In this document: piece after piece, positions 1 through 64,000 of the stretch
Layout of the letters: each line of letters starts with the position of its first letter
Numbering within the stretch: the stretch's first letter is position 1
Translations under genes and position numbers: made by a program
DNA from: Plumapathes pennacea
Taxonomy: Eukaryota > Cnidaria > Anthozoa > Antipatharia > Myriopathidae
Length of the DNA: 64,000 bases
Reading direction: 5' to 3'
NCBI GenBank assembly: GCA_964036295.1
Contig: OZ038464.1
Location: forward strand, 9,968,001 to 10,032,000
The notes under the pieces: generated by a model
What the model saw: only the letters and a program-made list of their open reading frames with translations
Told to the model about the DNA's origin: nothing
The model's database searches: none

Positions 1-3000
1 TACATACAAAACAGAATGATGATAATAATAGTAAAGAGTACATTATTACTGGTCAACCTAGAAAATAAATAACTAAAAACATAATCTAGCTAGGTGACAC
101 ATATTAAGTTTAGAGTACAAAAGACAGCTAATTGATGTTCAAAAAAAAAACAGAAAAAACAACAACAACAACAACAGCAACAAAAGCAATAAGTAGTTAC
201 AATAAACACAATCAAAATTTATCAAGAAGTATCAAATATTTTATATGAGAAAAGCAAGTAGTTAGTAAATGTACGAGTGCTGTAATGAGAACTGTTGGTT
301 GGAATAGTTTCATCTCAGTAAGTCATACTGAGCAATATATCTCTGGTGAGACACTAAAGGAGAAATCTTTAGTTGATCACCCTCAACGAGTGAAGGGGTT
401 TGGCCTGTCTCTGTTTCAAGACTAATCTAACTAGCGCTTTCGTATGGAAATTGTTTAATTTGCACTAAAACGCAGCACATGCAAAGAAAAACATAGGTTT
501 TGAGACCGGTGGGCAGCATCCGCTGATTTAGATCCTGTGCGCAGGCGCCGGCTAATAGTGATGCATATGTTGGTAGTGTTTCGTGGCTGTGTACTTAGTA
601 ATGACATAAATGTAGCATATAGTTATGTTTGAATTTCATTCAAATCGTTTCAAGTTTACACTGAAGCCAATTGAGATCACTTGTTTGGCTCACAACTGGC
701 AAATTGGAACCTTTTAACGACAAGATGAAAGTTGATTCAAATATCAGTTCTTACTCGTCACTCATATCTTTTCTTCTTCAGTGGTCAGATACCAATTAAA
801 ACACTCGTAAACTACGTATAAGTTGTGTTGTGAGCAAAGCTGTTTTGCTTTTGTACTAAAGTAAAACGGTTTATTCACTTCAAAATAATTCAACACTCGT
901 TTGAACATTAAATGTTCTATTTTGTTGAGTGCTATTTGTACTTTTTGTAACATTTTCTAAACAAGGCTTCTTTGCTAGACAAGTAAACTAACAACATTTC
1001 TTGAAAATTTTTAGCACGCTAAGCAGCCTTTAGCTCGTCATATTCCATCACCTCTCTCGGGGAAAACTTGTTGACATTTCTTTGCTAGATAGAGAAGCTG
1101 ACAACATTTCTTGGAAATTTTTAGCACGCTAAGCCACCTTTGGCTCGTCATATCCCATTACCTCTCTCGGGGAAAAACTGGTCACATTTATTTGAAAGAT
1201 GAGGAAACTTTAACATGATTTCTTTGAAATATTGAACATGATAATTTTCATGAAATATCCCCTCTCAGTACGTCCCTTGTAACATTTCCCCGAAACAGGA
1301 CACCTGTGATAGATAAAGTAGCTTCATAACTTTTCTTCGAAATTGCAAGCTTTAACTTGTAATATTTCCCCGAAATATTACTCCACGAAAACTGGAAAGC
1401 TTCCATGGTTTGTACAATTGATCCAGAAGCTCAGGATAAGCATCTCCTTCGGCCATTTTCTTTAGAATTGCGTGAATTAGATAGTGAGATTTAGTAATTT
1501 TATCAGCTTCTTTGAGCAAGCTCAGAACAATATTCTCCTTTCGATGTTTCATACCTTTGAGTAGAAGTTGAAAGGAGAAACTACGCATTCATCAACTTGA
1601 ACTGCTACTAGACATCTTCAATGAATTGTTTTCGGATTCTGTATACGTTTCAGTCAGGTCCTTCATTACAAGTATAGTAAACAATACAGAAAAATATCCT
1701 CTACAGATGCAATATTTTTGTATTTTTCGTTGTCTATACATACTTCACATCTAACGATATAGGTCATATAATCATGACAACCACACAAAGTGTAAATAAA
1801 TATCGCCAATCAGATTGTGGTGAAGTCCTAATTAATTTATCCGGAACGGAGCAGAAAAACCCACTATTTCTCCCAAAGTCGGTCGCCCGGTGGTTTGAAT
1901 TTGAATTTAGTTTTTAGCAGTGATACAGAATTTTGAATGCGGCGTGTCTGTTGTAAAGCCAAAAGGTCCATTAACGATGTTTGGACTTTCCCGACCGATA
2001 ATTCTGAGCCTATAGCAGCGGCTAATGGTCGCTAAAACATAATGGAACATCGGAAGCCCTGAGGCTAGCAGACGGAATGGTTTCTCAAGTTCATCCACTA
2101 TCTTAAAAACGACCGTTTGATAAGAAACCTCTCGTGTTTTGTTATAACTTTTTGAGGGGACCGTTTTTCTGTAAGACGCGATGGGTTAGCCAGCTATTAC
2201 AGTGAAACAGTGCTAGTAGTCAAAGTATTTCTGTTCCTCCAAATTTGATTTTCGCAAACGGGTCAGTTCTATTGAATATGAACAACAATATTTCAAAGTC
2301 TGGCAAAGTCCGTCAGGGAACTAAATGCGACCTTCATGGAAAAGGCTCATAAGAAAATCGTCGATTTACGGTTGTATAAATGACTTTATCCTTTCGCTAT
2401 ATTCCTTATTTTTCTTGTCTCATTTCTGTAAAGGTTTTCCTAAATTTAATATTCAAGCAGTGTAGGGCTTCATTGTCTCGGCTGTCGTGCTTTTAATCAT
2501 CGCCGCTTTGCCAAGAATTGATGGCAATTCACGCCTGCTATGAACCTACGTTGTGTAATTCATAACTTCCAAAGGGTTTTAAAAGAACGCCCTTTGTTTA
2601 AAAGGTAGACAGTGTTTTCAACTGCTGGAGCCACCAAACGGCCGAATTCAAATTATAACGCACTGCTTCAAAAAGTTAAGTGTCTTTCAGCTTTCAAACA
2701 ATGTTTGCCACAACACGCGTTTTCTTCTTCTTTTTCTTCATCTTCCTTCTCTTCTAATGACAACAGAACTACTGAGAAGGTCTATGAAATATCCACTATA
2801 CTGGGGCGGTGGTAATTACTAATTCCTTTATAACTCATCCTTCGTTTCTTGACTACTCAAAGGTTCGCCTTAATTACTACAGGTTCGCGTTCAACGTGTT
2901 TTAATTTCTTAAAGCCACTTCAGTTTTTTTTCCAAAAGAGCTTTCGAGAAATCGTTTCAGTCGATCCGCCTATAGCTTTTTCATAGTTCCACTTGTTTGC

Positions 3001-4208
3001 TTAAAGCACGCGCGACTTGTCACATAAAACTACTATTTGTTTATTTGGTTATGCGATGCAATGGTTACGAGACCTCGCATGTAGTCGAACTACATGTACA
3101 AACGTTATCCGGGCAACACTGATGAATTCATCGCCTTAACCGCCGGCGTAGAAAATCGGAGTAAAAGAGAGCGCTTCATAATGCAAACACAGCAATTGTT
3201 TTATAAGTTTCAAGCATACAATGACAACATCATACGATAAACGGGCTTTGCTTCGGCACAGTGAGAGTCAATCAATGAGAGATAGAACTAAGTAATTTTT
3301 ACAATCGAAATATGTCAGTGCGTAAATAAATTGATCCTTACGCGGAATAACGGCTCTTACAAAGCCACATCACTCACAAACAGTGGTTTCGAAATTATCT
3401 GATACCGGAGTAAATATGCAAGGACGGCGAAAACCTGTCATGTTCGAATTATAGTACCAGTTGCTTTAAGTTGGCCGTGATGCAAATTCGCGTTTAAACT
3501 TCACGTTCAAGGCATAGCTTCACGTTCGATCTAAGCGGCTTAACAGCAAATCGTATTTTTTTCAGCAAACTAGCGTATTTTTAAAACTGACGCCTTCTAA
3601 ATGCTTCGTTGTAAACGGTGTTTTAGCAACTCCAAACAGTGAGAAGCTCGCGCATAAACATAGCACACCCCCGAATACACCACCTTAGTCACTTTTGATT
3701 TTCTTCTTCCCGAAATAAGCAGCCTGTGTCGTTTCATTCAACGCTGAAGCCCTAAAAATGGCTTCGCGAGCGAGGTTAGAAGTCAAGCACGCAGCAATCT
3801 GAACACAGGAGATTTATATCGCTAAAATACATGTTCCTCGCTTGGAAAAAGTCTGCCAACTATTCAACCGACACTTGGGTTTCTAGAGAGGTGCACGTTC
3901 TGCGCTATGCCTTTAAACAACTTCAGTTCGCATGCAGCTGCCGCTTTCGCTTACAAGATGAACGGTCTTCCGTTTGTGGTATACACCGCTTGTTAACACT
4001 GTAACTCTCTACCACAACCCGATCAGAACCCGCTCCCTTATAATCGTCACCGATATCATCTACAAAACTTACTTCATCAGGTTAGAGTTGCGCGCCCGCT
4101 AAAAGAACACTGCCCGTGGTCTCATTTAGCCTGTTGCTAAGGCGCTTATATGATGGAGTGATACGCACTCATGCCAGGTTTTTAAGTCTGGTCTTCTGTT
4201 GTACTCAC
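1..4208 (-). other. Intron 1 of the K2P gene (partial), non-coding
   Basis: No K2P continuation (TYG filter end, TM2) was found on the minus strand here, so intron 1 is at least 4.2 kb. The stretch is AT-rich. It holds a copy of the dispersed repeat with the core ATACTG...ATATCTCTGGTGAGA near 283-400 and a two-copy tandem duplication at about 965-1190. A minus ORF of 78 codons at 1352-1588 starts with ATG but has no recognisable domain and is not called. Confidence 0.6.
965..1190. repeat. Two-copy tandem repeat, about 112-bp unit
   Basis: Both copies carry CTTTGCTAGA, then ACAACATTTCTTG, then TTTTTAGCACGCTAAG, a CTCGTCATAT block and CCTCTCTCGGGGAAAA. They differ at scattered bases, so this is an old local duplication in the intron. 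Confidence 0.75.
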
Positions 4209-4524
4209 CGATGGTCGTAACCACATTCCCAGCAAAGAAAAACGCGTTCATGAAGTCCCAGTCAATGATGAAATCTTGCTTCTTAATGTCGTATCCGAGA
4301 TCAACGGCTTCTTGTAGCTTCTCTAGAAACTTTTTCATGTCCGGCTTGCTTATGTTGTGTGTGGTCGTGAAATTCGCGATGACGGCCGAAAAATTCAACT
4401 TCTCTCGCTCGTGCGTTTCGTGAGGCTTTTCGACGCCCAGAAATAAACCGGCGCCCAGGAGAAGCCACACCAGAAATAGTAAGATTCGTATAATCAGCTT
4501 CGTAGCCTTGGATTCTGTCGCCAT
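4209..4524 (-). CDS. Two-pore-domain potassium channel (K2P/KCNK-like), first coding exon only
   Basis: This exon encodes 105 complete residues of a K2P potassium leak channel, a plasma-membrane protein whose two pore loops per subunit form the K+ filter as a dimer. A hydrophobic TM1 lies at residues 9-31. It is followed by an extracellular cap segment with three N-glycosylation sequons (N44, N51, N57). The first pore loop follows, ending WDFMNAFFFAGNVVTTI. The exon stops at a G|GTGAGT donor that splits the first glycine codon of the selectivity filter, a splice position I recall as typical of KCNK genes. ATG at 4524 is chosen because the frame has only a GTG further upstream. The exons with the rest of the filter, TM2-TM4 and pore loop 2 are not seen and must lie beyond the left edge. 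The pore sequence resembles the TREK/TALK branches, but the subfamily is not settled. Confidence 0.85.
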
Positions 4525-7411
4525 CACTTAGCCACTAGCCGACGCTAGCAACCCGATTTAAATTGCATAGTTCGGTCGCTCGATGCGAAAGGTGAAGATA
4601 TCATCTTGCAACCAGGCGCCTTGACTTAGCGATCTTGTGTGAATTCTGTTGGAGGAGAGCAGCGCGCGACGAACGAGTTAGGATTCTTTTGACAATACGG
4701 TAAAAATTCTGGCTTCGGCCTGTATGACCAAACACACCGCAACACCTGTTCTTCGGGGCATGCGCGCTTCGCCCCACCTTCGACCATGGTGCTCGCCTTC
4801 ATTAAAAGCAGCACATTCGCTAATTGCGATGAATGCCAAAAAAAAAAACTTCTCTGTCTCTCGCTTAAATTATTTTTATCTGACTCCCGGCCGTGCCTTG
4901 TGTTATTAACCACCGCAGGCAACTTTTCCCCGGTTGGTGTATTATTGGTGGCCCCGTGTTGCCGTGTGAGTGTTGTTTACACAAGCATGTGTGACGTCAC
5001 AGGTTATTCAGGCAAGAGCTTTTGTCAGCTGTCGTTAACATGAACTTATTTGAGTTCGGTTTGCGTTCCCTTCTCCAGACGCGATGAACAATCGATTCCA
5101 GCGAGTGATATCTTCACTTTTTTTGCTTTCAAAACGACCTTGTTGACTTTCGATTTTTTATTCCGCGCCAATCTAGCACCTTTAACATTATTTACTCGTT
5201 TGTAAAGCTCTCCCATGCATAGGCTTAAATGAAAACAGCAATGGCTGAATTATATTTAAGAGCGTCGTATTCTTATTAATTCGTCGTTTTTCTTGCTGTT
5301 TTAGCGATGGCTGCACATGTGTGTGGGGAAAATCTAAGTAACAATTAAGCACACGCGCACACTAGTTTTGAAGTTGTATTGCCAATTCTAGCGGACGCAG
5401 TTGCGGTTTTGTTGAATAAACATAAAATTTCGCTCTAACCTGGAACCAATTACCGTTTCTGACAAATTGGAGCACTTTCGCTAAAAAAATTGGCCCCGCG
5501 AATTACCTTAGTGAGTTTCGCGCGGCTGAACGCGAGCGGGAAAAAAAAATCCCCAATCAGACATCAATTATGGGGGACTTTTTTTCGGAAGAAGCTGTAG
5601 TATTTCGTAAGGTCTAGGGTGCATGCAGATCTGCGCACATGCATGCATGCATTATTAAGCTTGTTTTTCTACCTGTGTAGCTTTGTGTGACTACTTTATC
5701 ACAAAGATGTTTACATGGGTTCAGAGTTGATCAAATGCGCCTCAGCTCAACAGTCGCTTCCGTCGGCGCCAAAATTTCGACAGCGTAAAAAGCATCATTT
5801 ATTTCTCGACTCCAGTCGTAAGAGGACGGCAACAATGAAAGAATTATTCCCAAAATATCTTACTATTGAACTGCTTACTAGGTCTGGTTGCTATAGTGAC
5901 AGAGGCAAGCCAATACAATTTTGTTGCAGACACAAATGAGGCCTAATTTTTATGATGCGGTTGGTAAATGGTATTTTAATATCACAAAGGTGAAAAATAA
6001 AATTGGAAAGGTGGTTTTTCTTTTATATTCTTTTATTTTTGAAAGGCTGTAATTTTTCTCGTTTTCTTTGTTGACTTAAGGTCGGTTTTCACAAGAGAGT
6101 CGAGCACAAGGAGAACTGGAAAACTTTTCATCCTGGTGTTTGCGTCGAGCTAGTTTTTACAAGCGACTCCTTAATTCACGGCGACCACAAGCCGTTTTCC
6201 TTTCCTTAGTGTGCTTGTCCTTCTGTTGCGTCGGTTGTTTTTACATGAAGCATAAATCTTTTACCTGGCGCATATTCTGGCGTCGCTTGTGAAATCTGGG
6301 CTTTTCGTCAGTAGCAAGTATAAATTGAATAGTGCAGTTTATCATATTCAGCTTTGCACTAAAAATTGCAAAAAATGGATTGTTCCCAGTTTATGACCCT
6401 GTTCGGTCTAAAATATCCATTCTCAACTTCTACGATAACGACCAACATTCTCTTCAAACATGATATTCTGCATAGATTATGTACCTATTTTCAATAATGA
6501 TTTTAAATAACTATTGTATTTTTTTTCTACTTTGATGGTAATTTTAAGATTTTGTCAAAATAGACCTCTAGCAAAGTGCTAACTTTTTTAAGGCGTTACC
6601 ATAGGGAAATAAACCTTATCTGAATAACAAAACAAAAACGTATTTTGCCATTGATACGCGGAAAGTCCAATCAAGAAAACGAATTTAAAAGCCGCAGACA
6701 ATTGATGGGTTGTCAATATGAGGTTTTAGCTCAATTAGTAAAACCGATCTCGTGCAGTTTTCTTGTGAGACGCTTTCGACACGTTTAGGCTCCCAAGATT
6801 GTCTTGAGTATCATCTCTAAACAGCCGGATTTTCGTGGGCGAAAGCCGAACGGTCTCGGAAGCCAGGCCGCATATGACAGGCTAAAAAATCGCACCACTT
6901 AAATCGACCCTGGGTTTATTTGTCCGTGTTGTTGATTTGTTCGGTATAGTGTTAATCGACTATCAAATCTACAGACGCGATGCCAGGTCTTCTAGAGAGT
7001 TAATCGGATGCAAAAAAGACAAAGAAAAGCAAACACTTCCGCAGACTTTCCTCAGAGTTTCAGTCGGACAGTGGAAATGCTATAAAATGTGTATCTTAGA
7101 ACTTGTGGGTTTTGGTTTGTGGTTTTTAAGTGGGGGAGGGGAAGGCTGGTTCCTCAGTGTAAGGTTTGGCTGGGGCTTCACGGCTGAGCCACCGATATCA
7201 GTACAGTCATCACCGGCGTCTACGTATATGCCGGGTCATAGCTATGTCCAGTCTACAGTGATAACTTACTGCGAATTTTGAGACTGGAGGCCTGGGTTCA
7301 AAAAGCGATTATTCGCGCGCGCATAAATTGCACTCGGCTGTTTTTCCCGCGTCCTATTTCGAACGAGTGAAAATCCTGGCCAGTCCACATACCACTCTAT
7401 TTCGACAATTT
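4525..7411. other. Upstream of the K2P exon; no gene recognised
   Basis: The 5' leader and promoter of the K2P gene should lie just above 4524, but no TATA box or initiator can be defended. Short ORFs at 4626-4922, 5715-5939 and 6937-7281 have no recognisable domain and no splice-supported extension. A self-complementary GCATGCATGCATGCA run lies near 5639. Confidence 0.5.
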
Positions 7412-7565
7412 TGTGGCTTGGCATTTGCCAGTTCATTCAGGGAACTTTTGGCTTGGCATTTGCTTGTCCATTCAGGGAACTTTTGGCTTGGCATATGCAA
7501 GTTCATTTTGACAACCTGGCTTGGCATTCGCCAATCCATTTAAGGAACTAGCTTAATTGGCATGG
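7412..7565. repeat. Minisatellite, roughly 42-bp unit, about 3-4 copies
   Basis: The unit begins with GGCTTGGCATTTGC, continues with a TCCATTCAGGGAAC-like part, and recurs with drift at about 7419, 7450, 7487 and 7520. The ORFs reported on both strands here follow from the repeat. Confidence 0.75.
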
Positions 7566-7856
7566 GGGCCAGTCCGTGATACATCTATGGCAAAGAATCG
7601 TTATACCAGGAAAGAATTGAGCCAACTTTTAGAAAGAACATACAGAGCAAACTGTTGTGTTACATACTGTGAACATACATTTGCATAACATGTACTGTTG
7701 TGTTACAAGTTCTTTGCCAACATTTTTCATTTTAGAATATTGAAAGCTACTCTGGAACGTGTTTTCTTAACCTTCTTGTACAAACTATATCAGCTTAAAA
7801 GTAAAAAACATCTGAAGAAAACTCGAAAACTGCAAGCTATCAGAATGTACTCGCTG

Positions 7857-8110
7857 AAACGTTTCGTTTGAGTGGTCACACCTTTAGGTTTTATTTGACT
7901 GTTCAGGGGTTCGAAGTGAACATTGCTGTCAAAATGTACTTATTGAGAACTTTCATTCGAGTAGTCACACCTTTAGGGATGTAGTTATTGAGAGCTTTTT
8001 TTGTGGTCACACCTTTAGTTTCATTTCACAGTTTAGGATTTGGACGCATTGAGGAGAGCTCTCATTTGAGTGGCCACACCTTTAAGTTTTATTTAACAGT
8101 TCAGAAGTCG
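7857..8110 (-). repeat. Array of a short repeat with the core GGTCACACCTTTAG (four units)
   Basis: Four degenerate units contain (A/T)GTGG(T/C)CACACCTTTA(G/A)G followed by TTTCATTTGACAGTTCAGG-like sequence. The same repeat lies in opposite orientation at 9338-9610, with single copies at 10297-10375 and 20443-20525. Confidence 0.8.
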
Positions 8111-8377
8111 GAAATTTCCTGGTTTGTTACATTCACATTCGGCATTGAAAAATTTAAAACAACAATCTGCCCTCATCTCTAAGTTACCTAACAACCGATT
8201 GTTATTTGGACACATTTTGAGCAGCATCCTTTTAAGTTGTACACTTGCACCTCTGGCAAGCGAATGTTAATTTTGTCGCTAGGAGTGGTGGTCACACAAC
8301 TGCTGAGTCTCGAAGAATTATGGCTGTTTGTAGCCCTGGGTGGTCATTCGAGGAGTTTTGATGTGATTAGTAGCATA

Positions 8378-8787
8378 CCGTGTGGCATGAAATTTTCGCG
8401 GGAGTTTATTTTGGCAAATTTCACGGATTTTCCGACGATTCGCGAAAATTAAATCCCGCGAAAATAAACTCCCGCGAAAAAATCCGCAAAAATTTACTTT
8501 TCCAACACTAATGAACACTGTACCTTTGAGTTGTAATGGACGACTTGTGACATTTTGTAAATTAGACATTAATATACAAGATGTTAAGAAAAAGTGAAAT
8601 CCCTTGTTGCTATGTACCAGTGCCGAACGTGAAATACCGAACAGAAACTTGCCTGAGATCGGCGAAAATTTGTTCCCAACAGTAAAGTCTGAAATCCGCC
8701 AAATTCGCGAAAATTTCTTCCCGCGCGAAACGCAAAAAATCAGCAATCCGCGAAATTAAACTCCCACGAAAATTTCATGTCACACGG
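8378..8787. mobile_element. MITE with CCGTGTG(A/G)CATGAAATTTTCG inverted ends, TA-flanked
   Basis: The left end CCGTGTGGCATGAAATTTTC is mirrored at the right end as GAAAATTTCATGTCACACGG. Both ends abut TA (8376-8377 and 8788-8789), which fits a TA target duplication of Tc1/mariner type. The interior is rich in CGCGAAAAT motifs in both orientations. It encodes no transposase, so it is non-autonomous. Confidence 0.85.
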
Positions 8788-10477
8788 TATTCTCAATTCG
8801 TGTTTATTATTGCTAACTGACGTCACCCAACTGCCTCGTGAACAGCTGCAAAACCGCGTAAAACTGAACCGCCGAGAAAACCGAACCCCTATAATTGGGG
8901 TTAGGGCTTAAACTTTTTTGTCATTTTTTGTCCTCAAAAGTGAGAAAGTTTCGCTTACAACACGGCTTATATTTGATACATTTTTCTAGAGCAAGAGCAA
9001 GGTTTTTAGTTAGTCTTTGAGCAAGAGGTTGAGAGAAAGAACTCAGTGGTTAATTCTGAGTTATCAACATTAAATAACCGGCCAATTTAGAGCCGGGCTC
9101 AGCTAAATTAAAACCGAATATACTTTGTAACGCAGTAAATTTTTGTTAGCTCCGATCTAGAATCAGGAACGTATCAGTAACAAAACCAATGCTCGGATAT
9201 TATACGTGACAGGTTTGCTTATTACATGTAAGAACACTGAGTCATCGACAAACGCGGATCCTGTAAACGTGATCACATTTAACACTTTAACCGTCAAGGC
9301 AAATTTGAGTCAAGTTTAGGGCACTTTACGGCTGTCTGAACTGTCAAACGAAACCTGAAGGTGTACCGTTCAAATGAAAGCTGTCATCGAGTAAATTCTA
9401 GTGTTCACGTCCAACTCCTGAACTGTCAAATGAAACCTAAAGGTGTGATCATATTCTATTAGCAGTGTTTACGTCCAACTCCTGAACTGTCAAATGAAAC
9501 CTAAAGGTGTGATCATATTCTATTAGCAGTGTTTACGTCCAACTTCTGAACAGTCAAATGAAACCTAAAGGTGTGACCACTCACATGAAAGCTCGTGATG
9601 AGTGCATTCAAATAACGGTGTTCACCTTTGCTGTTGAGTGGAGTTCATGTTTTACCAAGTTTAATCTGGATAGCGAGATATGGGAATGAGAGGATTAAAA
9701 TACAAGTGCCAGTTCAGGGAAGTAATTTGAACGTGCACGTCCTGTTTCCTGCTTCTCAGCTTTGGCTGTACGTTCTGACAGTCACACGGGCTTAAGGCTT
9801 CGCAAACGTCAGCATGTAATCGGGGAACCCCTTGCTTTATTACACGTGGGAAAACATCCTCGGTCAACTCCGGAACTCCAGCCGCCCACACACGTTATAC
9901 ACCGAATGTTGCAGTTTCGTTTGACTTGAGCAACCTGACACCTGTAATGAATTCTGATTAGGGGAAAATCCCTTATTACGAAAAGTGACGATGATGGTTG
10001 CTCGTGTTTAATGTGTTTCGGCAGGTGTTGTTAGAAATAATCATGATGCAGGCTGAGCAGCAGTTGGCTATTAGTTGTGATGACGTTGGTGATGACGATA
10101 ATAATATTATAGTGGCGATGACAGCAAGGGCATAAAAGCGGTCATGATTATAAAGAATATGGAAAACTCATTCAATAAGTATGCATTCTAGGTAATGGAA
10201 GATTATATTTATGCTGTTGCAGTTAGTTCGTTCATTTTTTTTTATCCTTGTGTGTTTTGCCCTTCCAGTGCCAAAGAAATTGGACAAATTTCATCTCCTC
10301 AAATGAAACCTAAAGGTGTGACCATTCAAATGAAACTTCTAATTGAGCCAGTCAATTCTGATAGAGTGTTCACACTAATTTTGAACCAGTCAATGTTTTT
10401 TCATTTTTTGAAAAATAATTTGGCAGTTTTTCTCAAAAATGTTCGCAATTGAAATTGGGTAATTCTTTGTCTGCATT
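8788..10477. other. Gene-free stretch
   Basis: Apart from the short-repeat array at 9338-9610 and one further unit at 10297-10375, I see no exon with convincing splice sites or a recognisable domain here. A minus ORF of 76 codons at 9661-9891 is not recognised. Confidence 0.5.
9338..9610 (+). repeat. Array of a 64-82-bp repeat with the core AAACCTAAAGGTGTGA
   Basis: Units start at GAACTGTCAAA near 9338, 9420 and 9484, with a fourth at 9548. The last three are spaced exactly 64 bp. This is the inverted counterpart of the array at 7857-8110. Confidence 0.85.
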
Positions 10478-10705
10478 TTGCTTACGACTGTCGCATGCTA
10501 TTATCGCATCATGTAAATCAACCCTACGACTCGGTTACGAGTGTCGTTAAAAATCGTAGGATTTTAAAACATGTTTTAAACCTTACGGCAATCGCACACC
10601 GCCTTTATCGTGTCGTATGCGAAAGACGTAACCAAATCGTGGAGCCGGATTTACATTATAGATTTGTGTCGTAAGAAGATCGCATGCGATAGTCGTAAGC
10701 AAAAA
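10478..10705. mobile_element. MITE with TTTGCTTACGAC...GTCGTAAGCAAA ends
   Basis: Left end TTTGCTTACGACTGTCGCAT and right end ATGCGATAGTCGTAAGCAAA are inverted copies with one mismatch. The interior carries further TCGTA/TACGA motifs in both orientations. No ORF is present. The target duplication is unclear, so no superfamily is assigned. Confidence 0.75.
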
Positions 10706-10774
10706 TTGCTAAAATGTTGATGTATAAGATTATGACGTTAGAGATGATCACCATGATTATAATAATATGATAAC

Positions 10775-10875
10775 CAAATGTGATAATGATGATGATGATG
10801 ATAAAGGTGGTGATGATGGTGATGACGAACATGATGATGGTGATGGTGATGGTGATGATGATGATGATGATAATA
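10775..10875. repeat. Interrupted (GAT)n/(GGT)n microsatellite
   Basis: Degenerate ATG/GTG trinucleotides give spurious poly-Met and poly-His frames. The tract shares its composition with the much longer one at 11326-11790. Confidence 0.85.
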
Positions 10876-11325
10876 GCGGTAGTGGTTAGTGGAGGACCAC
10901 ACTGTGATATTGTTGGCGATAATCGTGGTCATGATCACGTAACTGTGATGATTGACGAATACGTTTAAATGTGATGGCGACGATGATAATAACGGTCATA
11001 GGATGATAATGATAGAGCGGTTTTCGGATGACTGTCGAAAACCCAAACCAAAGGAATTACAGGACCAATCTCGAAGGCTGTGAGAAAACACTTCCTCGAC
11101 CAACCAGGAACTTGGTTTACGTTGCCAAGAGATCAGTGAAACGGTGCGAGGAAACTGCATTGCCACTTTCTTGCTTGTGTGAGCAAATCGCAATCGGGAT
11201 GCTGCCAACTTCTTTGAACCAGTCAAAAAGCGCAGCAAACGCAAAGCCGAAGCAATCACGACATTCTTCCGAAAACTTTTCGAAGATGATAACAATGATG
11301 GTTCATCCGATGATGGCAAAAATGG

Positions 11326-11792
<467 letters not shown>

Positions 11793-11853
11793 AACTTTGG
11801 TAATGATGAGGACTAGGAGGAGGACGATGATGGTGATGATAATGAAGAATCAA

Positions 11854-13978
11854 TTTGCATCATGGCCTCAATTGCAACTAGCAGAAATTTTTGAAGTATA
11901 TTTCACAAACTGTCCCAAACTAAGTCAGCCCAAAAGTGAATATAGTTGAACCCCTATTAAGCGGCCACCCCCTATTTAGTGGCTAGTTATCAAAGTCCTG
12001 CAACTATTGGCAGTGTAGTACTGTAGGACTTTCTGGATTCCGGATCCCGTATTCCACTATTGTGGACTTCTGGATTCAGGATTTCACTTAATTTCGGACT
12101 CCATAACCTGTATTACGGATTGAGAATTTCCTAGTAGATTCCACAATCCAAGAATTTCGTGACTTCCTGATTCCAGGAATTTCGTCTTATTCGGTGGTTA
12201 GTCCTTTTGAACTCAGTCTTTCGCCTGTGGAACTGGACGGGTTTTTCGTGGCTGGTTCCGCAGGCTAATCAGATCCCGTTTAGCGGCCGTTCAGTTTTGT
12301 AATCACGGTTCGTATGATTTACAGAAAGACGGAATCGGACTTCACTGATCCTCTTACCATTATTTATCTTATTTGCTAGTTGCTAAACTGACAGAGTTGG
12401 TGTCGGCTAGTCTATGAATCGTCATAGTAATATCGAAGCAAACACCCCTTCTGCGATATAATCATGCAGCAGTTTACCTCAAGGTGTCCCCCATTGTTTT
12501 GAGAAGGTTCTTCGAAACAATTTTTGTACCAGATGGGAACATCGGCTATTGGTACGTCGACATTGTTTAGGGAATTGAGGGATACTCATGTGTTTATTGC
12601 CTATGCCGACAGTGAGTCGAGAGTCGCCGACTGCAGTGTGCCAGACAAATCACTGTCTCACATGATCCGCAAGTTTTACCGTACCGTATATGGGCGAACT
12701 GCCAAAATGAAAAATAATCCTACTCAATGATGTCAAAGATCAAACGCTGTACATTGATTTCGTTTCTCGTCTTTTAAATTGACTTCAATCACGAAAATCT
12801 GATCTTCTGGCAACTGAATGGTGAACTCGTAATCTTACTTTTGAATTAAATAATATATTCTTACTTTTAACATTTGTAAACTACTTCGTCGGTCGCATAT
12901 ACGCAGTTGTGCCCGACATTCCATATGCCGCAATATACGGAAATAGCCTAAATTTTCCCTTTACAGCACACCCATATATGTGCCGCCCTAAAGGGTGTCA
13001 TTTTAAACGCTTTGATCTGGGACCTGAAGGGTGTACATTTTGTGTTTTTGGTCTGGGATAGGGTATGGATTTGTCTCTTTGACTTTTCATGGGGTGCGAT
13101 TTTGATGAAACAACAAATATAGGCTACGAATTTTGGACGGGAATGGAATATCGAAAATGTTGGTGTTTAATAGAGCCAGGGTTTTGGACCCTACATAACA
13201 CCCCAACCCAAACTTCTGAGGGAGAGTACCCCTGGCTTGCATCTTCATCTCAAATGTCTTTTTCTTGTGATTCGACTCTTGAAAGGCGAATTGTTTTATC
13301 TCTGTCTCATCCACAATTTGAGATTGAGAAGATATTGAACAAAATATATTGAAAATGACTTGACCCGACTAGAAGTGCCACCTCCACCAACCCACCTACA
13401 CGTTTACATAATTAACTGGTCCCCTCCCCCCTCAGGGTTCAACCGATAGCGGGTTCTTTTATCGCTGAAAAGCAATACACCCTTCCACCTGTCAGGTCAA
13501 ATTAATGAGTCCCACAATCATGGTAGAATATTCCTGATGTGAAATATAGCTACAAAAGTAGCTCGGTAACTTCATCCAGCCTTTTATGTAGGTCACGCGC
13601 GATTTTCAGTTATCAATCTGGAACGAGTAATTCCCTCTCCGCTCTAACTCTCCTGTCTCAGTGCTGTATTCGTTCATTTATTGTTTCATACTCTGGCCGG
13701 AAGCTTGGTTTTTTATTAAAATCATTGATAAATAGACCTTGGATAAATTACTACAACGAGGCATCTAGTTGTTGTTATACATGTAGTTCAAGCCAAAGGC
13801 TTTCAATTCTTGAATGTACCCAATAACTTCTGGGTATAATAAAAATAGTTTCCAACGGACTCTTGCACTTAAAAATGAACCCGGTGAAAATAATGTAGCT
13901 ACTGAGGCGGAAATTCAGCCTGCTCTCCTCGTGATAAAAGTCTGTAATGTTTTATCTTACTTGTGCATCAGCTTCATT
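11854..13978. other. Gene-free stretch with repeat remnants
   Basis: At about 11943-11990 there is a sequence like the pogo-type MITE end (TTGAACCCCTATTAAGCGGCC), but no matching right end was found. At 12975-13075 lies a (CCTGAA/GGTCTGGGATAGGGT)-like dispersed repeat that also occurs at 63455-63780. Short ORFs here have no recognisable domain. Confidence 0.5.
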
Positions 13979-14539
13979 TTAAATGGTCATCTCAAAAAAA
14001 TACCGCGGGGAAGAAAGGGGTGATAGGTTATCTTCTGAATTGTACCCACTGTCTGCCGATTTCTTTGGATTCGCCTCTCTGGTCTTATCTTCTCCTTCTT
14101 CCTCAAATTCTCTTCCGTGGAATGCCTCCTCTTGGTCGACCGCAACTTTGATTTCTTGTATCTGCCTGTTCAGCTCGTGGAATTGCTTTTTGAGAGACCA
14201 GTCGAGAGCGCGCATCGCCACAAGCTCTTCTCGAATCCACTCCATGCACAAATTAACATTGTTGATGCGTTCGCCTAACGTAATCACATCCTTTGTGAAA
14301 TCAATATCTGATAAAGTCCGCGGACGAGGTTTCTCGCCGCTAAATGAACCAGGCCGCGGCAATTTACTGCAAAGTGCTGTTGATTCCTTGTATAACGAGA
14401 AACGATCTTCGCGAGTTACATCTGTGTGCGTTTTTTCCGGTAGTAAACGGTTTTCCGGCGCCCATTGCTTCTCTGTGTTAACGTCCAAATCCCCGTCTAC
14501 ATCACTGTTTCTCACTGAAGATAAATCAGTCCCTTCCAT
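13979..14539 (-). CDS. FAM167-like protein (single exon, 186 aa)
   Basis: This intact single-exon frame runs from ATG at 14539 to TAA at 13979. The N-terminal 80 residues are polar and low in structure. Residues 97-133 form a charged amphipathic helix with the pattern W-I-R-E-E-L-x-x-M-R-x-x-D-x-x-L-x-x-Q. It resembles the conserved core of vertebrate FAM167A/B (W-L-R-x-E-L-x-x-M-R-x-x-D-x-x-L). The tail is acidic, then Ser-rich, ending near Y180-FFEMTI. The biochemical role is unclear to me; vertebrate FAM167A has been linked to autoimmune disease loci and kinase signalling. The only upstream start-like codon is a GTG, so I chose the first ATG. The coding composition is balanced and the helix pattern argues against chance, but the family call rests on about 40 residues. 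Confidence 0.55.
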   Translation of the reverse strand: MEGTDLSSVRNSDVDGDLDVNTEKQWAPENRLLPEKTHTDVTREDRFSLYKESTALCSKLPRPGSFSGEKPRPRTLSDIDFTKDVITLGERINNVNLCMEWIREELVAMRALDWSLKKQFHELNRQIQEIKVAVDQEEAFHGREFEEEGEDKTREANPKKSADSGYNSEDNLSPLSSPRYFFEMTI

Positions 14540-16020
14540 ACCCACTTCACTTTATGAATTGAAGTCTGTTCGCTCGCCACAGTGGCTTACTTGAAATTAC
14601 ATGTCCATCGGAAACATCCAGTTGATGCGCTGTTCGAGGTCGACTGATAGTTAAACGCTTTGTATTTTTAACACAGCAGGTGGCGGGAAACAGCTGCGGA
14701 AGGCTCCCCTATTTCTGTCGCCAAATCCTTTCAGATATCCATTAATGACTTTGAACGCAGTGTTTGTCGAATTTTGTGTCTTCCGTGCGAGTTTGGACGC
14801 AAGGACTGAAACATACGTTTACTTGTCTTGTCTTTTCGTTCCTGCGTGTATATACGTCTCCTGTTGCATTCCCCTGTTCAAGCAGCCAATTTCCCGCTAA
14901 TGCGGTTGATTTTAACTTCTGGAATTGTCAGCACTCGAAACTGTGTTAACTCCGTGAGTGTCAAATCCGTCGCCACTATTAAGTAGGTTTTGATATAGAG
15001 GTGGCCTGCTCAGTGTGACTCAGAACTCAATAAAAGGTCGTTATTCAACTTAGGCAACAATGCACCGTCAGGCCCCACTGAGAAAATACAGAGGCTGGCG
15101 TTTATCAGGTGTGACGGTGTTTTCCTGACTCTGTAACTTGATACCCTAGTTCTTGGTGAGGTCACAGATTTTCTTTTCCGTATCGCAAGTTCATCTGAAG
15201 GAATAATGTCTTCTTGATGAATGGGTCTTCTCGAAATATTGGCGCTATGACGCAGCTGATCACGGTCGAATGGTTGCATTCATGAATCCGGTGTGAGATT
15301 TCAATGCTGAGATTCAGTTACGTTTCACCTAGTAGACGCAGGAAAATTTTAGATTTTAGTTTTTTTTTTTTTTTTTTTTTTTTTTTTCTCTCTGTCTGTC
15401 TGTCTGTCTTTATTCTTTCTGTTTTTCTTCTTCGCTGAGTTGATTCTTCTCGTTCAAACACATCACTCTTTTCAAACACGAGCCAACAATATCGTGTCTA
15501 TCCTTGAATCAAAATAAACAGAAGTAATGACAGGTCAATTTACACCGGAAGCTATTATCAGCGCATATCTTGGTCGAAAAAGTTTCCCGATGTGAAGAGA
15601 CCGCTCTATCGCCATGAATTCTCTGTAGAAATGTGTTGATTGCATTATCTCGTTCACATTGATTTTAGCGCGGGTTTTATAGCCACAGAACATTCTTTGC
15701 CGTAATATTTGGGGACATTAAAAATGATACACAGATAGATGACTGTAAAGTTTTCTGACTAAAATTCTATATATGGACATCTTAAGGAGCTAACACGCTG
15801 ACACGCACCTACTAGGCACACAAACACACATCACAGACTGCGTCACAAACCAAGGTCGTTCATCCGAGTAGGGCCCCGTTTTTTGGGAGAAAAGTCGAGA
15901 CACCATTCGACCTTGCGTCGCCCGAGGCACGCCAAACATTGCTCTTACATATGGGATTTGTTTACTACAAATCTAAATGAAGACAAGTTGTGGGTTTTCG
16001 TGTAAACGCCGCTCTCGTCA
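14540..16020. other. Spacer upstream of the FAM167-like gene and H6PD
   Basis: Contains a poly-T run of about 28 bases at 15360-15387, followed by a short (GTCT)n. A minus ORF of 89 codons at 15010-15279 begins with ATG but shows no known domain; it could be an exon of an unseen gene or chance. No other support for a gene is seen. Confidence 0.45.
15359..15412. repeat. Poly-T tract followed by (GTCT)n
   Basis: About 28 consecutive T, then CTCTCTGTCTGTCTGTCTGTC. Possibly the tail of a minus-strand retroposed sequence. Confidence 0.85.
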
Positions 16021-16162
16021 TACCCTGGGTACCAGAGGTTTCTCGCTCTCGGAAGGGCTGGGGACGACCACCAGCCCCCTCCGCCCGCGGTTTCGTCTTC
16101 AGCCCTGCGCGGCCTCGCTCCTCAGAGCTTCCGAGAGCGAGAAACCTCTGGCACCCAGGTTA
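16021..16162. mobile_element. Mutator-like MITE, 142 bp, 9-bp target duplication
   Basis: The ends (TACCCTGGGTACCAGAGGTT and, inverted, TAACCTGGGTGCCAGAGGTT) pair for about 35 bp. The element is flanked by the identical 9-mer CTCTCGTCA at 16012-16020 and 16163-16171. A 9-bp duplication is the hallmark of MuDR/Mutator-type insertion. A one-ended relative lies at about 44153. Confidence 0.9.
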
Positions 16163-16207
16163 CTCTCGTCAATAGTTTCAAACCAAACTTCATATCTTAC
16201 AAACCTA

Positions 16208-16546
16208 GGCCCTGTTTACATAGAAGTAGAATGAACCTCCTACGAGGGACACCCTTCTAGATGGGTCAAACTGGATAGCCCCCCTTTACATGCCAAGCGC
16301 TAATCCCTAGGGCTATCTCGCCAAGAGTTTGAATCACAGGATTTGGGATAGTAGTCTGGCACTGCTAAACGTAGTTCCTCTGGTAGGATAACCCTACCTC
16401 GAGAGTTTGCATGGCTAAAAGTTGTCCCTGCTGGGAGGGTTACCCTAGCAAGAAGATAGGGTATACCTATCATGTAAAGGGAACAAGGAATTCTAATAGA
16501 AAAGGGTGACCCTTGTAGGAGACCCTCCTTCCATGTAAACAGGGCC
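16208..16546. mobile_element. MITE with GGCCCTGTTTACAT ends
   Basis: Left GGCCCTGTTTACAT and right ATGTAAACAGGGCC are exact inverted copies. The flanks CTA (16205-16207) and TTA (16547-16549) are nearly a 3-bp TWA duplication, which would fit PIF/Harbinger. The interior holds several CCCTAG/CTAGGG-like motifs and no ORF. Confidence 0.8.
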
Positions 16547-16742
16547 TTAATCCAGGATTAAGTCGCAATTATGCATTGAGCAAATTAGCCTTTCACTTTT
16601 ATCCTGAATGTGACGTTAATCGTCAAAGAAGTTCGTTCCTTCTGAAAGGGAGGCCACGCGCCAAAAACCTGGGCACCAGCAACAAACCAAGATGGCGGAT
16701 GAACTAGTACTCCAACAGGTTTGATTCACATCCTTAAAGGAA

Positions 16743-19118
16743 ATGTGTAAAATGTCACAGCTGATGAGTCGTGGCAAGAAAAAGCTGATCATTATACTCC
16801 TGTTCATTGCAATTTTTGCCCCTACTGTCGGCGCAGACAAGGTCACAAATGTTGTGTTAGTTGGTTCGACCGGTGATTTGGCTAGGCGATATCTTTGGAG
16901 CGGGTTATTCGATCTCTACCTCCAAGAGCACGGAGAAACGAAGTCATTCAGATTCTACGCTGCGGCTCGCGAAGATAAAAAATCAGGAACGGAGAAGACA
17001 AAGGAAACACTAAAAACGTCACTTGGATGTGAAAACAGAGAGTTGTGTGACACGTCAGCAGTAGAAAACTTCAAGAAACTCACTGAATATTTTGCTTTGA
17101 AGAAAGAAGAAGATTACGTAGTGCTTTGCAGCGCCATTGAGGAGAATCTGAGAGGGGACGACCAAGAAACAGGTCGTTTGTTTTACCTGTCGGTACCCCC
17201 CTTTGCATATGAACAGATTGCCAGAAATATTGATAAGCATTGTAGACCTTCTAAGGCCTGGCTTCGGGTTGTTCTTGAGAAACCTTTCGGGTCCGATTTA
17301 AAATCATCTCATGAGCTGGCAAGCGTTCTCTCTCGGTACCTCAGTGAGGAGGAAATGTACCGCATAGACCACTACCTTGGTAAACCAGGCGTAACACAAC
17401 TCCTGAAGTTTCGTTTTCAGAACAAGGAGCAATTTGGAGACCTCTGGAACAAAGATCACATTGAGAGAGTGGAAATTGTATTGAAGGAGAAATCAGACTG
17501 TGAAGGGAGAACAAACTTCTACAATCAATATGGAGTGATACGTGATGTCATGCAAAATCACATGACGGAGCTCATGGCTATGGTTGCCATGGAAACCCCA
17601 AGTAGTCTAGACAACATTACTGACATTCGGCACAAGAAAATTCGGCTTTTGAAAGACATCAGGCCACTGAGGAGAAAGAGTGCTGTTTTAGGTCAGTATA
17701 GAGATTATAATATGCACCTGGTTGATCATGATTCAAAGAGCCTAACACCAACATTTGCAGCTGTGGTGATGTCAGTCGACAATGCTCGCTGGCAGGGCGT
17801 GCCCTTTGTCTTTGTGTCAGGAAAACAGCTGGATGAGCGTGTCGCCTATGTGCGTTTGATATTCAAAGATAATGACATAACCGTGGGTAAAACTTTGGGT
17901 CGTGAAACTTGCGGGTCACGCCAGTTAGTGTTTCACATCCAGGGTGGAGAGGTACAGCAGCCAGCACTCATCATCTCTCATGACCTACCTTACCCAGCAT
18001 CAACCTATGGTTGGCTTCCTGACTCTAGAACTTTCAACATCTTTGGTTGTCAGTCACAAGACTTCCATGTGTTTGTATCCCCAGAGTCACACTCTGCTTA
18101 TAGCACACTGATTTCTGGTGTCTTCCATGGACAGAAAGATTTTTTTGTTGGAACTGAGGATCTTCTAGCCTCATGGGAAGTGTGGACTCCATTGTTGAAA
18201 AGCCTTGAGCATTCCATTCCCAGTCTTTACGATAACAGTGACCTTGATGTTCTCAGAGTTTCAGTCAAAGGAATGAAGATAGAGTTTGTACAAGAGGAGC
18301 TGGATGGCACATGTGAGAAGGATAAATGCTCCTCTTGGCCTGGGCCTTTAGAAGGGTACAAGAATGGATCCTTCAGAGGGAGCCCCCTCATATCAGGGAC
18401 CAAGGATTATGTCATCACAAAGCTTGCCTCTGAGATAGAGAGCAATGCATTGGCATCTGTAGACTCACAAGGGGCCTTTCATTTGGCCCTTTCTGGTGGC
18501 TCCACACCAGCCCCTCTATTTGAAGAACTTTCCTTCTCACGACCAGGTTTTCCTTGGAAACAAACCCACATTTGGATAGTGGATGAGCGTTGTGTTTCCT
18601 TGGATAACAGGTCTTCAAATTTCTTTAATTTGCATACAGCCCTTCTGCGTCACGTCCCAATTCAACAGTTCAATATTCACCCAATGCCCATCTTCCTCCA
18701 AGGAGGACTTTGCCATCAGGAAGATTTGGGAGAACTGCACTATGAAGCTGCCCTCAAATGGTTGCTAGGCAACAAACAGTTAGATTTTGTGCTCTTGGGA
18801 GTTGGGCATGATGGTCATATTGCATCACTGTTTCCACAGCAACTGTCACTTCAGGAGACTGAGCATTGGGTCACTTTAACAGAGAGTGGAGGGACAAGCC
18901 ATTTGAACATGAGAATGACCATGACTTTTCCAATTCTCAATAATGCAAAAGCAGTCAGTGTGCTTGTTCTTGGCGAAGGAAAGAAAGACATAGTTAGAAA
19001 AATATCTGATGGGAAAGTTGATGTGGTTAACCTTCCTGTTACTGGTCTCCAACCAAGACAAGGTTCCTTGAGCTGGTACATTGATGATGAAGCCCTGGAT
19101 AGTGTGGATGTGTCCTAA
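16743..19118 (+). CDS. H6PD: GDH/6PGL endoplasmic bifunctional protein (hexose-6-phosphate dehydrogenase), 791 aa, single exon
   Basis: In the ER lumen this enzyme oxidises glucose-6-phosphate with NADP+ and hydrolyses the 6-phosphogluconolactone formed, supplying luminal NADPH. Residues 13-31 are a signal-peptide-like hydrophobic stretch. The dehydrogenase half has the nucleotide loop GSTGDLARRYLW (41-52), EKPFG (179-183), RIDHYLGK with H210 (207-214), and RDVMQNHMTE with H273. The C-terminal lactonase half has LALSGGSTP (581-589), WIVDERC (611-617) and LLGVGHDGHIASLFP with H692 (684-698). Length matches the animal enzyme (about 790 residues). The frame is complete without introns, whereas the human gene has several coding exons. 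Three in-frame ATGs (codons 1, 4 and 8) could start it; all keep the signal peptide. It is convergent with nothing nearby and shares no operon-like context. Confidence 0.96.
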   Translation: MCKMSQLMSRGKKKLIIILLFIAIFAPTVGADKVTNVVLVGSTGDLARRYLWSGLFDLYLQEHGETKSFRFYAAAREDKKSGTEKTKETLKTSLGCENRELCDTSAVENFKKLTEYFALKKEEDYVVLCSAIEENLRGDDQETGRLFYLSVPPFAYEQIARNIDKHCRPSKAWLRVVLEKPFGSDLKSSHELASVLSRYLSEEEMYRIDHYLGKPGVTQLLKFRFQNKEQFGDLWNKDHIERVEIVLKEKSDCEGRTNFYNQYGVIRDVMQNHMTELMAMVAMETPSSLDNITDIRHKKIRLLKDIRPLRRKSAVLGQYRDYNMHLVDHDSKSLTPTFAAVVMSVDNARWQGVPFVFVSGKQLDERVAYVRLIFKDNDITVGKTLGRETCGSRQLVFHIQGGEVQQPALIISHDLPYPASTYGWLPDSRTFNIFGCQSQDFHVFVSPESHSAYSTLISGVFHGQKDFFVGTEDLLASWEVWTPLLKSLEHSIPSLYDNSDLDVLRVSVKGMKIEFVQEELDGTCEKDKCSSWPGPLEGYKNGSFRGSPLISGTKDYVITKLASEIESNALASVDSQGAFHLALSGGSTPAPLFEELSFSRPGFPWKQTHIWIVDERCVSLDNRSSNFFNLHTALLRHVPIQQFNIHPMPIFLQGGLCHQEDLGELHYEAALKWLLGNKQLDFVLLGVGHDGHIASLFPQQLSLQETEHWVTLTESGGTSHLNMRMTMTFPILNNAKAVSVLVLGEGKKDIVRKISDGKVDVVNLPVTGLQPRQGSLSWYIDDEALDSVDVS

Positions 19119-19465
19119 GTTCAGAATGCAGTATTTTATTTCTCTCAACAAACAACCATTTGAGTAAAAAAATGAATGAGTGATGATTTGAGAATTTAAC
19201 ATTTAATCAACTTTCATTGGAGTAAACTACCAAATGCCAAGTTCTCCTGAAATATCTATTTATTTTGTGAGAGACTGGAAAGCGAGAATTGAGTTTGAAC
19301 TCTCATCAGTTTTAATTGTGTGTGAATTCAAGCATAGTTTTAGTGCTAATGGAAGAGATTCACGTTGCACTGTCAATTTATTGAGAGTAATACAGTCACC
19401 CTTTCATTCCTTACATTCCATAGAAGATAATTAAATATTTCCCCAACCATTCAAGAAAGAAGCAT

Positions 19466-19738
19466 ATGAGTGATGTACTGAGAATATACTTGAATCTAAC
19501 AATGCTCTACAAAATGAGGAACAACTTAGTATATGCTGACAGCAGTAAGCTCCAACCAGTGATCTATAACTCTACTCGTTCCTCTGAGCATGCTTACAAA
19601 CTGCCCACTATCAAATGTGATTATTTTAAGTATTCATTCTACCCTAGAACACTCCTAGCTTGGAATCAACTCCCAAAGGGCATTGCTTTTAGCAAATCTC
19701 TGTTAAGTTTTAAGGGAGCTATCTCCTCTATTTATTAG
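19466..19738 (+). pseudogene. Non-LTR retrotransposon (CR1/jockey-like) reverse-transcriptase C-terminal remnant
   Basis: The 90-residue frame contains LTMLYKMRNNLVY and YFKYSFYPRTLLAWNQLPK, the pattern found at the very C terminus of metazoan LINE polymerases (short-linker helix, then F-x-P-R-T-x-x-x-W-N-x-L-P). Only the last part of ORF2 remains, as expected of 5'-truncated insertions. The frame ends TAG then an AT-rich stretch. Confidence 0.75.
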
Positions 19739-20104
19739 CTTTTATTATTTTAATTAATATTGAAAGTCTGTAATGCTCAATATTGAGTGAAGACTTATGT
19801 GGTAAATGTAAATGAATCTGAATATGACTTTTGCTCAGGTGTAGTCAAAACATCAGTCACCGCCAACAGTCTTCCTGGAGACTACTCTCACCCAGGTGAT
19901 CACAACCAACATACAGTACTTGTTCAAACTCCTAGGTTCAAACCATTTGCTATAAATTCAACAAGGTTTCATCTGGGCAAACTATCAAATTTCAAGTACT
20001 CCTTTTTCTATGATACAGTATAGTGTATTCCTGTTGAATGAATGAAGTGAGAAAATTGAAGTTGAGTTCTCTCGAGTCAGATTCTCGCAACCTTTTAAGA
20101 AGAA

Positions 20105-20245
20105 AATGTCTGAGTAATGTTGTGAGAACTGATAGTTTAATCAGCTTTCATCTGAGCAAGTTATCAAATTCCATGTTTTCGATACTGTATGATGTATCTC
20201 TGGTGAGAAACTGAAGGTTGAAGTTGATCAATCTTGGAATTGAAG
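20105..20245 (+). repeat. Dispersed repeat (core AATCAGCTTTCATCTGAGCA)
   Basis: The unit reads GAGAACTGATAGTTTAATCAGC, then TTTCATCTGAGCAAGTTATC, then ATACTGTATGATGTATCTCT and GGTGAGAAACTGAAGG. Related copies in the same orientation lie near 283-400, 19175-19290, 27175-27285 and 31208-31300. No ORF or clear tail is seen; it is possibly SINE-like. Confidence 0.7.
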
Positions 20246-20746
20246 GGGTTAAAAGGAGACCTCAAGCATAATCCTTTGTGTCCAACAAAAATCGAAAGCA
20301 ATATTACGTACTGATGCAGCAGGGCTCAACATTAACACTTGCCAACGTGTCCGGGACAACCATAAATTTTGGTCTGGTTGCCCCGAGGGTGGACCCCCAA
20401 ATAAAAAGGGCGGAATGCTCGTTGTATGGGCCAAGGTCAATGAAGCCTAAAGATGTGACCACTCAAATGAAAGTTCTCAATGATAGCAGTGTTTACGTTG
20501 TTGTTGAGAAGAGTCGATGTAACTAATTGGATTTAAGTATAATTTAAACAGTGAAAGGGTTATTTTTTTCCAGCTTTTATTTCAATACCCAGCCTGCGAA
20601 AACAGCCATTGTCACAGGCGGCCATATTCAATTCGCACATTGGAAAGTCAGGCGTCTGCGATTTGGGCGAAAAAACTACTGATGACCGGCAAACTGCATA
20701 ATAAGGTACATACATTAACTTAGCGTACATACATTAAACTGTAATA

Positions 20747-21060
20747 CAGTCAAACCCCTATAAGTGGCCACCCCCTATTGAGCGGCCGCGGCCACCTTTT
20801 GGCCGTCCCGACGAGGGTTCTATGTTTTTACCCCTATTAAGCGGCCACTAAAATATTATTATCCGACTTTGAATTTGTTCTGAAAAAGGTGATGACAAAG
20901 AGTATAGAAGGTGACGACTGATAAAAACATTCAGTCACACGTTTGTTATCGTAATGTGCAACAATTATCACAGGCGTCCAAGCGCGTTCGTATTCAAATA
21001 GAGTGACGCTTCTGCCACGCCTTATTAATATGGGTTGGCCGCTTAATAGGGGTTCACCTG
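20747..21060. mobile_element. Pogo/Tigger-like MITE (CAGTCAAACCCCTAT ends, TA-flanked)
   Basis: Left CAGTCAAACCCCTATAAGTG and right GCTTAATAGGGGTTCACCTG are inverted copies with some mismatches. Both ends abut TA (20745-20746 and 21061-21062). The CAGTnnAACCCC start is typical of pogo/Tigger ends. No transposase is encoded. Confidence 0.85.
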
Positions 21061-21218
21061 TATTTTCAAATGGAATACGTTCCCTACGTCAGCGTTCAGG
21101 TAAAATTTCACATCGTGTGCAAGCCCCGATTTTCTTGTGCGCAACCGTATGTGATAGAATTAACCAAAGAACACAAAATAAGCAGTTCGGGTTATATTTA
21201 GTGGTCTACTTCCAAATA

Positions 21219-21378
21219 CAGTGGAACCCCGTTAATACGGCCACCATCGGGACATAAAATCTGGCCGTATTAACGGGGTTTTCAGGTAAGAAAAAGATTG
21301 GGCGTTAGTTTCACGGGACAAAAAAAAGGTGGAGCCGTAATAACGAGGTGGCCGTATAAGGCGGGCGGGGTTCAACTG
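21219..21378. mobile_element. Pogo-like MITE (CAGTGGAACCCCGTTAATAC ends)
   Basis: A 160-bp element. The left end is CAGTGGAACCCCGTTAATAC and the right end GCGGGCGGGGTTCAACTG. TA is present on the left (21217-21218) but the right flank is CA, so the target duplication has decayed. The interior has the inverted echo GGCCGTATTAACGGGG. Confidence 0.75.
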
Positions 21379-21788
21379 CAAAGCGAATAACGTATCAACC
21401 CATAACATGAGGTTGAACATGTTCACACATTTCGTTTTATTTCTTTGCCGACGTATTTAAAGAACTAGTTTCCACAAGCACTAGCCTGCTATTGTTTCTT
21501 CCAGACAGTAATAATTGACTACCTAAAGAGTACAAGTGGGCGAACTCTGTTAGAACAACTGAATTCTGCAGAACATGATGATGATGATAACTTTATTAAA
21601 GTGTCGTGAGTCTTCTAGCCGAATACATGTAGTCATTGGGGAGACATACGTTTGTTGCTGCTACTAGAGTGGTATGTTAACTCCTCGACACCATGTCTCA
21701 CCCCATTTTCATGAACTCGGTGTAGAAATGACAGCATTGAGAGACAAGTTTCAAAGTACATGTCTGACATGTTGCAACAAGACAGTGT

Positions 21789-21852
21789 GACCTTCGCAGT
21801 TATGAAGATACTTAAGCAGTTGCAAAGTTGCTTCATAACTGCGAAGATCACT
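21789..21852. repeat. Hairpin-forming inverted repeat
   Basis: GACCTTCGCAGTTATGAAG pairs with CTTCATAACTGCGAAGATC about 25 bp downstream, giving a perfect arm of 16 bp or more. It sits inside repeat-rich spacer and has no coding value. Confidence 0.75.
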
Positions 21853-22149
21853 TTCACTGTTATTCTCTATCCGCAGTTCATATATGTGCTTTCTCATACA
21901 TATCGTATCAAGACACGCAACGTTGTAAAGAGTAGAAGACTGTTCAATTTTTTTCTGCAACTTGTTTCGCAGTCTTCGTTGGGTGAGCGACGCAAGCACA
22001 AGCGCAACGAAAGAGCAAAATTGTGCTTGCGAGGTTGCTTGCGTCGAGCATGCCTCCACTGCTGCTTTCGGGCTTCCGGGCTTTCAAATTTCAGTTATTA
22101 CTTTCAGGACAAATTCAAAGCCCAAAACGACTTTGCTCATTTGAAAGAC

Positions 22150-22625
22150 TTTCGTGTATAACGCTTAATTCCAAAGTTTTATCGAAAAGTGGACTTTATT
22201 TCCGAAGTTATGAACCTGTCTTGTTATGAACTGGGTAAGAGAACATTTAGTTTCTCCTGTGCTAAATACTTTAATGCTCTCCCGTCTAAAATAAAAATGC
22301 ACCATCCCCAGTAATTTTTAGAAATCAGATTAGAAATTATTTTATATCATTGAATTAAAGTAAATTGTTGTACGACTAGCGAGGCTTGGGCATAGCGTTT
22401 TATAAATAGGTTGATAGCTTGATTGTTAGATTAGGAGTAGGTATGGCTTTAAATTATATTATAACGTAGGCTTGTTTTTACTCTCATTTATTTAAATGGT
22501 GTTTTTCTATGAAAAGTAGATAGTTGTGATAATTTATGTAATTAGTTTTATTTGGACACAGGACCCCTCTGGATATCAGCCTCGTTGTTGAATGGGCCAC
22601 CCTGTATAAATAAAGTTACCTTACC
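22150..22625 (+). pseudogene. LINE (CR1-like) 3' end, decayed
   Basis: One frame around 22220-22300 reads GKRTFSFSCAKYFNALPSK, the usual C-terminal signature of LINE polymerases. A 3' untranslated part follows, ending ATAAATAAAGTTACCTTACC, a short repeat tail typical of CR1-type elements. No intact ORF is present. Confidence 0.7.
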
Positions 22626-23223
22626 TTTTTACATAATTATATTCTGCTTCCAGAAAACAAAATTTTCTATTAGTCACGGTTGAACTGGCCGCCAAAGGAG
22701 ACAAACGCGAGCCAACGAGTGCTGTTAGAAGTTATTATTCTACTGCTTCCGCTTGTAATAACAGCCCAAAGTTAGGATGACTACCTAAGGAACACAACAT
22801 GAGCTGTTACTCGGCTGAAAATAGTACGAAAAAAGTTTCTGACTGTCACGGTCTAACTAACAGGACCAAAAGAATTCCAAATGAATGGCGTACCACCCAA
22901 GGAGTACAGAATGGGCAGACTCTGTTGGAATTACTGAATCTGCTTCAAAAAAAAAAAAAGAAAAGACCACCTATTAAAATACGAGATACAGGGCTACAAA
23001 CCACAAATGTATTCTGCTCAAACACGTGTTACGAGCCTTCAGATTGTTCAGCGGTTTCAAAGGGGACTGGGCCGAATCGTCCGAACTCGCGTCCACTCGC
23101 GAGCACATGTGACAGACCACAGTCCAATTCACACAGCATAGAGCCGGCCACATAGAGCGGTGGTCTTTAATGTTGTGTAAGATCAACTATTGCTTCTTTT
23201 GTCCAGCACCACCGCATTCGAGG
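22626..23223. other. Upstream of the ZIP gene; promoter not resolved
   Basis: Repeat-like sequence with a poly-A run (22948-22960). A 118-codon plus frame at 22799-23155 has no recognisable domain. No TATA box or initiator can be defended. Confidence 0.4.
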
Positions 23224-26200
23224 ATGAATTTCGTTAGTTGGTTCTGTTCACTCGCTGTATTTCTCCTCGCAAGCCAGCCAGGAGAATCGCACGTGAAATT
23301 CTCTCACGAAAACGTTCGAAGTGTCAAATCGCCAGAACCAAACACTTTCCTGAACGATCTGTTTGGCAGATACGGAGCTAACGGCTCCATGGATATCGGA
23401 AAGTTCGAGGATTTGTTGGAAGAACTCGGTATTGGCAGAAAAGAGCCATCTGGAAGTTCTGCAAATTCACCGGTGAGTACGTCACTGAATGAATATCGTG
23501 ACACGTAGCAAAGATTATCGCACACATGGCATTCTACAAACAATGAACCTCGACGAAGTCCGTAGCTAAACAGCATGGCTAAGGATCGATACTCGCCTGT
23601 TTTTTATCGTGACATCTGTACTTTAAGCTACCGTATTACACGCTATAGTTTCACCAAGCTATACAAGTATATCCCTTTGCGAGTATTTAAAAGTTGTATC
23701 AAGGAAAGGTTTTACGTTTCACGATCTTCAAGGTTGCTTTGGTGATTTAGAGGTTTCGACGCGTATTTTTTTAGGGAACTACTGTACGTGTAACCCAATA
23801 AAATTTCTTATAAGAAAGTTGACACTTTGTGTAAAAGTTTCTTCCGGACCGAAGATGTATTGTGATACAAACTTATTTAAATAGTAAACTATCCTTTTAA
23901 AATGTTTTGTCTCGGTCAAATACACAATTAGAGAGAAGATCACGTTGTCAAAATATTTCACACACATGTTTCGATAGTTTCAAAGAAGAAATTTACCTTT
24001 CATCAATTAAATTATTGATGCAAATATTTTTGTTTGCTCATGGGCCAATTTCACAACAGACATGTGTGGCTTTCGATCCATTCAGTGTCAAATTCATATT
24101 GCAGATACTCTTACCAACTACCCAAGAAAGCATACAGTATGAGCATCAAGCAAAACTTTAACTTTCATCTAAAAAATTCTCTAATATACCAGAGTACCCC
24201 CCTCCCCTGGGGATCTATAGCATTTCTCATTCTCAAGTTGGCTCACAGGAGCCTTTGATTTTACCTCTCAATATTGCTTGTTGAATGGCCATTATTTAAC
24301 TCCAAGAAAAACAACAACAACAAAGAGAACTGTTTGTTGTACAGTATAGTTTATTTTGCAGAGGAACTGCTCAGTATTCATGCCATCCCCACTCACACCA
24401 GCCTATTCAGCCAACTCCTACTGAGCATTGACCCTATCTTCCAAAGCATTTTAAGGATGGGGTTGTACTGTAGTTTTTCAATATTATTGGCCTTCATTAT
24501 TGTTGGAACAAGGACTTTTTAAACACCAAGTCATCATTACTAGGGAGTGGTGAATGGTTACCTAGAAAATCATGGGTTTCCAAAAATTTTGATCCAGTGT
24601 CAGAATCTCTTTTTGAGGAGTCTCTAAGTCGTGTTTTTGTTTGTTTGTTTTTGTTTTTGTCATTTTGTTTTGTCTTGTTTCTTTGTTTCATTTTCTTTCT
24701 TTCTTTTTTTTTTTTTTTTTTTGTGTTTCTTTCTGTCTCGGAGTGGTTAAAGTTTCGTTCTTGGATTTTTAAACAAGAATCTCGGCAAGTCTTGAGTTTC
24801 ACCATTTGCCACCCCTACTACTGCATGATTATTTCTATGATTTGGTAAGATGCTAAAGATAAAATTGATGTTGGTTGCTTCTGCTGCAAGTTATTAGTGG
24901 TCAAGGCAATCCTATTTTATTTTGTTCACATACAGGTACATGTACTAGCTACAAGTTGCAAAATTGTTGAGATGTTCTTTGAAAAATGCTAAGTTTCGCA
25001 TTTGTTCCCTAAATGCTTTAAGTAAAATTGCACTCAATCTGATCATTTTCCCCTTCCCCTTTTCAATGTTGATCCTGTAACACTGTGTAACAGATTTAGG
25101 GCTCAAACAACATTGCATTAGGGGGGAGGGGAGAAAAGAAGTAAACAAGTCCAAAATCGAAAAACAGGACAAAAATGATAATTATAAGGCAGTTTCAACT
25201 GTTTTTGCAACCCACTGTAGCTGTGCATTAATTTTATTCCTATATTTTTCAGGAATGCTATCCACCTAAAATGCTGTGGGACTCATTCTCTGTCAATGCC
25301 AGTGGTCTAAACAGAGAAGGATTCGAAAAGATTTGCCCAGCTTTAGTGCAACAGATTGAAAGCAAGGCTTGTTCTGATCAAGATAGTGGCCCTGAGGAGG
25401 AGTTTCAAGAAGTAAATGATAAAACCAAAGGTAAGAAATAATATTGTATTAAACCAATTCTGTAAACTTACAGTTATAACCCTAAAACTGATCAGGGCTT
25501 CAAAAATATTCGTCTCACCAAGATGCAAAAACTAACCCTAAACATATACTGTTAATACACTTCTCCTAATACGCTGTAATACACTTCTTATTGTCATAAT
25601 CATCCAATTTCATAATCACTCGTATGATTACAGATGGAATTGGACTCCACTCAGTCCAATTACCATTATTAAGAGCATTTGACCCCAAACTTACATAAAA
25701 TACATACAATTTTCACATATTAGGTTTTTGTATATATTTTATTTGTTCAGGGGTCGATTTGTTTGTCTATAAGTTGATCCTGTTGGAGCTTCAAATGTTG
25801 TTTCATCTGTTTATTTATTTGTTTGTCTGTTTATTTCTCTTGTTCAGCATGGGGCTATGGTTTCCTGGCCGTAACCATCATCAGTGTTTGCTCCCTGTTT
25901 GGAGCTTTTGTGGTTCCATTCATGAACAAATCATTTTACAAGATTCTCCTGCTGTTCATGGTGTCGTTAGCTGTGGGTGTCCTCTGTGGTAGTGGACTCT
26001 TTCACCTAATTCCGGGGGTAAGTTCATTATGTTATGCCTTCAATGAAAAAATAATTGAGTAGGGTTGGGAAAATTATTTTTATACTGATACTGGGTATAG
26101 TCTGACCAGGTTCAGTGTTGTATCCAGAGCAGGTCATTGCATCCTGGGAGGCACAAATCTCACTTTGGACGCAAAAAACTCCAGGTGCATCTGCTTGGAT

Positions 26201-28947
26201 GCACTCAAAAATTAATTGACAAGCAGTTCTGTTTGGAACGCATGGTGGATGTCAATAAATTTTATACTTTTAGCTGAAAACCTCCTCAAAAAAGAATAAA
26301 ATGTGGCAGGAACATCAAAAATGTCCTATCAGCTTGTTATTTGTTTGGTACAAAAACCAGCAAGGTGAATAACGATGTTCCATGAATATTAATATTAAAA
26401 AATGAATTGATTAGTTGGACCCCACAAAATCCCACTGGACCCCTAAATTTTAGAAGAGTTTGAAATCCTGGATATAACACTGCAGGTTGAAGCAGAGTAT
26501 TTTAGGGGCCAAAGCATGTGGCATTTCTTCCTTTCTGAACTGATTAATTGACTTTTTGTGCTGTATAGTGCAGAATTTTTAACACGAGTTTTGGTCCTGT
26601 AATGACCATCGTACTCGATCATTATAATGCATGAAAATGAAAATAAGTTATTATATACCTTTATTTGAAAATCTGATTTTGGCTCTGCAGGCTTTTGGCT
26701 TTGGTAAGGATGAAAACTATTCTTACCTCTGGAAGTGCTTGACTATTGTTGGTGGTGTATATCTGTTCTTCTTCATTGAGTATGTGATGAAAATGATTGT
26801 CAAGCATAAGGAAGCACAGTACAAGAAACCTGAAAAGGTAAGAAAACTGTCTTGACCACTTTAGAAGTGAGAAAATTGACCCATCATACACAAACAAAGC
26901 TTTCTAAATAAATGATGTTAATATCCATACCTCAAAGTTTGACTAGACTGGAAACATGGGCAAGCTTCCAAGAAATAGAGGATCAAGTCAGAAACTTCTA
27001 TTTATTTTTAGCCTGTGAATACAAGTGTTTCACATTGCACACTCCTCCAAATGCTACATCTGTAGGGAGATTCTTTTAGAGCATCAACACTAATCTCTTG
27101 AATCCTCCTGACACTTGTACTAAACTTTGACATCCATTTTCTGACACAGAAACCACTGACAACATGTAGTTATGAGTAGCTCAGATTTCATCTAACCAAG
27201 TTATCATAAACAATGTTCTCCCATACAGTATGATATATCTACAGTAATCTCCAATGGGAAACTGAAGGAGAAAAGATGGAGTTGATCACTAAATGTATAA
27301 ATATTTGATCTAGAGAATCAAAATTTATTATTATTTACCACTAATCAATAAGAGCCGGCTAAGGTAGATTGATGCTAGATCACTCCTGGAAGTGAAAGGG
27401 GTAACAGATATAACAGGAGAATAAACATTCTAAATTATACAAATGTGTTTTGGGCGGTACCACAGGTATTAGCAGTCAATGGCCATAGTGGCATTCCAGG
27501 AAATGACATTGCTGAAGTTCAGCTAGAAATCTACAATATCGACCCAGAGAAACATAACCATAGCCACAGTCACAACCACTTCAATGGTTTTCCACCAAGA
27601 GAGAGCCATGTCCACAAGAAAGACCCAGAGAACACAAAATCTGAAGGTACACTGGCTCCACTAAACTCCAAAGAGTCTTTAGAGAAAAAGAGAATCAAGC
27701 CCGTTGCATGGATGATCATCATTGGAGATGGCCTGCACAATTTCATTGATGGTCTTGCTATTGGTGCATCATTTTCCAGTTCATCCTATGTAGGACTTAG
27801 CACTTCATTGGCTATATTCTGTGAGGAGTTGCCACATGAATTAGGTAAGGAAGTTCATTTGATAAATGTTATACAGTCAATAGGTCTTTAATGATTGCAT
27901 GATCAATTAATTATATTTAATACAAGTAATATTATATAAACTGGGACTTTTAGCAGAGAAATATTTACTTTATTGGTCATCAAGTATCTTTTTGCTGAGT
28001 CCAAGCTGTTTTGAGTTGACAATAATATTATTATTATTACCATACTTCACAGTTTTACTCTCTGATGCAGGATGTTGCACTATAGGCAAGAATTTGCTGC
28101 TTTGGAAAAAAGAAGCATTTCAAGTGAATATAGCATTGCTTTCAAAACATCAGATAATATTAAGTAAACATGGGTTATCTTGGCCATAGCTATTCTCTCA
28201 ACCGTCCCTGAACAAATTTATGAGACAGTACAGTGATATTAGGAGAATTTCATTCACAATGTGTTTTACTCTGTAGGGGACTTTGCAGTGCTTCTGAATG
28301 CAGGACTGAGCTATCGAGCTGCCATGTTTTTCAATTTTCTCTCTGCTTGTTGTTGCTACATTGGTCTTGTGATTGGCCTTCTCCTTGGCTACACCACTTC
28401 TGCTGTCAAATGGATCTATGCTTTGGCTGGTGGCATGTTTCTGTACATCTCCTTGGTTGACATGGTAAGTTGAGAGAAAGAATAATTCTTTATTATTGAA
28501 AAGTCTTTGAATTAGGGTTTGTCAGGATATTTCAAAACTTAACAGAGTCACAAGAAGTATTACCAGTAGCTTTTATGAGACCAAGTTAGTTTTACAGGGA
28601 TATATGTTTTCCTGGTTAAGTTATTTTAAAACTAATACAAAGTATCAGACTTTCCAGAAAATGTAACCAAAGGTTGTCTTCCACCACACAGTACCCTTGT
28701 CTGTAAATTTTGGGACTTTAAAGACAATAAATAATTAATAACAATCATGTACTGTTTTGTAAAGTAATGCCTCTTTCCACCCTCTTTTTGTCTTTAGCTG
28801 GAAGAAGCCACAGAAATGACTTTCAGGGAAGGAGCCACCTCTGTAAAGAAGCATTTGAAATGCTTTGCTCTTCAGAATTTTGGCATGCTGTTTGGTTTGA
28901 TGTTAATGTTTATACTTGCTCTCTATACTGCTGAGATAAATGTTTAA
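23224..28947 (+). CDS. SLC39 metal transporter of the ZIP8/ZIP14 type, seven coding exons, 486 aa
   Basis: Membrane importer of Zn2+, and by analogy with ZIP8/14 also Fe2+ or Mn2+, into the cytosol. Exons: 23224-23472, 25253-25430, 25848-26017, 26691-26837, 27466-27844, 28277-28464 and 28798-28947. All introns are GT-AG and phases match (0, 1, 0, 0, 1, 0). A signal peptide (about 1-23) precedes an extracellular domain with a [14 protein letters not shown] motif (helix-like, about 45-60) and [14 protein letters not shown]1-TM3 lie in exons 3-4. The loop in exon 5 is His-rich (HNHSHSHNH, about 278-286). TM4 carries [10 protein letters not shown] (336-345) and TM5 EELPHELGD (368-376). The first residue of that metal site is Glu instead of the usual His, the mark of the ZIP8/ZIP14 subgroup. 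Length fits ZIP8 (460) and ZIP14 (492). ATG at 23224 is preferred over an upstream in-frame start because it places the signal peptide at the N terminus. Confidence 0.95.
27175..27285 (+). repeat. Dispersed repeat copy inside ZIP intron 4
   Basis: Matches the repeat at 20105-20245 (TTTCATCTAACCAAGTTATC, then ATACAGTATGATATATCTA and GGGAAACTGAAGGAGAAA) in the same orientation. Confidence 0.65.
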
Positions 28948-29995
28948 CAAAAAAAAAGGCATTGCTAATTCATCAAATACTGTACCCATGCTCAAAATTA
29001 AGAAAAAATCCAAGTCTGTATGCTAAATGTCAGACAACCAAGCTCAAGAAATAGGGTGCTTGGATTACTAAGGATTTTGATTGATGGAGAAAAGTAATAT
29101 TGTGCTTTTTTTTTTGTTTTGCCTTTGCATTTAATTTGAAGCAAGTTTTACAACATTGAAATGATTTACATGTAATAACTCATTTCTATGAATATTGCAG
29201 TGAAAATGATCTTCACAGTTATGTAGTAACTTTTTTATCTTTTTAAAACTGTGGAAGCCCTGCTTTTAGTTTTCAGCTATCTTTGGAGCCACTTTTTAAA
29301 GTAATCTCTCTCAAAAAGGTACAGCATTGTACTGTACTGACTATGATATCATTTTCACAAGCTTTTTTAAAGAGTCTCAGCCAATCAGAAGCAAGCATGA
29401 AGGCAAGTGGTGATTGGTCTCTTCTTCAAAGCTAAAAATAATCATAATATTACTTTGCCTTCCATTTAGTAGGAAGCCTCATTATTACGTTCTCTACTAT
29501 TGACCACTGTAATATTGAAGTGTACCTCCAGTACATTGTGTTTGGATTTATAAAGATAAATAGTGAAATTACCTCTCCAACATTAGCCTAAACGTTATAC
29601 ATGCATTTATTATACACACTCGTATTTTTGTTCTCTATTTTTAGAATTTTACTGATGCAAACTTTTGTACACCAGAACTTTGTTTGAACTGGATTATATT
29701 GCAATGCATGATTGAGTCTAGGCCATGGGAAGAACAAAGCACAAATATAGTCTTAATGCATCAATTAACTTCAAATATCAATGAAAAGTTTAATCAAACT
29801 TGGTACTAAAGTCATAAAATACAAGTTAGTTTAGTTGATAAAATATAATCAAACTTACATGTACATACTGTAGTTCCAGTGTACAAGGATCTTCATCAGT
29901 AAAATTCCTATAATTATTATTAGTGGTATTTATAATATTGCTGCAGATATTTATTTTATGTGTTTTGTGTAAATAAAGGAATTTTGAAGCAGATG
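28948..29995 (+). other. Probable 3' UTR of the ZIP transporter
   Basis: No other coding sequence is seen in the kilobase after the stop. An AATAAA at 29972-29977 is a good poly(A) signal candidate and would give a 3' UTR of about 1.05 kb. Confidence 0.55.
29972..29977 (+). terminator. Candidate polyadenylation signal AATAAA for the ZIP gene
   Basis: A canonical hexamer about 1.02 kb after the stop codon in TGTAAATAAAGGA context. It is a likely, but unproven, end of the transcript. Confidence 0.5.
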
Positions 29996-30447
29996 TTGCT
30001 CAGTTTCAGGCCAATGCCTGGAAAATATTTTATGAAAACTAAGTTATTTCAAGGATATTTTTAATATCTGATTTGTTTTATCCTTTGAGATGTGTGGGGC
30101 ATATTATTTGCAGGGTGTGGAGGCACAAATGTTACTATCAATAGTTTTTACTGTTGAATTTGGATTGATGTGCTCTTAGTATCTCACTGTGTTTTCTGTA
30201 TGATGAAACGAAGCATTATTTATATTTTGCAATGAAAAAGCTTCAGTGGCAAGGTGAAAATTGCAAAGTTCAGAGCTTTCAATATAAATGCCCCTATATG
30301 TTGTTATTGTCCTGTAAGGCATTATTATTTTTAATATTGGCAAGTCGAAATTTAAGTCACTTTCAATATTCATATTAGTGATTTTTAAATCTACAGTGGA
30401 TAATGTCACTATAACTTGTAAAAAACGTTTTTGATCAATCCATTTAA

Positions 30448-30969
30448 AGTGCCTATAAGCCTTCAGACGTTACGTCTTTATATGAAAGTAGGAAGTAATC
30501 TAAACAACTTATGGTCAAAGAAACTCCGCTCCGAAGCGTTTTTATATATTTTTCCGCCCGGCAAACATGCGATTTTGACCGCCATTTTGAATCTGACCGC
30601 GCAAAGTTTTTCGATCGAGAGCCTGGGTTATGACGTCAGAGGAGGGATTCGTTTCTTGTCAAACAAAACTTTCACACAGATTTTGCAGTTGGCGAGGTGA
30701 GAATTATGCCTCATAGATGTGTTGTCGAGAAAAGTGTAACCAAGGGAAAAAAACAACTAAGGTAAAGAGACGCCAAAGCGATGCCAGTGCCTTCTCTGAC
30801 GTCACAGACCCAGTCTCCCATGTCGCTCGGTCAAGATTTCGGAATTCTGAGTTCAACCGCGTGAAAAAAGTATAAGAACGCTTCGGAACGGAGTTTCTTT
30901 GAATATAAGTTGCTTAGATTACTTCCTACTTTCATATAAAAACGTAACGTCTGAAGGCTTATAGGCACT
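30448..30969. mobile_element. TTAA-flanked MITE with long inverted ends (piggyBac-like)
   Basis: Left AGTGCCTATAAGCCTTCAGA and right TCTGAAGGCTTATAGGCACT are inverted copies. The pairing continues for about 100 bp through GTAGGAAGTAATCTAA and CTCCGCTCCGAAGCGTT. TTAA stands at both ends (30444-30447 and 30970-30973). A TTAA target is typical of piggyBac-type elements. The 522-bp element encodes no transposase. Confidence 0.9.
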
Positions 30970-31015
30970 TTAAGAAATAAGTGGAAGTAGATAAATGATT
31001 TGCATATCACCTAAA

Positions 31016-31021
31016 TTTATT
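31016..31021 (-). terminator. Candidate poly(A) signal for GRDP-like gene 1
   Basis: AATAAA on the minus strand about 310 bases after the stop codon of the gene at 31334-33460, just outside the TTAA-flanked MITE. Confidence 0.4.
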
Positions 31022-31207
31022 TTGTTAAATTTAGTGTAACTGAGTTGAAATGCTTTGCTGTTTAATTGTTTTGCTGTTAACAAAAATTTAACCATTAAAA
31101 AGAAAGAGAGTGAAATACTCATGTCTGGTTTTTAAGTGTTAATTGTCTATTGCTCTGTTAATTCCAAGCTCAAAATACAGATTCTACAAACTTCATAAGA
31201 AGAAAAA

Positions 31208-31300
31208 ACGGGAGTAGTGCAGTGAGAATATTGAAGTTTAATCAGCTTTCTTGTGAGCAAGGTATGAAAAGCCAAGTTCTCCATACTGTATGATCCCAAA
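31208..31300 (+). repeat. Dispersed repeat copy in the 3' flank of GRDP-like gene 1
   Basis: Contains TTTAATCAGCTTTCTTGTGA, then CAAGTTCTCCATACTGTATG, matching the family at 20105-20245. Confidence 0.65.
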
Positions 31301-31333
31301 CCTCCTTGCGTGAGGGTCGAACACTTGAGTTGG

Positions 31334-33460
31334 TCAGCATCCACCACAGCCGCCGCAACCTCCGCATGCGCCGGATCTGTAACTCAAGTAGCTATTGGTT
31401 GGTACGGTGTTTGCGTAATACCCAGCAGCCACCACGAGGAGCAGGTCTTCGTTATCAATGGCGCGGGGCTTGTTCAATTTATTTCCAGTGGAAACAGCAG
31501 GGGCTGATGGGATTGAGATGTGCCTTAGAGGATGAGGTTGACACAGGAGATGAAGAACGGCCACAGAAATTCCCAGGGCAAGTCTCTCGGGTACGTCCTC
31601 ATCTGGAGCCGGGAATACGATAGTCCCCGTTCTGAGATCGACGTCGACATTTTTGTCTCCTGCGCATGTCACTTGGTACGTGAACCCGTCCCTTCGAACC
31701 GCCTGCCATCTCTGTGTTTTCTTGAGAAGCGAAAAAAACTTTATTTCTAAATGGCCTGGTTCTCCTTGTAAAGGGACAGCGTTTCCTTCATTCTCTTCGT
31801 CGTCTGGTTCTCGCGAAACGAAGCCTTTCCATTGGCCAACACAGATGCCCCAGTCTCTCTCGCCTCGTATTAACACGGCCCGCTCACCCTCTTCAAGAGT
31901 ACAGCACAAGCTCTCCTTAGCAACCTGGTCCTTGGATGGTAATACGTCGTTGCCTAGCAGATGGCCCGACCCTATGACTTTCTTGTTCAAGTCTAAGATC
32001 TCCACAGAAGAAAACATCAAGTTAGCCGAGTGCATCACACGATACGAGAAAGCTTCGATGTTACGATAATCAAATATCCGTTGAACAGACATTTCACACT
32101 CTAGCGATGTTCTTTCAGTTCCGGCAGGTGAAACAAACAACTTAGGGCAGCTCAACACGTCGAATGGTTTCTGAACTGGAGTGAAATGACGTTGGGCTTG
32201 GACTGCGAAGAAATAGCGACTCAGAGTTGGTGGGTAGACCCTAACCGTAAAGTTCACCACCTTACCATCTTTAAAAGTGATTGAATGTGTAGCCGAGCTA
32301 CCATAGGATACTGCGTCCAGTTTGTCAGTAAAGTAAATTCTAGCACTGTCGCAAGAAGGGGATTGACCAAAACAAGCCAAGAAACCACGTTGAGAAGTTT
32401 TAACTTGAATACAGTTATTGTACTCCGTGTTGAACTGGAACCTACAAATTGGTTTGTCACGCTTGTAAACTCCAAAAGGACCGTGAACTTTTTTCTTGCA
32501 GATAAATTGCCCGTTTATCACAGAAAACTCGACCACGTAGTCTTTACTTGTCTCCAAGTTTTCTATTTCGAAGTTCAGAAGTTCGACGTCGTAAGTCAGA
32601 GCTGCTACAGCCGAGTACTTCCCGACAGCGCGCGAGTGAATAGTCGGAAAGGGATCGGGAGGAATTCCCCGAAACATCGCTCCATTCGCAGGGAATGCCC
32701 AGCCAGCTTTCTTCCACAGGGATTTCGTTTCAGCTTGTGACGTAGTCAGCTTAGATCCCGGGCTTCGGTCATTGATAGAGTCATCGTGGTTAAGCACTAG
32801 GCCGAGCGACGCCAGCGAGTCTTCTCTATAATCCAGCGGATGAACCTGATGTGCATGCCAAATCAGATCAAAATCATAACACGGGACGAGGAGGGTTTCG
32901 GGATTACGCTTTTTGAGTAGAAAATGCTGCTTGTATCTCTCGGCCGCGGCTTTGAGAAACTTGGTATCACGATAATGAGGAAGAGATACTTGGTAAAAGA
33001 AAACATGCTGACGCTCGGATGCAGAAGCAATGTCATATTCAATCTTGCTCACATATTCTGGGCACATTCGGGGCTGCATTTTCAAGTTGACTTCGAACGG
33101 TTCTTTAGGATATAACTGTCGCCAAACAGCTCTCGCGTTGGCGAGTCCTTTCTCCCTCTCCTTCCCCACCATAAGTTGGTGATCCACTATCGTAGACACA
33201 ACGCTGTTGCAATCTTTCTCGTAGCACAGCGGTGCCAACATGTGAACATGCCACACCCAAGCGATGTCCAGCGGCGCCGCGATTTCGTCGGCGTCATTCT
33301 GTGCTGCTAGTGGTAACCAAAACAACTCGTATCTTCTAATGGCGTTCTTGATATGTGGGCCAGTGTACAATGATGGACGTTGGTCGATAAGTTCGAGAAA
33401 CTCGAGTTCTTTGAGGGCCGCTTGGACTAAATTCAGTGATATCTGGATTTCTCTTGACAT
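31334..33460 (-). CDS. GRDP-like (DUF1399) protein, paralogue 1, uninterrupted, 708 aa
   Basis: Glycine-rich domain-containing protein family (DUF1399), best known from plant GRDP1/2, which are tied to stress responses; the animal role is unknown. Two family hallmarks are clear: LDIAWVWHVHMLAP (W70-H71-x-H73) and DFDLIWHAHQVHP (W201-H202-x-H204), repeated W-H-x-H motifs that could bind metal. About 400 residues of beta-rich sequence follow, then a hydrophobic LALGISVAVLHLLCQP and a short Cys-Gly tail (ACGGCGGCGGC). The collagen-like segment of paralogues 2 and 3 is represented only by GEPG. ATG at 33460 lies nine bases after a CTTCTTCCTTTAG acceptor-like site, so a non-coding upstream exon is likely. 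The coding region has no intron, unlike the two paralogues, which carry one between R and Y of NAIRR-YELFW. Confidence 0.85.
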   Translation of the reverse strand: MSREIQISLNLVQAALKELEFLELIDQRPSLYTGPHIKNAIRRYELFWLPLAAQNDADEIAAPLDIAWVWHVHMLAPLCYEKDCNSVVSTIVDHQLMVGKEREKGLANARAVWRQLYPKEPFEVNLKMQPRMCPEYVSKIEYDIASASERQHVFFYQVSLPHYRDTKFLKAAAERYKQHFLLKKRNPETLLVPCYDFDLIWHAHQVHPLDYREDSLASLGLVLNHDDSINDRSPGSKLTTSQAETKSLWKKAGWAFPANGAMFRGIPPDPFPTIHSRAVGKYSAVAALTYDVELLNFEIENLETSKDYVVEFSVINGQFICKKKVHGPFGVYKRDKPICRFQFNTEYNNCIQVKTSQRGFLACFGQSPSCDSARIYFTDKLDAVSYGSSATHSITFKDGKVVNFTVRVYPPTLSRYFFAVQAQRHFTPVQKPFDVLSCPKLFVSPAGTERTSLECEMSVQRIFDYRNIEAFSYRVMHSANLMFSSVEILDLNKKVIGSGHLLGNDVLPSKDQVAKESLCCTLEEGERAVLIRGERDWGICVGQWKGFVSREPDDEENEGNAVPLQGEPGHLEIKFFSLLKKTQRWQAVRRDGFTYQVTCAGDKNVDVDLRTGTIVFPAPDEDVPERLALGISVAVLHLLCQPHPLRHISIPSAPAVSTGNKLNKPRAIDNEDLLLVVAAGYYANTVPTNSYLSYRSGACGGCGGCGGC

Positions 33461-35195
33461 GCTGAATGTCTAAAGGAAGAAGAATTGTAAGATGCAATTA
33501 CAGGAGTGTTACTTTTACTTTTACTTTTTATTTTTTTGACCAATCAGCAATACGGGAAAACACCGTCACCACTTGCTTGCTAGCGCGACCAGATCGGAAT
33601 TGATTTTGTTCCCCATTAACTGAAAATGATGCCAAGGGTGAACGCAGTCTAGATACATAAAACAAGACAGCCGGAGATAGTGTGTATGATTACCGGACGC
33701 CACCCCTTCTGCCCCGTATTTCTGTGACACGTAGTGGCAGTTGCATCGAATTGAATCGGACAATTAATTGCGACACTGAACTCATTGTGACTCTTTAGTT
33801 CCATTTTGTACCAAGGAACTTTTGTTCTATTCTCTACAACAATATCAATCGGATTTCTTTTCTCTCCTCATTTCTCTATCACAAAAAGTTCGGGCTGGTT
33901 TATGTCGCCGACACAACAGCAAACATTGCGTTGTGCAAAACGGACCACTTTAAGTCCTTCTTCAGAGCAAGTAAGAAAAACGAAATCATAGCCTACTAAA
34001 GAGAGATGAAATATTGGCAATCGACTTAAAGCTGAAAAAACGAGGTACGCTAATCACTGAAATGTATAGTTCAACTCTTGGCGGTTAAGTTTCAATTGTC
34101 ATGTGCACTCTCATTCAGTTAACTCGCTTCCGCCAAATTATCAATATTACGAACATTAAACAAAATCGTGTGTTGCTCAAAGTAATTCAGTGAATACATT
34201 GATACAAAGCAAAGAATAACAAGAAAATGCATGATAGATGCGAAGGAAAGAGTGCTTTATAACAAACCTTTTTTTACTTGTCACTTTGCAGTCCGACCAA
34301 TGGCGTCGTCTCACTGAATTTGTTTTAAAGAATGGTTCGGCTACCGCATCTCCCTTCAAAAGCAAACCGATTTTTGCTGAGTTTCTTGGCTTGTTTTCGC
34401 CGCGACGCTCCAAACGGTACCTGTTCCATTCCAATTAGCATTGTACAGGAGAGAAATAAACAAAGTCATCCGCGCTGCCAAGTACATGCGCGTACTACAC
34501 TAATTTGCATTTACAAGTAACTCGCGCATGGACCAGCAGGTATATGTATCAGCTGATTAAATAATCAGTATTGTTAGATAGACTGACAGAGGAAGAGACA
34601 GAGAGCATAGGACAGGTAATAAGACAAAGAGATACAGAGGAAAAAGAGACATAATTATACACATGCAAAGAGACAGAACATTCTGACTCGGACAGATTGA
34701 GACAGTCAAAAACTGAGGCAAGGAATAAATCAACACACAGAAGTTACAAAAATATATTTAAGGTGCAAGCTATAACTGATACGCATTCAGTTTGTATGAC
34801 ATTTTACAGGGTGTAGACAAGTTGCTACGCAACACCTCGTGGCCCATACAAAGCAAGCTGTAGTCAAGTGTATGCGTATATAAGTATCAGTAGTACGATA
34901 AAAATTGGCTTTGATAGAAGACTTTCTGGAAAACTAAATAAAGAAAGGCAAAGTACTCCTCGTCCAGGTATTGTGGTTAGCAACGCCAAAAATAGGTTCC
35001 ACTCCAAATCGCGCCTATATTTTACTTCCCCACCCCCTAAATAAAGAACAAACAAACAAACAAACAAACAAACGCATTCTTTCCTGTCAGTACTTATTAA
35101 GTTATCATTTTGTCTCCATAAATAAATACTCATATCAAGTTTTCAAAATCGCTGTAGGCGCAAATTTGTATAGGTAATGCTTTTTACAGTAAAAC
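33461..35195. other. Spacer upstream of GRDP-like gene 1
   Basis: Promoter and 5' leader of the gene should lie near its left side. The region holds purine-rich GAGACAGAG-type sequence at 34560-34750 and an (AAAC)n microsatellite at 35045-35073. No gene is recognised. Confidence 0.45.
35045..35073. repeat. (AAAC)n microsatellite
   Basis: Seven perfect AAAC/AACA tetranucleotides. Confidence 0.9.
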
Positions 35196-37866
35196 ATCAC
35201 ACCTTTCGAGCAAAGGAGCCAAATGTAAGCTGCTATATCTCGCCAACGGAACAAGATAAATAAAGCAAATGTATTGAAAAAAGACTTGTTATAGTCCAAA
35301 GAAGGTTTCCTGAAAGTTTGAAGAGTTTTCAATTTTTGAAAAAAAACCCTGTGCTATAGCCTAAGTATTTTGTCAAAATCCGGTCATTTTTCGACCATCT
35401 CACAATCGCATGAAACTTTCAGGACACGTTCCTCGGACTATGCCGACGGGTTTTGCATAGTTTTTGTAAACTTTTGGCCCGCGCGCCCTGAGAATTTAGA
35501 GCAAATTAAAGAAATGATACACTAATTAAAAATCACACCTTTCGAGCAGAGCAGTCAAACTTAAGCTCCTATATCTCGCCAACGGAACAAGATAGATAAA
35601 GCAAATGTATTACAAAAATACTTCATATAGCCCAAAAAAGGTTTCCTAAAAGTTAAAGAGTTTTCAATTTTTGACAAAAACCCTGGGCTATAGCCTTAGT
35701 ATTTTGTCAAAATCCGGTCATTTTTCGACCATCTCACAATCGCATGAAACTTTCAGGACACGTTCCTGGGACTATGCCGACGGGTTTTGCATAGTTTTTG
35801 TAAACTTTTCGTCCGCGAATCGTGATAATTTAGAGCAAACTAGAGTAAATCATACACTAATAAAAAATCACACCTTCGAGCAAAGGAGCCAAATTTAAGC
35901 TGCTATATCTCGCCAACGGAACAAGATAGATAAAGCAAATATATTGCAAAAAGTCTTGTTATAGTCCAAAAAAAGTTTTTTCTGAAAGTTTCAAGAGTTT
36001 TCAATTTTTGACAAAAACCCTGTACTATAGCGTTAGAATATTTTCAAAATTCGGTCATTTTTCGACCATCTCAAAATCGCATGAAACTTTCAGGACATGT
36101 TCCTGGGACTATGCCGACGGGTTTTGCATACTTTTTGTAAACTTTTGGTACGCGCGTCGTGAGAATTTGGAGCAAATTAGAGTAAATCATACATACAAAA
36201 TCACACCTTTCGAGCAAAGGAGCCAAATTTAAGTTGCTATATCTCATAGATAAAGCAAATATATTGAAAAAAGTCTTGTTATAGTCCAAAGAAGGTTTCC
36301 TCAAAGATTGAAGAGTTTTCAATTTTTGACAAAACAACCCTGTGCTATAGCCTTAGTATTTTGTCAAAATCCGGTCATTCTTCGACCATCTCACAATTGC
36401 ATGAAGCTTTCAGGACACGTTCCTGGGACTATGCCGGCGGGTTTTGCATAGTTTTTGTAAACTTTTGGCCCGCGCGCCGTGAGAATTTAGAGCAAATTAA
36501 AGAAATCATACACTAATTAAGACATCACACCTTTCGAGCAAAGGAGCCAAATTTAAGTTCCTATATCTCGCCAACGGAACAAGATAGATAAAGCAAATGT
36601 ATTGCAGAAAGTCTTGTTATAGTCCAAAGAAGGTATCCTGAAAGTTATAACAGTTTTCAATTTTTGACAAAAAACCCTGTGCTATAGCCTTAGTATTTTG
36701 TCAAAATCCGGTCATTTTTCGACCATCTCCCAATCGCATGAAACTTTCAGGACACGTTCCTAGGACTTTGTCGACGTGTTTTGCATAGTTTTTGTAAAAT
36801 TTTGGCCGCGCGTCGTGAGAAATTAGTGCAAGTTAGAGTAAATCATGCACTAATTAAAAATCACACTTTTCGAGCAAAGGAACCATATTTAAGCTGCTAT
36901 ATCTCGCCAACGGAACAAGATAGATAAACCAAATGTGATGCAAAAAGTCTTGTTATAGTCCAAAGAAGGTTTCCTGAGAGTTTGAAGAGTTTTCAATTTT
37001 TGACAAAAAACTCTGTGCTATAGCCTTAGTATTTTGTCAAAATCCGGTCATTTTTCAACCATCTCACAATCGCATGAAACTTTCAGAAGACGTTCCTCGG
37101 ACTTTGTCGACGTGTTTTGCATAGTTTTTGTAGACTTTTAGCCCGTGCGTCGTGAGAAATTAGAGAAAATTAAAGAAATCATACACTAATTAAAACATCA
37201 CACCTTTCGAGCAAAGGAGCCAAATTTAAGCTCTTATAACTCGCCAACGGAACAACATAGATAAAGCAAATGTATTGCAGAAAGGCTTGTTATAGTCCAA
37301 AGAAGGTTTCTTGAAAGTTTCAAGAGTTTTCAATTTTTGACAAAAAAAACCCTGTGCCTTAGCATTTTGTGAAATCCGGTTATTTTTCAACCATCTCACA
37401 ATCGCATGAAACTTTCAGGACACGTTCCTGGGACTATGTTGACGGGTTTTGCATAGTTTTTGTAAACTTTTAGCCCCCGTGTCGTGAGAAATTAGAGCAA
37501 ATTACAGTAAATCATACACTAATTAAAACATCACACCTTTCGAGCAAAGGAACCAAATTTAAGCTGTTATATCTCGCCAACGGAACAAGATAGATAAAGC
37601 AAATGTATTGCAAAAAGTCTTGTAATAGTCCAAAGAAGGTTTCCTGAAAGTTTCAAGAGTTTTCAGTTTTTGACAAAAAACCCTGTGCTATAGCCTTAGT
37701 ATTTTGTCAAAATCCGGTCATTATAGTCGAACATCTCACAATCGCATAAAACTTTCAGGACACGTTCCTGGGACTAAGCCGACGGGTATTGCATAGTTTT
37801 TGTAAACTTTTAGCCCGCGCGTCGTGAGAAATTAAAGCAAATTAGAGAAATCATGCACTACAAAAG
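35196..37866. repeat. Tandem satellite array, eight units of about 334 bp
   Basis: Each unit starts ATCACACCTTTCGAGCAAAG (starts near 35196, 35530, 35867, 36200, 36526, 36859, 37197 and 37531). It runs through TATATCTCGCCAACGGAAC, CTTGTTATAGTCCAAAGAAG, GTTTTCAATTTTTGACAAAA, AAATCCGGTCATTTTTCGAC and CATGAAACTTTCAGGACACG. Spacings are 326-338 bp; the shortest unit lacks the CGCCAACGGAACAAG block. Short ORFs recur with the unit but are broken and are not called. A diverged relative may continue at 38040-38200. Confidence 0.95.
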
Positions 37867-39813
37867 TATGGGACCCATACCGCGTCCGCCGTAAATGCGC
37901 ATGCCTACTGTATATAAACTTTAACTTTAAAATATTCTTTTTTAATAACACAGATGCAGATGTTAGTCTCTCGCGACCCGCTTGATAAAATCTCCATTAT
38001 TATATATCAAAACCGTCGTTATTGTTTCGGACCATTTCTTGGAAAATTCATGCAGTTTTGAAGGGTTCCTGAATGTTTGGAGAGTTTTCAATTTTAGCCC
38101 AAAAAATGGCCAGTTTTTGAAGAAATGGTAAGGCCCATGCTTTTGGCCAAAAATTCAAAACTATCTAAACTTTTAGGAAACCAACCTGGGACTGTAACGA
38201 GATTTTTTTTAAACTGACACGTGCCTTAAATTGTTTCAGCCGTTGATGCCGATATTACATTTAACTACAAAATCTGCACTTTAGTCCAAGGTTTTCTGTA
38301 ATAGCCGCTGACTCAAAAGCAAGGTGACCGCACGGTCGAAAAACATATTTCCGCTGTGCGTGTCAGCGGACACCGGCCTGGGTCCGAATTTACTGTAAAA
38401 CGAACTTATATTCAACAAACCAAAATGAAGTTATTTGTTATCCGAAACAACTATTTTAGAGTGTATCTTTTTAAGACTGAGATGACTATCTACTTGAAAA
38501 GTCGTCTTTTCTGATTGCCACGGCCCGTTGCAAGACAAACCATGTGGAGACCAGCTAAGGTCACGATGAGTGTCCGCTTAACATAGGTTTTATTGTATCA
38601 TTTTGTTGCAAGCTTAAAATGGAGTACATTCCTAAATGTTCTATTAACTTAATTGTAAGATAGGAATGCTTTTTTCTTTCACACACCGTACGTAATGGAA
38701 ATACAGTCGAACCCCGCTATATCTGAGTCGCGCGGGACATGAAAAAAAGTTCAAAATAGCGCGGTTTCGAAATAGCCGATAGTAAATAACTGAAAAATAA
38801 ATCCAAGGGGATTTGGATTCACGTTGAAATAACGGGAACTTGGAATTAACCGAGTTCGAAGTAGCGAGGTTTGACTGTATACACGAGCAAAAATATAAAT
38901 GATCCTAATAAAATGCAAGTCAGTGCAGCACTAATGCTTGCTCATAACTAATCCCTAAAACAAATTCCCTATTCGCATTTCTCTCGGCCCAAAATCGGGC
39001 AATATGCGGGTATAAAATTCCACCTAAATTCTGTTTGTATGAGTTGTACAAAGCTTTTGGGCACAGCTGTTTAAGCACTATAAACTAATCCTGGGTTAGG
39101 TCTAAACTTTGAGCCTGAAAATGCTTTTTTTTCTTACAACACGGCTTCTTTGATCTACTTTCAGCTAGGTCGTAGGACAAACAGTCTTAGCTGGTATTTG
39201 ATTAAAACTTAATTAAAACTTGACTAAAAAAGGTTTTGACCGAGTGGTTACATGAAACAATTTGGTTATAGTCGAGTATTGAACCGGGCCCTGTCGTCCT
39301 CACTGTTAAAACATGCACTTGGTGCATAACGGCCCCACGTGTCGAGTTCTATGTGTCCTTGCTATATGAACACATGCCAAGGCAAACAGACAAACACAAA
39401 TAAATAGGACACACCAAAATACTCGAAACACCCCGATAAATTAACTACGAACGATATGTCACCTGTCACAAATGCAGTAAACTACAATAACTCCACACCT
39501 TTCTCAAATATTGCAACCAGCTCACACACACCTTACTACATCTTCATTTAGAACTCCCACTAGTTCCGCCACACACACCTACCCTCAACCACTACAACTA
39601 TAAGGTATCCACAGCTCCAAACCGTTTGCAATTCAGACACAAATGTCTACACACACCATGCATAACTACCACTATCACCCCAAACACAATAATATTTAAA
39701 TTCAAATTCCCATTCCAAGGACCACATTCATAGCCATACCCTGATCCACATCATTCAAAAGCTCCCTTAGTTCCATATCTTCATCCACCAGTCACCATAT
39801 GTATCAACTACAT
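37867..39813. other. Spacer between satellite and gene-2 module
   Basis: AT-rich sequence with a pogo-like MITE (38704-38877). From about 39690 it matches the 3' flank of GRDP-like gene 3 (near 54730). No gene is recognised. Confidence 0.5.
38704..38877. mobile_element. Pogo-like MITE, 174 bp (CAGTCGAACCCCGCTA ends, TA-flanked)
   Basis: Left CAGTCGAACCCCGCTATATC is mirrored by GTAGCGAGGTTTGACTG on the right, and TA abuts both ends (38702-38703 and 38878-38879). The interior repeats AAATAGC and GAACTTGGAATTAACC motifs and has no ORF. Confidence 0.88.
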
Positions 39814-40388
39814 AACCAAAGGCCACTTTGTAATGTCCTCAGACTCTTAGTGTTCTCTTCTTATATTGGATTTGTACATACAATTAGCAATATTTGTAAA
39901 ATAACTATACCTATAATATATATATTTATAATAATAACTATTATAAATATATATATTATAATACCTATAACTCTTTCTAACTTTTATAGATTATCTTTTT
40001 TAGAGAAGGTTGGAGGGGGAGGTTCAGGGGCTTTTGTAATTAGTATACCTTTGTGATTATATTTAGATATTTTAGGCTTAATTTAACTAGTATTTAGTAT
40101 TCTAGTATTACTTTTAACTTACATTTTAAAATTTTATAGTAAACTAGTATACCTTTGTTATCACTTTGAATATTTTAGGCTCAATCTAACTAGCACATAT
40201 GTGCTATATTACATTACTGAGGGTAAATAAAGATTATCATTATTATTATTATTGTTATTATTATATACTGTAATTGCCCTATAATTACTTAGATTAACCA
40301 AAAAATTGTAAATAGTTTTGTTAAAACGGATACCTTGTAAAACAGTTGCAAAACTGATAGGTGTTTTTCTGCTCATGATTTAAGTATA
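39814..40388 (+). mobile_element. LINE-like 3' fragment inserted in the 3' flank of GRDP-like gene 2
   Basis: This segment is absent from the paralogous module (compare 54810-54850). It ends in GGGTAAATAAAGATTATC followed by (ATT)n, a tail seen in truncated LINE copies. The upstream part carries no intact reverse transcriptase. The boundaries are inferred from the break in paralogue similarity. Confidence 0.55.
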
Positions 40389-40574
40389 GCCACTACCTAC
40401 CTACATCCGGAACAACCTTACATCATTGTCGAAGTCCACAACGCACACCTACACAACGTATACCCTCATCCGTCACAACTGATGTAATCACCGCAACAAC
40501 CATACCAACAACCACTGCTACCAATCCGAAACTTTACACCATTTTCAACTCCCAAAGTGCACAACCCATTACTC

Positions 40575-43500
40575 TTAACATCCACCACCACCACCATCAC
40601 CACCACCACCACCATCACCACCACCCCCACCCCCGCCAACACTCCAACCACCACCACCACTACCACAACCACCGCAACCACCGCACCCACCACACCCACC
40701 ACATCCACCACAGCCACCACATCCTGCACATGCTCCACCAGACTCGTTTCTACTCTCCCTCACGTAGCTGTTGGTCGGTACAGTAGGAGCGAAGTAACCC
40801 GCGGCCACGATCAGAGTGAGACTGTCGTTTCTGATGGCACGAGGCAGAACCGATGCGCAGGCAGCCGGATAAGCAGCCGTCTGAGCACTCGTTGGGATAT
40901 ACGGCTGACAGAGAAGGTGTAGGACAGCCACTGAAAACCCCAGAGCCAAGTACTCCGGAACGTCGTCTATTTCTGGAGGTATGGTTATGCTTCCATTCTG
41001 CAGGTTGATCCCCATTCCCGAGTTCTTCTTTCCGGTGTAATACACGAACCCCTCTCTATTCATGCTATGCCATTTCTGTTTGTTCTTTTCAAGAGAGAAG
41101 TATTTCACTTCCAGATTTCCTGGCTGCCCAGGTTTTCCTGGTATTCCTTTGACTCCCCGCACCGGTTTGCGGAACCTTGATCCAGCTCTGCCCGGAATTC
41201 CAGCAATTCCTGGCACGCCTCTTACCATGCCATCCCACTTTCCGACGCAGATGGCCCAATCTTTTTGCCCGCGGATCAGCATGGCTCTCTCTCCAACAGT
41301 GCTTACCTCTAAAGTGCAGCACATTTTTTTTTTCTGAACCTGATCCGCAGACGGCAGGACGTTGCTACCAACCATGTGCGCCGTGGCGACGACATTACCA
41401 TAAACATCCAAGATTTCGACGGAGGAGAACATCGAGACTGCGGAATGCATGATGCGACAAGAAAACACTTCCTGCTGACGGTGGTCGACTATCTTATGCA
41501 CGGACATAAAAAATAATCCGCGACCTTGAGTGAGAACTTGGGGCGGAAGGAACAGCGTCGGGGAACTCAACACTTCAACTGCATTCTGAACTTCGGTAAA
41601 GTAACGCTGAGGGTGAACCGCGAAGCTGTAACGGCCGCGGGTGGGGGGCCGCGGTTTGGTCGTAAAACGAACGCGCTTCCCGTATTCAAATTCAACGGTG
41701 TGCGTGACAGGGGCGGGCACGGCGCTTCCATAAGGAACCGACTCCAAGTAACGGGAAAAGAGAAACGTTGACGTTTCCGGTGCGCCTGCAAGACAAGCGC
41801 AAAAACCTCCACTGCCCACTTGGGCTTCAACGCTGTTGTTATGTTCAGTGTTAAACGGAAATACACAAATTGGTCTGCTGCCTCCCTCACACGAACTCGA
41901 AGGTCCGCGGAGCTTTTTCTTGCAGACGCGTTCGCCGTTCACGACACGCAGCTTCACGGCATATTGCTTTCTCGTGGGGAGGTTTTCAACTTCCAAGCCC
42001 AGAAGCTCGACATCATAATTCAGCGAAGCGAGGTTGCGGTATCTATCGGCCGAGACGGACACGACTGGAAACGGAGGTATTCCCCTGAACATCGCTCCAT
42101 GTTCGGAGAAACTTTGACCGCTTGTCTCCCACAATCCTTTTGTCTCGTTTTGTGATGCAGACAGCTTTGAGCCTGGGCTGCGGTCGGTGACGGAATCGTC
42201 ATGATTAAGCACTTCGCCGAGCAACGCACGTGTGTCTTGTATGTAATCCAGCGGATAAACCTGGTGCGCATGCCAAATTAGATCAAAATCATAGCACGGG
42301 ACAAGGAATATGCCCGGACCAACCCGTTTCTTTAGCAGAAGGAACGTTTTGTACCGTTTAATAGCCGTCTTTAAAAATTTGCTGTCTCGATAATGAGGGA
42401 GAGACACTTGATAATAGAAAACTTGCTGTCTTGCAGAAGCAGATGTAATGTCATATTCGATTTTGCTCGAATACTCTTTGCATTCCACAGGGGGAGTTCC
42501 GAGGTCTACCTCGAAAGGTTCACCGGGATAAGAATAAGCCCAAGCCACTCTGGCCTTTTCCAAAGCTTTGTTTCTCGCGTCGCCCACCATTGGTCGGTGA
42601 TTCAGTACTCCAGAGACAATATTGTTGCAGTCTCTCTCATAGTGAAGCGGCGCCAGCATGTGTACATGCCACACCCACGCAATGTCCAGGGGAGCTGCGA
42701 GTTCTTTTGCCTCGTGCTGCGTTGCTAGTGGCAACCAGAACAGTTCGTACCTTTAAGAAAATAAGTGAATGCGCTCTTGAATACAATCTCCCTTAAAGGC
42801 ACACAGCTTCGGGACCAGTTCTAACTGTTCAACTGAAAGAGGTGTCCGCTTCATAAAGAGTTGACGTAGTCTGAGACAAGAAATCCATAACTTCACAACT
42901 GAACAAGAACGTTATATTGGCAGCCTCGACAATATCCCTTTATGCTAAACAGTGGCTCAATTGGTTTTATTGTACAGTCCCTGAAGGTTTTCCTTTGACC
43001 TGACTATATTGTCGCATGCAATGTTCAAGAAAGTTTGCATTTCTAGTGTTCTCTCTAAGGGGTATTAAACTTTTGCTGGCCTGAGGTGTCCCGCCTTACA
43101 GTGGTGTCAGTCTGCTTTGAGGGAGTTCACTGTATATATTTAACCCAAATTTTCCCTTTTATGATTGGCTGGTTGTTTGGATCACCAAAAGACCTCATCA
43201 GCCATGCAGTCCAATGTTTTTGGAACAACAACAACAGAATGCTGGTTTTTTGATGCCTAATAAATGGTACAAAGCGAAATCAATCTTCTGGATTTCCAAT
43301 TGCTTTCAATTCATGAGGGTCTCTGAAAATGGCAGATACATATATACTTATTATCCATCAAATATTCCTCTCCGTGTGATTGGTGGAATCGTGACCAAAT
43401 AACGTTTACTCGCGAGCAGACATAAGTCGATAATCCAACGGTTGGCGAACTGTCGCTAGTTGCTTGCGATAACAAACACAACAAATATATCCAGTCACCT

Positions 43501-45850
43501 ACTACAAATGGACACTGAGAAGAACACCAATCAGTGGTTGGAAAAGCAATGAGAAAGCACCAATTACGTTCGTAGTGAAAGGAAATACTTGAAAGATAAT
43601 AGAGACCACCTACCCTTTGCTTCCGAAATATGCATGGATATTTGTCCTTGGACATTATCAGTGTCCTCGGAACTGACGTTTTAAGCGTTAGCCCTTTGTC
43701 AGAGCAAACGTCAGCCACTGTTACTCTTACGGCGTTCCAGTACCTCGATCAGCTTTTAGTTAATACACCAACGTTTTTATCTCCACGTCGGTATCACACT
43801 GTCCCTCGGAAATATTTTCTTCTCGGTAGGAACAAACAGTTAATAGCTGTGGTTACACACAGCCCTTTTACCGTGGGTTAAGGTACTTTTACCACGGCAA
43901 ACACTTTCCGGATGTGTAACTGCAGTTTCCCAAGCTAAATTTCCCGAGGGTGATCTCCATGGATACATCAAAAAGAACAAAATGACACTTCCAGAGCAAG
44001 CGAGCTAAGGTTTTTTAATCCCTGGGCAAATAGGACCAATCAGCAAGCGCCGACTGACAGTTGAGGAATTCGGAAAATTTTACACAAACATTACACCAGA
44101 GTAATTTTGTTTTCAGTTTGCCGCAAATCAATCTGCGAATTAAGGTGCCTCTACCCTGGGTGCCAGAGATTTCTCGCTTTCGGAAGCTTTGAGCTGCACG
44201 GCCGCGTAGGGCTGGGGGCAAAACCACGGGTGAAGGAGGGCTGGGGCGAGGCGGAGCCAAGCAGAAGGAAAATTATGGCGAAATTTAGATGGTTTTATAA
44301 CCTTCGCTCTTCTGCTCCGACGATTTTCTGAAACTTGGAAGGTATGTATTAAGTCAATATAAACTGATTCCAATAATTTAACAAAAATATACTAGCAAAA
44401 TTTTTTACTGGGTGCAATTTTGTTCAAAAAATGTTGTCCACTTAAGCTATAATATCACTGAAAAGATTTTTTCCCAGTTAAATTGAATTCCATCATTTTA
44501 TTGCGGAGTAATAGCTGCAATGTTTCTTAAAGTTAGTTGCTTGCGATAGGAATCGCATTAAATTCAAAAAAGTTATGATCCAAAGTTTGTCATGGACGAG
44601 TGCACCAAATGAAACTCCGGAGGCACCTTAAGCTGTGGCCTCGGAAGAACCCAAACATTTCAAGGAGCTCCGGAAAGAGGTCCACACTCATAATCTCCTC
44701 GTAATCTTAGCACGAACAATTGGGTTGATGACACCAGCGAACAGCGTTGATAAAAGAGAACCAGTAGAATCGACAATAGACTCGCTACCTCTCTGGAACC
44801 TTCCATGAGTTTTGACAAATGTGTTTTAGTTGGCTGATTTCACGTTGGGAGTTATTTCCTGCATGACGTAAGCATCTCGGGTACCGGTATCCCAAGGTGA
44901 ATTTGCCGTGGTCAAATTTACCTTGGGATTGGTTAATACCACGGTGTGTGTAAACCACAGGTAATATCCTCGGTCAAATATCCATGCATACTGTATTTCC
45001 TGACCAAAAGCAGTTCAATTGTTTAGTGGCGCCTAACAGTTTTAGGACATTCCACGCATGATATATTGTGCATACACGCACTTGCCACGCTATTGCGTTG
45101 ACTACACGTATTCATAAACTTGCGATTGAATCAACGCAAATAAAAAGCGGTCAAAAACGTTTTGCAGCTCGTTTAACAGCATGTATTACACGCAGCAGAG
45201 TTTTATGTCGATGTCTCGTCTGAAGTACGTCGTTTGACTCGGGCAACGAAACTTTTACTTCGTTTCGAAAACCCACGCTTAGAATTTCATCCTGAATGCT
45301 CAGCTTGTATACGACTATTTAATCCTTTCCCTTGGGCTGCCTGCGCTTGACTCTAATTTACGGTCCATCAACAATTTTTAAAAAGAAATTCATTTGAAAT
45401 GCAAAGAGCTCCTCAATAAGTCATTTGGTAATCTTCCAAACCCAGAAACGCAGAAAACTTTAGAAAACAATCATCTGCATAACAAAAGGTAAGTTACACG
45501 CAGTAACGTATACTGCACTATGTGAGTGTAATAAGCACTACTTCACTATTTGAGTTAATGAGCTTTGGCGTGTATAACACACGTACGTGTAATGCACGTG
45601 CTTTCCACGCGTGCACATGTCCTAAAACTTTTAGGAGCCACTGTATATACGGTATATTTATTGACGAGGTGCGGTTCCTATCCCCCTCCCCGGCTGAGTA
45701 CTATATATGTGGTATTTACCTTCTTATTGCATTCTTTAGATGTGGACCACTGTACAAGCAGGGAAACTCATCCACAAGTTCCAGGAACTTGAGCTCGGTA
45801 AGAGCAGCTCTGGCCAAATCAACAGATATCTTGACGCCACGTGAAAACAT
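40575..45850 (-). CDS. GRDP-like (DUF1399) protein, paralogue 2, two exons, 768 aa
   Basis: Exon 1 is 45720-45850 (ATG at 45850; ends AAGAAG|GTAAAT). Exon 2 is 40575-42750, after a CTTAAAG acceptor. The join completes an Arg codon in NAIRR-YELFW. W-H-x-H motifs are at 71-78 (WHVHMLAP) and 203-210 (WHAHQVYP), as in paralogue 1. Residues 555-588 form a collagen-like insert of Gly-x-y triplets (GVPGIAGIPGRAGSR...GVKGIPGKPGQPG), broken by FRK PVR. A hydrophobic stretch LALGFSVAVLHLLC is near 646-660. The C terminus (716-768) is a run of Cys-Gly-Gly triplets, then Gly-Asp. The protein is near-identical to paralogue 3. The intron of about 2.97 kb is filled with repeats, including a TTAA-flanked MITE. 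Its role is unknown; the tail suggests Cys cross-linking or aggregation (inference). Confidence 0.85.
42751..45719 (-). other. Intron of GRDP-like gene 2
   Basis: Bounded by GTAAAT at 45719 and TTAAAG at 42751. It holds the TTAA-flanked MITE 44144-44627, a Penelope-tail-like segment (CGTTAGCCCTTTGTCAGAGC near 43690) and AT-rich sequence. Parts match the gene 3 intron (compare 43200-43400 with 58430-58640). Confidence 0.75.
44144..44627. mobile_element. TTAA-flanked MITE with a nested Mutator-like end
   Basis: GGTGCCTC on the left and GAGGCACC on the right are exact inverted ends, each flanked by TTAA (44140-44143 and 44628-44631), as for piggyBac-type insertions. Just inside the left end, from 44153, lies TACCCTGGGTGCCAGAGATT, one end of the Mutator-like MITE found complete at 16021-16162. 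Its partner end was not found, so the nested copy is truncated or diverged. Confidence 0.75.
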
Positions 45851-47463
45851 TGCTTACACTTTGGGTGATTGTTCACTCATGCCAAGGAAGAGCCAATAGT
45901 CATGCCTGAAATGCACTGGATTAGAACTTAACAAACAATACAGTTGTGAAATGAACCGAAATTTAAACATGCCAACTGCAATGCATGGTTGACAGCAAGA
46001 GATTGGATGGCAAGATGTTGACTTTTATGAACGCAGAAATTTTTCATAGACTTTAGACAATGACCAGCAATGATAATAAAGAAATTAATCATAGTGTAAA
46101 TATTCAAACAATAAGTGTGAATACAAACAATATATATTAGTAATCAGTATGATAAGTCAAGTCATGCTACGTCATGCCAAGTCTGCCACGTCATGCTATG
46201 TCATGCCAAGTCATGTACAGGAATAGAACTTATCAATGTTTCTGAACACCGTCTTTGAACCAAGAGAACCAAGATTCTGTGTTATACCGTAAATGCTCTA
46301 TAAACCTCAGCGGGGGGGGGGGGGGGGAGAGGAGGGGGGGAGCTTATTTGAAAAGATGAAATGACAACAAGAGGTTCTGTAGTCTTGGTCAACAAAATAC
46401 TGTAAAAGTTAGATGTGAGAAATGTAAAGTTAAAAATATATCACCAAGCATCTAATGCTTGTCAGTTGTCTTGTTTCTCTACTGATTTTGATGCTCAAAG
46501 TCAACAGGACGAAAATTTGGGGAGAGGGGGGGGTCTTATTACAAAATTTGACCTTGTAGATGAAGGGCTTGTTGGAGAGGGCGGGGGGGGGGCTTACAAG
46601 AGCATTTACACAGTAACAAGCTAAGGGTTATCATGAAATTTACTGTAGCTGTTTTCCAATTTAAAGGAAAGTACTATGACCTCATAACAGTAATTAAAAG
46701 TACTTTCTTCTGTTCTACAGCAATATTGACCTTAACTTTGAATTTGCTGGGCTACAAAATTGATAAATCCGCTGTGAAAAATATACGCTGAATAAACGTC
46801 CTGTTGTTCAAAGTAATTTTTAGTTCGTAAAGATTCGTCACAGCACTATCTAAGAAAAAGTCACCATGTAAACGTTGAAGCTCGTGTTTCTACAGTAGTG
46901 TGGATCATTGAGTTCATATATTGATAGCAATTTATTGTTCCTTGATATAAGACAATCCGATGCTGCAATCGATCCAAGCAATTATTCAGTCAACCAAAAC
47001 ATCGCTAGCTGTGTGAATTGATGTGAATTATTGACACTGCATGTCTTCAGTCAACGACGACTACCTTCCGTTTTTCGCAGAAGGGTGTGAAATTACGTTG
47101 AGTGTAAAACACGGCCCCACCAGCTCTGCTGAATTACTTACCGTGTATAAATGATACTTTACTCTCGCGTGCGACTTCAAATGTTTCTTTTGCAGGCTGT
47201 TGTCAGGACGTGGACGACATTTTGAGAAATTACGAAAGTTGTTCTTCTTCGTAAGAGACGATCAAAGCAATATAACTTCAGCAAAAACGGAAAAAAAGTT
47301 GAACAACTTAAGAATTGGCAGATTTACATAAGGAATGCGGAGCCGACACATTTTTCCTGGTTCCTCGCGTTGCCATCGCCGTCCGTTTACCTAAGCTCCC
47401 TAATCATAATCCGACTACAGCGGCTGTCTCCTGAGAATTACAGTTTAAAGTCAAGAAACTCAC

Positions 47464-47560
47464 CATTGTAAAGACAAGCTTCAAAAGGTCTGTTTACACT
47501 GGACCGTTCAAACAAGCTCTACGATGATCAAGGTCGCTTGCTAGTGTGAACGCATTTTCT
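47464..47560 (-). other. Candidate 5' leader exon of GRDP-like gene 2
   Basis: On the minus strand, a consensus donor TACAATG|GTGAGTTTC follows position 47464. The same arrangement (ATATG|GTGAGTTC) is kept in module 3 at 63191. Conservation of the donor in both modules suggests a non-coding first exon spliced to the exon that carries ATG. The upstream limit is unknown. Acceptors next to the ATGs are weak. Confidence 0.3.
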
Positions 47561-47789
47561 GCTCTATTGGTTATCTCGTTTCAAACTTGGGGTGTTCACA
47601 CTTACACCTAGCGACATGGTTTAAAGTGGGCTGCGGTTTAGTTGTGGTAGCTTTATTGTTCAAAGAACCAATCGCAGCGTCCCATCAGAGACAAAATTCT
47701 TTACTGCGCCGTGTGGCCGCCGTCATGGACATTGAGAACTGGCAGGGGCAATTCACTAGAATGAACTAGAATGATAGGTGGTATGGGCT

Positions 47790-48080
47790 CACTCACCTGT
47801 AAACAAAGACTACACCATCTTGGTCTAACAACATTACTGGAACGAAGGACGCGAGGTGACTAATAGAGACTTTCAAAATTGTCAATGGCCTTGTAAATTA
47901 TGGTCACAATATGTTCCATCAGAGTTTAGCTTATCACACACGTAATCTTAGAGTAACTGTATCATCTATTTATATTATAATAATTTATTGCTAGTTACTT
48001 GTTTGATTGCACTATTTTTGTAATGTCTTATGAATTATTGAGATACCCAAGATGGTATAATAAAGTTAAATTAAGTTACG
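47790..48080 (+). pseudogene. LINE reverse-transcriptase C-terminal remnant, frameshifted
   Basis: One frame reads HLGLTTLLERRTRGD and, after a one-base shift with stops, ETFKIVNGLVNYGHNMF and LAYHTRNLR. These are typical sequences downstream of the LINE polymerase core (thumb/C-terminal helices). The 3' end has GGTATAATAAAGTTAAATTAAG. Confidence 0.75.
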
Positions 48081-48497
48081 TCGAAGTGGTCGAAGTGTTC
48101 TTGCAGCGTTGAATTGCTTCTATAAAACATGGAAGGAGAAGATTTTCTCCTACCATATGCTCGTCAAAAAATTGCTTTGGCCGAGGCCATCAAGCTCTTC
48201 TTTTTTTGCCGCCTTTTTGATCAGAAAGGTCACCATAAGCCGTCGCCACCTTTTGCAGCGGACCTTGTGTTCATGTATTCGCCGAGCTAAATTTGCAAAC
48301 GCTACGACATAACGGAAAGGACAACGAAAAGCTCAATTTCTTCCACTACTTGCTAATAGCTTGCTTGAATAATTTGTTGGTTTGAACACTGTTTCATTTT
48401 AAACTATAGATTGGCGCCGCACGATCACCTCAGCTCAAACGCTGCATTAGACTGCCAAGCGAGCTTGGTTTTGTCAAGTATGAACACGAAACTATTA

Positions 48498-48690
48498 TAT
48501 ATATATATATAACTATACTACTCGAAACCTATGTTAATCATTGTATAATTTAGTTATGTATATATTATATTTTCTCACTTATCTATTATATGTAATTTCC
48601 AATATTGTCTCTTGTACAAGGCCCTCTTGGCCCTAATCTGTGTAAATAGTTTGTACCTCGAGTCAATAAACTTATTACTACTATTATTAC
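48498..48690. repeat. AT-rich tail with (AT)n and (ATT/ACT)n
   Basis: Contains TATATATATATATATA at 48498-48512, CCTCGAGTCAATAAACTTAT, then ACTACTATTATTAC. It may be the 3' end of a retroelement, but no coding remnant supports a family. Confidence 0.45.
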
Positions 48691-49336
48691 ATTCTCTGTA
48701 CTATTCTCTTGGGCACGCTGACGAGACTCTTCTTCATTGTTGATTCCAGAGCTTTGTCATCGAACTCGTTTAGTACCCGCCTTCCATAGACCTTCAATTT
48801 TCTCCATTCCAAAGACTATCACTAGTAACTCCTTCTCAATTTGGGCATATAGTTGTAGCTTCGGTTAACTGTGAGAGGGATCTCGAAGCGTAGGTCACTG
48901 GGTGGCCAGCCTACATCAGACGCGCACCCAACCCCTTCATGGAGGTGAGACATTGGAGTGTCGTCTGTTTTGTATGGTCAACATAATTGAGGACTGGCAC
49001 CTGTGTTAAGACTTGTTTTATCCCCTCCAGACACTGGCCTAAATCATTCTCCTTCCGGAATCGATCTCGGTCATGTGGCTGCATCAGTCAGCTACAATCT
49101 GGACCTCTTCATGATCCATTTCCTTCAACGTTTTTCAGGACTGAAAAAAGACCTGCTGATAGTAGAGACCTTAAGCAACAGGACGGGACAGCACGACGGC
49201 AACGGCAGATCCGCAAGAGGATTGGGCAGAGAACGCGGTCGTGTCATGCATGTTCCAAGTACTTAAGCAGTAGCACGACGGCTGAAGAGAACGCCGGATA
49301 AGCTGATTAGTTTTATTGTACCATTGTAAAATACGT

Positions 49337-49640
49337 CATTGTAAATTAAAAAGGTCTATTTTGACCCCAAAAATGGGGCCAAAACGGTGAACTCAAAATA
49401 GAACCTGTTTTTGGGTCTATTTTGGCTCACTTGATTGGGGCTGTTCCAACCCCTAATTTTAAGGTCATTTTGGTCCCGTCAGGTGTTCTAAAATAGCCCC
49501 TTGTGGATGCCGTTTTGGAAAATGGAGGGGTCAAAATGGATTTTTGGGGGGCTGAAATGATTTGGAACAGGGCTGAAATGGCCCCACAAACTAGAACTAT
49601 TCTGGCTCCATGTTTGTTGAAACAGCTCTAGTGGGAATGT
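49337..49640 (+). repeat. Left array of GGTCTATTTTGACCCC-like motifs
   Basis: A run of short G/C blocks (GGGGTCAAAATGG, TCTATTTTGG, AAAATAGCCCC) separated by T-rich spacers. Its edge CATTGTAAATTAAAAAGG is mirrored at 53175-53205. Confidence 0.65.
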
Positions 49641-51568
49641 TTTGGCTATAAACCACAAACTTACAATGCACAAATTTAATAGCAACAACCAACTTATAAA
49701 ACAGTTTCATGATACTGCCCTATGAATTACACTACCGGTACCTGCTGTTGGGCTGTCATGTAGTGTTAACACACAAAAGCAGTAAACAATCATACAACTT
49801 TTGATGGTACAAATGTACACTTTACTTTCAAATAATCAAGTTCAAACATGTTTCTTAAAATAAGAATACAAGTTACTATCTAATCCTGACAGAGTACTAC
49901 AAATTGCTAAGTTGTCCTTTCTGGGAGAGCGATACAATACAAAACATGTTGCCTTCAAACAAAGTCATTTCATACTGTACAGCTCCTCCAGAGCTCGACG
50001 CTTGATATTATTTTTTATTTAATCAACTGCTCAGTTTCTCTGCAAGGAAGAAAGGAAAATGTTAGTCTGTTTTGTTGTTTTAAGTTTCTTGAACCGAGTA
50101 CAAACAAAAAACCTGGTGGTTAAACAAAAGTTTTGAAAAATGTATAACCCACTTGATAATATTTCACTCCCAGAGTAATTAAGAAATGCATATAAAATGG
50201 AAAAATCTTGCTTAGCCAAGATTCATCTCTATCTTATATAGTGCAAAATCTTGCTAAGATCTAAATATGATCTTGCCAAGATCCTGTCAAGACCTTGCTA
50301 AGATACTTGGCAAGATCTTAGACAAGATTTTCAACCTGTGATACAAGAGTCTCAACCCTGCACAGATTTTCTTCAAAAGCACATGAAAGAAAGGTGATGA
50401 ACGCATGAACATACAGTACGCTGAAATTTTGGAAAGCTTATTTTAGCACTTGAACACTCTGGTAATGAATACATTGCATATGCCAGCCAACACTATATTT
50501 CCACTTTATAGCACATACTAAACAAGGTCTAAACCCTTAGATTATCTTGAAAAATATAGGATTATGGTTAGGGTTAGGTTTAGAGTTAGATTCAGGCCTG
50601 ATTGCCATGTGCTAGAAAGTGGAAATTTGATTTTGTCACATGCACTGTGTGTTGATACCTTAACTGTATACAAGGAAAACTTACTAGAAATATGATAATC
50701 GCAGATACTCCCTCGCTCTGCCATTGATGGGACTTCCTTTGGTACTCCCAACAAGAGGCCTTTGTTTTACCGAAATGTTGACTCAATCTTTTCTTCGAAT
50801 TCAAGTGCTACACGCAAAGGAAGGAGAAAAAGAATGGTGTGTGTTATACTTTTGCGTTGAAAAAGGAATCGATTGCGTGACGAAGTACGTACGGTCGGCA
50901 CGTCAAATTAATTCATACAGTCTGCCAAGCACGTTCTCAAAATTTAATACTTAAATTTTAAAGTTGGTCGGCTGTCGTAGTACGGGAAAAAAGGAACATT
51001 GATTTTCCAATTTTAATTCATAGGCAGTACAATTAAATAGGCTTCCTGTGCGATTTGTTTTTACTCTGAATTGCATGCACCAGACTCAGGCATGCATATT
51101 TAATGAGATCAAATTATTTTGTATGTGAACCCGCTCAAAACAGCATAATTTCTCCCAGAATCAAAGCAAAACTTGAACGGTTTACTTCAAATTATACATG
51201 GGCTTCAGACCTAGTCATACTTCTAAGGGCTTGTGAACGATTTTCGCTGCAATCACCGTATGTCAGATTACAGCATTTGTTACAGTTTTAGTCTTGAAAG
51301 AAAAAATAAGACATCTGACTAAATCATTCAAGACTCCAAGTTCCGATTGCTCTGAGCGAATACGGTAGCCGAAACTGGCGGCAGAAGCGTATTAAAACAA
51401 TACTTCGAGGGAAAATGATCAGCATATAGATTTTATACAATCTTGAAGTGATCGAGTTACAAGATACGGGAAGAATATATTTGTCTCGGTGATTGTTCGT
51501 TTTCAACTTACTAACCTTTGTTGCTTGTCCTTTCTGAATAAGTATCTGAGTTTAACACAAAACGGCGT

Positions 51569-51823
51569 CTAAAGCTCCCGATTTGCTTTCAAGCGCTGTT
51601 CCCTTTGCGGAGCCGTTTCTTTGGCACGCTTACGTTCACGATGCTGTCGGTTATAACATGTTTGTCGTCTTTTCTCTAGACGTATTTGGCGCTGTTCGAT
51701 CGTTTCACGATTTCGCCTTGCCCGTGCCTGTTCCCTTCTCTTTTGAAGACGAGCTTCGCGAGACCGTTCTGTTTCAAGTTTTCCAGTTTTCAAATTCACT
51801 TTGGTGAACGCAGTTACGTACAA
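51569..51823 (-). CDS. Small Arg/Glu-rich ORF, likely a transposon-protein fragment
   Basis: An 84-codon frame opening at 51823 (no ATG at the stated start is certain). Repeating blocks such as RRNRETIEQRQIRLEKRR and RHRERKRAKETAPQREQR resemble the highly basic repeats at the N terminus of proteins linked to helicase-type and other mobile elements in invertebrate genomes. No catalytic domain is seen; the family is not assigned. It lies inside the TIR-bounded block. Confidence 0.35.
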   Translation of the reverse strand: MYVTAFTKVNLKTGKLETERSREARLQKRREQARARRNRETIEQRQIRLEKRRQTCYNRQHRERKRAKETAPQREQRLKANREL

Positions 51824-51942
51824 TTTTTGCTTCGTTCAAATCTTTTTTTCGTCCGAATGTCAGTAAAAGCACTGGCGGAGGCGCTAATCGATAATTATTA
51901 CGTCATTGCCTCCGGCACCTGGCCTAAAAAGTCGTACGTAAC

Positions 51943-51976
51943 ACTGACTGACTGACTGACTGACTGACTGACTGAC
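51943..51976. repeat. (GACT)n microsatellite
   Basis: About eight perfect copies of GACT. Confidence 0.92.
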
Positions 51977-52915
51977 AAACATTAAATTTCGAGATGGCGG
52001 CACGCTTGGAGTCTTCAAATAATTTTGCTGCATTAGCGTCGTGATTATTACCCTCGCTTCGCTCGGGGATAATACTGCACTCACCGATTTCATCTCTATC
52101 CTTCCATTATGCTTCAGTCTTCGCGAAGTGCGCTCGGGCCATAAGGCGACGAAAAAAATTCGGTCCATAACTTACTGTACGGACCGCGCACTCGGTTGAT
52201 ATATGTATACACTGACCACTTCGTCGTGCCAGAGGAGTGTTGGCCTTTGTAGATGTACAATTAACAAATCCTTATCACGTTTATCCTCCGAAGTCGGGGC
52301 TGCAGAACGCTGACGTTGTAATTGACGGCAGACTGACCTGACCGTAACTCCAACAGCCATCGAGCAACGAGTTCGACTTATATCCACACAGCTGCATACC
52401 TATTCTCGCTCAAAAAATGAACGTACGTTCAACCGTTTCACACTGCGCCGCGCCGCAAAAACCGTTTGAACTGAATGGCGCCCGAGCTACTACGCATGCC
52501 CATTAGGCTGAACCGCACACCGACAGTCGCCGCAGACTCGTTCCCAGGGCCCTCAGCGTGAGGAAACTCTCAAACGACAAACGAAGCCCTCCCTTTTCAG
52601 ATTTCTCTGGCTCATTCAGGTTTTGCTTTTTGATGTAGTAGTGGATTGAGGAATTCAAAAAGTTGTTTTCAAAAATTTCGATCTGTGACTCGAAGCGGTG
52701 ATTCCCAGCCCAAGCGGGGGCCCTGGGCGAGTGTTTAATGTTATAAGAGTTAGAGTGGGAATATGTATGACACAATTTCAGCCGGTTTCGGTAATTTTTG
52801 GCTCAGCGACATCATTGGTAGTTATAGAACGGGCTCAAGCCCACGTGCATTTTGAAATACAAATTGATTATGGACATGACTTACATTCTGAAATCTCCTA
52901 AATTGCTGTTGTACA

Positions 52916-53205
52916 ATTTAGACACTCAATGGGGCCGAAATGGCACTCATACCAAGGCTGTTTTGAACAACCCTTATCAATGGTACTGATATAGCCCCAT
53001 GGGCCAAATTAGTCCTACATGGGGTCAATTCGTATTTTGATGGGGCTATTTTGGATTTTACAAGGGCCAATTTGGATTTTAGTGGGGTCATTTTGACCCC
53101 AAATTTCAAATTGTCCCTTTGTGGTTCAAAATAGCCCCTTCATAAAGTGGGGCTATTTTGCATTTGGGGCTAAAACGGCTCTTTCAAATTTACAACGGTT
53201 TATAT
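52916..53205 (-). repeat. Right array of GGGGCTATTTTG-like motifs
   Basis: Contains GGGGCTATTTTGGATTTT, AAAATAGCCCCTTC, GGGGCTATTTTGCATTTGG and related blocks. Its outer edge, read on the minus strand, CGTTGTAAATTTGAAAGAGC, matches the outer edge of the left array. Confidence 0.65.
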
Positions 53206-54119
53206 GATTAAGGCTCATGACTGTAGAACATTGGCTCCCATGAATTTTCCTGGTTTTGTCCAAGTAAAACGTTTCTAAAAGCCGCTTTGGTTCGTGTCGA
53301 ATAATTGATCCCGCCGAGTGCAGTTTCGTTCGAAAGAAACCTGCCTAACAGTATTTAATCGTTAGTTCATCGAGGATAAACATTACAAGTGCCGACAGAG
53401 AGCTTTTCGTGACATGTTTGCAGTCTCAGTACAAGCTGACTAGCTCTTTCAATTTCTTCCTGCCGTAATTTGCAAAACTTGCGTGTGCGACGATGACACA
53501 GCTCAAATTAATAACACATTCAGCGGGCAAGTCTCCACTGAGAGCTAAAGATCAGCATTCGGACGATAAACATCAAAACATACGCATGCAGCAAACAAAC
53601 GATTTATTGACCGAAGGACTCATAAACAAACAACACAAGTTTTCCGCGATACTCGATTATAAGGAAAGAAAATGGCTCAGAAAGGAAAATCCTTAACATC
53701 GTGGAGAATTTGTACTCTGTTGATTGTACTTACGAGGACTTAGGACAAATAATTTGCTTTTCCTGGCCGCCGATAAATCTGGAACGAACTGCAAAATCAC
53801 TCAAACAATTGCGGTAAAGCGATGCTCGTAAATCCCGATGTACTCCGTAATAAAAGGCTGAAGTACCTTTCATTCGGCTCGAGAAGATGTTGAGTGTTTC
53901 TCGTTTAGGTTTCAGCTCGTAAACACGATCTTTCTGGCCTAAAATAAACGAAAAAATACGACGTTGTCACACGACGTGACATCACTTGTTTTGACGTCGG
54001 TGACGGGGCAGGACGGGGGAGCTATCATGTTCGGGCATGCGCAATGTTTGTCTGAGCGGGAATTTTACTTCCGGAGACGTCGCCGTCCTCTCTCCTGTCC
54101 TGTTTCTTAAGGTCTCTAG

Positions 54120-55025
54120 TGATACACTGCGGCAACGTTAATTTCTAAGTTTGCAAGAGTTTTTTTTTTTTTTTTTTTTTTTCTCGCGCCCTCATCCCTG
54201 ATCCCGACCACTATCCGGTCGCGTATGAGGCTGTCCTTGAGTGTGCCGTAGTTACAAGTTTGTGTCAGTTTCCGCATAGCCTTCATGTAGGCATTTACCT
54301 ATTCAGTCTTCCCTTGTTTCCGTTTATTGAAAACATAGCGTTCATGGGTCTCATTTGTTTCTCCGATGCAATACACATCCATTTTGGTCACGATTACCGC
54401 TGGGTCCGTTCTCTGATCTTCATCGGCAAATTCCATGGCGCCCTTACACATCTAACGCATGGGTAGCAAAACAAGTTAGCAGTGTCGCTGCACGGTGCGT
54501 TCTCCCAACTCCGGTCTGCCGGGGTCTACAAGGTTGGCCGCGATTTCGTAGATCGACCACACTCGTTTGAACTGCCTCCAGTTCGTGGCTGCACCGCCGG
54601 TTTGTAGTTCTAACTTGTCTGGTAGCGCTATGTTTACCGGGAGAGGTTAAAGTTGAGGCTGAGCGGCTATTAATGACGCTGCTATTTCAAGAGATGTACT
54701 CGACTCGCACCAACCACTATCACACCAACAACAATTTCATACAAATTCCAATTCCAAGGACCACATCTATAGCCATTCAAAAGCTCCTCAGTTCCTTATC
54801 TTCATCCACCAGCCACCACATCTATCAACTACCGAAATACTTGCTGTATATACACATCCGAAACAACCTTACAACGTTGTCAAAGTCCACAACGCACACC
54901 AAAACAATATATATCCTCGTCCGTCAAAACTGATGTAATTACCCTAACGACCACAACAACAACCACTGCTACCAATCCAAAACTTTATACCATTTTCAAT
55001 TCCCAAAGGGCACAACACAATACCC
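54120..55025. other. 3' flank of GRDP-like gene 3
   Basis: A poly-T run of about 22 bases at 54161-54182. From about 54730 the sequence matches the 3' flank of gene 2 (39690-39815, then 40393-40570). No gene is recognised. Confidence 0.55.
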
Positions 55026-58000
55026 TCAACCACCGCAACCACCCCCACAACCACCACCACAACCACCCCCACAACCACCACCATCACCACCACCATCACC
55101 ACCACCATCACCACCACTACCACAACCTCCGCAGCCCCCGCAACCACCACATCCGCCGCAGCCCCCACATCCGCCACATCCACCGCAGCCACCACATCCT
55201 GCACATGCTCCACCACACTCGTTTCTAGTCTCCCTCACGTAGCTGTTGGTCGGCACAGTAGTAGCAAAGTAACCCGCGGCCACGATCAGAGTGAGATCGT
55301 CGTTTTTGATGGCACGAGGCAGACCCGATGCGCCGGCAGCCGGATTGGCAGCCGTCTGAGCACTCTTTGGGAGATACGGCTGGCACAGAAGGTGTAGCAC
55401 AGCCACTGAAAACCCCAAGGCCAAGTACTCCGGGACGTCATCTATTTCTGGAGGCATGGCTATGCTTCCATTCTGCAGGTTGATCCCCATTCCCGAGCTC
55501 TTCTTTCCGGCGTAATACACCAATCCTTCTCTCTTCATGTTATGCCATTTCTGTTTGTTCTTTTCAAGAGAGAAGTATTTCACTTCCAGATTTCCTGGCT
55601 GCCCAGGTTTTCCTGGCGTTCCTTTGACTCCCGGCACCGGTTTGCGTCCCCTTGATCCAGCTGTGCCCCTGACTCCAGCCTTTCCTGGCACGCCTTTGAC
55701 CATGCCTTCCCACTTTCCGACGCAGATGGCCCAATCTTTTTGCCCGCGAATCAGCATGGCTCTCTCTCCAACCTTGCTTACTTCTAAAGTGCAGCACATT
55801 TCTTTGCTCTGAACCTGATCCGCAGACGGCAGGACGTTGTTACCAACCATGTGCGCGGAGGCGACGACATTACCATAAACATCCAAGATTTCGACGGAGG
55901 AGAACATCGAGACTGCGGAATGCATGACGCGACACGAAAACACTTCCTGCTGACGGTGGTTGACTATCTTATGCACGGACATAGAGAATGACCCACCACC
56001 TTGAGTGAGAACATGGGGCGGTAGGAACAGCGTCGGGGAACTCAACACTTCAACTGCATTCTGAACTTCGGTAAAGTATCGCTGAGGGCGAACCGCGAAG
56101 CTGTAACGGCCGCGCGTGGGGGGCCGCGGTTTGGTCGTAAAACGAACGCGCTTCGCGTTTTCAAATTCAACGGCGTGAGTGACGGGGGAGGGCATGGCGC
56201 TTCCATAAGGAACCGACTCCAAGTAACCGGAAAAGAAAAACGTCGACGTTTCCGGTGCGCCTGCAAGACAAGCGCAAAAACCTCCACTGCCCACTTGGAC
56301 TTCAATGCTGTTGTTATGTTCAGTGTTAAACGGAAATACACAAATCGCTCCGCTGTCTCCCTCACACGAACTCGAAAGTCCGCGGAGCTTTTTCTTGCAG
56401 AAGCGTTCGCCGTTCACGACACGCAGTTTCACGGCGTACTGCTTGCTCGTGGGGAGGTTTTCAACTTCCAAGCCCAGTAGCTCGACATCATAATTAAGCG
56501 AAGCGAGGTTGCGGTATCTATCGGAAGCCGAGGCGGAAACGACTGGAAACGGAGGTATTCCCCTGAACATCGCTCCATGTTCGGAGAAACTTCGGCCACT
56601 CGTTTCCCACAATACTTTTGTCTCGTTTTGTGATGCAGTCAGCTTTGAGCCTGGACTGCGGTCGGTGACGGAATCGTCATGATTGAGCACTCGGCCGAGC
56701 AACGTACGTGTGTCTTGTATGTAATCCAACGGATGAAGCTGGTGCGCATGCCAAATTAGGTCAAAGTCATAGCACGGGACAAGGAATATGCCCGGACCAA
56801 CCCGTTTCTTTAGCAGAAGGAACGTTTTGTACCGTTCAAGAGCCGTCTTTAAAAATTTGCTGTCTCGATAATGAGGGAGAGACACTTGATAATAGAAAAC
56901 TTGCTGTCTTGCAGAAGCAGATGTAATGTCATATTCGATTTTGCTCAAGTATTCTTTGCATTCTGCAGGGAGAGTTCCGAGGTCTACCTCAAAAGGTTCG
57001 CCGGGATAAGAATAAGCCCAAGCCACTCTGGCCTTTTCCAAAGCTTTGTTTCTCGCGTCGCCCACCATTGGTCGGTGATTCAGTACTCCAGAGACAATAT
57101 TGTTGCAGTCTCTCTCATAGTGAAGAGGCGCCAGCATGTGTACATGCCACACCCACGCGATGTCCAGGGGAGCTGCGAGTTCTTTTGCCTCGTGCTCCGT
57201 TGCTAATGGCAACCAGAACAGTTCGTACCTTTAAAAAAATGAATGAATACGCTTTTGAATACAGTCAACTCCCTCTAAGGCAGACACCCCCGGGACCAGT
57301 TCTAACTGTCCACCTCATACAGAGAGCTGATGTAATCTGAAACAAGAAATCCATAACTTCACAACTGAACGTCAAGAACTTTATATTTGCAGCCTTGACA
57401 ATTTCTTTCTTTATTTTATTTTTATTTAAATAAATATTTATACAGGAACATCTGATTTAGCATATATAGCTAGTTTAAACAGAGTCCTGTCTACGTTAAC
57501 AAACAGACAACTAAGTCACAGATAGAACAAATGACATACTTGACATAAATAAATAAGTGAAGGTAGATAAATGAAAAGCACACTAGAGCACTTATTGCTA
57601 AGATGGTAAATATTTAAAGTGACGTTTTGCCTGGATCTTGAACTCCTTAAGTGTATTTACTTCTCTTATATTAAGGGGTAGAGTATTGTAAGTGCTCGCC
57701 CCATTGAATCTAAAACTGCCCTGGTACTTAGTTGTTTTGTCTAGGGGCTGACGCAGTAGGTCACGGTGCCTGGTGGGGTAATCATGGACTTGGTGGGTCA
57801 CGGTGCCTGGTGGGGTAATCATGGACTTAGTGCACAAATTTAAATTCATTTAGCAGGTAGGCTGGCACCGTGCCATGTAGTGATTTATATACAAGGACGC
57901 ACTTTAGATAATCTCGATGCGCTTGACAATCTCATTTCATGCTGAACATTTGTTCAATTAATTCTACTGTACAGTCCCTGAAGGGTTTTCTCTGAGCTGA

Positions 58001-59217
58001 CTATATTTCTATAAAATTCATTGTTGCATGCCATTAACAGTATTCATTTTGAGAAAGTTAGCATTTCTAGTGTCCTCTCTGAGGGGTGTTATAACCTTGT
58101 AATCTTGTTGTCCTCTGTCCCCCTGTCCCCTGTCCCCTGCCCCCCTGTCCCCCTGCCCCCTGTCACCCTGTCCCCCCACCCCCCTGTCCCCCTGTCCCCT
58201 GTCCCCCTGTCCCTCTGTCACCCTGTCCCCCTGTCACCCTGTCCCCCTGTCCCCTGTCCCCCTGCCCCCTGTCACCCTGTCCCCCTGCCCCCTGTCCCCT
58301 GTCCCCCTTAGAGAGGTGTGCATCTTACAGCGGTGTCAGTCTGCTTTGAGGGAGTTCACTGTATAAATGTCCCTTTTATGATTGGCTGATTGTTTGGCTC
58401 ACCAAATGGCCTTCTCAGCCATGCACTCCAATGCTTTTCGGGAATTTATAAACAACAACAACAATAACAATAGAAGGCTGATTTTTGATTCCCAACGGTA
58501 TAAAGCCAAATTAATCTTCTGGATTACCAATGCTTTGAAGCAATTATTGCTTTCAATTCTTGAGATACATATATATATTTATGATCCATCAAATATTTCC
58601 TCTCCGTGTGATTGGTGGAATTGTGACATGTGACCGAATAACGTCCACTTGGGAGCAGGCATTATTAGTTGATAACCCTGATTGGCAACCTGCACCAGTT
58701 ACTGACAATAACAAACAAACTCCCACACATTCATGCCACCCAAAAACATAACGAGATGAACAATGAGGATATTAATTTAGTGGTTAAAAAAGTACCAATT
58801 TCTTTCGTAGTGAGAGGAAACATTTTAATGATAATAAAGACCATAACCAAATCTCTGCTTCCAAAATATGCATGGATATATGTCCGTGGACATTATCTGT
58901 TCCTCAAAACTATTTGCCTTTCGGAACAGATACAGTAATATCTTTGGACAAAAATATCCATGCATATTTGTTTTGTTTATATACTTTTTGTCAAAAATGG
59001 TTCATTGTGTATATATAGTCATATAGCTTATTGACCAAGTGCTGTCCCTATCTCCTCCCCTGGGTAAAATAATATGTGGTATTTACCTTCTTATTGCATT
59101 CTGCAGATGTGGACCACTGTACAAGCAGGGAAACTCATCCACAAGTTCCAGGAACTTGAGCTCGGTAAGAGCAGCTCCAGCCAAATCAACCGATATGCTC
59201 ACGTCACCTGAAGACAT
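55026..59217 (-). CDS. GRDP-like (DUF1399) protein, paralogue 3, two exons, 777 aa
   Basis: Exon 1 is 59087-59217 (ATG at 59217). Exon 2 is 55026-57228, joined at the same Arg codon as paralogue 2 (NAIRR-YELFW). The motifs WHVHMLAP and WHAHQLHP are kept. The collagen-like insert is more regular than in paralogue 2: GVPGKAGVRGTAGSRGRK, then PVPGVKGTPGKPGQPG, with only one break. The Cys-Gly tail is longer and ends in repeated GGGC. Exon 1 begins MSSGDVSISVDLAG, against MFSRGVKISVDLAR in paralogue 2. The intron of about 1.86 kb contains a LINE fragment and a C-rich minisatellite. Role unknown. The near-identity to paralogue 2 places the duplication recently, or reflects gene conversion. Confidence 0.85.
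57405..57915 (-). pseudogene. LINE reverse-transcriptase C-terminal remnant in intron of gene 3
   Basis: The frame at 57598-57849 contains VHDYPTRHRDLLRQPL and YQGSFRFNGASTYNTLPLNIREVNTLKEFK. This matches the C-terminal region of LINE polymerases (H-x-Y-x-T-R ... R-x-x-G-A-x-x-x-N-x-L-P). A 37-bp tandem duplication (GGGTCACGGTGCCTGGTGG) has added residues. The 3' end is T-rich on the plus strand at about 57405-57440. Confidence 0.75.
58111..58311. repeat. C-rich minisatellite (CCCCCTGT-type)
   Basis: About 200 bp of CCCCTGTCCCC units with the variants CCCTGCCCC and CCCTGTCACC. The G-rich strand has regularly spaced runs of four or five G, so G-quadruplex formation is possible. ORFs in it are artefacts. 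Confidence 0.9.
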
Positions 59218-59404
59218 TGCTTATAAAATACTTTGGGTGATTGTTCACTAATGCCAAGGTGGAGCCAAGAGTCATGCCTGAAATACATTGAATTAGAACT
59301 CAACAAACAATACAGATATGAAATATATCAAAATTTAAACATGCCAACTGCAATGGATGGTTGACGGCAATAGATTGGATGACAAGTTGTTGACTTTTAT
59401 GAAT

Positions 59405-61445
59405 GGGTCATTCCACAGTATTTTGTATGTTGCGGAGAAGACATTTAGAGACATTCAGTATGCCACAGCTCGAAATCCAAATGTCACAGTAATAAAATTC
59501 TACCTTTTTCTTGTAGACATTTATTATAGCTATGCCCACTATGTTGCAATTTTCTGTAAGTTTTAACCATGGAAGACTACAGCAAGATAAGTGACTGTTG
59601 CGGAGAAGACTCAGAGAATTTGCTATTTTTGTTTTACAAAATCTAAGTGAAAAGTTCTCTGATTCTATGATGAATTCACAATTTCTTTTTGTTTTGTATT
59701 AAAGAGTGGTATATATATTTTAAATATATGACAAAAAAAATCAGCTGCATTTGTTCGATCATCAGAAAAACTGACCATATTTTGATGTGTCTCTGTTGCG
59801 GAGAAGACGTTGCGGAGAGGACATTTTTGTCCATGAACAAATAACACAAAAATATCATTGAATTTGACAAAGTGTGTTATGTTAAACAACTCTTATTAAC
59901 ATTCTAGAATATAAAACAGCTTTTAGTGAAACATATGGTGATAAATGTCAACAAAAACAAGGTCCTTTGATCAGACTAGCATGGTATTGAAAAAGAAAAG
60001 GGTCGTGGTCACATTTTTCAAGTTGATTTTGATATAGATAGACATTATTACTTCATTGTAGTTTTAATCATTGTATTTGGTGCATCAAGAACTGATGTTA
60101 CCAGAAACTCTGGCAAAAACTTATGAAATGCATAAACTTTAATGCTGACTCAGACCACAAAGCATTATGGGTAAAACCAAAAAATCCAGAATACTTGGCA
60201 AAAATACCCCCCAAAATAATTCTTGTCAAGTACACATAAATTCTTTGTTATTAACATATCCTATAATATATAACAGCTTTTAAAGAAACATACTATGCTG
60301 TTAAATGTCAACAATAACAAGGTCCTAATCACAGTAACTTCAAAACATTTCATTTCAAACTTGTTGCAACAATGTTGATTTCAACACAGCCATGTAAATA
60401 CTTGTACATGTTAATGTACAATGTTTGTACATATCTCATGTTTACTGAACAGCAACATAGTGTAGCAGTTTAGTGACAACTCTGCTTCCTTGAAAGCTTG
60501 AAAAACAGTTCCAAGTTCCTCCAGATCTGGAGTTTCAAAGGGACCATTGCCCTGCCATCGTACTGGGCCATAAAACACACAGGTGGCATGTACTTTATCA
60601 ATGTCATCTATCTGAGGCCAATCAAACATTTTGGCACCAACTCTGTGCAAGAACTTTGAATGTGGTGATAAAGTAATTTTTATTAGCAAGTGCTTTCCCA
60701 AATGCTGCTTGAGTAGACAGAATGCCTTGTACTAATGTTATCTTCCTGTAGTAATGTTATCTTCCTCTCAAACTTTTAACTAACGCAGTCTAAGTACACT
60801 GCTGCACACTTCAAAATATACTAAAAGCCCTGGAAAGTACAATTTACCTAACATGAGTTTATTTTAGAATTTATTTAGTTTATAATGAGTTTATTTTAAA
60901 TCAACTTCTAAGCAATGTGTCCTCTCCGCAACAAAAAGAAAACATCCCTAAATCATTAAGGTGATGAGCTGAAGAATATCTGAACACAATAAAACATACC
61001 TCCTGTTATAAATTAGAAGTTATCAAACTGTGTACCTAATATGATTATCTGGTCATCCATAGCATAAACTTTTAGGTGTCAAAATGTTGCCGAGAGGACA
61101 TTTAGCAAATGGACAGTCTCTAGCACAGGACTCTGGGTAAAACATCGTCCTGTAACAACTGTTCTGTAAACCGCATCAGTAATAGTTTATGTCCTGATAA
61201 CTTTTGTGAGGTTTCAGTTTTTCATTTGTTTTTAAATAATAAATTGATTTGTCCTCTCTGCAACGGCCATTTTTACTTTTTTCATGTTTGATTATAATTT
61301 ATGCATCATTATCAACATGCTACCCCCATAAATCACATCATAAAGTAAACTATCAACACCAAGCTACAACTTAAAGGACATTTTAGGTTTGATTCAAAAC
61401 ATTTAGAAAACTGATATCCATGTCCAAAATACTGTGGAATGACCC
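59405..61445. mobile_element. 2041-bp DNA transposon, GGGTCATTCC ends, GAAT target duplication
   Basis: The two ends are perfect inverted copies for 21 bp, starting GGGTCATTCCACAGTATTTT. GAAT stands directly outside each end (59401-59404 and 61446-61449). The paralogous gene-2 module has the uninterrupted site TTTTATGAACGCAGAAA at 46024-46040, proving an insertion with 4-bp duplication. Inside are seven copies of a 14-bp motif GTTGCGGAGA(A/G)GAC: direct at 59429, 59597, 59795, 59809 and 61086; reversed at 60919 and 61251. A minus ORF at 60411-60701 is the only sizeable frame. The superfamily is unknown; 4-bp duplications occur in several DNA transposon groups. Confidence 0.9.
60411..60701 (-). 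CDS. 96-codon ORF inside the 2041-bp transposon
   Basis: ATG-initiated frame with a plausible protein-like composition (FDWPQIDDIDKVHATCVFYG, then a PDLEELGTVFQAFKEAE helix). No DDE residues or zinc finger are seen. It may be the remnant of the transposase C terminus or a captured exon. I do not recognise the family. Confidence 0.35.
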   Translation of the reverse strand: MGKHLLIKITLSPHSKFLHRVGAKMFDWPQIDDIDKVHATCVFYGPVRWQGNGPFETPDLEELGTVFQAFKEAELSLNCYTMLLFSKHEICTNIVH

Positions 61446-61950
61446 GAATGCAGAAATTATTCATAGACTTCAGACAATGACCAGCAATGATATAAATAAA
61501 TTAGCTATAGTGTGAATATTCAATATTACAGTATTGTAAGTGTGAATACAAACAATTATTAGTAATCAGTATGACGATAATACCCTGCAAGTCATGTACA
61601 GGAATAGAACTCATGGATACTTATGAGCACTGTCTTTGAACCAAAAGAACCAAGATTCTATGATGTTATACCATAAATGCTCTATAAGCCTCACAGGGGT
61701 TAATAATTGACCTTGTACAGGGGCCGGCTTATTTAAAAAGATGAGATGACAACAAAAGGTACTGTATTCTTGGGAAAAATGCAAAAGTAAAAAACAAAAA
61801 TCACCAAGCACCCAATGTGTATCACTGTGTCTTGTTTCTCTACTATATTTGGTGCTCAAAGTCAACAGGACAAAAACTGGGGGAGGGACAGGGGCTTATT
61901 TCAACAACTGACCACGGGGAGGGGGGGGGGGGGCACTCAAAGGACTTTTG

Positions 61951-62339
61951 TATGGGGAGGCTCCGCCCGGACTGTCAACCCCTTACCCTTTAAAATACCA
62001 TCCTGGGGGCAAAATTGGGACCCTTTTATATACCTCAAGTACAAATGCACCCCTTTTTATACCTGCCGTAGGGTCTGGGGTCTGACCCAAGCGTCCGGCA
62101 GACGATTCCACGGCGGGGTGCTTCCCACTTTTAACAAGGCGGAGTTTCCGGTCTTCCGCCATTTTTTTTTTCCCAGTTTTTCCTGGCGTTTTTCGTACCC
62201 CTTTAAAATACCAAAATTATTTCCTCACTCCACCCTTTTTATTGACCCTTTAAAATACCTAAAAAACGTCATTTTCCTATACCTTTTTTATACCTCGATT
62301 GTAAAAATACACCCCTTTCGGGCGGAGCCTCCCCGTATA
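61951..62339. mobile_element. MITE with TATGGGGAGGCTCCGCCCG ends
   Basis: Left TATGGGGAGGCTCCGCCCGG and right CGGGCGGAGCCTCCCCGTAT are inverted copies with one mismatch. The interior is full of ACCCTTTAAAATACC and TATACCTC motifs. It has no counterpart in the gene 2 module (46560-46620), so it inserted after the duplication. The target duplication is not clear. Confidence 0.75.
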
Positions 62340-63190
62340 GCCGATCATAGGGAGTACCCCACCATGGGCAATTGACCATGTAAAGGGAGGGCTTATTAGA
62401 GAAGGGGGCTAATATTATTAGAGCGTGACGCAAGCCAAGGGGTATCATGGAATTTACTATATATAAGGAAAATACTATAACCTCTCATATCAGTAATTAA
62501 AAGTTATTTCTTCTGTTCTACTGTTCATACAATATCGATCATAACTTTGAATTTGCTGGCTGCAAAATTAATAAATCCACTGTGCAAAATATACGCTGAA
62601 TAAACGTCCTGATGTTCAAAGTAATTTTCCAAACCAAAGAGCTGTTCAAAACCACGATATCTGTAAAATCACCATGTAAATGTTCGAGCTCGTGTTTCTA
62701 CAGTACAGTGTGGATCGTTGACAAGGTCATATATTGATAGCAAATGATTGTACCTTAAAATCAAAAATCCGATGCTGCAGTTGATCCAAGTAATTACTCA
62801 GTCGACCAAAACATCGCTACACAGTAGCTGTGTGAATTGATGTGAATTATTAGCAATGCGTGTCTTCGAGTCAACGCCGACAACCTTTCAGTTTCACAGT
62901 TTCATTTAAAGACCAAATGCAACAGAAAGTGCACATTTACCTTTTTATGATCTGGCTCTGATATTAATCTGATGAAATGACCTCTCTCTGATATTCTTCC
63001 GGTTTTATACGGAAATTTGAAGAAAACTTCGTCGCATGCAGTATACAATAATATTGTATAATGTCAATTATTACATCGCAACGCTGCATTTGCAAGTCAG
63101 TGAAAGAGGTTCCCACTACCTATTCGTTATATCATAATTCGACTACAGCGGCTGTCTCCTGAGAACAACAGCTTAAAATCAAGAACTCAC

Positions 63191-63290
63191 CATATGAACG
63201 AGTCCCATCCCTGCCACAAACAGAAATAGTTTGTTGTCATCCGGGAACTTGCAGAAACCAACGACCCTCAGTGGGGGTGGGTGCGCACTA
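63191..63290 (-). other. Candidate 5' leader exon of GRDP-like gene 3
   Basis: Minus-strand donor ATATG|GTGAGTTC after 63191, conserved with module 2 at 47464. The upstream limit is unknown. Confidence 0.3.
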
Positions 63291-63454
63291 AATGGAGGGG
63301 GTGGTGGACAGTACAAAAATTGTTCCTGAGCGGAAAAAGAAGATACATGGACTAAAAGTCATATACTTTAGCGAAGTAAATTAAAAACAAGAGACAACCC
63401 GGCAGATAGAGACAGAACTACGGACAGTGCCGACAGACAAGATATAAGCCATAT

Positions 63455-63780
63455 AGGTATGTGCCACCCCAAAGGGTATCGATTTTGCCTTTTTGGTCTG
63501 AAATAGGGCATCGATTTTGTATTTTTGGTCCGGGATAGGTATGATTTTAACAGAAATATGTCGCCGCGGACATTGCACGGCAAATGGAAGAAAACACCGA
63601 GCGGAAATCGTTGCAAAAGAACAAAAAATATCTAAACAAAGGTCTGAAATAGGGGTTTGGAGTCAGGTCTGAAATAGGGTATACATTTTTGGAGTCAGGT
63701 CTGAAATAGGGTATAGAAAATCAGGTATTTTGGTCTGAAATAGGGTAAGGGTTTTCAGGACCGGGCGGCACACCCCCACC
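63455..63780. repeat. GGTCTGAAATAGGGTA-type tandem/dispersed repeat
   Basis: Several units of (T)GGTC(T/C)G(A/G)(A/G)ATAGG(G) separated by short spacers. A related stretch occurs at about 12975-13075. Confidence 0.7.
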
Positions 63781-64000
63781 CAAAATTATAATGAGTGCCC
63801 CCGTTGGAAAAATCTCTCATCTCTCCAAAACCCATTTTCCTCATTTTCCACACTCCTTACTCATAGGAACACATTCCAGCTTTCGATCATGTACGCACCG
63901 TGCAAAAAAAAAACAAGCCGAGCCGTTTAACGTTGCCGACAGTTACTTAATCAATCCAAGACTCAATCATTTTCACACAGTACCAAAATTGATTTATTTA

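Follow-up and report, generated by a model that had tools for sequence, protein, structure and literature searches.

Here we report that the 2041-bp element at positions 59405-61445 of a 64-kb window (the 64,000-nucleotide stretch of Plumapathes pennacea DNA analysed as a whole) is a DNA transposon, strongly supported as a member of a young multicopy family, designated family A. In our interpretation, which we consider highly probable, it is a non-autonomous cut-and-paste transposon that arose by internal deletion and depends for its movement in trans on a protein of longer relatives in the same genome; the 14-bp motifs arrayed inside it are predicted binding sites of an element-encoded protein. 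Indirect support for such putative binding comes from a sister family in the same genome, family B, in which the motif has changed in concert at fixed spacing. The features that define the insertion in the window are the following.

59401-59404, no strand: target-site duplication GAAT, left (flank comparison)
59405-61445, plus strand: non-autonomous DNA transposon of family A, 2041 bp (ends, genome matches and duplications)
59405-59425, plus strand: terminal inverted repeat, left, 21 bp (self-comparison of the element)
61425-61445, minus strand: terminal inverted repeat, right, 21 bp (self-comparison of the element)
61446-61449, no strand: target-site duplication GAAT, right (flank comparison)
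46023-46039, plus strand: empty target site in a paralogous module (string search and joined-flank alignment)

The two ends, which in family A start with GGGTCATTCC, are complementary over all 21 nucleotides (100%), and GAAT is present on both flanks of the element, as an earlier sequence-only reading had described. The same reading had claimed an exact empty site in the paralogue. The uninterrupted site TTTTATGAACGCAGAAA does occur there, once in the window, at 46023-46039, and the flanks joined without the element align through the junction to 45738-46315 with 80% identity over 595 columns, including 62 gaps; the match is not exact to the letter, since the paralogue has GAAC in place of the duplicated GAAT, a difference of one base. 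The element also contains an internal duplication of about 79 bp, the two parts of which (59893-59966 and 60248-60326) are 84% identical.

In its own genome (290 Mb in 24 contigs), the element was searched for with the best 40 of 148 candidates scored, and 39 of the 41 listed matches, the window copy counted, are full length at 95-100% identity. The 20-bp end, allowing up to two mismatches, occurs 357 times in the genome versus 16 times for the reversed pattern, and a 38-bp family A left end, which takes in the first motif besides the end itself, has 86 occurrences at up to three mismatches, with none for the control. Among 100 listed 20-bp ends, 16 were matched neither to a left end of A or B nor to the opposite end of such a copy, in a comparison that used 86 left ends of A and 56 of the 70 known for B; eight of these 16 are copies or fragments of A or B by other comparisons. 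Seventeen full-length A copies differ from their own consensus by 1.1% on average, a mean age biased towards young by the inclusion of the eight best genome matches, and older A-like copies exist (L016, at 87-88%).

A 4-bp duplication flanks 25 of the 26 copies with two recognisable ends (21 A, four B and a large one carrying a nested element), and none has a longer abutting repeat; the sole copy without a duplication, L036, is rearranged and 1165 bp long. Left out of this count were four of 20 loci whose second end was not recognisable (L023, L026, L028 and L029), L037, which repeats L020, and the single ends L009-L016. AT-rich sequences predominate among the 25 duplications, which do not include TTAA. 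The sequence-only reading, which had called the element a DNA transposon, had held that a lack of further copies would weaken the claim and had suggested comparing target duplications, is thus upheld: dozens of near-identical copies share their ends, and inverted ends together with a target duplication in many dispersed copies are what defines cut-and-paste DNA transposons. The family is real and young, and its cis structure is unusual.

Several known superfamilies can be set aside on the duplications. Harbinger elements make 3-bp duplications, Tc1/mariner duplicates TA, hAT 8 bp, P 7-8 bp and Mutator 9 bp, and duplications of exactly 4 bp exclude all five. The absence of TTAA among the 25 duplications likewise excludes piggyBac and the TTAA-inserting Kolobok elements. 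The coral CMITEs, as described in excerpts of PMC2872659, resemble A and B in being non-autonomous and in having an internal feature conserved between families; unlike them, they are about 100 bp long, with TTAA duplications and piggyBac-type ends.

The internal structure of family A is dominated by a 14-bp motif. A scan of the window for GTTGCGGAGARGAC at up to one mismatch yielded seven sites, five perfect and two with one mismatch, all of them within the element, compared to 0.01 expected by chance and at most one in any of 100 shuffles.

59429-59442, plus strand: motif site 1 (motif scan)
59597-59610, plus strand: motif site 2, 168 bp after site 1 (motif scan)
59795-59808, plus strand: motif site 3, 198 bp after site 2 (motif scan)
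59809-59822, plus strand: motif site 4, abutting site 3 (motif scan)
60919-60932, minus strand: motif site, its consensus neighbour 20 bp away being deleted in the window copy (motif scan)
61086-61099, plus strand: motif site with one mismatch, 167 bp further than the 60919 site (motif scan)
61251-61264, minus strand: motif site with one mismatch, in its CpG, 165 bp further and 181 bp from the right end (motif scan)

Both the seven copies and the abutting pair at 59795 and 59809 had been noticed from the letters, and the scan recovered each of them. The family A consensus contains eight sites, all GTTGCGGAGA(A/G)GAC, of which the left four are direct and the right four comprise three reversed sites and a direct one; of two neighbouring right-hand sites, the window copy has lost one through a 20-bp deletion, and the same site is absent from 5 of the 17 full-length A copies. 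In the genome as a whole, the motif GTTRCGGAGRRGAM has 880 matches versus 27 for the reversed control.

Family B is about 1.2 kb long, and its left end has 70 matches in the genome, with none for the control. Its ends are nearly those of A, the right ends being identical over all 21 bases and the left ends agreeing at 20 of 21. The B consensus, built from four sequences, also has eight sites, seven of which read exactly GTTACGGAGGGGAA, a spelling that differs from that of A at fixed positions of the corresponding sites. Counted from zero at the left end, sites start at 24, 192, 390 and 404 in A and at 25, 193 and 391 in B, so that site 1 lies one base further from the end in B, and the intervals of 168 and 198 bp are equal. 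On the right, the distances to the end are 533, 513, 346 and 181 in both families, which gives the same intervals of 20, 167 and 165 bp followed by 181 bp to the right end, and B has an extra site at 550. Site orientations agree between A and B. The abutting fourth left site is present in one of the four B copies used (L020), as well as at C1:8714764-8714778, and is missing from the B consensus.

The sequence around these sites has diverged strongly. Outside the motifs and ends, gapped identity between A and B reaches 70% in the left part and 62% in the right part, and the between-site intervals compared ungapped are 35-45% identical versus 27-30% for shuffles; for two of the five intervals the gapped alignment is weak (z 1.4 and 2.3). 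With divergence of this extent between sites, drift would be expected to shift the spacing. As judged from corresponding sites that differ alike, distances that are kept and intervals that are only 35-45% identical, the motif has thus changed in concert between the two families, with its spacing kept fixed. Such an array would fit a binding code of an element-encoded protein under a geometric constraint.

Two other explanations of the array were weighed. The uniform spelling within each family could result from homogenisation by gene conversion or slippage, with no binding function, and the local arrangement offers material for it, as two sites abut, two others lie 20 bp apart, and some copies lose a site by deletion between them. 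However, homogenisation would not hold sites 150-200 bp apart equidistant across families so diverged between them, and we consider this explanation very improbable. Less remote, though still unlikely, is the possibility that a host factor acting in expression or silencing binds the array, and that the transposase needs the 21-bp ends alone. Each motif spelling, in A as in B, holds one CpG, and in the A copies CpG columns diverge by 8.7% (32 columns) versus 0.9% elsewhere (2025 columns); this fast decay, like that of methylated sites, is compatible with a host factor and suggests that the motif sites are methylated in the genome, with methylation as a possible regulator. A host factor does not readily explain why corresponding, equally spaced sites are spelled differently in A and B within one genome.

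No special conservation of the motif columns was found within copies of either family, their divergence being 0.0146 versus 0.0103 outside in A and 0.0357 versus 0.0184 outside in B. CpG decay can explain the higher values of the motif columns, which give no support to binding of the motif.

Under the preferred reading, in which a protein of the elements recognises the array, the transposase would cut at the 21-bp ends, and insertion would leave the 4-bp duplication. A DNA-binding protein encoded by the element, either the transposase or a partner, would bind the 14-bp motifs and gather both ends; the fixed spacing suggests that the bound proteins may touch one another in a set geometry, and the CpG in each motif may allow methylation to tune binding.

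The nearest parallel to such a way of working is found in the CACTA transposons, as far as the excerpted account in PMC2613891 describes them. CACTA elements (En/Spm and Tgm, with TNPA-type motifs) likewise combine short conserved ends with a subterminal motif in direct and inverted orientation, their motif spelling differs between two subfamilies in one genome, and their deletion derivatives are moved in trans, as is proposed here for A (PMC2613891). The subterminal motifs of soybean Tgm1 and the Tgmt family differ by 6 base changes, for which a co-evolving DNA-binding protein was suggested (PMC2613891). The motif in both orientations is a resemblance of working and not of membership: A ends start with GGGTCATTCC instead of CACTA or CAC, and the duplication is 4 bp in 25 of 26 copies instead of 3 bp, which together exclude A from CACTA. 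The conservation of site spacing between A and B is a further difference, not being reported in the CACTA descriptions excerpted from PMC2613891. Alike in their ends and site geometry but unlike in motif spelling, the young families A and B offer a natural experiment on the joint change of a transposase and its putative internal binding code, as well as on spacing constraint. The question of joint change was already raised by the CACTA work; what would be new, if it holds, is the equal spacing across strongly diverged sequence.

A candidate source of the protein was found through an open reading frame inside the window element.

60414-60731, minus strand: 106-aa open frame, probable remnant of a longer protein (open reading frame list and genome search)

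This frame had no match in Pfam, PHROGs or PDB, nor among viral contigs. When 54 of its residues were searched against the genome, 147 matches were obtained; many are located at A copies, and five fall in frames of 392-1043 aa. Two of these, of 1018 and 718 aa, are 51% identical to the residues of the 106-aa frame (E 1.3e-11 each), and each match is located 837 bp inward of a B-type left end, its relative strand being that of the A remnant; a third, in a 392-aa frame, is weak (E 0.004, 24 residues) and lies 898 bp inside another B-type left end. By chance, 0.002 such neighbours of B-type left ends would be expected. The 1018-aa frame (around C1:42213583) is enclosed by a pair of B-type left ends in inverted orientation, which delimit an interval of 6,304 bp (C1:42208263-42214566) that represents either one long element or two neighbours. 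The two other long frames near B-type ends lie around C11:2281548 and C7:5532824. The remaining two frames, of 992 aa (C3:6140827, 61% identity) and 1043 aa (C3:17507288, 47% identity), are near no listed A- or B-type left end, and the 86 listed A-type left ends are all more than 20 kb away from each of the five. On this comparison, A and B seem to have arisen by deletion from elements that encode a putative transposase of about 1000 aa, a view better supported for B than for A, and the window element seems to be without a working enzyme of its own. The identity of the long frame as a transposase is our inference, as are binding of the motif and the cooperative and methylation-sensitive nature of this binding.

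We tentatively considered assigning A and B to the Sola superfamily, and rate this as possible, though somewhat more apt to fail than to hold. Sola and Sola2 make 4-bp target duplications (excerpts of PMC10741241 and PMC3627910), and duplications of this length that are variable and mostly AT-rich are common to Sola and to A and B; open frames of about 1000 aa also agree with Sola. However, the 4-bp duplication is not specific to Sola, and Sola ends, as described there, are so variable that the ends decide nothing. The partial descriptions of Sola in PMC10741241 and PMC3627910 do not mention a motif array, unlike what is seen in A and B. Kolobok-related elements fit as well: according to excerpts of PMC9587614, KolobokP insertions have 3-4 or 4-5-bp duplications, a range of 3-5 bp that includes the length found here, and Kolobok ends are 5'-RR, as are those of A. 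Kolobok otherwise inserts at TTAA, in contrast to all 25 duplications of A and B, and KolobokP carries terminal repeats called LTDRs (PMC9587614), whereas no long terminal repeat was found in A. A literature search for the end or motif strings returned no relevant title among the matches listed.

A bolder proposal, which we regard as distinctly unlikely, is that A and B are what can be seen of a transposon lineage whose protein, of about 1000 aa, falls outside every described superfamily and depends for its action on eight sites in a rigid, phased arrangement. The element, possibly in the form of chromatin, would then fold into one defined complex, and the protein and its 14-bp code would have changed together at least once in this genome. 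The main motif intervals, of 165-198 bp, are about the length of nucleosomal DNA.

A candidate for the autonomous parent of A and B was an element of 11,123 bp (C1:12239571-12250693) that combines B-type ends and a 4-bp duplication with a transposase of about 1000 aa in two frames. Its ends and duplication fit such a role; however, the transposase belongs to a separate element nested in a B copy, which occupies positions 318-7462, is bounded by separate inverted repeats (about 930 bp, 87% identity) and is inserted at TTAA. We therefore rejected this candidate and see next to no chance that it is the parent. In a related TTAA family, TTAA precedes 16 of 17 exact ends. L041 (C1:17764700-17773700) and L039-L040 are likewise elements that insert at TTAA, and their inverted repeats are long, about 0.6-0.9 kb. 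They carry a frame of 161 aa upstream of one for a protein of about 1000 aa, with 51% identity between two of the elements. The protein of this family has 98 genome matches listed, with 93 of 524 candidates scored; neither Pfam nor NCBIfam gave a match that reached a curated cut-off, and there was none in viral or prokaryote contigs. Three such proteins that were compared share D517, D601 and D639 (L041 numbering), and the stretches around these residues look by eye like a DDD nuclease core; the family may be Sola3- or Kolobok-like.

Among the 70 B left-end matches, 11 carry a variant end (GGGTCATTCTACAGTATTTGGTAATG...), and seven of these lie within 25 kb of a contig start (C7:19842 and 22731; C9:20950 and 23738; C10:19686; C11:16449; C12:19795); the variant may be part of a subtelomeric repeat.

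Elsewhere in the window, the minus strand holds three frames that resemble one another and have glycine-rich tails, at 31334-33460 (708 aa), 40575-42734 (719 aa) and 55026-57212 (728 aa). The 719- and 728-aa frames appear by eye to be close copies, and the empty target site is located in the module of the 719-aa frame (40575-42734). A long trinucleotide repeat at 10996-11949 shows a strong GC skew; its translation consists of histidine, aspartate or methionine runs, according to the frame.
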